From positions 145,054-209,053 of the forward strand of contig NZ_JAEANY010000004.1 in the NCBI RefSeq assembly GCF_016019885.1: a DNA stretch of 64,000 nucleotides, written 5' to 3'. The position numbers and the translations under genes are program-made. Origin of the DNA: Aurantiacibacter sediminis. Its GTDB lineage: Bacteria > Pseudomonadota > Alphaproteobacteria > Sphingomonadales > Sphingomonadaceae. Positions 1 to 64,000 of this stretch are shown piece after piece. Below the pieces are notes generated by a model that was not told where the DNA came from, did not search any database, and saw nothing but the letters and a program-made list of their open reading frames with translations. Each line of letters begins with the position of its first letter. The first letter of the stretch is position 1.

Positions 1-157
1 CCGCAATGCCGATCAGGCGGAAGTCGAAACCACCTTCATCCTCGTAATCATCGCCTTCGAGCCATGGGAGATCCTCATCCTCGTCAGCAAGAGCCAGCTG
101 CTCCTCCTGCTCCAAGGATTCATCCCCGGTCTCGTTTTCATCACCTTGATAGGTCAT
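1..157 (-). CDS. SPOR-domain protein, N-terminal fragment (partial)
   Basis: An open frame starts at an ATG at 157 and runs off the left edge of the window. Its 52 visible residues are strongly acidic (many Glu and Asp) and then reach a short hydrophobic stretch (FDFRLIGIA) that looks like the start of a membrane segment. Only 3 bp separate this start from the argS stop, so the two genes are probably co-transcribed. In sphingomonads the gene after argS usually encodes a membrane-anchored SPOR (peptidoglycan-binding) protein with an acidic N-terminus. The identity is inferred from position and composition, because the SPOR domain itself would lie outside the window. Confidence 0.6.
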   Translation of the reverse strand, partial: MTYQGDENETGDESLEQEEQLALADEDEDLPWLEGDDYEDEGGFDFRLIGIA

Positions 158-160
158 GTG

Positions 161-1909
161 TTACAACTCCTCGACGGCTTCGACCCCCAATAGCGCGAGC
201 CCGTTACGAATTACCTGCCCGATCTGCGCTGACAAGAACAGTCTCGCGGCGGACAAATCGGGCTGCTGTGCCACGATAATGCGCTTTTCCGCATCGTCAT
301 TGCCCAAATTCCAGAAGGCATGGAAGGCGGCTGCGAGGTCATAGAGATAGAAAGCGATCCGGTGCGGTTCGCGCGCGCGGGCAGCAGCTTCGACCTCGCG
401 CGGGAATTGTGCAGCTTGCTTGACCAGTGCCAGATCATCTTCGCCTAGCAATTCCAGTGAATAGCCGGAAGGCTCGATACCCTGCTCATCCGCCTTGCGC
501 AGGATCGAGCAAATCCGCGCATGGGCGTATTGCACGTAGAACACCGGATTATCTTTCGAGGCTTCGACCACTTTGGCAAAGTCGAAATCCATCTGCGCTT
601 CGGGTTTGCGGGTGAGCATGGAGAAGCGAACGACGTCCTTACCCACTTCATCGACCATGTCGGCGATGGTCACGAAATTGCCCGAACGCTTGGACATCTT
701 CGCAGGCTCGCCATCGCGCAGCAGCTGCACCATCTGCACCAGCTTAACATCGAAAGGGATGGGCTTGCCGTCGCCTTCGGACAATGCTGCGACGGCCGCC
801 TTGATGCGCTTCACCGTGCCTGAGTGATCCGCACCCCAGATGTCGATCAGCTCGTCAGCCTTTTCGGCCTTTTGCATGTGATAGGCGAGATCGGCGCCGA
901 AATAGGTCCATTTGCCGCCAGACTTTTTGATCGGGCGGTCCTGATCGTCGCCATATTTGGTGGAGCGGAACAGCGGCAGTTCGACAGGCTCCCAATCCTC
1001 CGGCGGGGCCTTGCCCTTGGGCGCTTCCAGCACACCGTCATAGACAAGGTCATGTTCGCGCAGCCAAGCCTCGGCAGCTTCGGGCTTTTTCGCCGCCTGC
1101 AGCGCCGCTTCGGACGCGAACACGTCGTGTTCGATACCAAGCTTGCCGAGATCGGACTTGATCATGTCCATCATCCGCTCGACAGCAAAGGCGCGGAAGA
1201 TGGGCAGCCACTCCGCCTCATCGGCGGCCTGGTAGCGATCGCCGAATTCGCTTTTCGCATCCTCGCCGACCGAGACGAGATAGGCACCGGGGTAATAACC
1301 TTCGGGAATCTCGCCGATGTCTTCGCCCAATGCTTCGCGGTAGCGCAGGTGCGCCGAGCGGGCGAGCGTATCGACCTGGCTGCCAGCGTCATTCACATAG
1401 TATTCGCGCGTTACCTCATGTCCTGCATATTCCAGCAGGCTGGCGAGTGCATCGCCGACCACCGCGCCGCGGCAATGGCCCATATGCATGGGGCCGGTGG
1501 GGTTGGCTGAGACATATTCGACATTCACGCGCTTGCCCTGCCCCATGGTCGATTTGCCATAGGCATCGCCAAGCGCAGCTATCGCGGCAATTTCCTCGCG
1601 CCATACGATGGGAGCCAGACGCAAATTGATAAAGCCGGGGCCTGCGATTTCAGCGCTTTCGATCAGCGCATCGCGGTCCAGATGTTCGACGATCTTTTCC
1701 GCGAGCGCACGCGGATTGGTCTTCGCCTGCTTGGCCAGCACCATGGCCGCATTGGTGGCGAGATCACCATGCGAGGAATCGCGCGGCGGCTCTACGCTGA
1801 CATTGTGGCGCGGCGTATCGGGCGGCAGCGTGCCTTCCGCCTCAAGCGCGGCGAGCACCGCATCGATTTTCTCCGCAAAAGCGGCGTAAAGAGTGTGTGT
1901 TTCAGACAT
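161..1909 (-). CDS. argS: Arginyl-tRNA synthetase
   Basis: This 582-residue class I aminoacyl-tRNA synthetase charges tRNA-Arg in the cytoplasm. The N-terminal additional domain is followed by the HIGH signature, seen here as HMGH at residues 142-145, and then by KMSKRSGN at about residue 400. The C-terminal DALR anticodon-binding region contains the motif FYVQYAHARI. The length is normal for a bacterial ArgRS. It lies upstream of the acidic SPOR-type gene and downstream of a lipoprotein gene on the same strand. No frameshift is seen. Confidence 0.97.
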   Translation of the reverse strand: MSETHTLYAAFAEKIDAVLAALEAEGTLPPDTPRHNVSVEPPRDSSHGDLATNAAMVLAKQAKTNPRALAEKIVEHLDRDALIESAEIAGPGFINLRLAPIVWREEIAAIAALGDAYGKSTMGQGKRVNVEYVSANPTGPMHMGHCRGAVVGDALASLLEYAGHEVTREYYVNDAGSQVDTLARSAHLRYREALGEDIGEIPEGYYPGAYLVSVGEDAKSEFGDRYQAADEAEWLPIFRAFAVERMMDMIKSDLGKLGIEHDVFASEAALQAAKKPEAAEAWLREHDLVYDGVLEAPKGKAPPEDWEPVELPLFRSTKYGDDQDRPIKKSGGKWTYFGADLAYHMQKAEKADELIDIWGADHSGTVKRIKAAVAALSEGDGKPIPFDVKLVQMVQLLRDGEPAKMSKRSGNFVTIADMVDEVGKDVVRFSMLTRKPEAQMDFDFAKVVEASKDNPVFYVQYAHARICSILRKADEQGIEPSGYSLELLGEDDLALVKQAAQFPREVEAAARAREPHRIAFYLYDLAAAFHAFWNLGNDDAEKRIIVAQQPDLSAARLFLSAQIGQVIRNGLALLGVEAVEEL

Positions 1910-1951
1910 GCCGGGCCGGTTAGCCTTTTTGCATGCCAGGGGGAAGGCTCT

Positions 1952-1978
1952 GATTGTGCCCCGAGGGGGCGATCAATC
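1952..1978 (-). terminator. Hairpin at the end of the lipoprotein gene
   Basis: GATTG/CAATC outer arms (1952-1956 and 1974-1978) and GCCCC/GGGGC inner arms (1958-1962 and 1966-1970) form an interrupted stem with a GAG loop. It overlaps the stop codon of the lipoprotein gene. There is no clear T-run, so this could be a terminator or a mRNA-stabilising hairpin ahead of argS. Confidence 0.4.
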
Positions 1979-2627
1979 AGCGGGTCGCGTTATATTCCAA
2001 CTGCTCGTCTTCGAGCTGGAACCCGATGAGCAGCTCGAATGTCGCACGAGCAACTGCGGCGCGGACTTCCGGCTCGGTCAGCGGATCGACTGCAGCGGAG
2101 AGATCGCCGGCGCGGCGGCGGCGGGTAATACGCTCACGAATATCTTCCGGGAGCGTTGCGGCTGCACGATCGACGAAAGCGCCGGCTGTGCCGGTTGTCT
2201 GGGCGCGCGCCTGACCGTCTGCAAAATTCAGCGTAACAGTGCCAATCCGCTTCGAGACCACCGAGTTTCCGCCGCGCATCACGGTCGAGAAGAAAGGCAA
2301 TTCAACGGTACGCGCGCCGCTGGTGTTCCGGCGCTGGGCGACAACGTCAAAGGTTGCGTTGGTGTAGACCTGCGCACCCGTTTCATCGCACGTACTCTGG
2401 ACGTTGGTGATCGCTGCGGTAACATCCAGCGCGTCTGCGGTGCGAGCACCGGGCGTTGTAAACAGCGTCACATCGCCGGTGTAATTCGGCACACCCACTG
2501 CCGGACATACGGAGCGCAAAGCCGTGATCCCGACGCCCTGATCGACGACAAGCTCTCCCTCGCCCGAACAGGCGGCGAGCAGCATTGCAGATGCGGATGC
2601 GGCGAAAAAGGCGGGGCGAAACTGCAT
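1977..2627 (-). CDS. Putative lipoprotein of unknown function
   Basis: The product has 216 residues. The N-terminus is a lipoprotein signal peptide with lipobox LAAC and the lipidated cysteine at residue 20, so the mature protein should be membrane-anchored in the periplasm. The rest (VCPAVGVPNYTGDVTLF..., with later beta-rich and Arg-rich stretches) matches no family I can name with confidence; similar lipoproteins are common in sphingomonads. The ATG at 2627 is chosen because AAGGA lies 6-7 nt upstream and because it starts the signal peptide. A longer reading of the frame would run antisense into ispH and is not credible. Confidence 0.85.
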   Translation of the reverse strand: MQFRPAFFAASASAMLLAACSGEGELVVDQGVGITALRSVCPAVGVPNYTGDVTLFTTPGARTADALDVTAAITNVQSTCDETGAQVYTNATFDVVAQRRNTSGARTVELPFFSTVMRGGNSVVSKRIGTVTLNFADGQARAQTTGTAGAFVDRAAATLPEDIRERITRRRRAGDLSAAVDPLTEPEVRAAVARATFELLIGFQLEDEQLEYNATR

Positions 2628-2759
2628 ATACGTCCTTAAACCTGCGCGGCCGGGCATCGGCCTGTCTTGAATATCGGAGGGAGAGAAACGAAATCTCTTT
2701 TCCGAAAGAAGTGCCCCTAGCCCTTTCGCGGGGCAGCCACAACCGCTAGAGCTGACAGT

Positions 2760-3734
2760 ATGAACGCCCCCTTTCAGGAAAATCGCTCCGGCGAGAAAAA
2801 ATCGCCGCTCAAGGTCTTGATTGCAGCGCCGCGCGGCTTTTGCGCGGGCGTGGATCGCGCGATCGAGATCGTGGAACGCTCCATCGAACGCTATGGCGCG
2901 CCGGTCTATGTGCGGCACGAAATCGTGCATAATCGCTATGTGGTCGAGGGCCTGCGCGAAAAAGGGGCTATTTTCGTCGAGGAATTGGATGAAGTGCCGG
3001 ACGATGCACCGGTGGTATTCAGCGCGCATGGCGTGCCCAAATCCGTACCCGCAGAGGCCGAGCGGCGTGAGATGATCTATCTCGATGCCACTTGCCCCCT
3101 GGTAAGCAAGGTGCACCGCCAGGCCGAACGGCAGATCGAGAAAGGCCAGCACATCATCTTCATCGGCCATCAGGGCCACCCGGAAGTGATCGGCACAATG
3201 GGTCAAGTTCCCGAAGGCCGGATGACGCTGGTCGAAACTGTCGATGACGTTGCGAAGCTGTCATTCACCGAGGAAGACGACCTCGCCTTCCTGACCCAGA
3301 CGACTCTATCGGTCGACGATACGGCAGATGTCATCCGCGCTCTGAAGACGCGCTATCCGCAGATCATCGCCCCCAAGGCGGAAGACATCTGTTACGCCAC
3401 ATCAAACAGGCAGGCATCTGTGAAAGCCATCGCCGGTGAATGCCAACTTGTGCTGGTGATCGGCGCGCCCAATTCGTCCAACTCTTTGCGGCTGGTCGAA
3501 GTGGCAGAGCGCATGGGTGCAACATCCTACCTCATACAGCGGGCGGACGAAATCGATCCGGCCTGGCTGGAGAATGTCGATACGGTCGGCGTCACCGCCG
3601 GCGCTTCGGCTCCTGAAGTGCTCGTGCGCGAAGTGCTCGCAAAGCTCGGCGAGATGTGTGACGTAACCGAAGAGACCGTCCGGACGACCGAAGAGAAAAT
3701 GATCTTCAAACTGCCTCGCCAGCTGACCGAATAG
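2760..3734 (+). CDS. ispH: 4-hydroxy-3-methylbut-2-enyl diphosphate reductase
   Basis: This 324-residue IspH/LytB enzyme catalyses the last step of the MEP isoprenoid pathway, reducing HMBPP to IPP and DMAPP with a [4Fe-4S] cluster. The three cluster cysteines are visible in [11 protein letters not shown] near the N-terminus, [11 protein letters not shown] in the middle and [10 protein letters not shown] near residue 215. The length is typical. It is divergent from the lipoprotein gene and is followed 8 bp later by thrB, then rnhA, an arrangement often seen in sphingomonads. Confidence 0.97.
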
Positions 3735-3742
3735 GCCGCTTT

Positions 3743-4699
3743 GTGGCGGTCTACACGCAGCTTTCTGCAGAAACGCTGAGCGATCTCATCTCGCATTACG
3801 ACGTGGGCGAGCTCGTTTCGGCCAAAGGCATTGCCGAGGGCATTTCCAATTCCAACTGGCTGGTGGAAACTACGACCAGCCGGTTCATCCTGACCATGTA
3901 CGAGCGGCGCATCGACATTGCCGATCTGCCGTTTTTCCTTGGACTGCTCGATCATCTGTCCGCCAAGGGGCTGCCCGTTCCGCGCACGATCCACGATACA
4001 TCGGGGGCCGCCTCGCGCATGATAGATGGCAAGGCAGTGGCGCTGATCGAATTCCTGCCGGGTGTTTCGATCGACAATCCCACCCCTTCACAAGCACACA
4101 ATGTCGGCGCGGTGCTCGCGCGCCTGCACCTTGCCGCGGACGATTATCCGGGACGGCGGACGAATGATCTGGGGCCTGACACTTCACTGCACGTGCTCGA
4201 ACAGTGCGGGGCAGAGGCATTGGCTAGGATCGACGCAGAACTGCCTGAAATGCTTCCAATGGCCCGATCGATTGCCGCCGACTGGCCGAAGGATTTGCCG
4301 CGGTCAGTCATCCATTCGGACCTGTTCCCGGACAATGTGCTGATGCTGGGCGACGAAGTCAGCGGACTGATCGATTTCTATTTCGCCTGCCACGATATGA
4401 CTGCCTATGACCTGGCGGTTACGCATGCCGCGTGGAGTTTTGACCATGACGGTCGCAGCTTTCGCTCAGATATCGGCAGCGCCTTGATCGGCGGCTATCA
4501 ATCGGTGCGCGCGTTGAGTGTCGCAGAACGCGCGGCAATGCCCATTTTGGCGCGGGGCGCGTGCATGCGATTCATCTCCAGCCGGACGCAGGACTGGATC
4601 GATACACCGACAGATGCGCTCGTCACCCGTAAAGACCCGATGGATTTCGTCCGCCGCTTGCAATTCTACCAAAGCAATGGTGCAGAGCTCTTCGCATGA
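3743..4699 (+). CDS. thrB: Homoserine kinase (kinase-fold type)
   Basis: This 318-residue enzyme belongs to the ThrB type II/APH-like family, which phosphorylates homoserine in threonine biosynthesis and is unrelated to the GHMP-type enzyme. The catalytic loop is [13 protein letters not shown] and the metal-binding motif is [10 protein letters not shown]. The GTG at 3743 is used as start; it lies 8 bp after the ispH stop. The gene ends in an ATGA overlap with rnhA (4696-4699), which points to translational coupling. Confidence 0.94.
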
Positions 4700-5136
4700 A
4701 ACATGTCGAAATTTTCACCGATGGTGCCTGCAAGGGCAATCCCGGACCGGGCGGCTGGGGCGCATTGTTGCGCATGGGGCGGCATGAAAAGGAGCTGGTC
4801 GGCGCCGAGCCCGAAACCACCAACAACCGGATGGAAATGACCGCCGCGATCAAGGCGCTCGGCGCACTGATCGAGCCGTGCGAAGTAACGCTCTACACGG
4901 ACAGCAAATATCTGATCGATGGCATCACGAGGTGGGTCCACGGCTGGAAAAAGCGCGGCTGGGTCAACGCCAGCAAGAAGCCAGTGAAGAATGCCGATCT
5001 GTGGCACGACCTGATTGAGGTAGCATCCACCCATAAGATCAACTGGCAATGGGTGAAGGGCCACAATGGCCATCCGGAAAACGAGCGTGTCGATCAGCTC
5101 GCCAGCGATGCGGCTGACGCGATAAGTCGCGGCTAA
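4696..5136 (+). CDS. rnhA: Ribonuclease HI
   Basis: This 146-residue enzyme cleaves the RNA strand of RNA-DNA hybrids, for example R-loops and Okazaki primers. All catalytic carboxylates can be found: [16 protein letters not shown] (first Asp), [10 protein letters not shown] (Glu), [12 protein letters not shown] (second Asp) and NERVDQLA (last Asp). The start overlaps the thrB stop by 4 bp. A bidirectional terminator follows, and the next gene is convergent. Confidence 0.97.
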
Positions 5137-5152
5137 TTTCGCTCGGGCATGA

Positions 5153-5186
5153 AAAAGGCCAGCCCCGCACGGGACCGGCCTTCTTC
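5153..5186. terminator. Bidirectional terminator between rnhA and the YegP-like gene
   Basis: AAGGCC (5155-5160) pairs with GGCCTT (5177-5182) around a GC-rich interior. TTCTTC follows on the plus strand and TTTTTC on the minus strand. It lies between two convergent genes, as expected for a shared terminator. Confidence 0.7.
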
Positions 5187-5206
5187 AAATCCGCTGCTGA
5201 AAAGCC

Positions 5207-5383
5207 TTAGCTCTCGTCGACGATCTTCGCGCCGGGGCCATTCTTCTGGATCGATTCGATAGCATTCTTGGCGCTGGCCTTGGACGAATAGCCTTCGGTC
5301 GAAAACATGATCTCGTCATTATATTTGAAGCGGACACGAAATTCGCCGGCCTTGTCCTTATAAATCTGGAAATGATGCGCCAT
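5207..5383 (-). CDS. YegP/DUF1508-family small protein
   Basis: This short gene encodes 58 residues beginning MAHHFQIYKDKAGEFRVRF and continuing with YNDEIMFSTEGYSSKASAKN. That is the DUF1508 (YegP) fold: a single beta-beta-beta-alpha unit with the characteristic EGYSSKASAKNAIESI stretch. GGAGAG lies 8 nt upstream of the ATG, which supports the start. Many YegP proteins carry two tandem copies of the unit; this one has a single copy. The function of the family is not established. The gene is convergent with rnhA. Confidence 0.92.
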   Translation of the reverse strand: MAHHFQIYKDKAGEFRVRFKYNDEIMFSTEGYSSKASAKNAIESIQKNGPGAKIVDES

Positions 5384-5456
5384 GGAAATGCTCTCCTCTA
5401 GTGGTTGTAATCTTCAAGCTGAATTGGCGGCAGCATAACAAATTGACACCGCTTGG

Positions 5457-6566
5457 CTAGGCCACCGGGAGGGCAAAGCGATCTGGCGTGTATAAATTTA
5501 CATCCAGAGCCTCGGTCATGGCATCCCGGTCCTGTCCGCTGGCCAATTGTGCGCCGAGGCGCGCAGCGGCAGGCGCGGTCTGGATTCCGTAGCCGCCCTG
5601 GCCGGCGAACCAGAACAAGCCATCCAGCTCGGGATCGAAGCCGTAAACCGGCAGGCGATCTGGTGAAAAGCTGCGCAGCCCCGCCCATTTGTGCTCCACC
5701 GCCTCGATTTCCCAATCGACCACGTGCTGGAACCGATCGATCGCGAGCGCGATGTCCATCTCTTCAGGCGCGGCATCGCATGGCTCCGATGGCGTTTCAT
5801 CATGCGGACTGAGCCAAAGCTTCCCGCTTTCCGGGCGGAAATAGAAGTCGCCCGAGAGATCGAGCGTAAGAGGCAGGTCGGCAGGCGCTGACGGATTGAC
5901 GCGCAATTGCGCCACTGTTCGGCGTAGCGGCTGGATGCCTATCGGACGCGCGCCGCACAATAGCGAGACACTGTCTGCCCAGGCTCCCGCGGCATTGATC
6001 ACCACAGCCGCACGCACTTCTCCGGCGGTCCCGAAATCGAGCCGCCAGTCCGCCCCGTCTCGCGCTGCCGCGGCCAAACGGTGACGGGTTCGCAATTCGA
6101 CCCGGCCTTTTCGCGCAAGCGAGAGGTAGTGCTGATGTAGGCCGCCCACATCGATGTCCGCGCAATTGGGCTGGCTGAGAGCGTGATCCCATCCCGGCAG
6201 CACGCCGGGCAGCATCTGCTCCAGCCCCGCACGATCCAATCGCCTGATCGTCACGTCAGAATCGGCGAAGCGTTCGAGAAAGCTGTCGACTTCCTCTTCC
6301 TGCCCCGCGCGCCCGACATACAAACCGCCGCGCGGCGTCAGGAAACCGCCCTCCTGAAGATACGGGCCCGAAGCCAGCGTCAGCGGAACGATATCGGGGC
6401 CGCCGTAACACTCTTCGCGAAAGGCAGCGGACCGACCCGTCGTGTGATAACCCGGACGATCCTCTGCCTCGGCCAGCAACACGCGGCCATGCGGAGCGAG
6501 TTCGGCAGCGATACTCGCCCCGGCCATGCCCGCGCCGATTACAGCGAAGTCGAACGTCTCACTCAT
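5457..6566 (-). CDS. FAD-dependent amine/D-amino-acid oxidoreductase (DauA-like)
   Basis: This 369-residue DAO-family flavoenzyme starts with the dinucleotide-binding motif VIGAGMAGASIA (residues 9-20). The motif PGYHTTGRSAAF (38-49) and the C-terminal GQGGYGIQTAPA both resemble the D-arginine dehydrogenase (DauA) group of soluble FAD dehydrogenases. Family knowledge suggests oxidation of a D-amino acid or similar amine; the substrate cannot be read from the sequence. The start codon overlaps the stop of the upstream hydrolase (ATGA, 6563-6566), so the two are probably translated together. Confidence 0.85.
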   Translation of the reverse strand: MSETFDFAVIGAGMAGASIAAELAPHGRVLLAEAEDRPGYHTTGRSAAFREECYGGPDIVPLTLASGPYLQEGGFLTPRGGLYVGRAGQEEEVDSFLERFADSDVTIRRLDRAGLEQMLPGVLPGWDHALSQPNCADIDVGGLHQHYLSLARKGRVELRTRHRLAAAARDGADWRLDFGTAGEVRAAVVINAAGAWADSVSLLCGARPIGIQPLRRTVAQLRVNPSAPADLPLTLDLSGDFYFRPESGKLWLSPHDETPSEPCDAAPEEMDIALAIDRFQHVVDWEIEAVEHKWAGLRSFSPDRLPVYGFDPELDGLFWFAGQGGYGIQTAPAAARLGAQLASGQDRDAMTEALDVNLYTPDRFALPVA

Positions 6567-7543
6567 CCCGTCAGCTTTCGCTCCAGGAAATCATCGATGG
6601 CTTCCAAAGCTCGATTTCGCACGGAGTCTTCTTCGCGAAGGATTTCATGCCGCGCTTCGGATCCGAAAGTCAGGTGGTCGACATCGGGCAGGCGTGCAAT
6701 GGCGCTTCGGATTGCCGCCGGGCTCACAAGCCTGTCCGCATTGGTCGCGATCACAAACACGGGCAGATCCACCGCTTCGAGCGCGCCCTTCGTGAAGATC
6801 TTTGCCGTGCTGTGATAAGCGGCATTCACCCAGCCCCAGCTGCCGGGGCCAAGCTCCAGCTCGGGGCGACTCTCGCGCCACCACAGTTCATCGGCATAGC
6901 GATCCTCATCATGGGTCAGCAGCGTATTGCGCAGGCCGGGCTTGGCACCGGGTTTTTCACTCATTTTCCATGCGGGACGTTTGGGATCGCCAATGCGCGC
7001 CATCATGCTGGCAAAGCCGCGCTTGACCGGGAGCGGCAGATGCTCGGGCATAGTGTCGAGCATGGGTGCGGAAAGAATCAATGCGTCAGGCGCAGGAGAT
7101 AGCGCCTCGTCGATCACCGCGCGCAAAGTCAGGTGGCCGCCCATGGAGTGGCCTGCCAGCACGCGCGGGCCGGAATGGCGAGCGGCCCATGTCCCCCAGA
7201 AGGCGGCGAGGTCTGCCACCCACAGATCGAAATCGTCGATATGGCCCGTTGCCTTGTCATTGCCGAGACGACCCGATCCGCCCTGCCCACGCCAATCCGC
7301 CGCCGAAACCCGCCAGCCCTGCAGGCGCCAATGCTCGAAGGTTTCGATATATTTCTCATAGGCATCGCCGCGCCCTGCCATGAACAGCATCGCGCCTTTT
7401 GGAGCGATGCCGGCGGGCGGGTCCGGCCAGTCGATATGGCGGATCTGGTGCCCGTCAGGCGCATGCCACATGCCCTCTCGCGCATCGGCCGGAATGGCCC
7501 TGCGATCGAATGCGGCAGCGATGACGCTTATGCTTTGGCTAAT
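6563..7543 (-). CDS. Alpha/beta hydrolase, lysophospholipase-like
   Basis: About 326 residues belong to the serine hydrolase (Hydrolase_4, PldB-like) family. The nucleophile elbow is GHSMGG, preceded by an oxyanion-region GRGDAYEKY and a DWRGQGGSGR motif typical of lysophospholipase L2-like enzymes; the C-terminal part keeps HLTFGSEARHEIL with the likely catalytic His. The start is a problem. The only strong ribosome binding site (AGGAGG, 7549-7554) is 5 nt upstream of an ATT codon at 7543, with no ATG, GTG or TTG in frame until the ATG at 7471. A TTG at 7603 is in frame but has no ribosome binding site and abuts the cpaA start region. I place the start at ATT with low certainty; the coding identity is firm. 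Confidence 0.82.
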   Translation of the reverse strand: MSQSISVIAAAFDRRAIPADAREGMWHAPDGHQIRHIDWPDPPAGIAPKGAMLFMAGRGDAYEKYIETFEHWRLQGWRVSAADWRGQGGSGRLGNDKATGHIDDFDLWVADLAAFWGTWAARHSGPRVLAGHSMGGHLTLRAVIDEALSPAPDALILSAPMLDTMPEHLPLPVKRGFASMMARIGDPKRPAWKMSEKPGAKPGLRNTLLTHDEDRYADELWWRESRPELELGPGSWGWVNAAYHSTAKIFTKGALEAVDLPVFVIATNADRLVSPAAIRSAIARLPDVDHLTFGSEARHEILREEDSVRNRALEAIDDFLERKLTG

Positions 7544-7548
7544 TTCAA

Positions 7549-7554
7549 CCTCCT
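7549..7554 (-). promoter_or_regulatory. AGGAGG ribosome binding site in front of an ATT codon
   Basis: A perfect Shine-Dalgarno sequence lies 5 nt upstream of an in-frame ATT codon (7543-7541). The TTG that overlaps its 3' end is out of frame and reaches a stop within seven codons. This site is the main evidence for where the hydrolase begins. Confidence 0.6.
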
Positions 7555-7621
7555 GCCCTTGGTTACTATTTGGTAAGCCATAAGCGCTAGCACGAGCATC
7601 CAAGGGATATTTGGGGGCTTT

Positions 7622-8158
7622 ATGCTAGACGATCCAATCAAGTACGGACTGCTTGCGGCATTGGCAATTGCGCTGATCATCGCAGCTATCACCGATCTCA
7701 AAAGCCGCCGCATCGCGAACAAGCTGAATGCGGCGATTGCTCTTGGCGCACCGCTGTTCTGGTTTGCTTCGGGCATGAGCTTTCTGCCGTCTGGCGATGG
7801 CTGGTTCGAACCGACCAGCGTCGTGATGCAGCTTGCCCTCGCTCTCGTGACCTTTGCCGTGCTTTCCGTTTTATTCGCTTTGAGGTGGATGGGAGGAGGC
7901 GATGTAAAGCTCCTGACCGCGCTCGCGTTATGGATCGCTCCAGCAACTTTCGGAAAGCTGCTTATCATGATGGCGCTACTCGGCGGCGTACTGACTTTAG
8001 TCTTCGGGTCGATCAACGTCATGTCCCGCCGCCACTCAAAAAGCAGCGAGAAAAATCCACTTACCATTCCATATGGCGTGGCCATCGCACTCGCCGGCCT
8101 GTGGGCCATCGGCACATTCTATCTTCCCGCATCGGCAGCCGCCGGTGTGACGGGGTGA
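7622..8158 (+). CDS. cpaA: Prepilin peptidase of the Tad/Flp pilus
   Basis: This 178-residue integral membrane aspartyl protease belongs to the A24 (TadV/CpaA) family, which cleaves the leader from Flp prepilins. Both catalytic aspartates are present, in AITDLKSRRIANKLN near residue 25 and in MGGGDVKLL near residue 98. About five or six hydrophobic helices can be seen. It lacks the N-terminal methylase domain of PilD, as is usual for the Tad type. It is the first gene of the pilus cluster and is divergent from the hydrolase gene. Confidence 0.92.
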   Translation: MLDDPIKYGLLAALAIALIIAAITDLKSRRIANKLNAAIALGAPLFWFASGMSFLPSGDGWFEPTSVVMQLALALVTFAVLSVLFALRWMGGGDVKLLTALALWIAPATFGKLLIMMALLGGVLTLVFGSINVMSRRHSKSSEKNPLTIPYGVAIALAGLWAIGTFYLPASAAAGVTG

Positions 8159-8233
8159 ACCTCATTTTAACCATTGTCGGTCTATCCCGACCGCAACGTA
8201 ATCCGAGATCCAAATAAGGGGGCTTGACGCACC

Positions 8234-9340
8234 ATGGACAAGAAGAAGCTCATTTTGTTGGTAGGGGCACTGGTCATTGCGATCGGTACGGCCCTTGCTG
8301 CCCGGAGCATGTTCGCCGGCGCGGCGGCTCCTGAAGTCGAAGCTGCCGAACCGGAGCCGCAAGGCCCCAAAGTGCTGGTTGCGAAACGCAGCCTGCCGGT
8401 CGGCACGATCATTACTGCAGATGCGGTGGGCTACCAGCTCTGGCCGCAGGAACTGGTGCAAGACGCCTATTTCATCGACGGTGAAGCTGACATGGAGCAG
8501 CTGCTGGGTACGGTTGTTCGCAACCCGATGACGGCAGGTGAGCCGGTGACACAAGGTTCGCTCGTATCGCCTGGCGATCGCGGCTTCCTTGCCGCTGCGC
8601 TCGGCCCGGGCATGCGCGCTGTGACCGTTCCGGTTAGTGCACGCACCGGTGTGGCAGGCTTTGTCTTCCCGGGTGACCGCGTCGACATGATGCTGACCCA
8701 GACCGTGACGGGTGAAGGCGGCGGTGCAGGGCAAGCTCTGCAGGCGGCTGAAACCATCCTTACCAATCTGCGCGTCCTGGCGACCGACCAGTCGACCGAA
8801 ACCACGCAAACCGAAGACGGCCGCACCGTGGTTCGCGCATTCCGTACGGTGACGCTGGAAGTGACCCCGCGCATTGCCGAACAGATCGCGGTTGCACAGA
8901 CGATCGGTACGATCAGCCTGGCGCTGCGTTCGATCGCCGACAACCAGACCGAGCTTGAGCGCGCTATTGCCTCTGGCGATATCGACCTGCCCGATGATGC
9001 AACGCCCGAAGAAGAAGAAGCATTGCTTCGTTCTGCCTCCGCACGTCCGGGTGAAGGTGCCAGCTCTTACCAAACCGGCGGCGATGTCTCTCGCTTCCAG
9101 CGTAGCACGGTTCCCTCGCGCGCTCCGGCTCCGCAGCCTGACAATGCCCAGCCTGCACCGGCACCTGGCGGTGCACTAGCTCCGGCCGTCCAGATGGGCC
9201 CCTCGGTCCGTGTGACCCGTGGCCAGAACACCACTGTTGAACCGGTCGACCGCGGCGCAGGCGCTCTGCTTGATCGCCAGGCTGGAGCCATGGGCCAGGG
9301 TGCCCGGGTCGCTCCGGTCGGCATGTCGACCCTGCGGTGA
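8234..9340 (+). CDS. cpaB: Flp pilus assembly protein CpaB/RcpC
   Basis: This 368-residue periplasmic protein has one N-terminal membrane anchor (residues 5-22). A SAF-type domain begins around VLVAKRSLPVGTIITADAV, and an RcpC/CpaB beta-domain follows (VTVPVSARTGVAGFVFPGDRVDMM). The last 90 residues are rich in Pro, Ala and Gln and look disordered. CpaB-type proteins help assemble the outer-membrane secretin of the Tad machine. The stop overlaps the region just before cpaC, so co-expression is likely. Confidence 0.93.
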   Translation: MDKKKLILLVGALVIAIGTALAARSMFAGAAAPEVEAAEPEPQGPKVLVAKRSLPVGTIITADAVGYQLWPQELVQDAYFIDGEADMEQLLGTVVRNPMTAGEPVTQGSLVSPGDRGFLAAALGPGMRAVTVPVSARTGVAGFVFPGDRVDMMLTQTVTGEGGGAGQALQAAETILTNLRVLATDQSTETTQTEDGRTVVRAFRTVTLEVTPRIAEQIAVAQTIGTISLALRSIADNQTELERAIASGDIDLPDDATPEEEEALLRSASARPGEGASSYQTGGDVSRFQRSTVPSRAPAPQPDNAQPAPAPGGALAPAVQMGPSVRVTRGQNTTVEPVDRGAGALLDRQAGAMGQGARVAPVGMSTLR

Positions 9341-9408
9341 TCGCCATGACCCAGACAAAACATTCTAATCGCTCAATTTCCCGCGGGAATTTTCCGAAAG
9401 GCAAGACT

Positions 9409-10998
9409 ATGACCAGCCGTCTTTTCAAGACCGTCATGAGTGCCGCTGTCGCGCTCACGCCGCTGGCGATGCTGCCGGCCGCTCCGGCCCAGGCCCAGTC
9501 CGTTGCACCGGCACAGGATCTCGTCCTGTCAATTGGTCGCGGCGAATTGGTGACTGTGCCCGGCAATATGGCCGACATCTTCGTTGCCAATAATTCCATC
9601 GCCGATGTGCAGGTGAAGTCGCAGCGTCAGCTGTATATCTTCGGCCTTTCAGGCGGCGAGACCACGATTTACGCCAGCAATGCTGCAGGTGACATCATTT
9701 GGTCTGCCAATGTCCGTGTGGGCTCCAACATTGACAGCATCGATCAGATGCTGGGCCTCGCAATGCCGGAAGCCAATGTTTCGGTCGCCACGATGGGAAC
9801 CAACACTGTGCTGCTGACCGGCACGGTGGCGGCTCCTGAAGACGCTGCCGAAGCAGAGCGCCTGGTACAGGCTTTCGTAGGCGAGGATGCCAATGTCATT
9901 TCCCGCCTGCGTATGGCGACGCCGCTGCAAGTCATGCTGCGCGTTCGCTTTGCCGAAGTCAGCCGTTCGCTGGTTCGCAATATCGGCGCTAACCTGACGT
10001 CTGTCGATAGTGGCGGGGGTTTCCAATTCGGTGTCGGTACGGGCCGCGAGGGCTTTTTCCAGGGCGGTACGGGTCTTAACGCATTGGGCGTTGGCAATGT
10101 GCCGACCGGCCTGATCCCCGACCCGAACAATCCGGGCCAATTCATCGAGGGAACCGGCACGCAGATCAATCCGATTTCGCCCGGCGGCACAATTGCCGGA
10201 ATGGGCGAGTTCCTCGGCCTCGACCTGCTTGGCGCACTCGACCTTGGCGAACGCCGCGGTCTGGTGACCACCCTTTCCGAACCGACCCTGGTCGCGCTTT
10301 CGGGTGAGACGGCAGAATTCCTTGCTGGCGGTGAATTTCCGATCCCGCTGAGCCAGGGCCTTGGCACCACCACCGTCCAATATCGCGATTTCGGTGTCAG
10401 CCTGTCTTACACGCCGACGGTCCTTTCCAACGGCCGCATTTCGATGCGCGTCCGCCCGGAAGTATCCGAGCTGTCGACGCAAGGTTCGGTCGTTCTTAAC
10501 GGCTTCCAGATCCCTGCTCTGACGATCCGCCGCGCGGAAACGTCGATCGAGCTGGGATCGGGCGAAAGCTTCATGATCGCCGGCCTGATGCAGAACAACG
10601 CGCAGAACACTGTCGACCAGATCCCGGGCGTGGGTGACATGCCCATCATCGGCAATTTGTTCCGCTCGACGGAATTCCGCCGCGGTGAAACCGAGCTGGT
10701 GATCGTTGTGACGCCTTATTTGGTCGAGCCGGTCAATGATCGTGACATCCGCTTGCCGACCGACGGCTTCGCCGTCCCCGATGCAGCTGCGCAGGTCATG
10801 ATGGCTCAGGAAACCGACGGAACCACTGGCCGGATACGTCCGATGCCGCGCCCGGCGAACCCTTCGCCGACCGGTCCGGACCTTAGCCTGATCGAACAGA
10901 ATGGCACCGCTGTTGCTGGCGGGGAAACCCCCGGCGCAGCTGCGCCCCAGTCCGCCGCGGCAGCTGTGCCCGGCTTCAGCTTCGACGATGGAGAGTGA
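9409..10998 (+). CDS. cpaC: Tad/Flp pilus secretin CpaC/RcpA
   Basis: About 529 residues form the outer-membrane secretin channel. The chosen ATG at 9409 opens a classical signal peptide (MTSRLFKT... ending AQA near residue 29). An N-terminal pilus-specific domain (DLVLSIGRGELVTVPGN) and a BON-like segment follow, then the secretin core with VPGVGDMPIIGNLF-type signature (read as IPGVGDMPIIGNLFRS) and VVTPYLVEP. The C-terminal 80 residues are Pro/Ala-rich. A longer reading from 9337 or 9346 would add about 20-24 residues before the signal peptide and is less likely. The stop overlaps the region just before cpaD. Confidence 0.93.
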   Translation: MTSRLFKTVMSAAVALTPLAMLPAAPAQAQSVAPAQDLVLSIGRGELVTVPGNMADIFVANNSIADVQVKSQRQLYIFGLSGGETTIYASNAAGDIIWSANVRVGSNIDSIDQMLGLAMPEANVSVATMGTNTVLLTGTVAAPEDAAEAERLVQAFVGEDANVISRLRMATPLQVMLRVRFAEVSRSLVRNIGANLTSVDSGGGFQFGVGTGREGFFQGGTGLNALGVGNVPTGLIPDPNNPGQFIEGTGTQINPISPGGTIAGMGEFLGLDLLGALDLGERRGLVTTLSEPTLVALSGETAEFLAGGEFPIPLSQGLGTTTVQYRDFGVSLSYTPTVLSNGRISMRVRPEVSELSTQGSVVLNGFQIPALTIRRAETSIELGSGESFMIAGLMQNNAQNTVDQIPGVGDMPIIGNLFRSTEFRRGETELVIVVTPYLVEPVNDRDIRLPTDGFAVPDAAAQVMMAQETDGTTGRIRPMPRPANPSPTGPDLSLIEQNGTAVAGGETPGAAAPQSAAAAVPGFSFDDGE

Positions 10999-11003
10999 TC
11001 ACC

Positions 11004-11663
11004 ATGACCAATCGTAACAAACGCTTTGCCGCGACAGCCGTGGCACTCTCGCTCGGTGTCGGTCTTTCCGCCTGCGGAACGCTGAACGAAGGCCCGCAGA
11101 ATTTCTCGCTCGACAGCGTGAATCAGCCGATCGTCGAACGCCAGAACTACACTCTGGATGTCGCCAGCGGCGGCAGCGGTCTCTCGGTTCCCGAACAGGC
11201 GCGCCTTGCAGACTGGTTCGAAACGCTCGACCTTGGCTATGGCGATCGCATCGCCGTGGATGATCCGACGGCCAGCCCCGCTGTGCTGGAAGATGTCGCA
11301 GCAGTCGCAAGCCGCTTCGGCCTGCTGGTCAGCCCAGATGCGCCTGTCACCAATGGCTTCGTCGATCCGGGCAATGTCCGCATTGTCGTCACCCGCTCCA
11401 TGGCCAGCGTTCCCGGCTGCCCGATCTGGCGTGACCAATACGGCATCGAGCAGGGCAACCAGACTTCGCCCGGCTTCGGCTGCGCGGTCAACAGCAACAT
11501 CGCCGCCATGGTCGCCAATCCTGAGCATCTGCTCGAAGGGGAAAGCGGCACTGGTGACACTGTAATCATGCGGTCCAACCGCGCCATCGATGCATATCGT
11601 GAAGCGGAACCGTCAGGCAATGGCGGCACCTCGCTGCCGCGTGTTTCTTCGGAAGGGGGCTAA
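11004..11663 (+). CDS. cpaD: CpaD-type pilus assembly lipoprotein
   Basis: This 219-residue protein has a lipobox LSAC with the lipidated Cys at residue 24. The mature part has the CpaD features GSGLSVPEQARLADWFETLDLGYGDRI and, near the C-terminus, VPGCPIWRDQ and GFGCAVNSNIAAMVANPEHLLEG. CpaD/TadG-like lipoproteins assist secretin function in Tad pili. GGAGAG sits 8 nt before the ATG at 11004; an in-frame GTG at 10995 is the alternative. It is part of the cpaA-E run. Confidence 0.92.
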   Translation: MTNRNKRFAATAVALSLGVGLSACGTLNEGPQNFSLDSVNQPIVERQNYTLDVASGGSGLSVPEQARLADWFETLDLGYGDRIAVDDPTASPAVLEDVAAVASRFGLLVSPDAPVTNGFVDPGNVRIVVTRSMASVPGCPIWRDQYGIEQGNQTSPGFGCAVNSNIAAMVANPEHLLEGESGTGDTVIMRSNRAIDAYREAEPSGNGGTSLPRVSSEGG

Positions 11664-11667
11664 TCTA

Positions 11668-12969
11668 ATGAGTTCAAGTTGGAAACCCGGACCGCTCGGC
11701 AATCGCGAGCCGTTCTCTGCCTTCATCTGCGACGATGGTGCACTGGATGCACTGCGCCCCGTAGTGATCGAAATGGGCTGGCAGCCGGAGAAGTGCAACA
11801 AGGGCGGTCTGCGTAACGCGATCCAGTCCCTCTCCATCTCCGCAAGCCCGGCCATCTTGATGGTCGATCTGTCGGAAAGCGGCGATCCGCTGAATGATAT
11901 CAACGCTCTTGCCGAGGTTTGCGAACCGGGCACGGTGGTGATCGCAGTGGGCCAGGTGAACGATGTTCGCTTGTATCGCGATCTGCTGGCAAGCGGCATT
12001 CACGATTACCTGCTGAAGCCGCTTTCGGCGAGCCAGCTGCGCGATTCGCTCACGCAGGCCCAGGCGGTGTTCTCTTCGCCGCGCGGCGGCGATGGTGAGC
12101 AGGAGCACACCCATATCTCGACCGCTGTGGTCGGCACGCGTGGCGGCGTTGGTGCCTCCACTCTCGCCACCTCGCTCGCTTGGCTGTTCTCGGTCGAACA
12201 TGAGCGTTCGACTGCGCTGCTCGATCTCGATGTGCATTTCGGCACCGGCGCGCTTTCGCTGGATCTGGAGCCGGGCCGCGGCCTGACCGATGCGATCGAA
12301 AACCCGAGCCGTATCGATGGCCTGTTCATTGAGCGTGCGATGATCCGCGCGAATGACAATCTCGCCATCATGTCTGCCGAAGCGCCGATCAATTCGCCGC
12401 TGATGACCGACGGCACGGCTTTCCTCCAACTGGAGGAAGAATTCAGCCAAGCCTTCGACATGACGGTGATCGATCTGCCGCGCAACATGCTGATTAACTT
12501 CCCGCATCTGCTGACAGATGTGAATGTTGTGACGCTGATGACCGAGCTGACGCTCGCCTCTGCCCGCGATACGATTCGTATTCTGTCGTGGTTGAAGCAG
12601 AATGCTCCGGGTGCACATCCGATGATCGTCTGCAACAAGATGCAGGGCGGCGCAGCTGAAATCAGCAAGGCTGACTTCGAGGCTTCGATCGAACGGAAAA
12701 TCAACTTCCAGATTGCGATGGACCAGAAGGCGGCTGCCAATGCTGCGAAGCTCGGCCAGACGTTTATCGAAGCCAACAAATCTTCCAAAACGGTCGGCCC
12801 GATGCGCGATATCGGCAACACCATTATCGGCGTAGCCGATGATGACGGCGCCAGCCTGGAAGAAAGCGGCAAAAAGGGCGGTGGCCTCGGCAAATTCGAC
12901 CTGAAATCTTTCTTGGGCGGCATGTCCAAGAAGGACAAGGGCGCAGAAGCCGTCGAAGCAGCCGAATGA
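11668..12969 (+). CDS. cpaE: Pilus assembly protein CpaE (MinD/ParA-like ATPase)
   Basis: This 433-residue protein has an N-terminal receiver-like domain (residues 1-130, ending HDYLLKPLSASQLRDSL) and a MinD/ParA-like ATPase domain. The deviant Walker A is GTRGGVGASTLA, with Arg where ParA proteins often have Lys, as is typical of CpaE. CpaE helps localise the Tad machine; it is not the assembly motor. GGAAGGGGG precedes the ATG at 11668, which follows the cpaD stop closely. The gene normally next in this locus, cpaF/tadA, is missing. Confidence 0.92.
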   Translation: MSSSWKPGPLGNREPFSAFICDDGALDALRPVVIEMGWQPEKCNKGGLRNAIQSLSISASPAILMVDLSESGDPLNDINALAEVCEPGTVVIAVGQVNDVRLYRDLLASGIHDYLLKPLSASQLRDSLTQAQAVFSSPRGGDGEQEHTHISTAVVGTRGGVGASTLATSLAWLFSVEHERSTALLDLDVHFGTGALSLDLEPGRGLTDAIENPSRIDGLFIERAMIRANDNLAIMSAEAPINSPLMTDGTAFLQLEEEFSQAFDMTVIDLPRNMLINFPHLLTDVNVVTLMTELTLASARDTIRILSWLKQNAPGAHPMIVCNKMQGGAAEISKADFEASIERKINFQIAMDQKAAANAAKLGQTFIEANKSSKTVGPMRDIGNTIIGVADDDGASLEESGKKGGGLGKFDLKSFLGGMSKKDKGAEAVEAAE

Positions 12970-12975
12970 TCGTGA

Positions 12976-13002
12976 CGGAGCGGGTCTTCAAGGCCCGCTC
13001 CG
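12976..13002 (+). terminator. Strong hairpin between cpaE and tadB
   Basis: CGGAGCGGG (12976-12984) pairs perfectly with CCCGCTCCG (12994-13002) around a 9-nt loop. No T-run follows, so Rho-independent termination is uncertain. It may attenuate read-through or mark an mRNA processing point. It sits where cpaF is commonly found. Confidence 0.6.
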
Positions 13003-13043
13003 CCATGCTCGCCAACTGAATTTACGTAAAGAGAAGGCGGACA

Positions 13044-14015
13044 ATGAACATCATCCAGCTCGTGCTTGTGGCCGGTGGCCTGATGGGATTGATGATCCTT
13101 GGCTATGTCCTGTTGAACGGGAAATCACCGGGCAAGGAAAGCCAGCGTCGCCTCGAGGCGGTGCGTTATCGCCATTCTGAAAGCACCACAGACAAGGTTG
13201 AAGGGCAGCTGAAGAAAGCCATCGCCGCGCGCAAGCCGAAGCAGTTCAAAGCTGCAGGTTCCGGTTCTCGCGTCGAGGCACTTGAAGTCCGTCTGAACCG
13301 TACAGGCATGGGCTGGACGCTGCAGCAATATCTGTACGTATCGCTGGGCCTGGCTGTCGTAGTGACCGCGCTTGCCTATCTGCGCACGGGCGCAGCGCCA
13401 ATTTCGCTCGGCATCGGGCTGGTCATCGGTGCGGGCTTGCCGCACCTGATTGTCGGCCATTTCATCAAGCGCCGGACCAATCAGTTTAACGCCAAGTTTC
13501 CGGATGCCATCGAGCTGTTGGTGCGCGGCCTGCGCTCCGGCCTTCCCGTTGCGGAAACGCTGTCCGTCGTAGGTCAGGAAATTCCCGGCCCGGTGGGTGT
13601 CGAATTCCGCCAGGTGGTGGAGCGGATCAAGATTGGCCGCACCATGGAGGAATCCTTGCAGGAAGCCTCGGACAAGCTCGGCACGGCAGAGTTTCAATTC
13701 TTCGTCATCACCCTCGCCATTCAGCGCGAGACGGGTGGCAACTTGGCAGAGACGCTGTCGAACCTTGCCGACGTGCTGCGCAAGCGCGCGCAGATGAAGC
13801 TGAAGATCAGGGCGATGAGCTCCGAATCCAAGGCCTCAGCCTATATCGTGGGTGCTCTGCCCTTCATCGTGTTCGGCATGATCTACTGGATCAACCCCAC
13901 CTATATTGGCGGCTTCTTCGAAGATGAACGCCTGATTGTCACCGGCCTGTTCGGCCTCGTTTGGATGGGCATCGGTGCCTTCATCATGGCCAAGATGGTC
14001 AGCTTCGAGATCTAA
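13044..14015 (+). CDS. tadB: Tad pilus inner-membrane platform protein TadB
   Basis: This 323-residue type II secretion F-domain protein has an N-terminal membrane helix, a long basic cytoplasmic segment, further helices near residues 95-145, the GspF-type cytoplasmic domain (FPDAIELLVRGLRSGLPVAETL, then RETGGNLAETLSNLADVLRKR) and two C-terminal helices. TadB and TadC together form the platform that works with the TadA/CpaF ATPase. It is preceded by AAGAGAAGGCGG and followed closely by tadC. Confidence 0.93.
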   Translation: MNIIQLVLVAGGLMGLMILGYVLLNGKSPGKESQRRLEAVRYRHSESTTDKVEGQLKKAIAARKPKQFKAAGSGSRVEALEVRLNRTGMGWTLQQYLYVSLGLAVVVTALAYLRTGAAPISLGIGLVIGAGLPHLIVGHFIKRRTNQFNAKFPDAIELLVRGLRSGLPVAETLSVVGQEIPGPVGVEFRQVVERIKIGRTMEESLQEASDKLGTAEFQFFVITLAIQRETGGNLAETLSNLADVLRKRAQMKLKIRAMSSESKASAYIVGALPFIVFGMIYWINPTYIGGFFEDERLIVTGLFGLVWMGIGAFIMAKMVSFEI

Positions 14016-14027
14016 GGGAGGAGGGAA

Positions 14028-15056
14028 ATGATGAATATATTGAGCCTCGCCCCTGCAAGCGGCCCCACCCTTCTGGGAGTGGATGTGATCCTCGTCGGGT
14101 CGATCCTGGTCGGGATCACGGCAATTGCCGTCATGATGGCGATCTATGCTGCGGTGACCGTGAAGGATCCGATGGCAAAGCGCGTCAAAGCGCTGAACGA
14201 TCGCCGTGCGGAACTCAAAACCGGTATGCTCACCAACACTGCCAAAAAGCGGCAGAGCCTGGTGCGCAAGACCGACACGACCGAGAAGATGAAAGACACG
14301 TTGCAGGGCATGAAAGTCCTGCAGGAAGAGCAGGTCAAGGATGTCCAGCAAAAGCTGGCGCAGGCAGGCTTCCGAAACAAGGAAATGGCCGTTGTCATTA
14401 TCTTTGCGCGCATGGTCTTGCCGGTTGTTCTCGGCCTTCTCGGCATTGTCTTGTTCTACTGGACCGACACCTTTCCCGATTGGGGCAGCACGAAGCGGTT
14501 CCTCGCTTTTGCTGGCCTTGTCATTGCTGGCTATAAGGGGCCGGAAACCTACCTGAAAAATGTCGCGACGAAGCGGACGAAAGAAATCCAGAAAGGCCTG
14601 CCGGACGCGCTTGATCTGCTGGTGATCTGTGCAGAGGCGGGCCTGACGGTGGATGCAGCCTTCAACCGCGTGGCGCGCGAACTGGGCCGGGCCTATCCGG
14701 AACTGGGCGACGAATTTGCCCTTACCGCGATCGAGCTGTCCTTCCTGACAGAACGCCGTCAGGCATTCGAAAACCTCGCTTACCGCGTGGATCTCGACGC
14801 TGTGCGCGGCGTGGTGACGACGATGATCCAGACCGAACGCTACGGTACGCCGCTAGCCTCCGCTTTGCGCGTGCTTTCGGCTGAATTCCGTAACGAGCGG
14901 ATGATGCGTGCTGAGGAAAAGGCCGCGCGTTTGCCTGCGATCATGACAGTGCCGCTGATCCTGTTCATCCTGCCGGTGCTGTTCATCGTGATCCTGGGTC
15001 CGGCCGCCTGTTCCATCGGCGATGCCTTCTCCGGCGATGGGCCGGGAAGTAACTAA
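14028..15056 (+). CDS. tadC: Tad pilus inner-membrane platform protein TadC
   Basis: This 342-residue type II secretion F-domain protein is the partner of TadB. Key stretches are KGLPDALDLLVICAEAGLTVDAAF and MIQTERYGTPLASALRVLS, followed by the GspF-like RAEEKAARLPAIMTVPLILFILP membrane segment at the end. GGAGGAGGG lies just before the ATG at 14028. It ends the visible pilus cluster: no TadD, TadE or TadF-type gene follows, and the next gene is on the other strand. Confidence 0.93.
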   Translation: MMNILSLAPASGPTLLGVDVILVGSILVGITAIAVMMAIYAAVTVKDPMAKRVKALNDRRAELKTGMLTNTAKKRQSLVRKTDTTEKMKDTLQGMKVLQEEQVKDVQQKLAQAGFRNKEMAVVIIFARMVLPVVLGLLGIVLFYWTDTFPDWGSTKRFLAFAGLVIAGYKGPETYLKNVATKRTKEIQKGLPDALDLLVICAEAGLTVDAAFNRVARELGRAYPELGDEFALTAIELSFLTERRQAFENLAYRVDLDAVRGVVTTMIQTERYGTPLASALRVLSAEFRNERMMRAEEKAARLPAIMTVPLILFILPVLFIVILGPAACSIGDAFSGDGPGSN

Positions 15057-15090
15057 ACTTTCACCGCCCCGCGTGGGCAGTGGGCAAGAT

Positions 15091-15123
15091 AAACCCCGCC
15101 GGTGCGAGCCGCGCTGGGTTTTT
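15091..15123 (+). terminator. Probable terminator after tadC
   Basis: AAACCC (15091-15096) pairs with GGGTTT (15116-15121) and a run of T follows (TTTTT to 15123). The GC-rich interior gives further partial pairing. It lies 35 bp after the tadC stop. Confidence 0.5.
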
Positions 15124-15158
15124 CATGCGCGCTTTCAGTTTCGGCGCTGACTTTAGCC

Positions 15159-15638
15159 TTACTTGAGGCCGTAATTGCCTTTGGAAAGATCCTCACCAGA
15201 CATTTCCTCGGCCATGCTGCGCGCCCGCTCGAGCAGGGCACGAAACAGCTCAAGCTCGTCGTGAGAGAATCCTTCGAAAAGCTTGGCTTCCATCTCCAGC
15301 GCAAGCGGCATGATTTCCGCATGCATCGCTTTTCCGTTTTCGGTCAGTTCAAGCAGGTGGGAACGGCCGTCCTGCTCATTTGGGGCACGCTGTGCGAGCT
15401 CACGCTCTTCGAGCACTTTGCATGCGCGATTGACCGCGACCTTGTCCATCAACGTCCGCTTGGTGAGGTCGCGCTGGGTCATCGCGCCGGCATCGCCTAA
15501 CACCGCCATCACCCGCCATTCCGGAATGCTCAGGCCCCAGCGCTGGCGATATTCCATCGCGATCCGGCCGCTGACGGCATTGGACGCCAGTGACAATTGA
15601 TAGGGGAGGAAGCGCGAAAGAAGACTGGCTGGTTGCAT
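15159..15638 (-). CDS. MarR-family transcriptional regulator
   Basis: This 159-residue winged-helix regulator begins MQPASLLSRFLPYQLSLASN. The DNA-binding region is WRVMAVLGDAGAMTQRDLTKRTLMDKVAVNRACKVLEERELAQR, followed by the wing (NEQDGRSHLLELTENGKA) and a C-terminal dimerisation helix. The ATG at 15638 is preferred to the TTG at 15644. A palindrome overlaps the start codon and may be an autoregulatory site. It is downstream of mtnP on the same strand; the effector is unknown. Confidence 0.92.
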   Translation of the reverse strand: MQPASLLSRFLPYQLSLASNAVSGRIAMEYRQRWGLSIPEWRVMAVLGDAGAMTQRDLTKRTLMDKVAVNRACKVLEERELAQRAPNEQDGRSHLLELTENGKAMHAEIMPLALEMEAKLFEGFSHDELELFRALLERARSMAEEMSGEDLSKGNYGLK

Positions 15639-15645
15639 AAGCAAC
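15632..15645. promoter_or_regulatory. Palindrome overlapping the MarR start codon
   Basis: GTTGC (15632-15636), ATAA, GCAAC (15641-15645) forms a 5-bp inverted repeat with a 4-bp spacer across the ATG of the MarR gene. TTGC/GCAA half-sites are common in MarR-family operators. A role in autorepression is inferred from position and symmetry only. Confidence 0.45.
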
Positions 15646-15706
15646 TACTTCTAAGTGATCTCACGCGCTTGGCAAGATGCGCGGCGGCAAAAGCGAAAGC
15701 GCCTTG

Positions 15707-16594
15707 CTATTCCTGCGGCTCAGCGAAAAAGCTCATCAGCCGGCCTGCCACCGCATCGAGGCGCGCAGCAGCGCCCACATCCCAAACATCGCGAGGAGTG
15801 ACGATCGCCGTGTCGAGCACGGTATCAATCGGGCTGGCCTTGCGAGTCTTCGGCAAAGCGGCAGCGAATTCGGCGAGCATGGCACGCGCATTTTCCGCAT
15901 TGGTCGACATGAGCGCAACAATATCTGCGACATCCACATCGCCGTCTGGCTCTCGCCAGCAATCGTAATCGGTGACCATACCGACCAGCGCATAAGGAAG
16001 TTCTGCTTCGCGGGCGAGGCGCGCTTCCGGCATGGCGGTCATGCCAATCACATTCGCGCCCCAGTCACGGAAAACATGGCTTTCCGCGCGCGTCGAGAAT
16101 TGCGGGCCCTCGATCGCCACATAAGTGCCGCCTTCATGCACCTTAGCCCCTGCCCTGTCGGCAGCTGAGGCGGCCATTTTGGACATGCGCGGACAGACCG
16201 GATCGGCCAGCGGCACATGGGCGACGATGCCGTCACCAAAGAAACTTCGCTCACGCTGCACCGTGCGATCAAGCAATTGGTCCACCACGACGAAATCTCC
16301 CGGCGCAAACTCTTCCTTCAGGCTGCCAATCGCCGAAATGGCGAGAAGATCGGTCACGCCGCAGCGCTTCAGCGTGTCGATATTGGCGCGGTAATTCACA
16401 TGGCTGGGAGACAGGCGATGCCCCGCTCCGTGCCGCGCGATGAAGGAAAATTGCACACCGCCAATCTTACCCGTCACAACAGGGCCGGATGGATCCCCGA
16501 ACGCGGAATTGACGGCGATTTCTTGCGCATCTTCAAGCGCGCCGGGCTCGTAAAGGCCCGAACCTCCGATCACTCCGATATGCCAATCGGCCAT
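15707..16594 (-). CDS. mtnP: S-methyl-5'-thioadenosine phosphorylase
   Basis: This 295-residue purine nucleoside phosphorylase family enzyme cleaves methylthioadenosine, the by-product of polyamine synthesis, to adenine and methylthioribose-1-phosphate. Diagnostic stretches are IGGSGLYEP at the N-terminus, the phosphate-binding RHGAGHRLSPSHVNYRANI, IEGPQFSTRAES and GMTAMPEARLAREAELPYA. The length is typical. It is 30 bp downstream of the short-chain dehydrogenase gene and is probably co-transcribed with it. Confidence 0.96.
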   Translation of the reverse strand: MADWHIGVIGGSGLYEPGALEDAQEIAVNSAFGDPSGPVVTGKIGGVQFSFIARHGAGHRLSPSHVNYRANIDTLKRCGVTDLLAISAIGSLKEEFAPGDFVVVDQLLDRTVQRERSFFGDGIVAHVPLADPVCPRMSKMAASAADRAGAKVHEGGTYVAIEGPQFSTRAESHVFRDWGANVIGMTAMPEARLAREAELPYALVGMVTDYDCWREPDGDVDVADIVALMSTNAENARAMLAEFAAALPKTRKASPIDTVLDTAIVTPRDVWDVGAAARLDAVAGRLMSFFAEPQE

Positions 16595-16624
16595 GCTTCG
16601 CTCTCCTGAAATTACCTGACCGAC

Positions 16625-17410
16625 TTATTTGGGCGGCATCCTGATCGCTCCATCCAGACGGACACATTCGCCATTGAAATAACCTGTTTCTGCGATGAAG
16701 CAGACGAGCGAGGCATACTCGGCCGGATCACCCAAACGCTTCGGGAAAGGCACCGCTTCGGCGAGCGCCGCCTGCGCTTTTTCCGGCAGGCCTGCCAGCA
16801 TCGGCGTGCCGAAAATGCCAGGCAGGATGGCATTCACGCGAATGCCCTCGCCCATCAAATCTCGCGCCATGGGCAGGGTCATGCCCTTCACGCCAGCTTT
16901 CGATGCGGCGTAGGCAATCTGGCCGATCTGCCCGTCTTCAGCAGCCACGGAAGCCGTGTTTACGATGCAGCCGCGTTCGCCGTGCTCGTCCAGCGGATCG
17001 AGCGCCATCATGCCCTCGGCCGATTTGGCGCAGCATAGAAACGTGCCGACAAGATTGATATTGATCGCACCTGCGAATTTGCCGAGTGGCAAGTGGCTCA
17101 ATGCACCCGTTTCGCGGTCTCGCTTTACGATCTTGCCGACTGGCGCGATGCCTGCGCAGTTGACGAGGATACGCTCTTGGCCATGCGTTTCCCGGGCTTT
17201 TGCAAAAGCTGCGTCGACCGAGGCTTCGTCGGTGACATCGGCGTGGCAGAACGCCCCGCCAAGTTCTTGCGCTACCTCTTCACCGCGCTCTGCATTCATG
17301 TCGAAGATCGCGACCTTGGCTCCCTTGGCAGCCAGAGCGCGCGCCGTGGCCTCGCCAAGGCCAGATGCCGCTCCGGTCACGATTGCAGCAATTGAATTGT
17401 CGATCTTCAT
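16625..17410 (-). CDS. Short-chain dehydrogenase, 3-hydroxyacyl-CoA dehydrogenase type
   Basis: This 261-residue classical SDR has the NAD-binding motif TGAASGLG (near residues 12-19), the NCAGIAP motif, an active-site Ser in IVNTASVAA and the catalytic YAASK. The extra segment around GKIVKRDRETGALSHLPL resembles the HSD17B10/2-methyl-3-hydroxybutyryl-CoA dehydrogenase type, so fatty or branched-chain acyl-CoA oxidation is the likely role. The substrate is inferred from family resemblance. It precedes mtnP on the minus strand. Confidence 0.88.
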   Translation of the reverse strand: MKIDNSIAAIVTGAASGLGEATARALAAKGAKVAIFDMNAERGEEVAQELGGAFCHADVTDEASVDAAFAKARETHGQERILVNCAGIAPVGKIVKRDRETGALSHLPLGKFAGAININLVGTFLCCAKSAEGMMALDPLDEHGERGCIVNTASVAAEDGQIGQIAYAASKAGVKGMTLPMARDLMGEGIRVNAILPGIFGTPMLAGLPEKAQAALAEAVPFPKRLGDPAEYASLVCFIAETGYFNGECVRLDGAIRMPPK

Positions 17411-17530
17411 GGCAGTTCCTCAATATTGGCGTGGGCCGAAGCCGCATTCTGTGCAGATGGGTCCTAGAGCGCGCGCAGCACGGGTCAAGGCGCGCCAGTC
17501 ATCAACCATTTCTCAGCCGTGAAACGAGCA

Positions 17531-17572
17531 AAGAAAAAGGCCCCGCAACCGAAGCTGCGGAGCCCTTTCTTT
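17531..17572 (-). terminator. Terminator of the minus-strand TonB-dependent receptor gene
   Basis: AAGAAA...GGCCCCGCA (17531-17547) pairs imperfectly with TGCGGAGCC...TTTCTT (17555-17572). On the minus strand the stem ends in a T-rich stretch. It lies about 20 bp past the receptor stop codon. Confidence 0.65.
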
Positions 17573-17594
17573 GGCTTAGTCAATCCTGATCGGA

Positions 17595-20500
17595 TTAGAA
17601 GCGAACCGAAAGCGTTCCGAAGAACTCACGGCCGTCAAGGTCGTAACCATTGCCGAGCGGAGTGTTCGAAATACAGGTGATCGGCTCGTTACAATCGATC
17701 AGCGGCGGAGCTTCGTCGAAGATGTTCGACACACCAAGACGCAGGGTAATCCAGTCGTCGAAGGTGTAGCGGATCGAAGCGGTGTGGACGAAGTAGTCAT
17801 CCGCAAACCCGATGTCGCGACAGAAGACGCCGTCACCCTCAACAACACCAGCGCCGTCACCGGTACAGGTGTCACCGAAGAAACCGGTTCCGAGATTTCC
17901 GAAGGCGTCATCCAGCGGGTCGATACCCGTTGCCTGCTGCTCGGTTTCGCCGATCCAGCGGGTCTGCCAAGTGAAGGCAAAATCGCTGTACTGGGCGGAG
18001 AAGGTCGCACGGCCGGTCCAAAGCGGGAAGCCGAATTCGCCCTGATCTTCATCGAAGTCCTGCTCGCCATCATCATTGACGAACAAGGTGCTCCGCTCAA
18101 GCAGGTGGTTCGCACGAAGGTTCAAGCCGAGGCTCAGAACTTCACCTCCAAGCGTCACATCATAACCGAGCGTTGCGTTCAGATCGATGCCGCGCACCTT
18201 CTCTTCGTCCTGGTTAAGGAACTGCGGGAAGGCCTGGTTGATCAGGTTACGGCCGACTGTATCGTATTCGAGCTGGTCACAAAAGATGCTCGGCGTCTGC
18301 GGCTGGTCGTTGAAGAAGCATTCGTTAATTGCAAACTGAGCGCTCAACGATGCGATCGAGTCTTCCACAACAATGGCGTAGTAGTTGAAGTTGAACGAGA
18401 AGTCGAAATCGCCCCAGCTGTCGCCGACGGCAACACCCGTGGTGAACGAAGTCGAAGTTTCCGGATCGAGATCGAGACTACCCTGGTTTGCAACCTCGAT
18501 GCTCGATGTTGCGATTGTGTTTGAACCCGAGTCGTTGATACCGACCGTGAACGGATCGCGTCCTTGCGTCTGACAGTTCTGAATGACGTCGGGATCACGC
18601 GTGTCATCGCCAGGCTGATAGCCGCCGTTGAGAGCGTCAAATGCCGCATCCGGAACCGCACACGGGTCAAAGATTGTTGCGAAGCCGGTGATACCACCAA
18701 GGAAGTTCTCGCGAAGGTTCGGCGCACGGAACGAAGTACCGTAGCTTGCCTTCAGGAGCACTTCGGGGACCGGAGCCCAACCCGCCTTGATCGAGTATGT
18801 GCCAGCCGTGCCGTAGAATTCCTCTTCGGTCAGACGACCGGAAAGGTTGACATCCAGCGTGCCCAGCTCGGGCGTGTCGAACACCGGAACATCAAGCTCG
18901 GCGAACGCTTCGATGATGTACTTTTCACCGTTCGTGCCGAGGTCACGGAAGAATCCGAAGAACAGACCATTGGATGCCTGGAAGTTCGGGTTCGTCTCGA
19001 TGCTGTCATTGCGGAATTCGGTACCGACAACGAGGGCAAGCGGACCAGCAGGAAGCTGCGCAAGGTCACCCGTGGCGTAGGCCGAGAGAACGATCTGTTC
19101 GTAAGTCGTATCGACAATACGCTGGTCGAACAGATAATCACGCTCTGCCTGGGTTGCGAAATCGCCGATGGCGCCCGTCAGCACGCTCGGGGCAAACAGG
19201 TTCACCGGCACACAGCCCTGAACAAGATCAGGCGCAGCCAGATCCGGATTGGCCAGCGTGCCGCAAGGACCAATATACTGCGGATCGCCGAACGCACCGA
19301 AGATGTCGAGGCCGTTGTCGTAATCATCAGCAATGCCGTCGCCGCTATCGTCGGCTACACCGTCACCGTCGAAATCCTGCGTCGGATCGATACCGAGCGA
19401 GAGCGCCAAGCGGTCTTCACGGATACCGTTACGGACCGAGAGACCTTCCGAACGCGAGTAGACACCGGAGACTTCGAAAGTCCAGCTGTCATCGATGAAA
19501 GGCAGGTCACCGCGAACACCAAGCACAGCGCGATACTGTTCCTGCGTGATATCGGTGTTATTACGGTCCCCGCGGATGCCGCTGATCGGCACGACCGGAA
19601 GGCTGAAGCCTGCAGGGCCGAACTGGCCGTTCGGGCCATAAAGCGGGAAGCCGTTGTTCTGCGCGTTGTCGATCAGACGACAGTCGACACCATCAGGATT
19701 GGTGTTGATATTACACGGGTTGAACGGGTTGATATCCGGTACGGACGGGAAGATCTGCGGCACGCCGGTATTGTCCGCACTGATTTCCGCACGGCTGTAC
19801 AGCAGTTCAAAGAAGGGCGTCAGGTTCATGTCGCCGTCAAGGGTGTACTCGCCGTAAGCCATGACGTTGTACAGTTCCTGACGCGAGATGAACACCTGAT
19901 CGATGTTCGCCGCATTGGTGTTCACATCCTGGAAGTCGACGTCACGGATGCCGTCGCCATCACGATCCAGCTGCTCACCGAACGCGTTGGTCGAGTCCGC
20001 ATAGGGGAAGTCCGGGAAGCCCGGGAAGTTGCCCTGGCCGTCTGCCTGGAAGTAAATCGAGCCAGAAAAGTTGAACGGATTGAAAATACGGCCGGAGATA
20101 CCGCCGATCTTACATTCGCTCTCGGAAACCGAAACGGCACCGCCCGAATCACGCTGCACGATCGCATTGTCGCGCAGGCCAACGGTACGAATTTCACCGG
20201 TGTCGGTGATCTCGTAGTGGGTGTCACAACCGCGCAGGAAGGGGCGGTCACGCAGACGGACTTCGTCACGGACAGAATATTCCGCACCAATACCAATAAA
20301 GCCGTTGCTGAACTGCTGACCCCATGCGCCGCTGACGGTGTAATCGTCGCCGCCACCCTCGGGGTTGTAGTTACCCGAAAGGAAGACTTCGAACCCGTCA
20401 ATGTCGTTGCGCAGGACGATGTTACCCACACCGGCCACAGCGTCCGAACCATAAACCGACGATGCGCCGTCAAGCAGCAGGTCGTAGCGGTCGATCAGCG

Positions 20501-20999
20501 ATGCAGGCAGCAAGTTGATCGACGGGCTGGTCGGCGCGCCTTCCACACCTGCAGGTGCGAGGCGGCGACCATTGATGAGAAGCAGGGTACGCTCTGCACC
20601 CAGACCGCGAAGGTTCAGCGTCTGCGAACCCGGACCGTTATCGAGCACGAAGCCTTGGAAGGTCGCGTCGATCTGGATACCGGCGGCAGCTTCCGAGCGT
20701 TGCAGGATCTGCGCGGCATCGAAGTTTCCGACGTCACGCTCGACTTCGGTGCTAAGAGTCTGGAGAGGCGAAATGCTGGTGTAGGTGTCCGTGCGGACAC
20801 GCGAGCCGGTGACGACGATACGCTCTTCGCTGGCAACTTCGTCCTCATCGAGGACGTCGTCATCGGGATCGTTATCGATAATGCCATCGGGATCGGTTTC
20901 ATCCTGATCCTGTGCATAAACCGGAGCACCTGCCAGAAGCGCTGCGGCCGAAACCGTAAGCGCCAACCCTGTCAGGGTATTCTTCTGAAACTTTTTCAT
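17595..20999 (-). CDS. TonB-dependent receptor, large, with Asp-rich calcium-binding-like loops
   Basis: This outer-membrane active-transport barrel has 1134 residues. A signal peptide (MKKFQKNTLTGLALTVSAAA..., cleavage near residue 29) is followed by an Asp-rich stretch, the TonB-box-like ERIVVTGSRVR and a plug domain (TLNLRGLGAERTLLLINGRR; DGASSVYGSDAVAGVGNIVLR). The barrel ends in FFGTLSVRF with a C-terminal Phe. Two loops carry DxDGDG-type motifs (near residues 344 and 541). Several extracellular loops contain Cys pairs. The substrate is unknown; receptors of this size in sphingomonads often take up oligosaccharides, peptides or chelates. It is divergent from a second receptor. Confidence 0.93.
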   Translation of the reverse strand: MKKFQKNTLTGLALTVSAAALLAGAPVYAQDQDETDPDGIIDNDPDDDVLDEDEVASEERIVVTGSRVRTDTYTSISPLQTLSTEVERDVGNFDAAQILQRSEAAAGIQIDATFQGFVLDNGPGSQTLNLRGLGAERTLLLINGRRLAPAGVEGAPTSPSINLLPASLIDRYDLLLDGASSVYGSDAVAGVGNIVLRNDIDGFEVFLSGNYNPEGGGDDYTVSGAWGQQFSNGFIGIGAEYSVRDEVRLRDRPFLRGCDTHYEITDTGEIRTVGLRDNAIVQRDSGGAVSVSESECKIGGISGRIFNPFNFSGSIYFQADGQGNFPGFPDFPYADSTNAFGEQLDRDGDGIRDVDFQDVNTNAANIDQVFISRQELYNVMAYGEYTLDGDMNLTPFFELLYSRAEISADNTGVPQIFPSVPDINPFNPCNINTNPDGVDCRLIDNAQNNGFPLYGPNGQFGPAGFSLPVVPISGIRGDRNNTDITQEQYRAVLGVRGDLPFIDDSWTFEVSGVYSRSEGLSVRNGIREDRLALSLGIDPTQDFDGDGVADDSGDGIADDYDNGLDIFGAFGDPQYIGPCGTLANPDLAAPDLVQGCVPVNLFAPSVLTGAIGDFATQAERDYLFDQRIVDTTYEQIVLSAYATGDLAQLPAGPLALVVGTEFRNDSIETNPNFQASNGLFFGFFRDLGTNGEKYIIEAFAELDVPVFDTPELGTLDVNLSGRLTEEEFYGTAGTYSIKAGWAPVPEVLLKASYGTSFRAPNLRENFLGGITGFATIFDPCAVPDAAFDALNGGYQPGDDTRDPDVIQNCQTQGRDPFTVGINDSGSNTIATSSIEVANQGSLDLDPETSTSFTTGVAVGDSWGDFDFSFNFNYYAIVVEDSIASLSAQFAINECFFNDQPQTPSIFCDQLEYDTVGRNLINQAFPQFLNQDEEKVRGIDLNATLGYDVTLGGEVLSLGLNLRANHLLERSTLFVNDDGEQDFDEDQGEFGFPLWTGRATFSAQYSDFAFTWQTRWIGETEQQATGIDPLDDAFGNLGTGFFGDTCTGDGAGVVEGDGVFCRDIGFADDYFVHTASIRYTFDDWITLRLGVSNIFDEAPPLIDCNEPITCISNTPLGNGYDLDGREFFGTLSVRF

Positions 21000-21147
21000 G
21001 TTTGTCGCGTCCACTTCAATTTCGAAATTCACAAGCCATTCATTCCAGACCGGGCAGTTATGCTGCCTCTTTTGGCGTGACGGCTTGCAGGGTAAGCTGC
21101 GAATTCCAATACGCTGCGGGTGAATGACTGCAATAGCGTTGGGCCCT

Positions 21148-21195
21148 TGTCAAAACGACATGCGCGGCAAGCACTGGAAACGCCCAGTTTTGACA
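21148..21195. repeat. Inverted repeat TGTCAAAAC ... GTTTTGACA
   Basis: TGTCAAAAC (21148-21156) and its exact reverse complement GTTTTGACA (21187-21195) are separated by 30 bp, so the two repeats are centred about 39 bp apart. Each arm contains TTGACA reading outward, so the arms could be regulator half-sites or the -35 boxes of divergent promoters. No matching -10 box is obvious. Confidence 0.5.
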
Positions 21196-21349
21196 GCCCC
21201 TGTTACCAAAAACACACACTTCGGCGCACCAGACTTTCATTTCGTCGTCACAAAGCGGCCTCAGGATTGCCTGTTCGCCCCTGCACAAAACCCATGATTC
21301 TCCAGCGTTTTTGATACTCGTTCGGCTTGCGCACGGCAGATCGCGGTGT

Positions 21350-21364
21350 TGTTGCACTGCAACA
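21350..21364. promoter_or_regulatory. Palindrome TGTTGCA-C-TGCAACA, operator candidate
   Basis: The two 7-bp arms are exact reverse complements around a single C. The site is 113 bp upstream of the plus-strand receptor start. A regulator site for that receptor is inferred from symmetry and position; no adjacent regulator gene is present. Confidence 0.5.
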
Positions 21365-21477
21365 TGATTGGCTGTGCTTTTCCGAAATATCGTATCAACA
21401 TTGCGTCTAGCGGCGTTCTGGCGCAATGTTCGCCAACTTTCCGTACTTTCTGGAATGCAACAGGGATCAATACGCAA

Positions 21478-24400
21478 ATGAAACTTCGCACCGCACTACG
21501 TTCCGCTTCCGCCCCGATCGCCCTTTCCATCGCTTGCCTCGCGAATCCTGCGTTGGCGCAAGATGCGGATGATGAGCCGAGCGCCGAGGAGCAGGAAGGC
21601 AGTATCGTGGTGCTTGGTTCACGCATCCAGCGTGATCCGAATGAGGCTGCGCCTTCTCCTGTTTCGACTATATCTATCGACGACATCCGCGAAACCGGGG
21701 TGATCGACGCGACGGAGGCTCTTCGCGAGATCCCCGCTTTGTCCAATTCGGGCACCATTTCCGATTCGCTGCAGAACGGCGCGGGCGGCATCGGCCAAGC
21801 GACGCTGAACCTTCGCGGCCTGGGCTCGGTCCGTACCCTTGTGCTCGTCAACGGCCAGCGCCACGTATCGGGTGTCGCGGGCAGCCAGATCGTTGATGTT
21901 TCGAGCATTCCCACCGGCCTGATCGAACGCGTTGACGTGCTGACCGGCGGTGCATCGGCCGTTTACGGTGCGGACGCTGTGACGGGCGTCGTGAACTATG
22001 TGCTGCGCGAAGATTTCGACGGCTTCGAGATCGATGCCACGGGCGGCGTTTCGGCCGAGGGCGATGGCTGGATCGGCGCCATTGACGGCGCGGTCGGCTT
22101 CAATGCCCCCAACGGGCGTGGCAATGTCACTCTTGCAGCCGGATATTCTTACACAGAGCAGCTGCTGCAGGGCGATCGTGATTTCTTCGCCAATAATGGC
22201 CGTTTCAATACCGGGACGACCTACCCCAGTCCACTGCTGCGGTTCCAGCGCGGAGATATCAGCGATGCGACGCCGAACTTCCAGGATTTCTACAGCATCG
22301 CGAATTTCTCATTCCCGATCGGTTTCCGCATCCCGCTTCCGGGGACGCCCGAATATGACGCGATCTTTAGCGGCGGCACCACGCCCACCGCTGCCGAGCA
22401 GGCCCTGATCGACCAAGCGCTGGGCGCTCCTGCGCTTGCCTATCAGTCCGATCCGCGCTTCGCGATTTCATCGGGCGCCGGGCTGATTTTCCGCCGCGAT
22501 TTCGGTTTTTTCGATGCCGATATCAACAATAACGGGATCAATGACTGCCAAGAGAGCTTCATCGGCCTGACGGGCTTTGGCGGTGGCGGCTGCTACGTGT
22601 CCACGCCGGGTGGCGGGGTAAAGATTTTCGAAGACGGCATCGTCGCCAGTTCCAGCAACCAATTCGGCGGTGACGGCGCGCCGGAGCGCGTCAGCGGCGC
22701 TACTCTCGTCCCGGGTAATGAGCGGGTCTACGCTGCCCTGCTCGCCAATTATGATGTGACGGACGGGATCAATCTTTTCGTCGATGCGAAATATGTGAAT
22801 TCCTACACGGAGTCGCAGAACCCCTACAACACGTTCTACGATTCCTTGCTGATCTATGCCGACAACCCTTTCATCCCGGATGTGCTGCAGGCGGATGCGG
22901 ATGATGCGGGCGGCCTGCGGGTCAGTCGGGACTTTACCGACCTTGGCCTTGCACGCCAGCTTGCCAGCCGTGAGACCTATCGCATCGTGAGCGGCCTGCG
23001 CGGTGAATTTGGCAGTGGCAGCGAATTCAGCTGGCAGCTCAGCGCGAATTATGGCCGTTTCGAATCAGAAATCGAGAATGAGAATACCGTCCTGCCGGAC
23101 CGTTTGTTCGCAGCGATCGACGCGGTGGATGAAGGTCAGTTCCTCAATGGCACGCCAAATGGCAACATTGTTTGCCGTTCGGATCTCGATCCTGATGCGC
23201 GCCACCCCGGCAGCCAGTTCTTCCCGGTAATCGAACCCGGTTTCTTCACTTTCAATCCGGGCGATGGCAGCTGCCGTCCTGCCTCGCTTTTCAATGGCGA
23301 GCAGTCGGTGTCTCAGGAAGCTGTCGACTTCATCTCGGTGACGACAGTCAATGAAGCGGTGCTCGAACAATTCGTGCTGAGCGCAAGCCTTGGCGGTGAC
23401 ACCAGCAGCTTCTTCGAACTCCCCGGTGGCCCGGTCCGTTTCGCAGTCGGTGCCGAATACCGCGAGGAGAAGAGCAGCTTCGAATTCGATCCGCTGGTAT
23501 TGGGCATCGCGCCAATCGACACGCCCGATATCAGTGCCGGTCAGTTTATCGGCGATGTCTCTGCCAACCAACAGTTGGTGTTCGATGCGCAGACGCGCAG
23601 CTTCAACACTGGCGGCCAGTTCGACGTGGCGGAGATTTTCGCCGAGGTGAACATCCCCATCCTGGAGGCGGTACCCTTCTTCGATGTGCTCGAACTGACG
23701 GGTGCAGCGCGCTACTCGGACTACTCGACTGTCGGCGGCACATTCACTTGGAGCGTCAGCGGCATTTGGGCGCCGATTGAAGATGTTCGCTTCCGCGGCA
23801 CCTATTCGCGCGCTGTGCGTGCGCCGAATATTTCCGAACTGTTCGATCCGGAACAGGGCACAGTGTTCCGCCCGTCCGACCCGTGTGATGTCTCGCAGAT
23901 TGCCGTCCTCGATGCGGCAGACGCTGCAAACCGGCAGGCCAACTGTGTCGCCGACTTCCAGGCGCTGGGCGCCGCGCCCAGCGACTACTCGACAAACGGC
24001 GTGTATGACTATTCGGACCCGCTGACGGCGCGCTTCTCCGGCACCACGGGTGGCAATCCCGATCTGCTGGAAGAAACCGCGACAACATACACGTTCGGCG
24101 CGCTCATTACGCCGCGTTTCATCCCGGGCCTTTTGCTCTCGGTCGACTATTACAATATCGAGATCGAGGACGCGATTGCCGCAGTCGGCTCGCAGGATAT
24201 CGTCGATACGTGTTACGATTCGACAGCCTTCCCGAACCAGTTCTGTGGCCAATTCGATCGTAATGGCGATCCCACAAGCCCGACTTTCCTCGGTTTCAAC
24301 TTCCTTCGCCAGACGCAGTTGAACTTCGGGCGCATCGAAACGGCGGGTATCGACGGGACGATTGCCTATCGCTTCGACATTGGCGATTTCGACATCGGCG

Positions 24401-24828
24401 CGCGGGCTTCGGTCAACTGGGTGGATTACATCGATCGTTTCTTCGATCCGACCGACCCGACCAATGTCGATCCGGAATTGCGTGAAGAGCAGCGCCCGGA
24501 ATGGGCAGGCGTAGGCTCGCTCACGGTCGGCTACGGACCATTCTCGCTGCGCTACGGCCTGCAATATGTCGGCAGCACGGCATTCTCCGGTATCGAAATC
24601 GAGACTGCAGAGGCCCAGGTAGGACCGGCTGGCTTCGCCGATGAGTATTGGATCCACGACATCAGCGTCAGCTATGAAGCGAATGATGATTTCACGATCT
24701 ATGCGGGCGTGAACAACCTGACCGATGAGCAGCCCTATCCGACGAACTTCTCCTACCCGGTCTCACCGTACGGGACGTCGTTCTTCCTCGGCATTACATT
24801 GCGCGGGGATCAGATTCCGGGCCTCTAA
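21478..24828 (+). CDS. TonB-dependent receptor, large
   Basis: This outer-membrane receptor has 1116 residues. A signal peptide (MKLRTALRSASAPIALSIAC..., cleavage ALA/QD near residue 27) leads to an acidic linker and the TonB-box-like GSIVVLGSRI. The plug contains TLNLRGLGSVRTLVLVNGQRH and TGGASAVYGADAVTGVVNYVLR. The beta-barrel contains RGTYSRAVRAPNISELFDP and the usual late motif YAGVNNLTDEQPY. The last residues are ITLRGDQIPGL, so the usual C-terminal aromatic residue is absent. The ATG at 21478 is chosen because it begins the signal peptide. Substrate unknown. Confidence 0.93.
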   Translation: MKLRTALRSASAPIALSIACLANPALAQDADDEPSAEEQEGSIVVLGSRIQRDPNEAAPSPVSTISIDDIRETGVIDATEALREIPALSNSGTISDSLQNGAGGIGQATLNLRGLGSVRTLVLVNGQRHVSGVAGSQIVDVSSIPTGLIERVDVLTGGASAVYGADAVTGVVNYVLREDFDGFEIDATGGVSAEGDGWIGAIDGAVGFNAPNGRGNVTLAAGYSYTEQLLQGDRDFFANNGRFNTGTTYPSPLLRFQRGDISDATPNFQDFYSIANFSFPIGFRIPLPGTPEYDAIFSGGTTPTAAEQALIDQALGAPALAYQSDPRFAISSGAGLIFRRDFGFFDADINNNGINDCQESFIGLTGFGGGGCYVSTPGGGVKIFEDGIVASSSNQFGGDGAPERVSGATLVPGNERVYAALLANYDVTDGINLFVDAKYVNSYTESQNPYNTFYDSLLIYADNPFIPDVLQADADDAGGLRVSRDFTDLGLARQLASRETYRIVSGLRGEFGSGSEFSWQLSANYGRFESEIENENTVLPDRLFAAIDAVDEGQFLNGTPNGNIVCRSDLDPDARHPGSQFFPVIEPGFFTFNPGDGSCRPASLFNGEQSVSQEAVDFISVTTVNEAVLEQFVLSASLGGDTSSFFELPGGPVRFAVGAEYREEKSSFEFDPLVLGIAPIDTPDISAGQFIGDVSANQQLVFDAQTRSFNTGGQFDVAEIFAEVNIPILEAVPFFDVLELTGAARYSDYSTVGGTFTWSVSGIWAPIEDVRFRGTYSRAVRAPNISELFDPEQGTVFRPSDPCDVSQIAVLDAADAANRQANCVADFQALGAAPSDYSTNGVYDYSDPLTARFSGTTGGNPDLLEETATTYTFGALITPRFIPGLLLSVDYYNIEIEDAIAAVGSQDIVDTCYDSTAFPNQFCGQFDRNGDPTSPTFLGFNFLRQTQLNFGRIETAGIDGTIAYRFDIGDFDIGARASVNWVDYIDRFFDPTDPTNVDPELREEQRPEWAGVGSLTVGYGPFSLRYGLQYVGSTAFSGIEIETAEAQVGPAGFADEYWIHDISVSYEANDDFTIYAGVNNLTDEQPYPTNFSYPVSPYGTSFFLGITLRGDQIPGL

Positions 24829-24849
24829 GGGGTGCTACACGACCTTAAG

Positions 24850-24885
24850 AAAAGGGCGGGGATTTCCCCGCCCTTTTTGTTTTTG
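24850..24885 (+). terminator. Rho-independent terminator after the plus-strand receptor gene
   Basis: AAAGGGCGGGG (24851-24861) pairs perfectly with CCCCGCCCTTT (24866-24876) around an ATTT loop, followed by a long T-rich tract (TTTTTGTTTTT). This is the clearest intrinsic terminator in the window. It is also the boundary with the convergent clpB gene. Confidence 0.92.
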
Positions 24886-24905
24886 TCGGATGGCAAGGCG
24901 CAGTC

Positions 24906-27485
24906 CTACTGCACCGTCATCTCCAGCTCGCCGTCGCCTTCGTCCACGTTGACAGTCGAGCCATCGGGGATCTCGCCGCCCAGCAGTTTCTCAGCCAGCG
25001 GATCCTGCAGATAGCGCTGCACCGCCCGCTTCAGCGGCCGCGCACCATAAACCGGATCGTATCCGACCCTGCCGAGCCATTTGCGCGCGCCCTCGGAGAG
25101 ATCGAGCACGATCTTACGGTCCTTCAGCAGCTTCTGAACGCGGGCCACCTGGATATCGACGATAGGCGCCATGTGCTCCATCGCGAGGCGGTGGAACAGG
25201 ACGATTTCATCAAGCCGGTTAAGGAATTCGGGGCGGAAATGTCCGCGCACCACATCCATAACCTGATCCTCGACATCTTCCACCTTCTGGTCATCGCCCA
25301 GATTCGAAAGGAATTGGCTGCCCAAGTTCGATGTCAGGATGATCAGTGTGTTGCTGAAATCGACCTGGCGGCCCTGCCCGTCTGTCAGGCGGCCATCGTC
25401 GAGCACCTGCAGCAGCACGTTGAACACGTCGCTATGCGCTTTCTCGACCTCGTCGAAGAGGACCACCTGATAGGGCCGGCGCCGCACCGCTTCGGTCAGC
25501 ACACCGCCCTCATCATAGCCGACATAGCCCGGAGGCGCGCCGATCAGCCGTGCGACCGAATGCTTCTCCATGAATTCGCTCATGTCGATGCGCACCATCG
25601 CCTGATCGTCATCGAACAGGAAGGACGCGAGCGCCTTGGTGAGCTCGGTCTTGCCAACGCCGGTAGGGCCGAGGAACAGGAAGCTGCCAAGCGGACGGCC
25701 CGGATCCTGCAGGCCAGCGCGTGCACGGCGCACAGCCTTTGAAACGGCGGTAATCGCCTTTTCCTGGCCGATCACACGCTTGCCCAGCGCTTCCTCCATC
25801 TTAAGGAGCTTGTCGCGCTCGCCTTCGAGCATCTTCTCCATTGGAATGCCCGTCCAGCGTGCGACGACGGAGGCGATATCATCCTCGGTCACTTCTTCTT
25901 TCAGAAGCGCGTTCTCGGTGTGATCAGCGGCCTCGGCGAGCTGCTTCTCCAGCTTGGGGATCGTGCCATATTGCAGCTCACCCGCAGCGGCGAGATCGCC
26001 ACTGCGCTGGGCCTGCTCCAGCTCGATCCGCGCCGCATCAAGGTCTTCCTTGATCTTCGCTTCGGCGTGGATCTTGTCGCGCTCGTTCTGCCAGCGCGTG
26101 GTCAGCTCGGATGATTGCTGCTCAAGATTGGCGAGCTCCTCGCGCAAAGCCGCGAGCCGGTCTTGCGATGCGGAGTCGCTCTCCTTGCCGAGAGCCTGCT
26201 CTTCAATCTTCAACTGGATGATGCGCCGGTCTAGGTTCTCAATCTCTTCGGGCTTGCTCTCCACTTCCATACGGATGCGGCTGGCGGCCTCGTCCATCAG
26301 GTCGATGGCCTTGTCGGGCAGGAAGCGATCGGAAATATAGCGCTCGGAAAGCTGTGCTGCGGCCACGATCGCACCATCGGTGATGCGCACGCCGTGATGC
26401 AGCTCGTATTTCTCCTTGATGCCGCGCAGGATGGAGATCGTGTCCTCCACGCTCGGCTCATCCACGAAGACGGGCTGGAAGCGTCGCTGGAGCGCGGCGT
26501 CCTTCTCGACGTATTTTTGATATTCGTCGAGCGTCGTAGCGCCGATGCAATGCAGTTCGCCGCGTGCAAGGGCGGGCTTCAGCAGGTTCGACGCATCCAT
26601 ACTGCCTTCGCTCGCGCCCGCACCGATCAGCGTGTGCATTTCATCGATGAAGAGGATGATCTGCCCATCGGCATCCTTCACCTCATCGAGCACCGTCTTG
26701 AGGCGCTCTTCAAATTCGCCGCGATACTTCGCGCCTGCAATCAGGCTACCCATGTCGAGCGCCATCAGCGTGCGGTCCCTCAGGCTGTCGGGCACATCCC
26801 CATTGGCAATGCGAAGCGCGAGCCCTTCGGCAATTGCGGTCTTACCCGTGCCGGGCTCACCGATCACGACCGGGTTATTCTTCGTGCGACGGGCAAGGAT
26901 CTGCACGACGCGGCGAATTTCCTCGTCACGCCCGATCACGGGATCGAGCTTTCCGTCCTTCGCCTTCTGCGTCAGGTCCTGCGCGTATTTCTTCATCGCA
27001 TCATAGGCGGCTTCAGCATTGGCGCTGTCCGCCGTCTTGCCCTTGCGCAGCTCGTTGATCGCGGTGTTGAGCGCCTGCGGGTCGAGCCCCGCTGCGGCGA
27101 GCGCCTTGCCCGCACGGCTATCCTTTTGAAGCGCGATCGCGAGCAGTAGCCGCTCGACGGTGACATAGCTGTCGCCCGCTTTCTCCGCGACCTGTTCGGC
27201 CTGGTCGAGCAGGCGCACACTGTCATTGTCGAGGCCCGGCTGCTGCTGGGCCCCGCCCCCGCTGACGGCAGGGATCTTAGCCAGAAGCGCATCCACTTCC
27301 TGCACCGCGCGACCCGGACTGGCACCCGCGCGCTGGAGCAGGCCTGCGGCCATGCCCTCTTCATCTTCCAGAAGCGCCTTCAGAATGTGCTCGGGCGAAA
27401 TCCGCTGGTGTTCGTTGCGAATGGCAATGGTCAGCGCGCTTTGCAGGAAGCCGCGCGCGCGATCGGTGAATTTATCGAGATTCAT
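24906..27485 (-). CDS. clpB: ATP-dependent disaggregase chaperone ClpB
   Basis: This 859-residue Hsp100 AAA+ protein re-solubilises aggregates together with DnaK. It has an N-terminal Clp_N repeat domain ([17 protein letters not shown]...), AAA-1 with Walker [10 protein letters not shown], the long coiled-coil M domain (about residues 400-520), and AAA-2 with Walker [10 protein letters not shown] and the sensor region [13 protein letters not shown]. The ATG at 27485 is preceded by GAGGGA, and the length matches E. coli ClpB. A heat-shock-type promoter can be seen upstream. Confidence 0.97.
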
Positions 27486-27514
27486 TGCTGGTCCCTCATC
27501 CAATTACCACTAAC

Positions 27515-27542
27515 AGATAGTGTTGCATTTGCGCCACACAAG
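27515..27542 (-). promoter_or_regulatory. Possible sigma-32-type promoter of clpB
   Basis: Reading the minus strand, CTTGTG (27542-27537) is followed after 16 nt by CTATCT (27520-27515). Alphaproteobacterial heat-shock promoters are close to CTTGAC-N16/17-CTATAT. The site is 30 bp upstream of the clpB start. The assignment is by similarity only. Confidence 0.45.
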
Positions 27543-27587
27543 TGCGTCTGTGGGTAATAATCGCATGCTGGTCGAGAACTTCCAGCA

Positions 27588-27812
27588 TCAATCGTCCATG
27601 TCGCCCGCATTTTCCTCATAATCGAGCAAATCACCGGGCTTGCAGCCGAGCACGAGGCACATTTTCGAAAGCGTCGCGAAGCGCAATCCCCGTACTTTGC
27701 CAGATCGGAAATGCGATAGCTGGGTCTCGCTAATGCCGATGCGAGTTGCCAGTTCCTTACCTGTCATACCGCGTGCATCGAGTAAGCGGTCGAGAGTGAC
27801 TCTCACCGGCAT
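27588..27812 (-). CDS. Small XRE-family regulator
   Basis: This 74-residue protein is almost entirely a Cro/C1-type helix-turn-helix: VTLDRLLDARGMTGKELATRIGISETQLSHFRSGKVRGLRFATLSKMCLVLGCKPGDLLDY. It resembles the short YozG-type regulators that are commonly paired with DUF2975 membrane proteins. Its start codon overlaps the end of the upstream DUF2975-type gene at 27812, so the pair is likely co-translated. A palindrome upstream of the pair is a candidate binding site. Confidence 0.92.
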   Translation of the reverse strand: MPVRVTLDRLLDARGMTGKELATRIGISETQLSHFRSGKVRGLRFATLSKMCLVLGCKPGDLLDYEENAGDMDD

Positions 27813-28270
27813 CAGAGAAACTCCTCCAGTTCGCGCGCCATAAAAATGGCTCGGCGCATGAGGCGACCAAGCAACCAGAGCAGAAGGCCGACCGCGCCCA
27901 ACGTCACATAGGTTGGATCGAAATAGGCGATGCCGCGAAACTCGCCGATATCAAAGAGGCGCATCAGCAGAGCGACGCCGAAGATTTCAAACACCGCACC
28001 GCCCGCCAGCAATACTCCTGCTCCAGAAAGGAGCTGTGGCATTACGTCAACAAAGCCTCGCCCGCGCGCCACTTGCCAGCCGGCAAAAGCAAGCATGATG
28101 ATCGCGACGATGTAGCTGACTGTGGCGACGCGCCGGAGCGCCCAATAGCCAAACTCGGCACCGTAAAAAACGCCGCCGATCAGATCGATGACGACGATGG
28201 CGCTAAGCACCAGGGCGCATAGCCCACCGGCAATAGCGACAAGATAACCCGCTTGCCTCAAATCATCCAT
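27812..28270 (-). CDS. DUF2975-like four-helix membrane protein
   Basis: This 152-residue inner-membrane protein has four hydrophobic helices, near residues 8-33, 50-70, 80-105 and 120-140. Helix spacing and the short polar tail followed by an XRE gene match the DUF2975 family. The biochemical role of that family is not established. It is divergently transcribed from an ABC exporter across 85 bp, which suggests that the three genes form one regulatory unit. Confidence 0.82.
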   Translation of the reverse strand: MDDLRQAGYLVAIAGGLCALVLSAIVVIDLIGGVFYGAEFGYWALRRVATVSYIVAIIMLAFAGWQVARGRGFVDVMPQLLSGAGVLLAGGAVFEIFGVALLMRLFDIGEFRGIAYFDPTYVTLGAVGLLLWLLGRLMRRAIFMARELEEFL

Positions 28271-28314
28271 TCCGCACTCCGAATTTAGCCTTGACTTAAA
28301 TTTCTCATCTCAGC

Positions 28315-28333
28315 ATTTAACCGTTAGTTAAAT
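28315..28333. promoter_or_regulatory. Palindromic operator between the XRE/DUF2975 pair and the ABC exporter
   Basis: ATTTAAC (28315-28321) and GTTAAAT (28327-28333) are exact reverse complements around CGTTA. A TTGACT (28291-28296) lies 18-19 nt upstream and could be a -35 box of a plus-strand promoter whose -10 region the palindrome covers. Two further degenerate half-sites (GAATTTAG and ACTTAAAT) lie at 28281-28301. A repressor site for the XRE protein is inferred. Confidence 0.55.
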
Positions 28334-28355
28334 CGCGGCGCAAGAGGGATGAGGC

Positions 28356-29300
28356 ATGAATTTGGCAATCGAGACCAGTGAGCTGCGCAAAAGTCTTGGA
28401 ACCCGTCTGCGTCGCCGCGCCATTATTCGCGGATGCGATCTCAAGGTGCCGCGGGGAAAGGTCTACGGTTTCATCGGACCAAACGGCGCTGGCAAGACGA
28501 CGATGATGCGGCTGCTGCTGGGCATTCTTCGCCCCGATGCCGGAACGGTCAGATTGCTGGGGCATGACATGGCTGACCGCCCGCATGTCGCTTTGCGGCG
28601 CATCGGCGCATTTGTCGAAAGCCCGGCGCTGTATGATCACCTGTCCGGCACGGCCAATCTTGACATAACCCGCCGCCTGCTCGGCCTGCCAGAGACTGAG
28701 GTGGCGCGGGTTCTCGATATTGTCGGTATGACGCGGCACGCCGCGCGCAAGGTGCGGGATTATTCGCTTGGCATGAAGCAACGCACCGCGCTTGCGCGCA
28801 CGCTTCTGGGCGCACCAGAACTCCTGATGCTCGATGAACCGACCAACGGCCTCGACCCTGAGGGCATCTCTGAAATGCGCGATCTGATCCGTGATTTGCC
28901 GGACAGAATTGGTGCAACCGTTTTTGTATCCAGCCATTTGCTCGCCGAAGTCGAACAGGTGGCGGATTATGCCGGATTGCTGCGCGACGGTCAGCTTGCC
29001 ATGCAGGGGCCACTGACTGAATTGCTCGCCAGCGAACGCGTTCTTCGCCTCAAGACAGATCAGACGGAAAATACGCTCCGCATCCTCAAGATCGCAGGAC
29101 TAGAGCCACGAACCGCAGGGCGCGAGTATATCGCGCTTTCCTGTCCGGCGGGTGAGGATTTCTTTGCCTTTTCCGCCGCGATCAACGCGCGTCTCGTCGA
29201 TGCAGGAATCCTGGTCGGAGAGATCGTGGAACAGCGCCAAACGCTTGAGGATCTTTATCGCCAGTCGGCTGGTGCGGGCCTGAGGAAGGACGCTGCATGA
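28356..29300 (+). CDS. ABC transporter ATP-binding protein
   Basis: This 314-residue ATPase subunit has Walker A GPNGAGKTT near residue 45, signature region YSLGMKQRTALARTLL and Walker B LLMLDEPTNGLDPEG. The signature lacks the usual LSGGQ and reads SLGMKQR, which is common in the drug or bacitracin/lantibiotic export group (CcmA/BcrA-like). A C-terminal extension of about 90 residues follows. The next gene is its membrane partner, overlapping by 4 bp. The substrate is not known. Confidence 0.93.
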   Translation: MNLAIETSELRKSLGTRLRRRAIIRGCDLKVPRGKVYGFIGPNGAGKTTMMRLLLGILRPDAGTVRLLGHDMADRPHVALRRIGAFVESPALYDHLSGTANLDITRRLLGLPETEVARVLDIVGMTRHAARKVRDYSLGMKQRTALARTLLGAPELLMLDEPTNGLDPEGISEMRDLIRDLPDRIGATVFVSSHLLAEVEQVADYAGLLRDGQLAMQGPLTELLASERVLRLKTDQTENTLRILKIAGLEPRTAGREYIALSCPAGEDFFAFSAAINARLVDAGILVGEIVEQRQTLEDLYRQSAGAGLRKDAA

Positions 29301-30019
29301 TGGCGCTTATTCGAGCCGAACTCGCCAAGCTAAACGGTTCCTTGGCGCTGCTCTTTATGCTGGCTGTTCCGGCACTCACGGCGGCGTTGGCGCTGCTGGC
29401 CATCGTTACGAATGGCAGCGCTTCGAACTGGAACACGATCCTCGGCAGCTTTGTCCTGCCGCTTTGGGTGATGTTCATCTATCCTATGGCGACAGCCACT
29501 TTTGCGACTCTTACCGCGCAGGTCGAGTACCGTGCGAAGGCGTGGGACCACTTGCTCGCCCTTCCCTTCTCCCGCTGGCAAATTTTCGCGGCGAAATGGG
29601 TCGTCGTGCAAGCATCCCTCGCTCTAATGACGGCGCTTCTGTTCGCTTATTCTTATATTCTCATTTCGACGGGCGGGCTGCTCATCGGCAGCATGCCAGT
29701 TGGCGATCCTGCATTTGCCAAAGTCGCCAATGGCTCGCTGCGATTGCTCGCGGCCGGCATGCTGTTTTCTACCATCCAATTGTGGATCGCCTTGCGCTTC
29801 GGCAATTTCGTGATCCCCCTGGCTGTTGGCATCGCGGGAACTCTGGTGGGAATGGCGGTGGTCATTACGGGCTCATCGCAGGCCAATTGGTTTCCGTGGG
29901 TCATGACGATCAATGCGGCGAAAGATGGGTGGGAAAGTTCGGTTGTCGGAGGCCTCATCGGGGGCGCAATCGCGCTCGCACTGATGCTGACTGACCTGTC
30001 GAAGCGCTCTCTGCGCTAG
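29297..30019 (+). CDS. ABC-2 type permease
   Basis: This 240-residue membrane subunit has six hydrophobic segments and begins MMALIRAELAKLNGSLALLF, a pattern seen in lantibiotic-immunity or ABC-2 permeases (MutE/EpiE-like). The ATG at 29297 overlaps the ATPase stop; a second ATG follows at once. It forms an exporter with the upstream ATPase. The substrate is unknown. Confidence 0.9.
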   Translation: MMALIRAELAKLNGSLALLFMLAVPALTAALALLAIVTNGSASNWNTILGSFVLPLWVMFIYPMATATFATLTAQVEYRAKAWDHLLALPFSRWQIFAAKWVVVQASLALMTALLFAYSYILISTGGLLIGSMPVGDPAFAKVANGSLRLLAAGMLFSTIQLWIALRFGNFVIPLAVGIAGTLVGMAVVITGSSQANWFPWVMTINAAKDGWESSVVGGLIGGAIALALMLTDLSKRSLR

Positions 30020-30081
30020 GCTTTTGCGCTACGAGCAGACGCACGCTTCCCCTCGCTGATCTTTATGCTAACACGCTCGCC

Positions 30082-32979
30082 ATGAATCTGCGCACAGCAC
30101 TCCGCTCGCTTATCCCTGCAACCGCCACTCTGGCGCTACTGGGTTGTTCCACCACCGACACCATGCCCGTCGCTGAGACTCAGGCGGAATATGTCGAAGC
30201 CGAAGCGAGCGTGGGTACGCCGCAGGCTGCCTCGCTGGACGATCTGCTCGCCTCCATCGACATCCCGCATGAAACGTTCACGCTGGACAACGGCCTGCAA
30301 GTGATCGTCCATACTGATCGCAAGAGCCCGCTGGTTGGCGTCACCACCTATTACCGGGTCGGCTCAAAGCATGAACCGCGCGGCCGCACGGGTTTTGCCC
30401 ATCTGTTCGAGCATCTGATGTTCGGCGGATCGGAGAATGTCGAGAATTTCGATATTCCGCTGGAAGCCGCAGGTTCGACCAGCACCAATGGCTCCACCTG
30501 GTATGATCGCACCAATTATGTCGAGACCGTGCCCACCGGTGCGCTCGACCTTGCGCTGATGATGGAAAGCGACCGCATGGGTTATCTGCTCGGCGCGGTG
30601 AGCCAGGAGAAGCTCGATAACCAGCGTATGGTGGTGCAGAACGAAAAGCGTCAGGGGGACAACAGCCCCTATGGCCTCGTCAATTACGTTCTGAATGATG
30701 CGCTGCTGCCTATCGGCCACCCCTATCGCCATTCGACCATCGGTTCGATGGCAGATCTTTCCGCCGCCAGCCTCGTCGATGTGCAGAACTGGTTCCGCGA
30801 CAATTACGGCCCCAACAATGTGGTGCTCGCGCTCACGGGCGATATCGATGCCGAGACCGCGCGCCCGATGGTGGAGCGCTGGTTTGGCGATATTCCGGAA
30901 GGCCCCGATGTGGAGCAGCTCGAAGCTGGCCCGGTAACTCTGGCAGAGCCGGTCTATCAGGAAATCACCGACCAGGTGCCTTCGACCCGCATCTACCAGG
31001 CATGGACGGGGCCGGGCATGACGCACACGGATGCCGTTCCGTTGCAGGTTGGCATGCAGATCCTCGGCGGCCTCAACTCTTCACGTCTCGACAACGCGCT
31101 GGTGCGCGGTGAAGAAAGCGCGACGAGTGTTTACGCGTATTCGCAGCAGCATGAGCAGCTAAGCTTCTTGCAGGCCATCGTCACTGTCAGCGACGGTGTC
31201 GACCATGCCGAAGCGCAGGCCGACCTCGAAGCTGAAATCGCGCGCATGATTGCCGAAGGTCCGACTCAGGACGAGATCAATCGCGCGGTCACCCAGTTCG
31301 CCTCCGGCTTTATCGGCGGGCAGCAGAGCGTCGGCGGCTTTGGCGGTAAGGGCATGATCCTTGCCGAAGGGCTGATGTATACAGGCGATGCCGGTTTCTA
31401 CCGGACCCAGCTGGAGCAAATGGCCACGCTGACGCCGGAGACGGTGCGCGCGGCGATGGAGAGCTGGCTTTCACGCCCTGAAACCACGCTGGTCGTCGTG
31501 CCGGGCGAACGCACACTGGACGGTGCGACGCTGGGCGGCTGGGGCGATGAGGACCAATTTCCCGCGCCCGATCCCGATACCGGAAGCGACGTCGAAGTGA
31601 CCCGCACAGGCCCCGAACGCGTTCTGCCAGAGCCGGAGCCGGTGGGCGCACTAACCTTTGCCGATGTAGAGCGCGCGACGCTTTCGAATGGCATCGAAGT
31701 CGTCCTTGCGCGCCGCGATGCGGTGCCGCAGATCAATCTTGCCATGGTGTTCGATGCCGGAAGTGCGGTCGATCCAATTGGCATGGCCGGTGTCCATGAG
31801 ACAATGATCGACGCGATGACGGAAGGGACCACCACGCGCAGCACGCTCGATATCGCCATTGCTCAGGAAACACTCGGCGCATCGATCAACGCAAATGCCG
31901 GAGTGGAGCGCAGTACCGTATCCCTCACTGCATTGTCCGCCAACCTCCAGCCTTCGCTGGACCTGATGGCCGATATTGTTCGCAATCCGGCCTTTGCGGA
32001 AGAAGACGTGGCGCGCGTTCGCAGCCAGCGAGTCGCCGCGATCCAGCAGCAGCTCGCCTCTCCTGCAGGCATGGCCAGCCGCGCGCTGATGCCGCTGATC
32101 TATGGCGACGATCACCCTTACGCTTACGCTTCATCTGCTGGCGATGCGGATGTCGTTTCCGGCCTGACTGCGAGCGACCTCGCCGCCGAGCATGCCGAAT
32201 GGTTCCGCCCAGATCTCGCCACCATCACCGCTGTTGGCGACGTGTCGATGAATGAGCTGGTTTCGGCGCTCGAAGCCAGCTTCGGCGACTGGCAGGCACC
32301 GGCAACGTCCGCGCCTGAAAAGTCCGTCGATGCGGAAATTCCGGCACCCGCCACGCGCCTCGTCGTAGTGGACCGGCCCAATTCGCCGTCCAGCTTCCTC
32401 TCGATCGGCCGTATCACCCCCTTCGAAGGGCATAGCGATGGCTTCGAAGCGGTTGAGCTCGCTAATGAAGTGATCGGCAGCGGCTTTCTCTCGCGGCTCA
32501 ATAACGACCTGCGCGAAACCCGCGGCTGGACCTATGGCATCGGCTCCTCGATCCCCAGCGCCGAAGGCCCCCGCCGCCTGCAGATCGGCACGCAGGTGCA
32601 GGCAGATCGCACTGCGGACTCAATCGAAGTGATCATCGCGCAAATGTCTGCCTTCCCTTCGGTCCGCCCGGTGGATGATGTCGAATACCAGCGTGTTACG
32701 GATGGCAATATCCGCAACCTGCCCAACCGTTTCGAAACCAACGGACAGGTTCTCGGTGCGCTGCTGTCCAACCAGCTGCTGGGCCGCGATCTGCGTTACC
32801 AGGCGAGCCTGCCTGAGCTGTGGCGGAGCGTCACGCGGCAGGACATCGATGCTGCTGCTGGCGAATTCCTCCAGCCCAATGACCTAATCATTGTCGTGGT
32901 CGGCGACCGCGAAGTGATCGATCCGCAGCTCGAGCGTCTCGGCATGGAAATCGAATATCTGAGCGTGGACGAGCTGTAA
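30082..32979 (+). CDS. M16-family zinc peptidase lipoprotein, two tandem units
   Basis: This 965-residue protein has a lipobox LLGC (lipidated Cys at residue 22). The N-terminal M16 unit has the inverted zinc motif HLFEH at residues 107-111, in FAHLFEHLMFGG, so it should be active. The second unit (from about residue 530) aligns as a degenerate copy without HxxEH (it reads VHETMIDAMTEG). A single-chain active-plus-inactive clamp is usual for pitrilysin-like proteins of this group. It is probably periplasmic and degrades short peptides. RBS and start are unremarkable. Confidence 0.93.
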   Translation: MNLRTALRSLIPATATLALLGCSTTDTMPVAETQAEYVEAEASVGTPQAASLDDLLASIDIPHETFTLDNGLQVIVHTDRKSPLVGVTTYYRVGSKHEPRGRTGFAHLFEHLMFGGSENVENFDIPLEAAGSTSTNGSTWYDRTNYVETVPTGALDLALMMESDRMGYLLGAVSQEKLDNQRMVVQNEKRQGDNSPYGLVNYVLNDALLPIGHPYRHSTIGSMADLSAASLVDVQNWFRDNYGPNNVVLALTGDIDAETARPMVERWFGDIPEGPDVEQLEAGPVTLAEPVYQEITDQVPSTRIYQAWTGPGMTHTDAVPLQVGMQILGGLNSSRLDNALVRGEESATSVYAYSQQHEQLSFLQAIVTVSDGVDHAEAQADLEAEIARMIAEGPTQDEINRAVTQFASGFIGGQQSVGGFGGKGMILAEGLMYTGDAGFYRTQLEQMATLTPETVRAAMESWLSRPETTLVVVPGERTLDGATLGGWGDEDQFPAPDPDTGSDVEVTRTGPERVLPEPEPVGALTFADVERATLSNGIEVVLARRDAVPQINLAMVFDAGSAVDPIGMAGVHETMIDAMTEGTTTRSTLDIAIAQETLGASINANAGVERSTVSLTALSANLQPSLDLMADIVRNPAFAEEDVARVRSQRVAAIQQQLASPAGMASRALMPLIYGDDHPYAYASSAGDADVVSGLTASDLAAEHAEWFRPDLATITAVGDVSMNELVSALEASFGDWQAPATSAPEKSVDAEIPAPATRLVVVDRPNSPSSFLSIGRITPFEGHSDGFEAVELANEVIGSGFLSRLNNDLRETRGWTYGIGSSIPSAEGPRRLQIGTQVQADRTADSIEVIIAQMSAFPSVRPVDDVEYQRVTDGNIRNLPNRFETNGQVLGALLSNQLLGRDLRYQASLPELWRSVTRQDIDAAAGEFLQPNDLIIVVVGDREVIDPQLERLGMEIEYLSVDEL

Positions 32980-33019
32980 GCTCCGCGCGCTGCGAACCGG
33001 AATACCAAGGAGTAGATTT

Positions 33020-33328
33020 ATGAGCGATATTGGTGGCACTTACGATTTCACCGTCAGCACGCCGATGGGCGAACAGACGGGCACGATGGTGGTCACCCCC
33101 ACCGCCGATGGCAACGGTTTCGACGGAGAGCTGAACGGGACGCTGGGCGCCATGTCCATCGCCAACGGTACTATCAACGGCAATACGCTAAACTGGCAGA
33201 TGAAAATGAATATGCCACTGCCAATGACGCTGGATTGCGAAGCTGTGGTGGATGGCGACAATGTGGTCGGCTCCATCGATGCAGGGATGATGGGCAAGAT
33301 GGCGATGAAAGCGACTCGTCGCACCTGA
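33020..33328 (+). CDS. Small conserved protein of unknown function
   Basis: The product has 102 residues, beginning MSDIGGTYDFTVSTPMGEQT. The pattern of alternating short beta-strands with Gly, Asn and Thr turns (GNGFDGELNGTLGAMSIANG, then NTLNWQMKMNMPLPMTLD) suggests a single small beta-barrel or lipocalin-like fold. AAGGAGTAG precedes the ATG. It follows the M16 peptidase gene by 40 bp. I do not recognise a named family, and no signal peptide is visible. Confidence 0.82.
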   Translation: MSDIGGTYDFTVSTPMGEQTGTMVVTPTADGNGFDGELNGTLGAMSIANGTINGNTLNWQMKMNMPLPMTLDCEAVVDGDNVVGSIDAGMMGKMAMKATRRT

Positions 33329-33444
33329 TTTGAGGCAGACTTAAGGACCGCTGACGCACCTGCGGTCTCTCTGCGACAATGGGGGCAGCCGGGAACGACC
33401 GGGCGCCCCCTTCGCTTATCCAGCGAGCGCAATTGAGAGATCGC

Positions 33445-34791
33445 ATGCCGGACGACAAGACTGACAATCACCGCAGCCGAAAGGTGCCGAGCAGCCGTGC
33501 TGCCCGCATGGGCGCATTCGGGCGGCTGGCGACAGGCGTTGCAGGCGGCGTGCTGGCTGAAGGTGCGAAGCGACTTGCTCGGGGTGAGCGGCCACGGCTT
33601 CGCGATGCGGTGATGACGCCCGCCAATGCCATGCGGCTGGCCGATCGCCTGTCCCACCTTCGCGGTGCCGCGATGAAAATGGGGCAGATGATCAGCATGG
33701 ATGCAGGCGACATGCTGCCGCCTGAACTCGCACAGATTCTCGCCCGCGTGCGCGAACAGGCGGACCGCATGCCGCCAAACCAGCTGCGCGATGTCCTGGA
33801 CAAGGAATGGGGCAAAGGCTGGCTCGGCCGGTTCGCAAAATTCAATCCGCGCCCGATTGCCGCCGCCAGCATCGGGCAGGTCCACCGCGCGGTGACCAAG
33901 GATGGCCGCGAGATTGCTATCAAGGTGCAATATCCGGGCGTTAAGGAAAGCATCGATGCCGATGTCGACAATGTCGCATCGCTGCTGAAGCTTTCCGGCC
34001 TTTTGCCGCCCGAACTCGACATCAAGCCATTGCTCGCCGAGGCAAAGCGCCAGCTGCACGAGGAAGCCGACTATATTCGCGAAGGCGAGCAGATGATGCT
34101 GTACCGCCAGCGGATGGAAGGCAGCGACCGTTTCCTCGTTCCAGCGATTGCCGAAGAATTCTCGACCGAGCGGGTGCTTGCGATGGACTTCATTCCCGGC
34201 CGCCCCATCGAGGAGATGGAAAGCGCTCCACAGGAAGAACGCGACGAAGCAACCGCCGATATCATCGCCTTGGTGCTGCGTGAATTGTTTGAATTCGGTG
34301 TGATGCAGACCGATCCGAACTTTGCCAATTATCGCTACCAACCCGATACCGGCAAGCTAGTGTTGCTCGATTTCGGTGCCACGCGCGCTGTCGATCCGGA
34401 TGTGGCGGCAAGCTATCGCAAGCTGCTCGCGGCGGGGCTCGATCAGGATCGTGATGCCGTACGCAAGGCTGCGCTGGAAGCGGGATTCGTCAGCGAAGGG
34501 GTTATCTCATCGCAAGGCGAGCGGCTCGATACAATCATCGATATCATCATCACCGAGCTCAACCGCGATGGCCCCTTCGACTTCGGCGACCGGGCTTTCG
34601 TATCGGTCATCCGGGACGAGGGTTTCGAAATCGCCGCCGACAAGCGCGCTTGGCACATTCCGCCGGTCGAAACGCTTTTCGTCCAGCGTAAGATCAGCGG
34701 TACAGCCCTGCTCGGCGCTCGGCTGAAAGCAAAAGTGGACGTGCGCGTACTGGTGCGCCCCTATGTCGAGAGCGAACCTCTCAGCGCCTGA
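33445..34791 (+). CDS. AarF/UbiB-family atypical kinase
   Basis: This 448-residue ABC1/ADCK protein keeps the family's KxGQ motif in AAMKMGQMISMDAGDMLP, the Ala-rich loop AAASIGQVHRA, MDFIPGRPIEEME and the metal-binding LLDFGATRAVD. The family supports ubiquinone synthesis or quinone/lipid handling. It is not the long UbiB with two C-terminal membrane helices, so I give no gene symbol. The ATG at 33445 is preceded by GAGAG; an upstream in-frame start is possible. The 3' end overlaps trmL on the opposite strand by 31 bp. Confidence 0.9.
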   Translation: MPDDKTDNHRSRKVPSSRAARMGAFGRLATGVAGGVLAEGAKRLARGERPRLRDAVMTPANAMRLADRLSHLRGAAMKMGQMISMDAGDMLPPELAQILARVREQADRMPPNQLRDVLDKEWGKGWLGRFAKFNPRPIAAASIGQVHRAVTKDGREIAIKVQYPGVKESIDADVDNVASLLKLSGLLPPELDIKPLLAEAKRQLHEEADYIREGEQMMLYRQRMEGSDRFLVPAIAEEFSTERVLAMDFIPGRPIEEMESAPQEERDEATADIIALVLRELFEFGVMQTDPNFANYRYQPDTGKLVLLDFGATRAVDPDVAASYRKLLAAGLDQDRDAVRKAALEAGFVSEGVISSQGERLDTIIDIIITELNRDGPFDFGDRAFVSVIRDEGFEIAADKRAWHIPPVETLFVQRKISGTALLGARLKAKVDVRVLVRPYVESEPLSA

Positions 34792-35222
34792 TAGGCGACC
34801 GCGCTCACAGTATTGGCGAGGTTGAGCGAGCGAATGTGGTTGGACCGCATCGGCAGGAAGAACTCGCGCGCCTTGTGCGCCTCGCGGATGGCGGCAGGCA
34901 GACCCTTGGTCTCGCAGCCGAACACCAGATAGGCATCGTTGGGATAGTCGGGCTCGTAAAAGCTGCGCTCGCCATCATCCTCGAACAGGAACAGCTGATT
35001 ATCGCGCGGGGCTCGCTCAGCCAGAAACGCTTTCCAGCTGGAAAATTCCGCCAACCGAACATGCTGCCAATAATCGAGGCCCGAACGCTTCACCCGCGCA
35101 TCGGAAAGCACGAAGCCGAGCGGATGCACCAGCACGAGCTCCATATCGAGCGCAACGCAGGTTCGCCCCACCGCGCCGGTATTCCCCGGAATCTCCGGAT
35201 GGACGAGGACGATAGAGGTCAT
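34761..35222 (-). CDS. trmL: tRNA (cytidine(34)-2'-O)-methyltransferase
   Basis: This 153-residue SPOUT methyltransferase of the TrmL (YibK) group modifies the wobble base of some tRNA-Leu. The motifs are VHPEIPGNTGAVGRTCVAL (N-terminal), VFGCETKGLP (motif 2) and LNLANTVSAVAYQALR (motif 3, trefoil knot). The length is normal for the minimal SPOUT enzymes. It is last in the minus-strand block and overlaps the end of the convergent AarF gene. Confidence 0.95.
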   Translation of the reverse strand: MTSIVLVHPEIPGNTGAVGRTCVALDMELVLVHPLGFVLSDARVKRSGLDYWQHVRLAEFSSWKAFLAERAPRDNQLFLFEDDGERSFYEPDYPNDAYLVFGCETKGLPAAIREAHKAREFFLPMRSNHIRSLNLANTVSAVAYQALRGSLST

Positions 35223-35225
35223 GAT

Positions 35226-36098
35226 TTAATCAGCAGTTTGCGCCTGTTCTGCCTGAGATGCTTGCGCGGCCTGTTCGGCTTCCCAGCGGGCCCGCGCCGA
35301 TGCCATCCACTCGGCGTCCTCGGCAAGCTGCTGCAGCACACGCGGATGGATTGGCCTGCCATCGGGCAGTTCGCCGCGCTGCGCAGCCTCGCCATGCGCT
35401 TCATCCTCATAGCCAACCATCGCCATGCAGAGCTTTGGCGAATAAGCCATCCCATTGATCGTGGTGTCATGTGTTGGCGTATCGAGTTCACTTGCGCGCG
35501 ATGCCATCACACCGCTGACTTCTACCAGCAAGCGATTGGCCCTCTCTGCCTCTCCCAAAGCGCGCAACAATACGCCGCGCGTTGCCTCGTCGATGGGGCC
35601 ATTTTCCGGTCGCAGAAGTTTGAGCGTGGACCACGCCTCCAGCTCATCATCCTGACCTTGCCGCATATAGGCGTTCATATATTCCGCGCTGCTCAGCCGC
35701 ATCATCCAGTCGCCTTCCAGATGGCGTGCAAGCAGCGGTCGCGCGGCATCGATGCCGGTTTCGTCCAGCACCATCTGTTCGGGCGTTTCCAGCCAGCCAA
35801 GCTCACTGCGATCCGCACCGGGAACAGCGAGAACATCGCGCACCCGCTCAATGGCGTCACGCATGCACAGGTTCATCCGCGGGCGGATGATCGCCAGCTC
35901 TGCCGAATTATGCAGGGCGGCGGCGATGCTTTCGAACTGAGCTTCAGCCGCTTCACGCTCCGCATTGCGGGCAAAGCGATCCTGAAGCAGCTGCGCCGCC
36001 AGCACGCCGCCCAGAATGACGACGAACTCCAGTACGAGCAGCCGCAATGTCTGCGATGCGCCCAGGCGTGAAAAAGCATTCTTCAGAGCGAGCAGCAT
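35226..36098 (-). CDS. Single-span membrane protein of unknown function
   Basis: This 290-residue protein has one hydrophobic segment (LRLLVLEFVVILGGVLAAQLL, about residues 19-39) followed by a helical, charged domain with Glu, Ala and Arg runs. The C-terminal 40 residues are rich in Ala, Glu and Gln (EQAAQASQAEQAQTAD). Its plan, a membrane anchor then a coiled-coil-like periplasmic part, resembles DUF6090-type proteins, but I cannot confirm that. It lies 3 bp upstream of trmL on the same strand and may be co-transcribed. Confidence 0.82.
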   Translation of the reverse strand: MLLALKNAFSRLGASQTLRLLVLEFVVILGGVLAAQLLQDRFARNAEREAAEAQFESIAAALHNSAELAIIRPRMNLCMRDAIERVRDVLAVPGADRSELGWLETPEQMVLDETGIDAARPLLARHLEGDWMMRLSSAEYMNAYMRQGQDDELEAWSTLKLLRPENGPIDEATRGVLLRALGEAERANRLLVEVSGVMASRASELDTPTHDTTINGMAYSPKLCMAMVGYEDEAHGEAAQRGELPDGRPIHPRVLQQLAEDAEWMASARARWEAEQAAQASQAEQAQTAD

Positions 36099-36132
36099 GG
36101 GCTTTCAATTTTCCTGCAAATGAAGCGTGCGG

Positions 36133-36720
36133 TTACTTACGCTTCGTACCGAAGCGCTGTTTCCACTCGGCATGGTTGCCAGCCGCAAGGAGGCTGGCCT
36201 GCTCGATCCATTTGTCACGATCGATCCGGCCGCGAAAATTGCCGAGATGCGCGTCGACTTCGGCGACTTCCCGCGCGTTCCAGTCGGAAATCTGGTCGAA
36301 TCGCCGCACGCCCAGATCGTTCAACAGTCCAGCCAGTTTGGGCCCGATGCCATTGATCTTGGTCAAGTCATCGCTTTCGCCTTCAGCGGGGGCAATATTG
36401 GGCGCTGCAGACGCTGTGGTGTCCGAAACCGGCGCAACGGCGGATGCGACCACCGGCTTTTCTGTCGGAATGGGGTCGGCAGATGTCGGCGCAGGATCTC
36501 GTACCGGCTTTGTCGTGGCAACCGGTGCTGGAGTGGGTTTCGTTGCGCTTGTCGAAGTGCGGCCGCCGCGCGGGCCTTCCGACACGCCGAGCGCGTTGGT
36601 TTCCCGCTCGCGGAAGCCGTCAATGTCGTGCTGCGCTTTCGAGGACGAGCCAAGCAAAAGCCACGCGGTGACCGCCACCAAGACGATCACGAACACGATA
36701 AACAACACAGTCAAACCCAT
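36133..36720 (-). CDS. Membrane-anchored helix-hairpin-helix protein
   Basis: The protein has 195 residues. The N-terminus is one membrane helix (MGLTVLFIVFVIVLVAVTAWLL). A low-complexity Ala/Thr/Pro/Val linker of about 90 residues follows, then a C-terminal HhH-type domain: DDLTKINGIGPKLAGLLNDLGVRRFDQISDW, with the GIGPKLAGLLNDLG signature. This domain type occurs in DNA-binding proteins and as a protein-protein module in several membrane-anchored bacterial proteins. Its role is unknown. It is on the same strand, between the 290-residue protein and gatB. Confidence 0.87.
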   Translation of the reverse strand: MGLTVLFIVFVIVLVAVTAWLLLGSSSKAQHDIDGFRERETNALGVSEGPRGGRTSTSATKPTPAPVATTKPVRDPAPTSADPIPTEKPVVASAVAPVSDTTASAAPNIAPAEGESDDLTKINGIGPKLAGLLNDLGVRRFDQISDWNAREVAEVDAHLGNFRGRIDRDKWIEQASLLAAGNHAEWKQRFGTKRK

Positions 36721-36824
36721 AGCCAGTCCCCTTCACCATCCCGGCGGCACGCATGCGAATCCGTCCGGTTTTTCTCTGCGCGCGAAAGTGGCGGTTTCTG
36801 CACGCAGCGTAAAGGGGGCGGATA

Positions 36825-38324
36825 CTAGCCGAGCTTGTCTTTCAGGATCTGGTTGACGACTGCGGGGTTCGCTTTGCCCTGCATCGCCTTCATCGTCTGA
36901 CCGACAAAGAAACCGAAGAGCTTGTCCTTGCCGCCCATATACTGCTCGACCTTGTCCTGATTATTGGCGAGGATTTCGTCGATCGCAGCTTCGATCGCGC
37001 CCGTATCGCTGACCTGCTTCAGGCCTTCGGTATCGGCGATTTCGTCGGGTTCGCGGCCATCTTTCAGCACAATCTCGAAAATTTCCTTCGCTTGGCCGCC
37101 CGAAATCTCGCCTGCATCCTGCATCTTTAAGATAGCGGCCTGCCGCGCGGCCGTGGCGTTGCTCGCATCGCCTTCATCGCCGAGTGATTTCATCACGCCC
37201 GGCGCAACCGAGAGCGCCCAGTTTGCAACCGGCGTGGCGACGTCGGCCTCTGGCTTGCCCAGCGCCTTGGCGGTCTCAGTCAGCAACGTTTCGAAGCGTG
37301 CGAAGGTCTCGACTTCGGCGGTCAGCTCGCGCGCATTGTAAGGGGTCAGTCCCAGCTCGTTTTCATAGCGCTGGCGCTTGGCATCGGGCAGTTCGGGAAG
37401 GCTGGCGCGGCATTCCTCCAGGAAGGCATCGTCCAGTTCCAGCGGCAGCAGGTCGGGATCGGGGAAGTAGCGATAATCATGCGCATCCTCTTTGGACCGC
37501 ATCGTCCGCGTTGTGCCGGTGCCCGGATCGAACAGGCGCGTTTCCTGATCGACCGTGCCGCCGCTTTCGAGCACATCGACCTGGCGGTTCGCCTCGAACT
37601 CGATCACCTGCATCACGAAGCGCACCGAGTTGACGTTCTTCGTCTCGGTCCGCGTGCCGAGTTCGGTCGAGCCGACCTTGCGCACCGAGACATTAACGTC
37701 CGCGCGCATCGAGCCCTCTTCCATGTTCCCATCGCACGATCCGACATAGCGCAGGATGCTGCGCAGCTTGCGGACATAGGCGCCGGCCTCCGCGGGCGAA
37801 GTCATGTCAGGGCGGCTGACAATTTCCATCAGTGCGACGCCGGTGCGGTTCAGGTCGACATAGGACATGGTCGGGTGCTGGTCGTGCATCAGCTTGCCCG
37901 CATCCTGCTCGATGTGGATGCGCTCGATCCCGATGACCTTGTCTTCGGGAATGCCCGCCTTCTCATCCGCCAGGATCGTCAGCGCGCCTTCGCCCACGAT
38001 GGGGTGGTAAAGCTGGCTGATCTGGTAGCCCTGCGGCAGATCGGCGTAGAAATAATTCTTGCGATCGAAGCGGCTCCATTTGTGGATCTCCGCCTCGATC
38101 GCCATGCCGGTGCGCACCGCCTGCCGCACGCATTCGCGATTGGGCACAGGCAGCATCCCCGGCATTGCAGCGTCGACGAGGGAGACCTGCGAATTCGGCT
38201 CAGCCCCGAACTGTGTCGACGCGCCCGAAAACAGCTTGGCGTTGGAGGTGACCTGCGCATGGACCTCGAGGCCGATCACGACCTCCCACTCGCCCGTCGC
38301 GCCCTGGATTGTGTATTTGCTCAT
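36825..38324 (-). CDS. gatB: Aspartyl/glutamyl-tRNA amidotransferase subunit B
   Basis: This 499-residue GatB is the kinase and tRNA-binding subunit of the GatCAB complex, which converts Glu-tRNA-Gln (or Asp-tRNA-Asn) to the amide form. Diagnostic stretches are [10 protein letters not shown] at the start, [37 protein letters not shown] and the C-terminal YqeY-like tail ([16 protein letters not shown]... KLG). gatB is separated from gatC-gatA by two other genes, so the three subunits are not strictly adjacent. Confidence 0.97.
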
Positions 38325-38386
38325 GTCAGATGCGATAATCGCCTCGGCGCGTGCTGAAAAGGCCTGTTTGTCGCTTGTATGACTTA

Positions 38387-39364
38387 TCAGGCGGGTTGCA
38401 GCACGAAATAGCCCTGATCGCCCTCGCGATCGGCATTCAACGCACGCGCCTCCGCCTCGAATTCGGCGAGTTGCCTTGGCGAAAAGGGCAAGGCGTTACG
38501 CTGCCCGTCCCTGTCATGCATCGAGATGCCTTGCGCATAGGCTTCGCTCCAGGCGAGTGACCAGCCCAGCGTATCGAACCCGCTCGCCACGCACTCAAAC
38601 CCATTGCTTGCGGCAAAATCTGCGAAACCTTGCGGGGAAAAAAGATAAAGGTGTCGCGGCGCATCAAGCTGCGCCCAATCCACGCCAAACCGCTCCCAGA
38701 TTGCAGGCTGGAAAAGCGGCAGGCGGACAAACACTTTCCCACCGGGCACCAGCAGGCCCCGCGCCGCATGAAGCATTGCTGCCGGGTCGGCAAAATGCTC
38801 GAGCGAGTGGTGCATGGTGATGCAATCATAGCGCCCTTCATGCGTCAGCAGATCCCCACGAATCAGCTTTACACCCGATGGCGCGATGCCTGCCTTGTTG
38901 TCAGGCAGGAAAGGATCGATCCCGGTGAGGTTGCCAAAGCCAAGCTCCGCAAGCGCCTGCAGCCGCGTCCCCTCCCCGCAGCCGACATCGAGTAGGGCGC
39001 TGTCCTTGCGAAGACCTCCGATCAGCGCAGTCCAAGGCTCTGCGCCGCGGCGAATACGATCCACCGGCCCGCTACCCGTTGGATAAGCTTCCGGTCGACC
39101 TATCATCCCGGCCGTTGCCATACGTTTCAGCCAACGCTTCCATGCCGGATCGGTTCGGCGATCATTGAACGAGTAATATGCGCTGCCCGCATAGAAACGG
39201 CCAAGATCATCAGGAACTTGCCCAATCTGCAATGTCGAACAGGATTGGCAGCGGGCATAGACAAACTCTTCCCGCGTCCCGAACATCATCTCACGCGCCA
39301 GCACCGGCGCATCGAATTCCGCCGCGCCGCAAATGCGGCAGGCGTCAGGCGGTGAGAGGGACAT
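38387..39364 (-). CDS. Class I SAM-dependent methyltransferase with N-terminal zinc ribbon
   Basis: The product has 325 residues. An N-terminal four-Cys ribbon (CRICGAAEF, then CQSCSTLQ) precedes a Rossmann methyltransferase core with the SAM-binding motif [15 protein letters not shown] near residue 125. This plan is shared with sugar C-methyltransferases and other Methyltransf_23 enzymes. The acceptor is unknown. The ATG at 39364 shares a base with the stop of the upstream 42-residue gene. The position between gatA and gatB is unusual; I have no evidence that it acts on the tRNA or the Gat complex. Confidence 0.87.
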
Positions 39365-39492
39365 CAATCCTCATCGGCATCCTTGCGCTTGGTCGTGTCG
39401 AAGCGCGCCTCTCCATGTTCGATACGCTTAGCGAGGAAGGCAGGTATCACAAAGGCGACGAGGATCATCGCAATGTAAGCGATACTCTCCAT
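39364..39492 (-). CDS. 42-residue single-span membrane peptide
   Basis: The frame begins MESIAYIAMILVAFVIPAFL, which is a membrane helix, and ends in a charged tail (KRIEHGEARF then DTTKRKDADED). It fills most of the gap between gatA and the methyltransferase gene. The stop TGA and the next ATG overlap by one base (TGATG), a sign of translational coupling. It lies 11 bp after the gatA stop. No clear ribosome binding site is seen. Its function is unknown. Confidence 0.7.
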   Translation of the reverse strand: MESIAYIAMILVAFVIPAFLAKRIEHGEARFDTTKRKDADED

Positions 39493-39503
39493 CACCGGAA
39501 TGC

Positions 39504-40985
39504 TCACCACCACTTCTCCGGCTTCGCTGTAAACCCGGCGCGCTGTTCGATCGCGAGGCCGGCATTCAGCACGCCCTGTTCGTCCATCGCACGGCCGACG
39601 ATCTGCAAGCCCAACGGCAGGCCGTCTTCGGTCACCGTAGCTGGAACGCTCATTGCAGGAAGACCGGCCAGCGAGGCAGGCACCGCAAACACGTCGTTCA
39701 GGTACATCGTCAGCGGATCGTCATTGAGCGAATTGAGGGGGAAGCTCGGCGTCGGCGTGGTTGGCGCGAGAATTACGTCGCATTGCTCGAAAGCCGCGTC
39801 GAAATCGCGCTGCACCAGCGTGCGCACTTTCATCGCCTGCGTGTAATAGGCATCATAGAAGCCTGCGCTGAGGACATAGGTGCCGAGCATTACGCGGCGC
39901 TTTACTTCGTCCCCGAAACCTGCGGCGCGCGTGGCGGCGTACATGTCCTGCAGGCCAGCGCCCTCGGGCAAGTCGCGCAGGCCGTAGCGCACGCCGTCAT
40001 AGCGCGCGAGATTGCTCGACGCTTCGGCAGGCGCGACAATGTAATAGGCAGGCAGCGCATATTTGGTGTGTGGCAGCGAGACCTCGACGATCTCCGCGCC
40101 TGCATCGCGCAGCCACTCGGCACCCTTGTCCCAGCTGTCAAGGATCGCCTGATCGGTGCCCTCCATCCGGTATTCCTTGGGAATGCCGACTCTCTTGCCG
40201 CGCATGTCGGCGTCCAGGCCGCCGAACCAGTCCGGCACTGGCGCATCTAGGCTGGTCGAATCCTTGGGATCGAACCCGGCCATTGCGCCGAGCATGATGG
40301 CGCAATCCTCAACAGAACGCGCCATCGGGCCCGCCTGATCGAGCGAGCTGGCGAAGGCGACAACGCCCCACCGCGAGCATCGGCCATAGGTCGGCTTGAT
40401 CCCGCAAATGCCGGTGAAGGCAGCAGGCTGGCGGATCGAGCCGCCAGTATCGGTGCCTGTTGCAGCAGGAGCGATGCGCGCTGCGACCGCTGCAGAAGAG
40501 CCGCCCGAGGAGCCGCCCGGGCTCATAGCGGCATTGGTGCCTTCCTTGCGCCACGGCGAAGCTACATTGCCGAAATAGGATGTCTCGTTGGAGGAGCCCA
40601 TCGCGAACTGGTCGAGATTGAGCTTGCCCAGCATGCCGCAGCCCGCTTCCCACAGCTTGGCCGAAACGGTGCTTTCGTAGCGCGGGATAAACCCTTCGAG
40701 TATGTGGCTCGCGGCGGTGGTCTGCACCCCGTCGGTCGCGAACAGGTCCTTCATGCCGATCGGCACGCCCGCCATGGAGCCAAGTACCTCGCCCTTTGCT
40801 CGTGCAGCGTCCACCGCATCGGCGGCTTCAAGAGCCTTTTCGGGCGTGGTGACGATGAAGGCGTTGAGCTCGCTCGCCGCCTCGACGGCGGTGTTAAAGC
40901 TTTCCGCCACTTCGCGCGCAGAGAAATCGCCCGCAGCCACGCCATCGCGAATCTCGCGGACGCCGAAATTGGTAAAATCAGTCAC
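39504..40985 (-). CDS. gatA: Aspartyl/glutamyl-tRNA amidotransferase subunit A
   Basis: This 493-residue amidase-signature enzyme is the glutaminase subunit of GatCAB. The catalytic Ser-cisSer-Lys triad is visible in [10 protein letters not shown] (Lys) and the Gly/Ser-rich [16 protein letters not shown]; the following [13 protein letters not shown] is diagnostic. It starts with a GTG that shares one base with the gatC stop (TAGTG). Together with gatC it forms the first part of the gat operon on the minus strand. Confidence 0.97.
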
Positions 40986-41287
40986 TATTCGATCACCTTC
41001 GGCACGCCGTAGAAGCCGTGTTCTGCCACCGGAGCATTAGCCAGCACATCATCCTGCCGTCCACCGCCGGTCTTCGGATCGGCGTCGATCACATCGTCAC
41101 GCAGGCGCAGGGCTTGCGGGATGACGGCAGTCATGGGCTCAACACCGGACGTATCGACTTCGCCCAGCTGCTCCACCCAGGTGAGGATATTGTTGAATTC
41201 GGGCACGAGGTGGTCGAGGTCTTCCTCGCCCATCTTGATGCGCGCCAATTGGGCGATTTTCGCCACTTCTTCTCGGGTAACGGACAT
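40985..41287 (-). CDS. gatC: Aspartyl/glutamyl-tRNA amidotransferase subunit C
   Basis: This 100-residue GatC wraps around and stabilises GatA in the amidotransferase. It begins [19 protein letters not shown], with the family's conserved LARI and the later [22 protein letters not shown]. The length is typical. Its stop overlaps the start of gatA by one base, and it is 36 bp downstream of the DUF4153 gene. Confidence 0.96.
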
Positions 41288-41323
41288 GGCTTCGCGATAG
41301 CGAGGCGCAGGGGCCGGTTCAAG

Positions 41324-43084
41324 CTATTGCGTGCCCTCTTCCGCCGATCCGGGCAATTCCTCTGCCTGTGTGAGCGGCATCTGAAATGGCACGCCATCCA
41401 CGAATAGGTGATCGCGCGTGACCTGGCGCACCTCGATAACGGAATCCGCGCTCACCTCGGGAGGTAATTCGGGCCTCGCCGTTTCTGCAGCGACCGCCTC
41501 CAGAGCGGGATCGTCGCCGCCCAAATTTTCGGTCGATGCCCGAAGGATATCGTAATTGCGTCCCTCGATCAGTGCAAAGCGACGGATGCCGGTCGATTCC
41601 TCGCCGAGATCGACGGCAGCGCAGGTCATGTCGCAGCGCCATGGTTCGGAGCGTATCTTGCGAAGCGCGATGGCGCGAAATTGCGGATCATCCGAGATCA
41701 CCCGCAGATCGTCCGCAGCAAGAAGCGCGCCCTCGCTTTCGGTGCGGTAATACGGGCGGCTGTCCTGCTGGAGAGCGGCCTGCGCGAGGTCGGCAATGTC
41801 GCCCTCGCCTTCGGCCAATTCGTTCAGCGCCTCGCGCCCGGCCATGCCGAAATCCCAGCGTAGGGCCGTGAAATCGAACTCCTCCGCACTGACCGCGCCG
41901 CTTTGCAGCCGCGCCAACTGGTCGCGCGTCGAGATCGCTCCGAAGTCGAGGATCGGAAGCGACAGGATCAGCGCCAGTACGCAGGTCACCGCTGCCAGAT
42001 ACAGGTTCGCGCGGCGCAGGTAATCGCCCCATGCGGCCAAGCGCCCACGGATGAGCCCCGCCCAATATGCAATGCCATAAGCTGTCGTGATCACGACGGC
42101 GATCAGCGCCCAGATACGCTCTGGCGAAAGCCCATATTGATCGATCCGGATGCCAGTGCTGATCGCAGCGAAAATCGCTAGCGGCAGAATACAGAAGGCC
42201 AGCACAAGCGCGGCGGCCTGCATGACGACATTGCTGCTGCGCGCCTCATCATCATCGCGGATGATCGCATTTGCAAAGATGAAAGCGAACACCGCGCAGG
42301 TGAGCAGCACTGGCGTTGCACTGTCGGTCGCTTCCCAAAGCGCGCTCCCGCCCGAGGTCAGCAGGACGAAAAGAAAAATGACCAGCGCGAAAGCGAAAGG
42401 TACGGCCAGCAAAGCAAACACCAGCATGACCACACGCTGCAATGTGCCGAGCACGCCGAGCTGATTGCGCAGCACGCCCATAGCGCCGCCGAATGCTGCG
42501 CCCATGAATGCGCCTGGGAAGCCCACCGTATCGATGAGCGCTTCGATAAATTCGATGCCAACGATGCTGAACAATGCTTGCAGCAACCACAACACCAGCC
42601 AGCTGAGGCCGACAAAAGCGAATGCACCGCCCGCGCTGACGGCATCGGTCCAGACGTGGAAATGCGTTTCGGCGTAATCGGTTTGCCAGCGCTTTCGATG
42701 GCAATCGGCCTGAAACAGGGGGATGGCGAGCAGCGAAAAGAACACGCCTGCAGCGAAGGCGAATTCCGTGCCTGCCCGTGTGTCGGACCAGTCGGCGGCA
42801 AAAAAGGCGATGCCGCCCATGACAAGCCCAAGCCCGCCGACAAAGATCGCCGATTCCTTGAACCGTGAGGGGCGCAGGACGAAAGTCGCAGCGATGAACG
42901 CGAAGAAGCAGAATGCCGCGGCGGCTGAGCCGAACGCGCTTTCGCCATCGGCCTCGAGGATCAGATTGACCGCGAGGCCAGCAAGCAGGCCCAGCCCCGC
43001 CAGTACCCACGGTCGCTGCGGCCAGTCTTCCAGAAAATTCTCTTCGACGGGGAGTGCCCGCTCCATTTCAGAACCGGCCATCAT
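41324..43084 (-). CDS. DUF4153 polytopic membrane protein
   Basis: About 586 residues with ten or more hydrophobic helices in the first 400 residues, followed by a soluble C-terminal part of about 190 residues that begins near RDQLARLQSGAVSAEEFDFTALR. This is the layout of DUF4153 proteins, which are widespread in alphaproteobacteria and have no established function. The ATG at 43084 is preceded by a GGGGGA; a GTG at 43096 is the alternative. It lies between an FKBP gene and gatC on the same strand. Confidence 0.85.
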   Translation of the reverse strand: MMAGSEMERALPVEENFLEDWPQRPWVLAGLGLLAGLAVNLILEADGESAFGSAAAAFCFFAFIAATFVLRPSRFKESAIFVGGLGLVMGGIAFFAADWSDTRAGTEFAFAAGVFFSLLAIPLFQADCHRKRWQTDYAETHFHVWTDAVSAGGAFAFVGLSWLVLWLLQALFSIVGIEFIEALIDTVGFPGAFMGAAFGGAMGVLRNQLGVLGTLQRVVMLVFALLAVPFAFALVIFLFVLLTSGGSALWEATDSATPVLLTCAVFAFIFANAIIRDDDEARSSNVVMQAAALVLAFCILPLAIFAAISTGIRIDQYGLSPERIWALIAVVITTAYGIAYWAGLIRGRLAAWGDYLRRANLYLAAVTCVLALILSLPILDFGAISTRDQLARLQSGAVSAEEFDFTALRWDFGMAGREALNELAEGEGDIADLAQAALQQDSRPYYRTESEGALLAADDLRVISDDPQFRAIALRKIRSEPWRCDMTCAAVDLGEESTGIRRFALIEGRNYDILRASTENLGGDDPALEAVAAETARPELPPEVSADSVIEVRQVTRDHLFVDGVPFQMPLTQAEELPGSAEEGTQ

Positions 43085-43105
43085 GTCATCCCCCACCCGA
43101 TGCGT

Positions 43106-43684
43106 TTACTCGGCAGTTGCCGCTTCGCCGCCCTCGGCACCCTCAGCGCCGGCGCCTTCAGCTTCCATCTGCTGCATCATCTGGATCATGGTCATGTAGC
43201 GCTGCTGCGCTTCTTCCTCAGGCATGAAATCGACAAGCGTCATGTCGAAATACAGGTCCGATCCCGGCGGGATGGGAGAGCCTTCTTGCGGTTCATCACC
43301 ATACCCCAGATCGGACGGGATGAAGACCTCGTACGTGCCGCCCTTCTGCATCTGCAGCACGGCTTCCTGAAAGCCGGGGATCATCTGCGCCAGTGGCAGA
43401 GCTGCACCTTCGGGCAGAATGCCCGGCACGGGCCACTCGCCATCGGTCGACTGGTCGAAAATGGTGCCATCTTCCAGGCGGCCCGTGTAACGCACGAAGA
43501 CAATATCCTCGAGCGTGGGGCTTTCGCCTTCGCCTGCCGTAATCGTATCCACGGTCACGCCCTTGGGCATGGCTGCCCAGGCGATGGCTGCGGCGAGCAC
43601 GACTGCGGCGAGCACGCCGAGCCACAGCTTCAGCAGCGAACCCTTGGCGATGGGTTGCAGAGGAACACGGGTTACTTCAGCCAT
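43106..43684 (-). CDS. Membrane-anchored FKBP-type peptidyl-prolyl isomerase
   Basis: The protein has 192 residues. One N-terminal membrane helix (residues 18-38) anchors a periplasmic FKBP domain with DIVFVRYTGRLEDGTIFDQS, the loop GAALPLAQMIPGFQEAVLQM and VFIPSDLGYGDEP. It catalyses prolyl cis-trans isomerisation and likely assists envelope-protein folding. The C-terminal tail is rich in Met, Gln, Glu and Ala (QRYMTMIQMMQQMEAEG). It follows rpsU after a terminator. Confidence 0.93.
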   Translation of the reverse strand: MAEVTRVPLQPIAKGSLLKLWLGVLAAVVLAAAIAWAAMPKGVTVDTITAGEGESPTLEDIVFVRYTGRLEDGTIFDQSTDGEWPVPGILPEGAALPLAQMIPGFQEAVLQMQKGGTYEVFIPSDLGYGDEPQEGSPIPPGSDLYFDMTLVDFMPEEEAQQRYMTMIQMMQQMEAEGAGAEGAEGGEAATAE

Positions 43685-43718
43685 TCGATACGATCCTGCC
43701 AATTTCCACCGCGCAAAC

Positions 43719-43749
43719 AAAAGGGCGCGGATTCTCTCCACGCCCCTTT
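43719..43749 (-). terminator. Terminator of rpsU
   Basis: On the minus strand AAAGGGGCG (43749-43741) pairs with CGCCCTTTT (43727-43719) with one bulged base, followed by a T-rich run (TTTTGTTT). It lies between rpsU and the FKBP gene. Confidence 0.65.
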
Positions 43750-43804
43750 GGCTTAGCTGCGATGAGCTTTCAAGCGATCTTGCCCCATAGTCGGGGAAAG
43801 CGGC

Positions 43805-44011
43805 TTACTTGATGCCGTCACGCTCCATACGCTTGCGCTCCAGCTTGCGGGCGCGGCGCACGGCAGCGGCCTTTTCACGGGCGCGCTTTTCGCTCGGCTT
43901 TTCGTAGTGACGACGCAGCTTCATCTCGCGATAGACGCCTTCCCGCTGCAGCTTCTTCTTGAGCGCGCGGAGGGCCTGCTCGACATTGTTATCGCGGACG
44001 ATGATCTGCAT
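43805..44011 (-). CDS. rpsU: 30S ribosomal protein S21
   Basis: This 68-residue S21 begins [20 protein letters not shown] and is very basic, with the C-terminal helix [20 protein letters not shown]. It acts in 30S initiation near the anti-Shine-Dalgarno region. AAGGTGG lies upstream of the ATG. It is the first gene of the long minus-strand block and is divergent from the crcB operon. Confidence 0.97.
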
Positions 44012-44232
44012 AAAACTCTTGCCACCTTATCTAATTCAAAACCGATGAGAGCCCGCGGATCAGGCGCGGGGTGCACCGTATGATTTATCAACGAAAAACG
44101 CGCCGAATCCGTTCCGGAACCGGCTTTCTCGGGCGGCAGATAAGCGAATCATCGGCAAAAGGCAAGGCGCTCGCGGCATTTGCAGCAAGTTTTGGGTTCC
44201 GCAGTGAAGGGCCAGCGGCTAAGACGCTCGCC

Positions 44233-44646
44233 ATGTCCCAAACGACTTCCCCCCTTCTCGCCTCTGCCTATGTGGCATTGGGCGGCGGCCTGGGTTCGCT
44301 CGCGCGATACCAGCTCGGCCGTTTCATGACCTCATGGTTGGGCGCGCCTGTCATCAGCGTCTTTCCCTTTGCCACGCTTGCCGTCAACACGATCGGCAGC
44401 CTACTGATGGGCCTTCTGGCCGGCTGGCTGTATCGCAGCGCGCCCGAAAATGCAGAGAGCCTGCGCCTTTTGCTGGGCGTCGGCATTCTCGGCGGGTTCA
44501 CCACATTCAGCGCATTCAGCCTCGAGCTGTCATTGCTGATCGAGCGCGGGCAGATCGGCATGGCGGCGATTTACCTGATGCTTTCCATCGGGCTCGGCGT
44601 AACCGGCTTTGTCTTTGGCCTGATGGTCACGCGGCTGTTGTCATAA
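44233..44646 (+). CDS. crcB: Fluoride ion channel CrcB
   Basis: This 137-residue four-helix protein is the Fluc/CrcB fluoride exporter subunit, which works as a dual-topology dimer. Family motifs are GGGLGSLARYQLGR at the start, TLAVNTIGSLLMGLL in helix 2 and GILGGFTTFSAFSLE in helix 3. The ATG at 44233 is the start. No fluoride riboswitch could be recognised in the 221 bp upstream. The stop shares a base with the next gene (TAATG). Confidence 0.95.
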   Translation: MSQTTSPLLASAYVALGGGLGSLARYQLGRFMTSWLGAPVISVFPFATLAVNTIGSLLMGLLAGWLYRSAPENAESLRLLLGVGILGGFTTFSAFSLELSLLIERGQIGMAAIYLMLSIGLGVTGFVFGLMVTRLLS

Positions 44647-45788
44647 TGGGCAAGCAAGACGCAGATCAGGTTCGCCAGTTCACCGTCGATGCCGATGATG
44701 ATGGCGTGCGGCTGGACCGCTGGTTCAAGCGCCATTTGCCGCAAGTCGGCTTCGGCACCGTCAGCCGCTGGGCGCGCACCGGACAGCTGCGCGTCGATGG
44801 CAGCCGCGCGAAAGTGGATGATCGCCTTTCCGAAGGTCAGGTCCTGCGGGTTCCGCCGGGCGGTGAGGACGGCGCGCGCACAAAGCGCCAGCGCCGAGAG
44901 CTGACCGAGACAGAGATCGCCGAAGCCGAGGAAATGCTGATCACCCGCACCCGGTCGGCGCTGGTCCTCAACAAGCCTCCGGGCCTCGCCACACAGGGCG
45001 GCACCAAGACCACCAAGCATGTCGACGGATTGCTCGATGCCTTTGCAAGCGAGGACGAGCAGCGGCCCAAACTCGTCCACCGGCTGGACAAGGATACATC
45101 CGGCGTCCTGCTGGTGGCGCGCACATCTGGCAGTGCGGCTTTCTATTCCAAGCGTTTTTCCGGCCGTACCGCGAAGAAGATTTACTGGGCGCTGGTGGTC
45201 GGCGTGCCCGATATCCACGAAGGCACAATCGAGGCGCCGCTCGCCAAGCAGCCCGGCACCGGCGGCGAGAAGATGCATGTCGATATGGAAGGCGGCCAGC
45301 CAGCGAGAACGGTCTACCGCGTGGTAGAACGCGCTGGCAATGCCGCCGCCTGGGTCGAGCTGCAGCCCTTCACCGGGCGCACCCACCAACTGCGCGTCCA
45401 TATGGCAGCGATCGGCCATCCGATCGTAGGAGACGGCAAATATGGCGGGCAGGATGCTTTCCTGACCGGCAGTGTAAGCCGCAAAATGCACCTCCACGCT
45501 CGCCGCCTGATTATCGACGGGCCGAAGGGCGAACAGCTCGATGTGACCGCTCCCCTGCCCGAACATTTCGCGCAGAGCATGGAGCAACTCGGCTTCGACG
45601 AAACGCTGAGCGATGCGGGCCCTGTCGCCACGCCGCCGCCCGAGCGCAGCAAGGAAGAGAAGAAGCAGGCCGCGCGCCAGCACGCCAAGCAATACCGCAA
45701 GAACCGCCGCGGCGAACGCAAGGGTCGTGGCCAGCCGGGCGGCAAGAAACGCGGAGCGAAGCCGAAGCCTCAGGGCAAGCGCAAGTGA
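44646..45788 (+). CDS. RluA-family pseudouridine synthase
   Basis: The product has 380 residues. An S4 RNA-binding domain (VRLDRWFKRHLPQVGFGTVS...) is followed by the catalytic domain with VHRLDKDTSGVLLVA, whose Asp is the nucleophile, then FSGRTAKKIYWALV and QPFTGRTHQLRVHMAAIG. It modifies uridines in rRNA or tRNA; it looks most like RluC/RluD. The last 50 residues are a basic low-complexity tail (KEEKKQAARQHAKQYRKNRR and further Lys/Arg/Gly runs), unusual in length. It is coupled to crcB and to the HAD gene by start/stop overlaps. Confidence 0.93.
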   Translation: MGKQDADQVRQFTVDADDDGVRLDRWFKRHLPQVGFGTVSRWARTGQLRVDGSRAKVDDRLSEGQVLRVPPGGEDGARTKRQRRELTETEIAEAEEMLITRTRSALVLNKPPGLATQGGTKTTKHVDGLLDAFASEDEQRPKLVHRLDKDTSGVLLVARTSGSAAFYSKRFSGRTAKKIYWALVVGVPDIHEGTIEAPLAKQPGTGGEKMHVDMEGGQPARTVYRVVERAGNAAAWVELQPFTGRTHQLRVHMAAIGHPIVGDGKYGGQDAFLTGSVSRKMHLHARRLIIDGPKGEQLDVTAPLPEHFAQSMEQLGFDETLSDAGPVATPPPERSKEEKKQAARQHAKQYRKNRRGERKGRGQPGGKKRGAKPKPQGKRK

Positions 45789-46444
45789 GCGCTATCCGTC
45801 TTGCCGTATTCGACTGTGACGGTACGCTTTCCGACGGACAGGCGGGCGTGTGCAATGCGATGGATGTCGCGTTCGAGGCCGCCGGGCTCGGCACGCCGGA
45901 CAGGCATTTCGTGCGGCGGATCGTCGGATTGAGCCTGCCGCAAGCCATCCGCCAGCTGGCACCGGAAGCGGACGACGATCAGCTGCTCGCGGCAGTCGAG
46001 GCCTATAAATCCGCCTTCCGCCAATCGCGCGAGGACGGTTCGCTGCGCGAGCCGCTGTATGATGGCATTCCCAACCTGCTGCGCCGCCTGCATGGCGATG
46101 GCTGGATGCTGGGCGTTGCCACCGGCAAGTCGGATCGCGGCCTCGCCAGCACGCTTTCGGCAAATGACCTGACTGACCTTTTCTCCACCCTGCACACGGC
46201 AGACCGGCATCCCTCCAAACCGCACCCGGCTATGCTGGAAGCGGCGATGGCGGATGTTCTCGCAGACCGCGGCGATACGGTGATGATTGGCGATACCGTC
46301 TTCGATATCCAGATGGCCGCTGCCGCTGGCTGCCGCGCTATCGGGGTCGACTGGGGCTATCATGAGCCGGACGAGCTGCGCGACGCGGGCGCTATCGGCG
46401 TAGCGACCACGATGGAAGAGCTGGAGGCGCTTATCAATGGCTGA
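45785..46444 (+). CDS. HAD-superfamily phosphatase, phosphoglycolate-phosphatase-like
   Basis: This 219-residue HAD enzyme has motif I FDCDGTLSDG, motif II ATGKSDRG, the Lys-containing KPHP and motif IV IGDTVFDIQMA. The cap is the small helical type seen in Gph/PGP and pyrophosphatase-like HADs. Substrate is not certain. It starts with a GTG that overlaps the preceding TGA (GTGA, 45785-45788). The next gene begins 8 bp before its stop. Confidence 0.92.
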   Translation: MSAIRLAVFDCDGTLSDGQAGVCNAMDVAFEAAGLGTPDRHFVRRIVGLSLPQAIRQLAPEADDDQLLAAVEAYKSAFRQSREDGSLREPLYDGIPNLLRRLHGDGWMLGVATGKSDRGLASTLSANDLTDLFSTLHTADRHPSKPHPAMLEAAMADVLADRGDTVMIGDTVFDIQMAAAAGCRAIGVDWGYHEPDELRDAGAIGVATTMEELEALING

Positions 46445-46664
46445 CAAGGCAGGTGAGGAAGCGCTGGCGAAGAAGCGCTGGATGGCCATTCAAATGCTGC
46501 GCATATCGGGCGCGATTCTGGTCGCGCTCGGCCTTGCCATAGCCAATGGTGCATTGGATTGGCCCGATTGGACTGCCTATCTGCTGATCGGGATCGGCAT
46601 GTTCGATGTCTTCCTGTTCCCGATCATCCTTTCGCGCCGCTGGAGCACCAACAAAGTAAAATGA
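46437..46664 (+). CDS. Small two-span membrane protein of unknown function
   Basis: The product has 75 residues with two hydrophobic helices: LRISGAILVALGLAIANGAL and WTAYLLIGIGMFDVFLFPIIL. A short charged N-terminus and C-terminus flank them. GGAGG lies 10 nt before the ATG. It overlaps the HAD gene at its start and the ATP12 gene at its end. It may act with one of its neighbours, but I recognise no family. Confidence 0.85.
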   Translation: MADKAGEEALAKKRWMAIQMLRISGAILVALGLAIANGALDWPDWTAYLLIGIGMFDVFLFPIILSRRWSTNKVK

Positions 46665-47356
46665 AGAAATTCTGGAAAGAGGTTTCGGTTCAGCAGTCCG
46701 ACGCAGGCTGGCAGGTGACGCTTGACGGTCGCGGGATCAAGACGCAGCGCGGGGGGCAGCAGGTGGTGCCGACCCAAGCCTGCGCGCAAATGCTGGCCAA
46801 GGAATGGGCCGCGCAGGGCGACGAGGTCGATCCCAAAAGCTTCATTTTCCGCGATATGGCCGATTTCGCCATCGACATGGTTCGGCCCGATCGGGACGGC
46901 ACGATTGCCAAGCTTTTGAGCTATGCCGACACCGATACGCTTACCTATCGCGCAAAACCTGATGAGCCTCTGTACCAGCGGCAGGAACAGATGTGGGAGC
47001 CGCTGGTGACCGCATTCGAAAAGCGCCACGATGTCTCTGTGCAGCGTGTGAGCGGGATCATTCATGCGCAACAGCCGGAAAAGACCATGCAGAGCGTGCG
47101 CGAGCGGCTGGAGCAGGAAGATGACTTCACGCTAGCCGCGCTGATGACGCTCGCTTCGCTTGCCGCATCCATCGTCGTGCCGCTGGCGGTTATCGATGAT
47201 GAGGCAGACAGCGAGGCCATGTTTGCCGCCGCCAACGCCGAAGAGGATTGGCAGGCCGAATTATGGGGCTGGGATGCGCAGGCGGAGCAGGCGCGCAAGG
47301 CGCGACTGGAAGCCTTTGCCAGCGCCGCGCAATTTGCGAAAGCTGTGCGCGGCTAG
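46661..47356 (+). CDS. ATP12-family F1-ATPase assembly chaperone
   Basis: The product has 231 residues and begins MKKFWKEVSVQQSDAGWQVTLDGRGIK, which is the ATP12 signature start; later stretches are PTQACAQMLAKEWAAQGD, LLSYADTDTLTYRA and YQRQEQMWEPLVTAFEKRHD. In mitochondria ATP12 binds the alpha subunit of F1 during assembly; alphaproteobacterial homologues are thought to do likewise. The ATG overlaps the stop of the 75-residue gene (ATGA). It ends the operon, only 3 bp from the convergent lipoprotein gene. Confidence 0.94.
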   Translation: MKKFWKEVSVQQSDAGWQVTLDGRGIKTQRGGQQVVPTQACAQMLAKEWAAQGDEVDPKSFIFRDMADFAIDMVRPDRDGTIAKLLSYADTDTLTYRAKPDEPLYQRQEQMWEPLVTAFEKRHDVSVQRVSGIIHAQQPEKTMQSVRERLEQEDDFTLAALMTLASLAASIVVPLAVIDDEADSEAMFAAANAEEDWQAELWGWDAQAEQARKARLEAFASAAQFAKAVRG

Positions 47357-47359
47357 AGC

Positions 47360-47959
47360 CTAATCGACCCAGTCAGCGACATCCGCAGCGATCTGGTTTG
47401 CCGCATCGTTCATCGCCGCACCCACCGCCGTCGCTTCTGCGGGAATGCCCGAAATGCGTTCTTCAAAACGGCGTGTGCGCACCTGCGCGCCGGGGGCTTC
47501 CAGCACTGCGTCATAGCGAATGAAGACGCTGCCGGTCTGCGCATCGTAATCCATCGCGGTCAGCTGTCCGGAAAGCTGCGTCTGCGCAACAAATTCCATT
47601 TCCGGGCCGCTCGCCACCAGGCGATTACCGCGCGCGCGGATCGTTTCGGCCAGTACATTGCGGAACAGGCGCGCGGGCTTTTCCACCCACCACGCATCGA
47701 CAAGATAGGCGAGCGAGCTGTCGCTGGTGATCACAGGGATTCGATTGACATTAAGTCGCTGATTGACGCTGGGTACCTGCACCGCGAGCGCGTTGCTCGC
47801 CTCACCTTCGGTTCCGCTGCCTGCAGGCGCGTTGGTGGCAGGTGTCAGGGTCAGCAATTGGTCAGGCGCATCGGCACCGCCGATGCTTACACAGCCGCCC
47901 AGCAGAGTGATCGCCGCCAGGGTGGCGAGAACGGGTTTGGCAAAATTCGTCACAATCAT
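47360..47959 (-). CDS. MCE-system auxiliary lipoprotein (PqiC/ABC-type auxiliary family)
   Basis: About 199 residues, with a lipobox LGGC (Cys at residue 23) and a mature domain containing VPSVNQRLNVNRIPVITSDSSLAYLVDAWWVEKPARLFRNVL. This is the ABC-type transport auxiliary (PqiC/LptE-like) fold. It is the last gene of the MCE operon and is likely the outer-membrane partner of the MCE tunnel. GTG at 47953 or TTG at 47971 are other possible starts; the ribosome binding site GGGAGA is closest to the ATG used here. Confidence 0.9.
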   Translation of the reverse strand: MIVTNFAKPVLATLAAITLLGGCVSIGGADAPDQLLTLTPATNAPAGSGTEGEASNALAVQVPSVNQRLNVNRIPVITSDSSLAYLVDAWWVEKPARLFRNVLAETIRARGNRLVASGPEMEFVAQTQLSGQLTAMDYDAQTGSVFIRYDAVLEAPGAQVRTRRFEERISGIPAEATAVGAAMNDAANQIAADVADWVD

Positions 47960-47967
47960 TCTCCCGC

Positions 47968-48915
47968 TCAAGGTTCGTAATCGGGCAGCGACGGCCCGCT
48001 CAAAATCGAACCGGCGCCTTCGGTTTCAATACGTTCAGTGAGGCTGCGCAGGTTTTCGCTGGTCTCACGCAGATCACGCATCGTAGCCGTCGCGGCAGGC
48101 AGCGTGTCTTGCGAAAGCTGCTCGGTCAGCGGCTCGACATTGGCGAGTGTCGCTTCCAATGCTGCCGCTGCCTCGCGCGCGGAGCCCAACGTTGCGCGCA
48201 AATCCTCGGTCAGCTGAGCGCCATCGTTCTCGACCAGCGCATCGACGGAAGACAGCGTGTCTTCGAATGCCGCCAGCGTCGCTGTGGACTGGTTCAGCGT
48301 GCCCTGCAATTCCTGCAGCGTGCGCTCGATTTCGGGCGACGTGCGCGCAAGCTCTCCGCTGATGGCATCGGTATTGCGCAGAATGCCGGAAATGGAATCC
48401 TGATTGTCATCGTCAAGGACGCGGGTCAGCCGATCTGTCAGGGTCGCAAGCCGTTCCAGCAGCAGCGGCGCGCTGGCGAGGATTTCCCCCACTACGCCCG
48501 GTGCCGGCGGGATCACCGGCACGCCTTCGGGGCAATCGGTGGTTTCGCAGCTGATCAGCGGCAGATTGCTACGACCGCCGGCAAGCGAAATATTGGAGAC
48601 GCCGGTGAAACTTGCAGAAACGCTCGCTTCGGTGCCGACATGGATGGGCGTACCATCGTCGATACGCAGGCGCACTTTCACGAATTCGGGATCGCGATCC
48701 CAGATGCTGATATCGAGAACTTGGCCCACTGGCACACCTGAATAGGTGACGACGGACCCTTCTGCGACGCCGCCTACCGATTGCTCGAAGAAAATGTCGT
48801 ATTCCTTGTTGTTACGGTCATCGAGGCCCGCGAGCCAGATAAAGAAGAAAGCTGCGGCGGCGAGCAGCACCAGCGTGACTGCGCCGACCCAGACATGGTT
48901 TGCTCTGGTTTCCAT
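47968..48915 (-). CDS. MlaD-family MCE protein
   Basis: This 315-residue protein has one N-terminal membrane helix (about residues 10-30), an MCE domain (GSVVTYSGVPVGQVLDISIWDRDPEFVKVRL) and a long helical C-terminus. MCE proteins form periplasmic hexamers that move phospholipids between inner and outer membranes. It sits between the ATPase gene (10 bp gap) and the auxiliary lipoprotein. Helices with regular heptad spacing follow residue 150. Confidence 0.94.
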   Translation of the reverse strand: METRANHVWVGAVTLVLLAAAAFFFIWLAGLDDRNNKEYDIFFEQSVGGVAEGSVVTYSGVPVGQVLDISIWDRDPEFVKVRLRIDDGTPIHVGTEASVSASFTGVSNISLAGGRSNLPLISCETTDCPEGVPVIPPAPGVVGEILASAPLLLERLATLTDRLTRVLDDDNQDSISGILRNTDAISGELARTSPEIERTLQELQGTLNQSTATLAAFEDTLSSVDALVENDGAQLTEDLRATLGSAREAAAALEATLANVEPLTEQLSQDTLPAATATMRDLRETSENLRSLTERIETEGAGSILSGPSLPDYEP

Positions 48916-48925
48916 ATGCTTCGTC

Positions 48926-49798
48926 CTATGAACCTTCGCCCGCTGTCTTGTCTAATGCTTTCCCGCGATCGTGAGATTCTGCCGCGGCCCGGCTGCGTGG
49001 TCCGTTGAAATATTCCTGGATCCACGGATGGTCGGTTTGCAGCAATTCGGGGATTGTCCCGATGGCGATGACTTTTTTGTCTGCCAGCACCGCGACCCGG
49101 TCGCAAATCGCATAGAGCGTGTCGAGATCGTGAGTGATCAGGAACACGGTAAGGCCCAGCGTATCGGTAAGCTCGCGCAGCAACTCATCGAACTTCGCTG
49201 CCCCCACCGGATCAAGGCCCGCCGTCGGCTCATCGAGGAACAGCAACTCTGGATCGAGCGCAAGCGCCCGGGCGAGGCCGGCGCGTTTCTTCATCCCGCC
49301 TGATAGCTCGCTGGGAAACTTGGCTGCGGCATTTTCCGGCAGGCCCGTCAGCACGACTTTGTAACGCGCGATCTCGTCGAGCAATTCCTGGTCCAGCTCA
49401 GGGTAGAATTGCTTGAGCGGCACCTGCACATTCTCGGCGACGGTCAGCGTGGAAAACAGCGCGCCGCCTTGGAAGAGCACGCCCCAGCGCGAGCGGACCC
49501 CGATTTCCTCATCCGGCTCGGCTTCCACAATGTCGCGTCCAAAAACGTCGATTGCGCCTTCGGACGGACGCTGGAGGCCGATGATCGAGCGCATCAGGAC
49601 GGATTTGCCTGTGCCCGACCCACCGACGATGCCGAGGATTTCTCCCTTACGCACATCCAGATCGAGATGTTCGTGCACCACGAAATTGCCAAAGGCATTG
49701 GTGAGGCCCCGAATGCGGATCGGATAATCCGTATCCTCCACATCGGGAATATTCTCCGCCGCCTCGGCGATGTGATCTGATTGGTCCTGCGCGCTCAT
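48926..49798 (-). CDS. ABC transporter ATP-binding protein, MlaF-like
   Basis: This 290-residue ATPase has Walker A VGGSGTGKSVLMR, signature LSGGMKKRAGLARALALD and Walker B LLFLDEPTAGLDP. The LSGGMKKR form is typical of MlaF. It powers the MCE transport system with the neighbouring permease. The ATGA overlap with the permease gene (49795-49798) shows coupling. A short acidic N-terminus and an Arg-rich C-terminus (FNGPRSRAAAES) are present. Confidence 0.94.
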   Translation of the reverse strand: MSAQDQSDHIAEAAENIPDVEDTDYPIRIRGLTNAFGNFVVHEHLDLDVRKGEILGIVGGSGTGKSVLMRSIIGLQRPSEGAIDVFGRDIVEAEPDEEIGVRSRWGVLFQGGALFSTLTVAENVQVPLKQFYPELDQELLDEIARYKVVLTGLPENAAAKFPSELSGGMKKRAGLARALALDPELLFLDEPTAGLDPVGAAKFDELLRELTDTLGLTVFLITHDLDTLYAICDRVAVLADKKVIAIGTIPELLQTDHPWIQEYFNGPRSRAAAESHDRGKALDKTAGEGS

Positions 49799-50904
49799 CC
49801 GAAGCCAATCTCTGTGAAGAACACGGCGAAAAACGCATCTAGCACAATCACCATGAAAATCGCCTGCACCACGGCCATGGTGGTGCGCAGGCCGACCTCT
49901 TCGGCGTTCCCTTTCACCTGCATGCCCTGATAGCAGCCCGCGAGCGCAATAATCAGGCCGAATACGGGAGCCTTGATCATACCGATCCAGAAATCGTAAG
50001 TCGGCACGACTTCCTGCACCCGGGCGAGGAAAGTCCAGAACGGTATGCCGAGCATCATATCGGCAATCACGGCGCCCCCGATAATCGCCACGACCGAGGC
50101 GTAGAAGCCAAGCAGCGGCATCATCAGCACCGCCGCCAGTACACGTGGCAGAACCAGCGCTTCGATCGGAGAAACGCCGATGGTGCGCATCGCGTCGACT
50201 TCCTCGGTCAATTGCATGGTGCCTATCTGCGCGGCAAAGGCAGAGCCTGACCTGCCGGCCACCATGATCGCCGTCATCAGCACACCCAACTCTCGAAGGG
50301 TAATACGGCCGACCAGATTGACGGTGAACGCCTCTGCCCCGAACTGCTGCAATTGCACTGCGCCCTGCTGCGCGATGACGATGCCGATCAGGAAACTCAT
50401 CAGCCCGACGATGGGCAGCGCGGTTACGCCGACAAGCTCCATCTGCCGCACCAGCGCGCGGACCCGCAAGCGGCGCGGATGCGCAATTGTACCGCCAATT
50501 GCCGCGATGATCGATCCCAGGAAGCCGATGTTGTGTGTGACGCCTTTGCCGAAATCGACGACCTTTTCGCCGACATCGGCAGTGAAATTCTTCAGCGACC
50601 TGTCACGTTCCGGCGCGATGTCGGCATCATGCGCGCATTCTTCCACCGCATCGATCAACACCAGCGCAGCTTCGCTCGCGCCGTTGATCTCCGCGCTCTT
50701 CTCCTCGGCGAAGCGGTGAACGATCCACGCACCGACCGTGTCGATCCGCTCCACGGCGGAAATATCGATCGTTTGCACCGAATCGGCGAAATCGCGCAGC
50801 GCCGGATCGAGCCGCCCGATGCCGGATACGGTCAGCGGACCGGTGATTGCCACGGTCACCCGGCCACCCCGCTCTTCCACAGTGAAATCGGCCCATTCGC
50901 GCAT
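49795..50904 (-). CDS. MlaE-type permease fused to a STAS domain
   Basis: The protein has 369 residues. The first 100 or so form a STAS domain (WADFTVEERGGRVTVAITGPLT, ... TIDISAVERIDTVGAWIVHRF), equivalent to MlaB in E. coli but fused here. The MlaE domain follows, with VGVTALPIVGLMSFLIGIVIAQQGA, LVGRITLRELGVLMTAIMVAGRSGSA and VDAMRTIGVSPIEALVLPR. It forms the inner-membrane channel of the MCE lipid transporter. The ATG at 50904 is chosen; a GTG at 50913 is the alternative. It is divergent from valS. Confidence 0.94.
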   Translation of the reverse strand: MREWADFTVEERGGRVTVAITGPLTVSGIGRLDPALRDFADSVQTIDISAVERIDTVGAWIVHRFAEEKSAEINGASEAALVLIDAVEECAHDADIAPERDRSLKNFTADVGEKVVDFGKGVTHNIGFLGSIIAAIGGTIAHPRRLRVRALVRQMELVGVTALPIVGLMSFLIGIVIAQQGAVQLQQFGAEAFTVNLVGRITLRELGVLMTAIMVAGRSGSAFAAQIGTMQLTEEVDAMRTIGVSPIEALVLPRVLAAVLMMPLLGFYASVVAIIGGAVIADMMLGIPFWTFLARVQEVVPTYDFWIGMIKAPVFGLIIALAGCYQGMQVKGNAEEVGLRTTMAVVQAIFMVIVLDAFFAVFFTEIGFG

Positions 50905-50992
50905 ATTCGGCACGCTATGCGGGTAAACGTATGCGCCCGCAACACTTTACCATGTTGCCCTCGTTGAAAGAGGCTGGCAGTGGCCAATCATT

Positions 50993-53692
50993 ATGACCCG
51001 CGAACTCGACAAAACTTTCGATCCCGCCGCGATTGAGGCGAAATGGTATTCCCATTGGGAGGAAAGCGGCGCTTTCCGGCCCGAACGTCCCGATGCAGAA
51101 GCCTTCACGCTGGTCAACCCGCCGCCCAACGTCACCGGCTCGCTCCACATCGGCCACGCGCTCGACAATACGCTGCAGGATATCGTCGTGCGGTATGAGC
51201 GGCTGCGCGGCAAGGATGCGCTGTGGGTGGTGGGCATGGACCACGCCGGGATCGCCACGCAAATGGTGGTCGAGCGCCAGCTCGAAGAGCGGCAGGACAA
51301 GCGCACCAATTATTCTCGCGAAGATTTCATCAACAAGGTGTGGGAATGGAAAGCGACAAGCGGCGGCCAGATCACCAAACAGCTGCGCCGCCTCGGCTGC
51401 TCGATGGACTGGAGCCGCGAGCAGTTCACCATGGACGATCATTTCACCAAGGCCGTGCTCAAAGTCTTCGTCGACCTGCACGAAAAGGGCCTGATCTACC
51501 GCGACAAGCGGCTGGTGAACTGGGACCCGAAGCTGAAAACCGCCATCTCCGATCTCGAAGTCGAGACCGAGAATGTCGCGGGCCATTTCTGGACTTTCAT
51601 CTATCCGCTCGCCGATGGATCGGGCGACATCCGCGTGTCCACCACGCGCCCCGAAACCATGCTCGCCGATATGGCCGTGGCGGTGCATCCGGACGATGAT
51701 CGCTATAAAGACCTGCTCGCACGCGGTGCGAAGGTTAAGCTGCCGATTACCGGGCGCGAGATACCCATCGTGGCGGATGAGCACGCCGATCCGGAACTGG
51801 GCAGCGGCGCGGTGAAGATCACGCCGGGCCACGATTTCAACGATTTCGACGTGGGCAAGCGCGCCGGGATTGCGCCTGCTGACATGCTCAACATGCTCGA
51901 TGCGGAAGCGCGCGTGTGCCAGACGGCCGACGGGCTGGTGCCCGAAGAGCTGATCGGCATGGATCGCTTCGACGCCCGCAAACGCGTAGTCGAAATGATG
52001 AAGGAAGCGGGACATCTCGTTCCCTACATCACCAAGACCAAGAAGGGTGAGGAGCAGGAGCTCGACGCTGAGCCGCGCACCATCCCGACCCCCTTCGGCG
52101 ACCGCGGCGGGGTGCCGATCGAACCCTGGCTGACCGACCAATGGTATGTCGATGCCGAAACTCTGGCCGTGAAGCCGGTCGAAGCGGTGAAGTCCGGCGA
52201 AGTTGAGATCGTACCCAAGACATGGGAGAAGACCTTCTTCAACTGGATGGAAAACATCCAGCCGTGGTGTGTGTCGCGCCAGCTTTGGTGGGGGCATCGC
52301 ATTCCGGCTTGGTACGACGCTGACGGCAACGCTTACGTCGCGATGACCGAGGAAGAGGCGCAGACCGAAGCTGGCGAAGGCGTTTCACTCACACGCGACG
52401 AGGACGTCCTCGACACGTGGTTCTCCTCTGCGCTCTGGCCCTTCGCCACCCTCGGCTGGCCGGACCAGACCGATATGCTCGAAAAGCACTATCCCAACAG
52501 CCTGCTGATCAGCGGCTTCGACATCCTGTTCTTTTGGGATGCGCGCATGCTCATGGCGGGCTATTTCAACATGGGCGAACGCCCTTGGGACAGGCTCTAT
52601 CTCCACGGCCTCGTGCGCGCGGCGGATGGCTCGAAGATGAGCAAGTCCAAAGGTAATGTCGTCGATCCGCTCGGCCTGATCGACCAATACGGCGCGGACG
52701 CGCTGCGCTTTTTCATGGCAGCGATGGAAAGCCAGGGCCGCGACATCAAGATGGATGAGAAGCGCGTCGAAGGTTATCGCAACTTCGCCACGAAGTTGTG
52801 GAATGCGACGCGTTTCTGCCAGTCGAACGGCATCGGCGCGAGCAGCACGATCAAGGCCCCGCAAGCACGCCTCGCCGCCAACCAGTGGATCATCGGCGAA
52901 GTGCAGCAGACGGTCGGGGCGCTCGATGCCGCCATGGCGGACCTGCGCTTCGATGCCGCGGCCAACACGATCTACCAGTTCACCTGGAGCCGTTTCTGCG
53001 ACTGGTATCTGGAACTGATCAAGCCAGTGCTGCAAGGCGATGCGGATAGCCCCGCTGCCGTGGAAAGTCGCGAAGTCGCCGGATGGGCGCTCGACCAGAT
53101 TTTGGTCATGCTACACCCTTTCATGCCCTTCGTAACCGAGGAACTGTGGCACGCCCAAGGTGATCGCGACTACGACCTGATCCTTGCCAAATGGCCTGAT
53201 CCGCGCGCCGAAGTCTCGAAAGAGGCAACCGACGCGATCGACTGGACCATCGCCCTCACCACTGCGACGCGCGGCGCGCGCAACGAGCTCGGCATCTCGC
53301 CGGGCGAGAAGCTGGCCGCCTTCGTCGCCAATCCTTCGGCTGTAGCTCAGCGCGTGCTCGACCGCAGCTCTGCCGCCATCGAACGCCTGGCGCGCCTCAC
53401 ACCTGTCACCATTGGCGATGCGCCGGCGGGTGCCGCGATGCAGGTGACGGCGGGTGGGGACGTCTTCATCATCCCGCTGGAAGGCGTGATCGACATCAAC
53501 GCCGAACGCGCGCGTCTGGAAAAGGCCCTCGCTGCCTCGCAAAAGGAAGCAAAGAGCCTCGAAGGCCGCCTCGGCAATGCGAACTTCGTCGAACGAGCGA
53601 AGCCGGAAGCCGTCGAAAAGGCGCGCGAGGATTTGGCGCATCACACGGCGGAGATCGCGCGGCTCGAAGGCGCGCTGGCGCGATTGGGGTGA
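50993..53692 (+). CDS. valS: Valyl-tRNA synthetase
   Basis: This 899-residue class Ia synthetase charges tRNA-Val. The HIGH motif is in [21 protein letters not shown] is [15 protein letters not shown], an editing (CP1) domain lies between, and a C-terminal coiled-coil arm ends with [20 protein letters not shown]. The ATG at 50993 starts the usual [22 protein letters not shown]. The length is typical. It ends 1 bp before queE. Confidence 0.97.
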
Positions 53693-53693
53693 T

Positions 53694-54428
53694 ATGACAC
53701 TCGTTCTCGCCACCGACGATAGCGGCGGACCTGAGATCTTCGCTTCACTGCAGGGTGAGGGGCCGAGTGTGGGTAAGCCGGTTGCGTTCATGCGACTCTC
53801 GCGCTGCAACCTCGCCTGTGTGTGGTGCGACACGGCCTATACGTGGAATTTCGATGGCGACAATCGCCCGCATCGCTCTGGCGAGACCTTTGACCGGGCG
53901 GCCAATCAGCTGAAGCTGTCGCCTGGAGAGGCCGCCGAGCGGGTGGCGTCCATGGGGCAGGATCGGCTTGTCATTACTGGCGGTGAGCCGTTGATGCAGG
54001 CGGGAAAGCTCGCCGAGATGCTGGAGCATCTCCCCGATACCGCGGTGGAGATCGAGACCAATGGCACGGTGATGCCGCCCGCACGGCTCGATGTGCGCAT
54101 CGATCAGTACAATGTCAGCCCCAAGCTGGCGCATAGCGGCAATCCGGCGGACCTCGCGCTCAAACCCGACATGCTGGATCACTGGGCGAGCGAACCGCGC
54201 GCCTTCCTCAAATTCGTCATCGCCGAGCCGGGCGATGTGGATGAGGTGCTGGCACTGGCAAAGCGCCATGACTTCGACCGCAGCCGCGTCTACCTGATGC
54301 CCGAAGGGACCGACAGCGAAACGCTAAGAGCGCGCGAGAAATGGCTCGCTCCGCTCGCTTTGAGGCACGGCTTCAGGATGACAGACCGGCTGCATATTCA
54401 CCTGTATGGCGATACCAGGGGGACGTGA
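53694..54428 (+). CDS. queE: 7-carboxy-7-deazaguanine synthase
   Basis: This 244-residue radical-SAM enzyme makes the 7-deazaguanine core of queuosine. The cluster motif is CNLACVWC (Cys-X3-Cys-X2-Cys). LQGEGPSVGKPVAFMRLSRC leads into it, and the later VITGGEPLMQ and VEIETNGTV support the call. The ATG at 53694 follows the valS stop by a single base, so they are probably co-transcribed. No other queuosine gene is in the window. A hairpin-rich element follows. Confidence 0.95.
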   Translation: MTLVLATDDSGGPEIFASLQGEGPSVGKPVAFMRLSRCNLACVWCDTAYTWNFDGDNRPHRSGETFDRAANQLKLSPGEAAERVASMGQDRLVITGGEPLMQAGKLAEMLEHLPDTAVEIETNGTVMPPARLDVRIDQYNVSPKLAHSGNPADLALKPDMLDHWASEPRAFLKFVIAEPGDVDEVLALAKRHDFDRSRVYLMPEGTDSETLRAREKWLAPLALRHGFRMTDRLHIHLYGDTRGT

Positions 54429-54690
54429 TTGGTTTTTCGCACCGACATCCGTCGGTGCGTCCTCGCTCGACGCGCAGGCAAGCTGCGCCCGCTGCGGGCG
54501 GCCGTTCGGCCTTGCGGGCTGGTCGCCCGTACTCCGCGCAACCCATCGCATAATGTGCAAGAATCACTGACCGAAGGTCAGCGACAGCGAGCAACCGCGA
54601 AGCCCGCAGGTGCCGCGCAGGCGGACGAAGCCCGCCGGAGCGAATCGCACCGAGGACGCGGCCACGGATGTGGCCGCATGAGACAAGCAA
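54429..54690. other. Hairpin-rich non-coding stretch between queE and the HerA-like gene
   Basis: I see no convincing gene. The stretch is GC-rich and packed with palindromes, described in the repeat entry below. Confidence 0.7.
54440..54676. repeat. Large imperfect inverted repeat built of short hairpins (REP-like)
   Basis: The two ends mirror each other. Left tip: CACCGAC-ATCC-GTCGGTG (54440-54457) followed by CGTCCTCG. Right tip: CGAGGACG (54651-54658) followed by CGGCCAC-GGAT-GTGGCCG (54659-54676). TGCGGGCT (54513-54520) is mirrored by AGCCCGCA (54601-54608). Inside are further palindromes: CGCCCGC-T-GCGGGCG (54486-54500), GGCCG-TT-CGGCC (54500-54511), CTGACC-GAA-GGTCAG (54567-54581) and GGCGG...CCGCC (54620-54636). 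The tip stems differ in sequence but stay paired, as if under selection for structure. Confidence 0.7.
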
Positions 54691-54714
54691 TCAAGGCAGC
54701 ATCAGCTGCCTTGA
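54691..54714 (-). terminator. Perfect hairpin over the stop codon of the HerA-like gene
   Basis: TCAAGGCAGC (54691-54700) pairs exactly with GCTGCCTTGA (54705-54714) around ATCA. The stop codon of the HerA-like gene (54702-54704) lies in the loop. No T-run follows, so this may be a terminator or an mRNA end-protecting hairpin. Confidence 0.6.
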
Positions 54715-56420
54715 GATCTCCAGCGCTGCACGGTGCGGTAGACCTTGTCTTCCTCGCCGCCGGACTGGTTCCACAGATCGACGAAGCTCGGGTCTTCGGA
54801 TGCCGGACGCTTGCTCTCTTCAAGGTTGTCGAAGCTTACGCGGATCGGGATTGAGACACCCTCGCCGCAAATGATGCATTCGCGATTGCGCAGCGCGGGG
54901 ATCGAGTCGAGGAAGCCGCGCGCGCCTTCGGGCATCGCCGCGCGGACGAAGTCCTGGTCGCGGTCGTTGTTGAGGCGCATCGAGATGATGGTACCGCACT
55001 GCGACAGGACGCCTTCGGCAAGGTCGGACGGGCGCTGCGTGATGAGGCCGAGGCTGATGCCGTACTTACGACCTTCCTTGGCGATGCGGCTGAGGATCGT
55101 GCCGACCGAGTTGCCATCGGCATTGCGCTCATTGGGAACGTAACGGTGCGCTTCTTCGCAGACCAGCAGGATCGGCGAAGTGCTTTCGCTGCGGCTCCAG
55201 ATGGCGAAGTCGAAGGTCAGTCGGCTCAGCACGGCCACCACGGTGCTGGTGATGTCTGACGGGACACCCGACACGTCGATGATGGAGATCGGCTTGCCAT
55301 CTGAAGGCATGCGGAAAATCTTGCCGATGAAATCCGCCATGGTGTCGCCAACCAGCATGCCCGAGAACATGAACTGATAGCGCGGATCGGCTTTCAGCTC
55401 GTCGATCTTGGTCTTGATACGCATGTAAGGCGCGGTGTTGGTCGCCTTATCGAGCTTGCCCATTTCATCCTGGATCATGCCGGTCAGGTCACTGAGCAGA
55501 TAGGGAATGGGCGAATCGACGGTGATCTTCCCCATTGTCTCGGCCAAGCGGTTCTTCTGGCGCGCGGCGAGAAGGCACTTGGCAAGAATATCGCGGTCAT
55601 TTTGCAGATCGTTGCCGCTGGATTTGAGGAGCACCTCGCAATGCTCTTCGAAATTCATCAGCCAATACGGCATCTGCAGGTTCGTCACGTCGAAGATCAT
55701 GCCGGTATTGCGGAACGCCGCGGAGTACTCACCGTGCGGATCGATCATCAGGATGTGACCTTCCGGCGCAGCCTGACAAATGCGGTGAAGGATCAGCGCA
55801 GCGCTGGTCGATTTACCCGTACCTGTAGAGCCGAGCAGCGCGAAGTGCTTGCCAAGCATCGCGTCGATATACATCCCTGCGCGAATGTCGCTGGTGGGAT
55901 AGACCGTGCCGATCTGGATCGCGCTGCGGCCGTCCGAGGCATAAATCTGGCGAAGATCCTCGCTGGTGGCGGGAAAAATCATCGCGCCTGGAATCGGATA
56001 GCGCGTCACACCGCGGCGGAAGCTGTGGATCTTGCCGGTGAGCTTTTCTTCCATCCCCTCGCCAAGGAAATCGATATTGGCGACAATGGAATTGCCGTCC
56101 CCGCGGCGATCCTGGCGCTGGTTGCGTACACTGGCGAGCAGCCAGCCATCATTGGTCTTGATCTTGATCTGCGAGCCGACCTGGCCGGCAAGCGCAATCG
56201 AAGGATCGGCATCGGCCATGCATTCATTGAGGCGTTGCAGGTCGAGCGCGATAGCAGAGCCAGAGCCGGCGATTTCGAGCACAACGCCGATCGGTTGCCG
56301 TGCGCATTGCACGCTTTGCGCTTCGCGTGCCTGATCTTGGCTATCGGCGCCTGCGGGCGGGGAATTGCTACTATCTACCGGAGTTGCGTTGGCAAACTGA
56401 TTGGACTGCATGTCGTTCAT
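54702..56420 (-). CDS. HerA-like DNA translocase ATPase
   Basis: This 572-residue HerA/FtsK-superfamily ATPase has a Ser/Pro/Gln-rich N-terminal tail, a HAS-barrel-like region (about 40-130), Walker A LLGSTGTGKSTSA at residues 195-207, Walker B ILLVCEEAHRYVP at about 420, and the C-terminal arginine-finger region (LITQRPSDL, then MRLNNDRDQDFV). In archaea HerA works with NurA in end resection; in some bacteria it partners with SIR2 or DUF4297. None of these is adjacent here. The start at 56420 is chosen from ATG position; no clear RBS. Confidence 0.9.
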   Translation of the reverse strand: MNDMQSNQFANATPVDSSNSPPAGADSQDQAREAQSVQCARQPIGVVLEIAGSGSAIALDLQRLNECMADADPSIALAGQVGSQIKIKTNDGWLLASVRNQRQDRRGDGNSIVANIDFLGEGMEEKLTGKIHSFRRGVTRYPIPGAMIFPATSEDLRQIYASDGRSAIQIGTVYPTSDIRAGMYIDAMLGKHFALLGSTGTGKSTSAALILHRICQAAPEGHILMIDPHGEYSAAFRNTGMIFDVTNLQMPYWLMNFEEHCEVLLKSSGNDLQNDRDILAKCLLAARQKNRLAETMGKITVDSPIPYLLSDLTGMIQDEMGKLDKATNTAPYMRIKTKIDELKADPRYQFMFSGMLVGDTMADFIGKIFRMPSDGKPISIIDVSGVPSDITSTVVAVLSRLTFDFAIWSRSESTSPILLVCEEAHRYVPNERNADGNSVGTILSRIAKEGRKYGISLGLITQRPSDLAEGVLSQCGTIISMRLNNDRDQDFVRAAMPEGARGFLDSIPALRNRECIICGEGVSIPIRVSFDNLEESKRPASEDPSFVDLWNQSGGEEDKVYRTVQRWRSQGS

Positions 56421-56504
56421 TTGGCGGCTCACACGGCTGTTAATATGAGCCTGCGCTACGTAAGCGAGGTTAAAATCGCGTCAATTACGCCTTCGTGTAG
56501 GCTA

Positions 56505-57278
56505 TCACACGAGCGCGAACAGCCGTCCTGCCGCCCAGCCCATTAGCACTGAGAGGCCGACGGCTAAGAGGCCATACAGAAGAGCATTATTGTTCGCTTC
56601 CTCCTCGACGCGCCGCTCGAAACCTTCCTTGAACACCTGCACTTCGGATGTCGCAGAGGTGATCACCCGGCCATCGGCAATGGCGAAAGTTTCCGCGACA
56701 TAGCGGCCCGCGATCACATTGGACGGGATCGGCAGGCGCGCGCGATACAGCACACCTTCGGACACCTGCACTCCGGTCTCATATTCGGCAAAGAGCCCCT
56801 GCCGCTGCCGGAGATCGACGAGGCCGGCGGTAAAACGCGCTTGCTCGTTAGGATCAATCGATCCGGATGGCGAAAGCTGGAGATAATCGAGGCCCAGCTC
56901 AAAAATCAGCGCTGTGCGTTCATCGACGATATCATCGATCGGGCGCGAACTGGCGAGGGCGTAATATGACGGCACGGATCGGAAGTCGCTGCTTTCCGCG
57001 TTAACCCAGATGAGGCCAAGCCACCGCTCTTTCTCGCGCAGTCGGATTTGCTCGCTTGGGCCTTTAAGGACCACCACGACATCATATTGCCCTTGCGCCC
57101 GGCCACCGCGCGGATCGAGAATGGCTCCGAAAAGCAGCAGGTCCGCACCGGTAAAGCCTTGGCGAAGCACAATCTCATGCTCGGAAATATCGGGCACCAG
57201 GATGGGATCACGCGTCTGCGCCATAGCGGGTGAAGCGAGCATCATCGTCAGCAGGAGGGCGAGCAGCGCGCGGATCAT
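56505..57278 (-). CDS. TIGR02186-family membrane protein
   Basis: The protein has 257 residues. A signal peptide (MIRALLALLLTMMLASPAMA) is followed by a beta-rich domain starting LVPDISEHEIVLRQGFTGADLLLFGAI and ending near a C-terminal membrane helix (LLYGLLAVGLSVLMGWAAGRLFAL). The pattern matches TIGR02186, an alphaproteobacterial family usually next to a TauE/SafE permease. Its function is not established. Its ATG overlaps the TauE stop by 4 bp (57275-57278), so they act as one unit. Confidence 0.88.
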   Translation of the reverse strand: MIRALLALLLTMMLASPAMAQTRDPILVPDISEHEIVLRQGFTGADLLLFGAILDPRGGRAQGQYDVVVVLKGPSEQIRLREKERWLGLIWVNAESSDFRSVPSYYALASSRPIDDIVDERTALIFELGLDYLQLSPSGSIDPNEQARFTAGLVDLRQRQGLFAEYETGVQVSEGVLYRARLPIPSNVIAGRYVAETFAIADGRVITSATSEVQVFKEGFERRVEEEANNNALLYGLLAVGLSVLMGWAAGRLFALV

Positions 57279-58192
57279 AAGGGCACCACTGTATACACTT
57301 CGTCGGGTCGGACACCGAGGCCCCACAACATGCGTAGCGCAATCGCGACGACGATGGAGGCGAGGATGAGGCGCAGAAATTCGGGCTTCACCAATTGCGC
57401 AATCTTTGTGCCGAATTGTGCCCCGATCACAGAGCCGAGCAGGAGCAACCCTGCCAATACGATATCGACTGCGCGTGTGGTGAACGCGTGCACCATGGTC
57501 ACCAGCATGGTGATAAAAAGGATGTTGAACAGGCTGGTGCCGACCACGACTTTTGCACTCATGCCAAGGATATAAAGCATCGCCGGGACCATGATGAAGC
57601 CGCCGCCCACACCCATCAGCATAGTAAGCGTGCCGACGACAATCCCCAGCAACAGCGGCGCAATCGGCGAAATATACAGGCCAGATCGATAGAAGCGCCA
57701 ACGATAGGGCATGGCTGCGATCAAGGGGTGATGGCGACGCTTGGCCGCGCGCGGTTTGCCGCTGCCCACGCTGACATAACCCAGCGATTGCAGCGCTTCG
57801 CGAAGCATGAGCGCCCCGATCGTGCCGAGCAGCAGGACGTAAAGAATATTGATGACGGTATCTATCTGCCCGATCGCGCGCAGGAGATTGAACAATCCGG
57901 CACCGAGCAATGCTCCCAGCATGCCACCCGCAACGATCACCCCGCCAAGGTGATAATCGACACCTTTGTTCCGACCATGGGCGATAACGCCCGAAACGCT
58001 TGCCCCTGTCACCTGTGTGGCGGCCGAAGCGGCTGCAACGGTCGGCTGGATGCCGAAAAAGATCAGCAATGGCGTGGTCAGGAAGCCTCCACCTACGCCG
58101 AAAAGGCCTGAAAGAATGCCCGTCAGTGCGCCCAACAGGACGATCCACAGCCCGTTGACCGACAGATTGGCAATAGGGAGGTAGACGTCCAT
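57275..58192 (-). CDS. TauE/SafE-family anion exporter
   Basis: This 305-residue polytopic protein has the two TauE/SafE repeats, each beginning in a glycine-rich helix: TGILSGLFGVGGGFLTTPLLI near residue 25 and LTMLMGVGGGFIMVPAMLYILG near 190. Family members export sulfite, sulfoacetate or related organosulfur anions. The partner TIGR02186 gene overlaps its 3' end. It lies 54 bp downstream of the NfrA-like gene. Substrate unknown. Confidence 0.92.
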   Translation of the reverse strand: MDVYLPIANLSVNGLWIVLLGALTGILSGLFGVGGGFLTTPLLIFFGIQPTVAAASAATQVTGASVSGVIAHGRNKGVDYHLGGVIVAGGMLGALLGAGLFNLLRAIGQIDTVINILYVLLLGTIGALMLREALQSLGYVSVGSGKPRAAKRRHHPLIAAMPYRWRFYRSGLYISPIAPLLLGIVVGTLTMLMGVGGGFIMVPAMLYILGMSAKVVVGTSLFNILFITMLVTMVHAFTTRAVDIVLAGLLLLGSVIGAQFGTKIAQLVKPEFLRLILASIVVAIALRMLWGLGVRPDEVYTVVPL

Positions 58193-58246
58193 CCTTTGCG
58201 ACTAACCCAAGGCGGCGAAGGTTTGAAGACGAATGCGTGCTGGCAG

Positions 58247-59428
58247 CTAAAAACCGGCCGACAGTGTGAGCGCAGGGCCACTAGATGGCTCAGCTTCGCC
58301 CGCCACTCTCAGTCGGTAATCGGCAGACACCCGGCCACGTGCGTCGCCAAGACGGAAGCTGACAGAAGCGCTCGGCCCGATATCCAATCGCCCGGAGCCT
58401 TCCTGCACCCCGCCCCAAGCGCCGGCACCTGCTTCAAGCCGGAAATCTTCCGTGCCAACCACGCGGCGGGTAATGCGCGCTTGCCCATCGACAAAGCCAG
58501 TGGCGAAGTCACCTGTCACATAGCCGCCTTGGATGTAGGCCTCTCCGGTCAGTCCGGCAGGCAGATTCACAGGCGGGAACTCGCTCACAGCATAGGCTGC
58601 GCCGCGCAATTCGGTGCCGCGATCGGTCTCGCTCACCCGCGCTTCTGCCGCCAGCCGAACGGGGATGGCAGGGATAGGCCTCGCCGATGCGCCGAAAGCA
58701 GCTTCACGCTCGCGCTGCCCCTCAAGCGCGTGGACACCGCGCAGGTGCAGCTGCGGATTGTGTCCGCTCGACGGGGCGAGATGATATCGAATTACTGCAC
58801 CTGCTTGGCCGCGCCCATAGCTCGGTCGACCGGAGAGGATTGGTGTCGTCGTATCGTCCCGCCACAGCGCCCAAGCATCGAGCGACCAGCGCCGCAAATC
58901 GCCGCCGCCGCGCATGGTCGCGCTTGCCGTCGAATCGGTCGCCGACTGAGCACCGCGAAGTGTGAGCGAGCTGTCGGCAAAAAGGCTTGACGCAGCGACT
59001 GGCGCGGCTGCGCTGTTACGATAGCCGGCCTGCAACAGGAGAATGTGACCAACCAAGCGGCCTGCACCGGCAAAGCCGCGCATCGCTCCTGTCGAATGGC
59101 CGACCGATTGAAGCGCGCGCGGCTGGGGTTGGTGCGGCGGAGGGATACGCTCCGGCACGGGCTGCGGCACCCAGCGCGGCTGAGGCGGCATAATGCGTCC
59201 TGGCAATTGCTCGGGCGCGTCATCATCGCGTTCAGAACTATCTGGCTCGTCAGGCATTGGCGCCACAATGCCGAGCGATGGTGCATCCGCAATCACGTTG
59301 AGCGACGCGGGATCGAATGGCGGAGCCCAGGTGATCACACGCACACTCGCCCAAGCGGCGAGCAAGCCGACAAACGCGAATATCGCCTTGCCGCGCGGGC
59401 GGTATGCAGGGGCGGCGTTAGAGCTCAT
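58247..59428 (-). CDS. Inner-membrane-anchored, proline-rich protein with an NfrA-like beta domain
   Basis: The protein has 393 residues. It starts with a single membrane helix (about residues 15-33) and a proline-rich linker (57-104, runs such as PPQPRWVPQPVPERIPPPH). The rest is beta-rich with alternating hydrophobic residues and ends in LTLSAGF, an outer-membrane-type C-terminus. The C-terminal part resembles the C-terminal domain of phage N4 adsorption protein A (NfrA). The start overlaps the stop of the NfrB-like glycosyltransferase gene by 4 bp. NfrA-like function is inferred mainly from this pairing. Confidence 0.72.
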   Translation of the reverse strand: MSSNAAPAYRPRGKAIFAFVGLLAAWASVRVITWAPPFDPASLNVIADAPSLGIVAPMPDEPDSSERDDDAPEQLPGRIMPPQPRWVPQPVPERIPPPHQPQPRALQSVGHSTGAMRGFAGAGRLVGHILLLQAGYRNSAAAPVAASSLFADSSLTLRGAQSATDSTASATMRGGGDLRRWSLDAWALWRDDTTTPILSGRPSYGRGQAGAVIRYHLAPSSGHNPQLHLRGVHALEGQREREAAFGASARPIPAIPVRLAAEARVSETDRGTELRGAAYAVSEFPPVNLPAGLTGEAYIQGGYVTGDFATGFVDGQARITRRVVGTEDFRLEAGAGAWGGVQEGSGRLDIGPSASVSFRLGDARGRVSADYRLRVAGEAEPSSGPALTLSAGF

Positions 59429-60840
59429 GAAGCCTGCTCCGCCAGCTCGTCACTGCCGCTCGCCTGCGCCGGATGATAGGTGTGGTCTGTCACTTCCCAT
59501 TGCGGGGATTGGCCGCGCAAGGTGCGCGAATAGGCCATCAGCGCACGTCGGCCCGCCATGATCGCGATAATGTTGGAAACAGGGATGCGCAGAACCGCGC
59601 GAAACCCTTCGGCGAAGCCATATTCGCGCGTTGTGAAGGAAAATCGCATCACAATTCGCCACGCGAAAGCCAACATATTGGCGAGCAGCAAGCCATAGAG
59701 CAGCGGTGACAGCTCCCACGCGTTTCCAAATCCTGCAAGGTCGAGCAAAGCAAGTCCGCCGCTCAGGAGCAGCAGCGAATAGCCTGCAAACAATACGAGC
59801 GCCGAGAATGGCCCACGCCGATCGCGCAGTCTCATCCAATTCTCGGCAAGCGAATTTTCCCAGCCGAGCCTGTCCCAACCCTGGAACGCAATGCCATGGA
59901 TCCAGCGCGATTTCTGCCGCACCGCCCGTGCGATGGAGGAAGGGAAATAGCTGCGCGTTGCAATCAGCTGGCCGTCTTCCCCGCGCACCCGCATGAAGCG
60001 GGAGCGACCGCCGAATTCCGCGACGCGCAGGCCCATTTCATAATCTTCGGTCAGCGATTGATCGGAGAATGGCGATTTGTCGTCATTATCCCGCGCCATC
60101 AGATCGAGGATGTTCCGCGAAAAAGCGCAGCCGACGCCAGCTGCGGGGAGGCCCGTGCCAAGCGCATCGCGCACGGCCATTGCCTTGCCATGCGCCTCGG
60201 CAAATTCCTCGCAATAATGGCTGCCGATCCAGCGAGAGGATGGCTGCGGTATCGGCAGGACAGGCAATTGCACGAAATCGGCATTGTCCAGCGTCCGGTC
60301 GATCAGCGCCAGCGCGGCGGGATCCACCAGATCTTCCGCATCATGCAACAGCACGCTTCTGATCGGCTGGTTGCGGCGCTCCTCGTCCTGCAGCATCGCG
60401 CGGTACAGGCGATTGAGGCAATCTGCCTTGGTCGATGGGCCATCCTTGTCATGCACCACCAACCGCACGCGGCTATCGCGCGACGCGGCCTTGATCGCGG
60501 CCTGAAGCGTGGCGGGATCATTGCGGTAGCAGCCGACGTAAAACACCAGGTCACGCTGCTTCCAGGCATGGAGAGTGTGGCCGAGCATATGTCCGATCAC
60601 GCGCGCTTCATCCCAGGCCGGAATGAAAACGGCGATCCGGCCGCTCAATTCGCGATGCCGCAAATCGGCGCGCGACACACTGTGGGTGCGGATCTTGCCG
60701 CGCAGGCGAAGCCAGGCCCAGGCGAAATCCATGGCGATCTCGTCCAGCGCACCCAGCAGGAAAAAGACCCCTGCAAACAACAGCAATTCATATTCGGCCA
60801 GCGCCAGCCATTCCAGCACAGACCATTCCCCCAGGTCCAT
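59425..60840 (-). CDS. NfrB-like processive glycosyltransferase
   Basis: This 471-residue family-2 glycosyltransferase has N-terminal membrane helices (about 15-45) and a cytoplasmic GT-A core. The catalytic signatures are intact: KAD (138-140) after the Asp at 131, HDAED (166-170), TED (264-266) and QKSRW (309-313). C-terminal helices follow from about 340 to 430. The sequence matches the N-terminal domain of phage N4 receptor protein NfrB, without the C-terminal MshEN/c-di-GMP-binding domain of the E. coli protein. It likely builds or secretes a polysaccharide with the NfrA-like partner. Confidence 0.85.
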   Translation of the reverse strand: MDLGEWSVLEWLALAEYELLLFAGVFFLLGALDEIAMDFAWAWLRLRGKIRTHSVSRADLRHRELSGRIAVFIPAWDEARVIGHMLGHTLHAWKQRDLVFYVGCYRNDPATLQAAIKAASRDSRVRLVVHDKDGPSTKADCLNRLYRAMLQDEERRNQPIRSVLLHDAEDLVDPAALALIDRTLDNADFVQLPVLPIPQPSSRWIGSHYCEEFAEAHGKAMAVRDALGTGLPAAGVGCAFSRNILDLMARDNDDKSPFSDQSLTEDYEMGLRVAEFGGRSRFMRVRGEDGQLIATRSYFPSSIARAVRQKSRWIHGIAFQGWDRLGWENSLAENWMRLRDRRGPFSALVLFAGYSLLLLSGGLALLDLAGFGNAWELSPLLYGLLLANMLAFAWRIVMRFSFTTREYGFAEGFRAVLRIPVSNIIAIMAGRRALMAYSRTLRGQSPQWEVTDHTYHPAQASGSDELAEQAS

Positions 60841-60980
60841 TCTTGCCCCCTGGAAACCCTGTCTTGGCAGGGTCTACAATCAACAATTGGAATTGCAAAC
60901 GCTTAGCGCGCCGGGGCGGAGCTTTTTGTGGCGTACGCCCTTTGGATACTTGCATTCTCCGCCCAATTCCGAAATGGGGC

Positions 60981-62207
60981 ATGTCCATGCCGACGATCAT
61001 TTCCAAAGCCGTTCGAAATTTTTCCGCGCTGTTCAAGGCCGACGCGTTTGCAGGGATCCTGCTTATCATCGTGGCGATCGTCGCGATGGTCGTTGCGAAT
61101 TCCGGCGTGTCCGATGCCTATTTCGAGCTGTTCAACGGCTATCTTTGGTCGAAAGATGTATTCTACCTCAACACCATTCACCTTTGGGTGAATGATGGCC
61201 TGATGGTGATCTTCTTCTTCGTGGTCGGCCTTGAAGTGAAGCGCGAAATCATTGCGGGCAACCTTTCCGATCCCAAGGCGCGCAACTTGCCCATCCTTGC
61301 AGCCATTGCGGGCATGGCAGCACCTGCCGCCATGTATTTTGCCATCGCCGGCGGTGACGCGGAGCTTGCGAATGGTTGGGCCATTCCTGCCGCAACCGAC
61401 ATCGCATTTGCAATGGGCGTCGTCGGCCTCCTGGGCACGCGAGTCCCCTCGGCTCTTCGCCTCTTCCTGCTGACTGTCGCCATCGTCGACGATATCGGCG
61501 CGGTGACTATCATCGCCATTTTCTACACCGCCAACCTGAAAGTCGCATACTTGCTCGGCGCGCTTGTCGTGCTCGCGGTCATGTTCTTCCTCAACCGCCG
61601 CGGCGTCAGCTCGAAGTTACCGTTCATCGCGCTGACGCTGCTGCTTTGGTATCTGGTACTGTATTCAGGTGTCCACGCCACGATTGCCGGCGTGCTCGCT
61701 GCGCTGATGATCCCCTTCCAGTGCAAGGACGGGTCTACAATGCTGGAGGATATGGAGCACGCGCTGGTGCCGTGGAACGCCTATCTCGTGGTGCCCATCT
61801 TCGGGTTTGCGAACGCCGGTGTGAACATGGCCGGACTGGGCATGGAAGCCCTGATAGAACCGCTGCCGCTCGCCATCGCTGCTGGTCTTGTCATCGGCAA
61901 GCAAGTGGGAATTTTCTCCACCGTCTGGGCGGCAGTCAAAATCGGCATCGTCGAGAAGCCGCCGGGCTGTAACTGGACGGAAGTCTGGGGTGTTTCAATC
62001 CTGTGCGGTATCGGCTTCACCATGAGCCTGTTTATCGGCGAATTGGCCTTCCCGGGCTCTGGCGAAGCTGCACGTTTGCTACGCGATGAAGCCAAGATCG
62101 GCGTCCTCACCGGCTCGCTTATTTCCGCCATCATGGGCTATACGGTATTGCGCCTGACCACATCCCATCCCGAGCAGAAGGACGATCCCAACAGCCCGGT
62201 AGTATGA
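60981..62207 (+). CDS. nhaA: Na+/H+ antiporter NhaA
   Basis: This 408-residue antiporter begins MSMPTIISKAVRNFSALFKA. Twelve hydrophobic helices can be traced. The transport aspartates are in ATDIAFAMG and VAIVDDIGAVTIIAIFYTA (the DD pair), with the helix IV/XI crossover regions intact. It uses the proton gradient to remove Na+ at alkaline pH. The ATG at 60981 is preceded by GGGG; an ATG at 60987 is possible. It is divergent from the NfrB-like gene. Confidence 0.95.
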   Translation: MSMPTIISKAVRNFSALFKADAFAGILLIIVAIVAMVVANSGVSDAYFELFNGYLWSKDVFYLNTIHLWVNDGLMVIFFFVVGLEVKREIIAGNLSDPKARNLPILAAIAGMAAPAAMYFAIAGGDAELANGWAIPAATDIAFAMGVVGLLGTRVPSALRLFLLTVAIVDDIGAVTIIAIFYTANLKVAYLLGALVVLAVMFFLNRRGVSSKLPFIALTLLLWYLVLYSGVHATIAGVLAALMIPFQCKDGSTMLEDMEHALVPWNAYLVVPIFGFANAGVNMAGLGMEALIEPLPLAIAAGLVIGKQVGIFSTVWAAVKIGIVEKPPGCNWTEVWGVSILCGIGFTMSLFIGELAFPGSGEAARLLRDEAKIGVLTGSLISAIMGYTVLRLTTSHPEQKDDPNSPVV

Positions 62208-62228
62208 CCGGAGGCTAAAGGGCCAACG

Positions 62229-62266
62229 AAAAAGGCAGGCGGAGCAAATGCTCGGCCTGCCTTTTT
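62229..62266. terminator. Bidirectional terminator between nhaA and the DUF3297 gene
   Basis: AAAAAGGCAGGC (62229-62240) pairs with GCCTGCCTTTTT (62255-62266) around GGAGCAAATGCTCG. T-runs are present on both strands. It separates two convergent genes. Confidence 0.88.
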
Positions 62267-62298
62267 GATTCGCATCGCTTGCGTAGCTGGTGTGCGTC

Positions 62299-62583
62299 TT
62301 AGTCTTTCTTATTGACCGGCGCGTCTTCGCCCAGATCTTCATACCATGCTTCAACCGGTCCATTCAGCTTGATCGTCAAAGGGCGGCCCTTGCGATCGAC
62401 CGTCTTGCCCGCCTGCACGCGTACCCAGCTTTCGGGGATCGAGTATTCCTCAATGTCGGTGCGCACGCGCCCCTTGAAGCGGATGGCTACGCCGCGCTGC
62501 AGCTTTTCGGCATCGAAGTGCTTGCTGCGCGGATCGATCGAGAGGTGATCGGGCGGAAGGTCGGTTTGCTGTTCGTCACTCAT
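62299..62583 (-). CDS. DUF3297-family small protein
   Basis: The product has 94 residues beginning MSDEQQTDLPPDHLSIDPRS and continuing HFDAEKLQRGVAIRFKGRVRTD, the DUF3297 pattern (a small beta-rich protein, conserved in proteobacteria, function unknown). The C-terminus is charged (GEDAPVNKKD). The ATG at 62583 is used. It is convergent with nhaA. Confidence 0.9.
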   Translation of the reverse strand: MSDEQQTDLPPDHLSIDPRSKHFDAEKLQRGVAIRFKGRVRTDIEEYSIPESWVRVQAGKTVDRKGRPLTIKLNGPVEAWYEDLGEDAPVNKKD

Positions 62584-62722
62584 GGCGCTCGCCCCTAACC
62601 CGATTGGCGCAAAAAGCAATCCAATTGCCGATCAGGCGCAAACCCGTCTTGCCCTTTTCCGCAGGGCCTTCTAAGGGCGGCGCTTCGTGCGCAGGCCTTT
62701 GCCTGCACGGTTCGCTTGGCCG

Positions 62723-62807
62723 CGGGCGTGGCGGAACTGGTAGACGCGCTGGTTTTAGGTACCAGTATCGCAAGATGTGGGGGTTCGAGTCCCTTCGCCC
62801 GCACCAG
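62723..62807 (+). tRNA. tRNA-Leu (anticodon UAG)
   Basis: The acceptor stem GCGGGCG (62723-62729) pairs with CGCCCGC (62797-62803), and an encoded CCA follows as part of ACCA to 62807. The anticodon stem CTGGT/ACCAG encloses the loop TTTAGGT with anticodon TAG at 62757-62759. The extra arm is of the long leucine type. The T arm contains GGTTCGAGTCC. The gene lies 63 bp upstream of tig. Confidence 0.96.
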
Positions 62808-62870
62808 TCTCGCCGTGCCGTAAATGGCACGGCGTGAACCGGATAAAGAGAGTTTGAGTAAAGGCTGACA

Positions 62871-64000
62871 ATGCAGATCGTCGAAACCACCAATGAAGGC
62901 CTCAAGCGCGCCTACACCATCACCATCACTGCCAAGGATATCGATGACAAGATCGATGCCGAGGTAAAGAAGGTTGCTCCGCAGGTGCGCATGCCCGGCT
63001 TCCGTCCGGGTAAAGTGCCCGCCAACCTCGTGCGCAAGATGCACGGCGAAGCGCTGCATGCCGATGTGCTGAACACCACGGTGCGCGAATCGGTCGATGG
63101 CCTGATCAAGGACAAGAAGCTGCGCCCGGCTCTGCAGCCCAAGGTCGAGATGACCGAAGGCTATGAGCAGGGCAAGGATGCCGAAGTCAAAGTCGAAGTC
63201 GAAGTGCTGCCCGAAATCGAGGCGCCTTCGATCGAAGGTCTGAAGCTGGAAAAGCTGAATGTCCCGGTAAGCGACGAGCAGCTCGACGAAGCCCTGGGCA
63301 AGATTGCTGAAGGCCAGAAGAGCTACAAGGACGCTGCGAAGACCAAGAAGGCTGCTGAAGGCGACCAGCTGATCATCGATTTCGTCGGCCGCGTGGACGG
63401 CGAAGAATTCGAAGGTGGCAAGGCCGAAGGCGCGCCGCTGGTGATCGGTTCGGGCCAGTTTATTCCAGGTTTCGAAGAGCAGCTGACAGGCGCCAAGAAG
63501 GGTGATGAGAAAACCATCACCGTGACTTTCCCGGAAGATTATCCGGCAGAGCACCTCGCCGGCAAGGAAGCCGAATTCGACATCACTGTTCAGCAGGTAA
63601 AGACCGAAGCTGAAACGAAGGTCGACGATGATTTCGCCAAGCAGCTTGGCCTAGATGGCATCGATAAGCTTAAGGAACTGGTGAAAGGCCAGATCGAGCA
63701 GGAAAGCGCCGGTCTCACCCGCACCCAGATGAAGCGCCAGCTGCTCGATACGCTCGCAGCCGATCACGATTTCGATGTTCCGCCGACCATGGTGGAAGCC
63801 GAGTTCGACCAGATCTGGAATCAGCTGACCCAGGAAGCTGCCAAGGAAGACGATACCGAAGCGGCGATGAAGGAATTGGAAGCCGAAAAGGACGATTACA
63901 AGCGCATTGCAGAGCGCCGCGTGCGTCTCGGCCTGCTGCTTTCCGAAATCGGCCAGGCCAATGGCGTGGAAATCAGCCAGCAGGAAATGCAGATGCTGAT
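62871..64000 (+). CDS. tig: Trigger factor (partial, 3' end outside the window)
   Basis: 376 codons are visible before the right edge. The ribosome-binding domain has the signature VRMPGFRPGKVPANLVRK (about residues 39-56). The FKBP-like isomerase domain begins near GDQLIIDFVGRVDGEEFEGG. The C-terminal helical arms start after residue 250 and are still open at 64000. Trigger factor is the ribosome-bound chaperone for nascent chains. In this group it usually precedes clpP and clpX, which would lie to the right. Confidence 0.97.
   Translation, partial: MQIVETTNEGLKRAYTITITAKDIDDKIDAEVKKVAPQVRMPGFRPGKVPANLVRKMHGEALHADVLNTTVRESVDGLIKDKKLRPALQPKVEMTEGYEQGKDAEVKVEVEVLPEIEAPSIEGLKLEKLNVPVSDEQLDEALGKIAEGQKSYKDAAKTKKAAEGDQLIIDFVGRVDGEEFEGGKAEGAPLVIGSGQFIPGFEEQLTGAKKGDEKTITVTFPEDYPAEHLAGKEAEFDITVQQVKTEAETKVDDDFAKQLGLDGIDKLKELVKGQIEQESAGLTRTQMKRQLLDTLAADHDFDVPPTMVEAEFDQIWNQLTQEAAKEDDTEAAMKELEAEKDDYKRIAERRVRLGLLLSEIGQANGVEISQQEMQML

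Follow-up and report, generated by a model that had tools for sequence, protein, structure and literature searches.

We analyzed a stretch of 64,000 nucleotides of the Aurantiacibacter sediminis genome (the window) and found an overlapping gene pair that we read, with a probability of roughly 0.57, as a two-gene NfrBA-type polysaccharide synthase/exporter. Its second protein would be a diverged NfrA without TPRs, anchored in the inner membrane and providing its barrel as exit port. In the proposed mechanism, the glycosyltransferase would build a polymer from a nucleotide sugar at the inner membrane, handing the chain outward, with the 12-strand barrel of the partner protein serving as the port in the outer membrane. 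The NfrA-type TPR scaffold would have been lost from the partner, whose N-terminal helix would remain in the inner membrane next to the synthase, and helix and barrel would be joined by a proline-rich arm whose ~140 residues would suffice to cross the periplasm.

The gene pair and the NfrB-type synthase

The first-pass annotation had described two overlapping genes, and both open reading frames are indeed present on the minus strand (Table 1). The partner gene lies directly downstream of the NfrB-type gene, as is the case for NfrA. Among homologous pairs with a readable start, 38 of 45 have the same start offset of -4.

Table 1. Features of the gene pair and its downstream neighbors (positions within the window)
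Feature	Position	Strand	Basis
NfrB-type family-2 glycosyltransferase, putative polysaccharide synthase, 471 aa	59425..60840	-	NF011307, Pfam Glyco_tranf_2_3
KAD motif, synthase residues 138-140	60421..60429	-	sequence
HDAED (DxD-type) motif, synthase residues 166-170	60331..60345	-	sequence
TED motif, synthase residues 264-266	60043..60051	-	sequence
QKSRW (QxxRW) motif, synthase residues 309-313	59902..59916	-	sequence
4-nt stop/start overlap of synthase and partner genes	59425..59428	-	ORF reading
Short NfrA-type partner protein, 393 aa	58247..59428	-	profile comparisons with NfrA
N-terminal membrane helix of partner, residues 15-34, W26-x3-R30-x3-W34; probable uncleaved inner-membrane anchor	59327..59386	-	hydrophobicity, N-terminus comparison
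Predicted periplasmic linker of partner, residues 35-177, 143 residues with 21 Pro, no TPR found	58898..59326	-	composition, Pfam
Predicted C-terminal outer-membrane beta-barrel domain of partner, residues 178-393, 12 predicted strands, terminal Phe	58250..58897	-	profiles, AlphaFold, VIA
TauE-type exporter and Alph_Pro_TM protein directly downstream of the pair	56508-58192	-	neighbor scan

The glycosyltransferase had been credited with every catalytic signature of the NfrB/BcsA type, and we located all four in the synthase: KAD, for which we assume a catalytic role, HDAED, TED, and QKSRW. The processive GT2 signature (DxD, TED, and QxxRW) is complete. Hydrophobic peaks lie at residues 14-37, 348-366, and 380-402. 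The protein scores above the cut-off of NCBIfam NF011307 (NF011307/PRK14716 group; 597.8 bits, cut-off 431) and matches Pfam Glyco_tranf_2_3 (5.6e-33) as well as further Pfam GT domains. The NfrB model PRK11234 scores below its cut-off (281.1 bits, cut-off 1170), with an alignment confined to the GT part. Comparison with the sequences of solved structures gave no matches at 0.001.

The first-pass claim that this enzyme lacks a c-di-GMP-binding domain was likewise borne out, as the Pfam scan found no MshEN (PF05157) match in the synthase and PRK11234 aligns over the GT part only. MshEN has no match anywhere in the window's genome either (the E. coli control was positive), and the synthase is single-copy there. 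The missing MshEN is not special to the window's synthase, because PF05157 was not found in any of the nine scanned synthases of other families in the order either, three of which are extended at the C-terminus by a stretch with room for a diverged MshEN (L078, L082, L083), and because 136 published NfrB homologs lack it, the domain being present in 1,705 of 1,841 according to the available sections of that survey (PMC8669469).

The enzyme could instead be a non-processive glycosyltransferase of a glycolipid pathway, with a functionally unrelated partner. Such a role is compatible with the NfrB literature, which in the portions accessible to us contains no characterized enzyme of this exact subfamily. 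However, the kept QxxRW, TED, and DxD motifs, the relationship to NfrB, and the fact that its gene overlaps that of an NfrA-type barrel and co-occurs with it make this very improbable, and a processive synthase is the reading we retain.

Relation of the partner to NfrA and its distribution

Neither Pfam nor NCBIfam has a family that matches the window's partner at E 1, and no TPR model in Pfam matches it at that threshold. Pfam NfrA_C (PF13283) has no match to the partner, nor to anything elsewhere in the window's genome, yet profile-profile comparison does connect the partner with the NfrA C-terminal family via intermediates. Using hhalign, we aligned the C-termini of 44 partners with those of 10 NfrA proteins (nine from other families of the order plus E. 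coli NfrA) and obtained a probability of 99.3% (E 1.1e-20) over 222 columns reaching the last residue; controls (one reversed and 10 shuffled profiles) gave a probability of at most 0.3%. The full partner set has 47 members after dropping one with an internal stop (L038), and the 44-row profile also leaves out L099, L100, and L101. In HMM comparisons, for which the search size was fixed at 10,000, the partner HMM matched nine of the 10 NfrA proteins (E 3e-10 to 2e-20), missing E. coli NfrA. Conversely, the outgroup NfrA HMM placed 37/47 partners above the HMMER inclusion threshold, with the window's own partner below it (E 0.075). The partner profile did not reach E. coli NfrA alone (probability 0.4%, E 0.15), and because this direct comparison fails, the link between the two runs via intermediates of the same order. 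The outgroup profile matches E. coli NfrA at E 2e-61, which is circular because the profile includes that protein, and this value was not used.

Judged by these profiles, the partner ends in a diverged form of the NfrA C-terminal barrel and is a shortened NfrA. The first-pass annotation had presented the pair as unlike the E. coli NfrA/NfrB system, a wording that finds no support, since the C-terminal half of the partner is homologous to the NfrA barrel. What stands of that proposal is a synthase without MshEN, a partner of helix, linker, and barrel, and the two-gene pairing; a new kind of partner does not. The reading that the partner is not related to NfrA is ruled out by the profile comparison. 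We also looked for a separate NfrA and an MshEN-containing NfrB in the genome and found neither; with a single-copy synthase and no NfrA_C or MshEN match elsewhere in the genome, we reject a second full system. Neither of the two tests that the first-pass annotation had named overturns its proposal.

We surveyed co-occurrence in 119 genomes of the window's family, including its own. Of these, 107 have the synthase and 98 the partner, the latter always together with the synthase; in 96 of the 98 the partner is adjacent, downstream, and on the same strand, so the pairing is not due to chance. The two non-adjacent pairs come from a fragmented assembly with the synthase and partner matches on different contigs (G097), and from a genome in which the synthase stops ~260 bases before a contig end and a partner-like match lies on another contig (G113). 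Nine genomes have a synthase without a partner match. Five of these have an NfrA-like ORF downstream, as detected by profile (G020, G038, G040, G052, and G056), G007 has partner pieces only, and G025 and G034 have no partner in the stretch up to the contig end. The ninth, G057 (L120; two contigs, 6.6 Mb), has an open frame for the synthase, and the ~5 kb downstream of it show no detectable partner. The 107 synthase matches include broken or partial ones: three interrupted genes (G036, G017, and G081), a deletion remnant (G073), two with an internal stop (G003 and G097), one in two pieces on two contigs (G112), and two that are fragmentary (G007 and G070).

NfrA_C was found in 3/119 family genomes (two above cut-off), the window's genome not among them. 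Outside the family but within its order, NfrA_C occurs in 10 of 16 genomes, and the synthase in exactly the same 10. When 289 genomes of the class were searched with the barrel profile, there were 11 matches, five in the window's family. Of the six outside it, five correspond to NfrA-type ORFs that are long (566-740 aa, with some truncated where the locus ends), and the sixth (L131) gave no match on re-examination. Four of the long ORFs were scanned; all have NfrA_C and three have TPRs, the 625-aa L129 being without. Among these samples, which are thin outside the family, the short TPR-less form appears only in the window's family.

An architecture scan of 10 NfrA-like proteins found several combinations of TPR and NfrA_C. 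Among those from outside the window's family but within its order, L063, L064, and L065 have a TPR above cut-off plus NfrA_C, L067 has a TPR just under cut-off plus NfrA_C, and L068 and L071 have NfrA_C but match no TPR model; proline-rich stretches were seen by eye in L063, L068, and L071. Within the window's family, L099 (G040; 1633-3243) is a 537-aa NfrA with NfrA_C above and TPR below cut-off, possibly an ancestral form. L100 has a weak TPR match only, L101 a weak NfrA_C match only, and L086 no match. A synthase tree (one gene, FastTree) with E. coli as root places most of these on branches that diverge ahead of the TPR-less majority to which the window belongs; L099, a member of the window's family, is placed outside family f6.

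Anchor, linker, and barrel of the partner

As first annotated, the partner has a membrane helix, seen as a single hydrophobicity peak at residues 15-33, followed by a linker rich in proline. The motif [WY]xxxR occurs within the first 60 residues of 44/45 readable partner N-termini (its instance in L099 may be fortuitous), and in the W form in 43/45; shuffled N-termini have WxxxR in a mean of 6.7/45 and a maximum of 17 over 1,000 runs. These counts cover 45 of the 47 partners, with L095 and L098 left out for an unreadable start. In the 43 N-termini that were aligned (L099 and L100 left out), an extra Trp lies four residues past the Arg in 31. The best aligned signal-peptidase position past the hydrophobic core is permitted in 16/43 by loose and 10/43 by strict rules, and a position within the core, two residues ahead of the Trp, in 29/43 and 16/43, respectively. 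The conserved W-x3-R and the want of a well-conserved signal-peptidase site, weighed against the permitted in-core position, favor an uncleaved anchor without settling the matter; the helix is thus probably held in the inner membrane, with the N-terminus inside.

The in-core position, together with the strict site of some kind that 22/43 N-termini have past the core, would suit an ordinary exporter, in which the helix is a cleaved signal peptide, the proline-rich stretch a periplasmic stalk, and the whole an NfrBA system with its TPRs worn away. We regard this as credible but unlikely, because a conserved aromatic residue and Arg (44/45) and an extra Trp in most N-termini would be unexpected in a discarded signal peptide, and no strict site is common to more than 16/43 at one aligned position.

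With the helix retained as an anchor, the linker would have to reach the outer membrane. An extended chain measures ~0.3 nm per residue, and a typical periplasm is narrower than 25 nm. The linkers of 43 homologs have 91-195 residues and 7-26% Pro (median 13%); by these values, the shortest of them could already span more than 25 nm, wider than a typical periplasm. A single partner chain may cross both membranes.

The C-terminus had been described as beta-rich and ending in Phe, in keeping with the structure prediction. AlphaFold modeled residues 171-393 (three input sequences) as a 12-stranded barrel with a mean pLDDT of 67.3, although two of the five models reach pLDDT 67 and the other three only 31-33. 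Modeling the full length gave a poor result (pLDDT 43.3), and a fold search with that model points weakly towards outer-membrane barrels. Foldseek with the barrel model found no match at E 0.001 (best E 6e-3). VIA-align gave Z scores of ~10-11 against many outer-membrane barrels, with 9.7 for the polysaccharide secretin 4y25, which we take to be PgaA, and 9.9 for the porin KdgM; such tied scores indicate the general barrel fold only. The lumen-side residues, as assigned by alternation, include 17 Arg, no Lys, and 10 Asp/Glu, which hints at an anionic substrate, though high-GC codon usage may also favor Arg over Lys there. One account gives the pore of E. coli NfrA 16 strands (PMC8669472), and a pore of 12 strands would be narrower.

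A narrow 12-strand barrel and a pore model of modest confidence leave some room for a barrel without an export role, either a Wzi-like surface anchor or receiver or a mere membrane tether, with another protein doing the exporting. The homology to the NfrA barrel, the close pairing with the synthase, and a six-neighbor scan that found no other polysaccharide-export gene argue against it, and we consider it quite improbable. Export through the partner's own barrel would account for the pair more readily.

Donor sugar, genomic setting, and related systems

The neighborhood of the pair has a divergent nhaA-type gene upstream and, beyond the TauE-type exporter and Alph_Pro_TM genes, a HerA-type ATPase gene downstream, then a radical-SAM gene on the other strand that is presumably QueE-like. 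In another Aurantiacibacter locus (L001), ORF reading found the genes from nhaA through the HerA-type ATPase in the same order, with one extra gene before the QueE-like one. A TauE-like ORF after the partner was seen by eye in 5/6 loci (L113, L114, L115, L116, and L118). The six neighbors scanned include no extra polysaccharide or polysaccharide-export gene.

Excerpts of the E. coli work report that NfrB requires WecB, from which its authors inferred a UDP-ManNAc donor (PMC8669469). The window's genome has one PF02350 gene, which is wecB by TIGR00236 (432 bits, cut-off 210), with a UDP-ManNAc dehydrogenase gene (wecC; 594 bits, cut-off 459) right after it. PF02350 is present in 113/119 family genomes. 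The synthase is missing from four of the six genomes without PF02350 and from 8/113 with it (Fisher p 8e-4, ignoring relatedness; two of those four belong to the same genus). Perhaps, then, the synthase also uses a donor of the UDP-ManNAc type.

Several loci of the family have a disrupted synthase. In L113 (G036; 2673-13151), the gene is split by an ~11-kb element in which five of six scanned ORFs match PHROGs, including an integrase, a primase/helicase, a large terminase, a portal, and a major head protein. This looks like a small prophage or a capsid-encoding satellite within a putative phage-receptor gene. In L114 (G017; ~1132-4622) and L115 (G081; ~1151-4563), which belong to two genera, the synthase is split at different points by ~3.5-kb elements with an IS1595-type transposase, accompanied in L115 by an NYN-domain gene. 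L116 (G073; 785-1449) is a deletion remnant in which synthase residues 3-51 and partner residues 272-371 are matched and nearly abut. Repeated disruption of the synthase recalls the broken nfrB or dgcJ reported for some E. coli strains in the accessible part of one study (PMC8669472), and would fit phage selection.

Among the closest known systems is E. coli NfrB/NfrA, the N4 glycan receptor system. In the sections available to us (PMC8669469, PMC8669472), it shares with the window's pair a GT with DxD, TED, and QxxRW, a downstream, overlapping gene whose product is an outer-membrane barrel from the same family, and a WecB-type epimerase in the genome. E. coli NfrA consists of a signal sequence, TPRs, and a barrel (PMC8669469). 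In contrast, the window's synthase has no MshEN match, and its partner has 393 aa against 990 in NfrA, no TPR found, an apparently uncleaved helix, a proline-rich linker, and 12 predicted strands against the 16 described. Downstream, a TauE-type gene follows the window's pair and ybcH follows that of E. coli.

TonB has an inner-membrane N-terminal helix, then a proline-rich periplasmic span and a small terminal periplasmic domain that touches receptors. The helix and proline-rich span of the partner are similar; unlike TonB, it ends in its own predicted barrel. Well-known synthase-dependent exporters have a TPR scaffold between synthase and pore. Such scaffolds are described in the accessible portions of two papers (PMC8669472, PMC12141448). 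One of these, in the part available, proposes that PelB of Pseudomonas aeruginosa keeps an apolar N-terminal helix without a signal-peptidase site in the inner membrane while its C-terminal barrel sits in the outer one, a layout by which a single chain may span the two (PMC12141448). Compared by architecture, the partner may have the bridging layout proposed for PelB, but PelB spans by a long TPR scaffold and works with PelC, and the partner would span by a proline-rich linker. In the open-licence literature, we found nothing on NfrB in Sphingomonas or on N4 adsorption in Sphingomonadales, no useful account of trans-envelope barrels with proline-rich linkers, and no description of this variant.

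A more specific model, which we put forward tentatively and at somewhat under even odds, would have the bridging chain docked on the synthase via W-x3-R-x3-W, its disordered arm passing through the peptidoglycan to an arginine-lined barrel. Two proteins alone would then make and export an anionic polymer without a TPR scaffold, a co-polymerase, or a built-in c-di-GMP switch, having evolved from NfrA by graded TPR loss in one order.

For the window's genome, these analyses provide a likely identity for a protein that goes unrecognized by Pfam, NCBIfam, and the NfrA_C model. The analogy with E. coli also suggests a possible phage receptor of the window's family. A widespread scaffold-free form in one family, if real, would raise the question of whether a single protein can stay anchored in the two membranes during barrel assembly, and would represent a minimal two-gene system for polymer hand-over across the periplasm.
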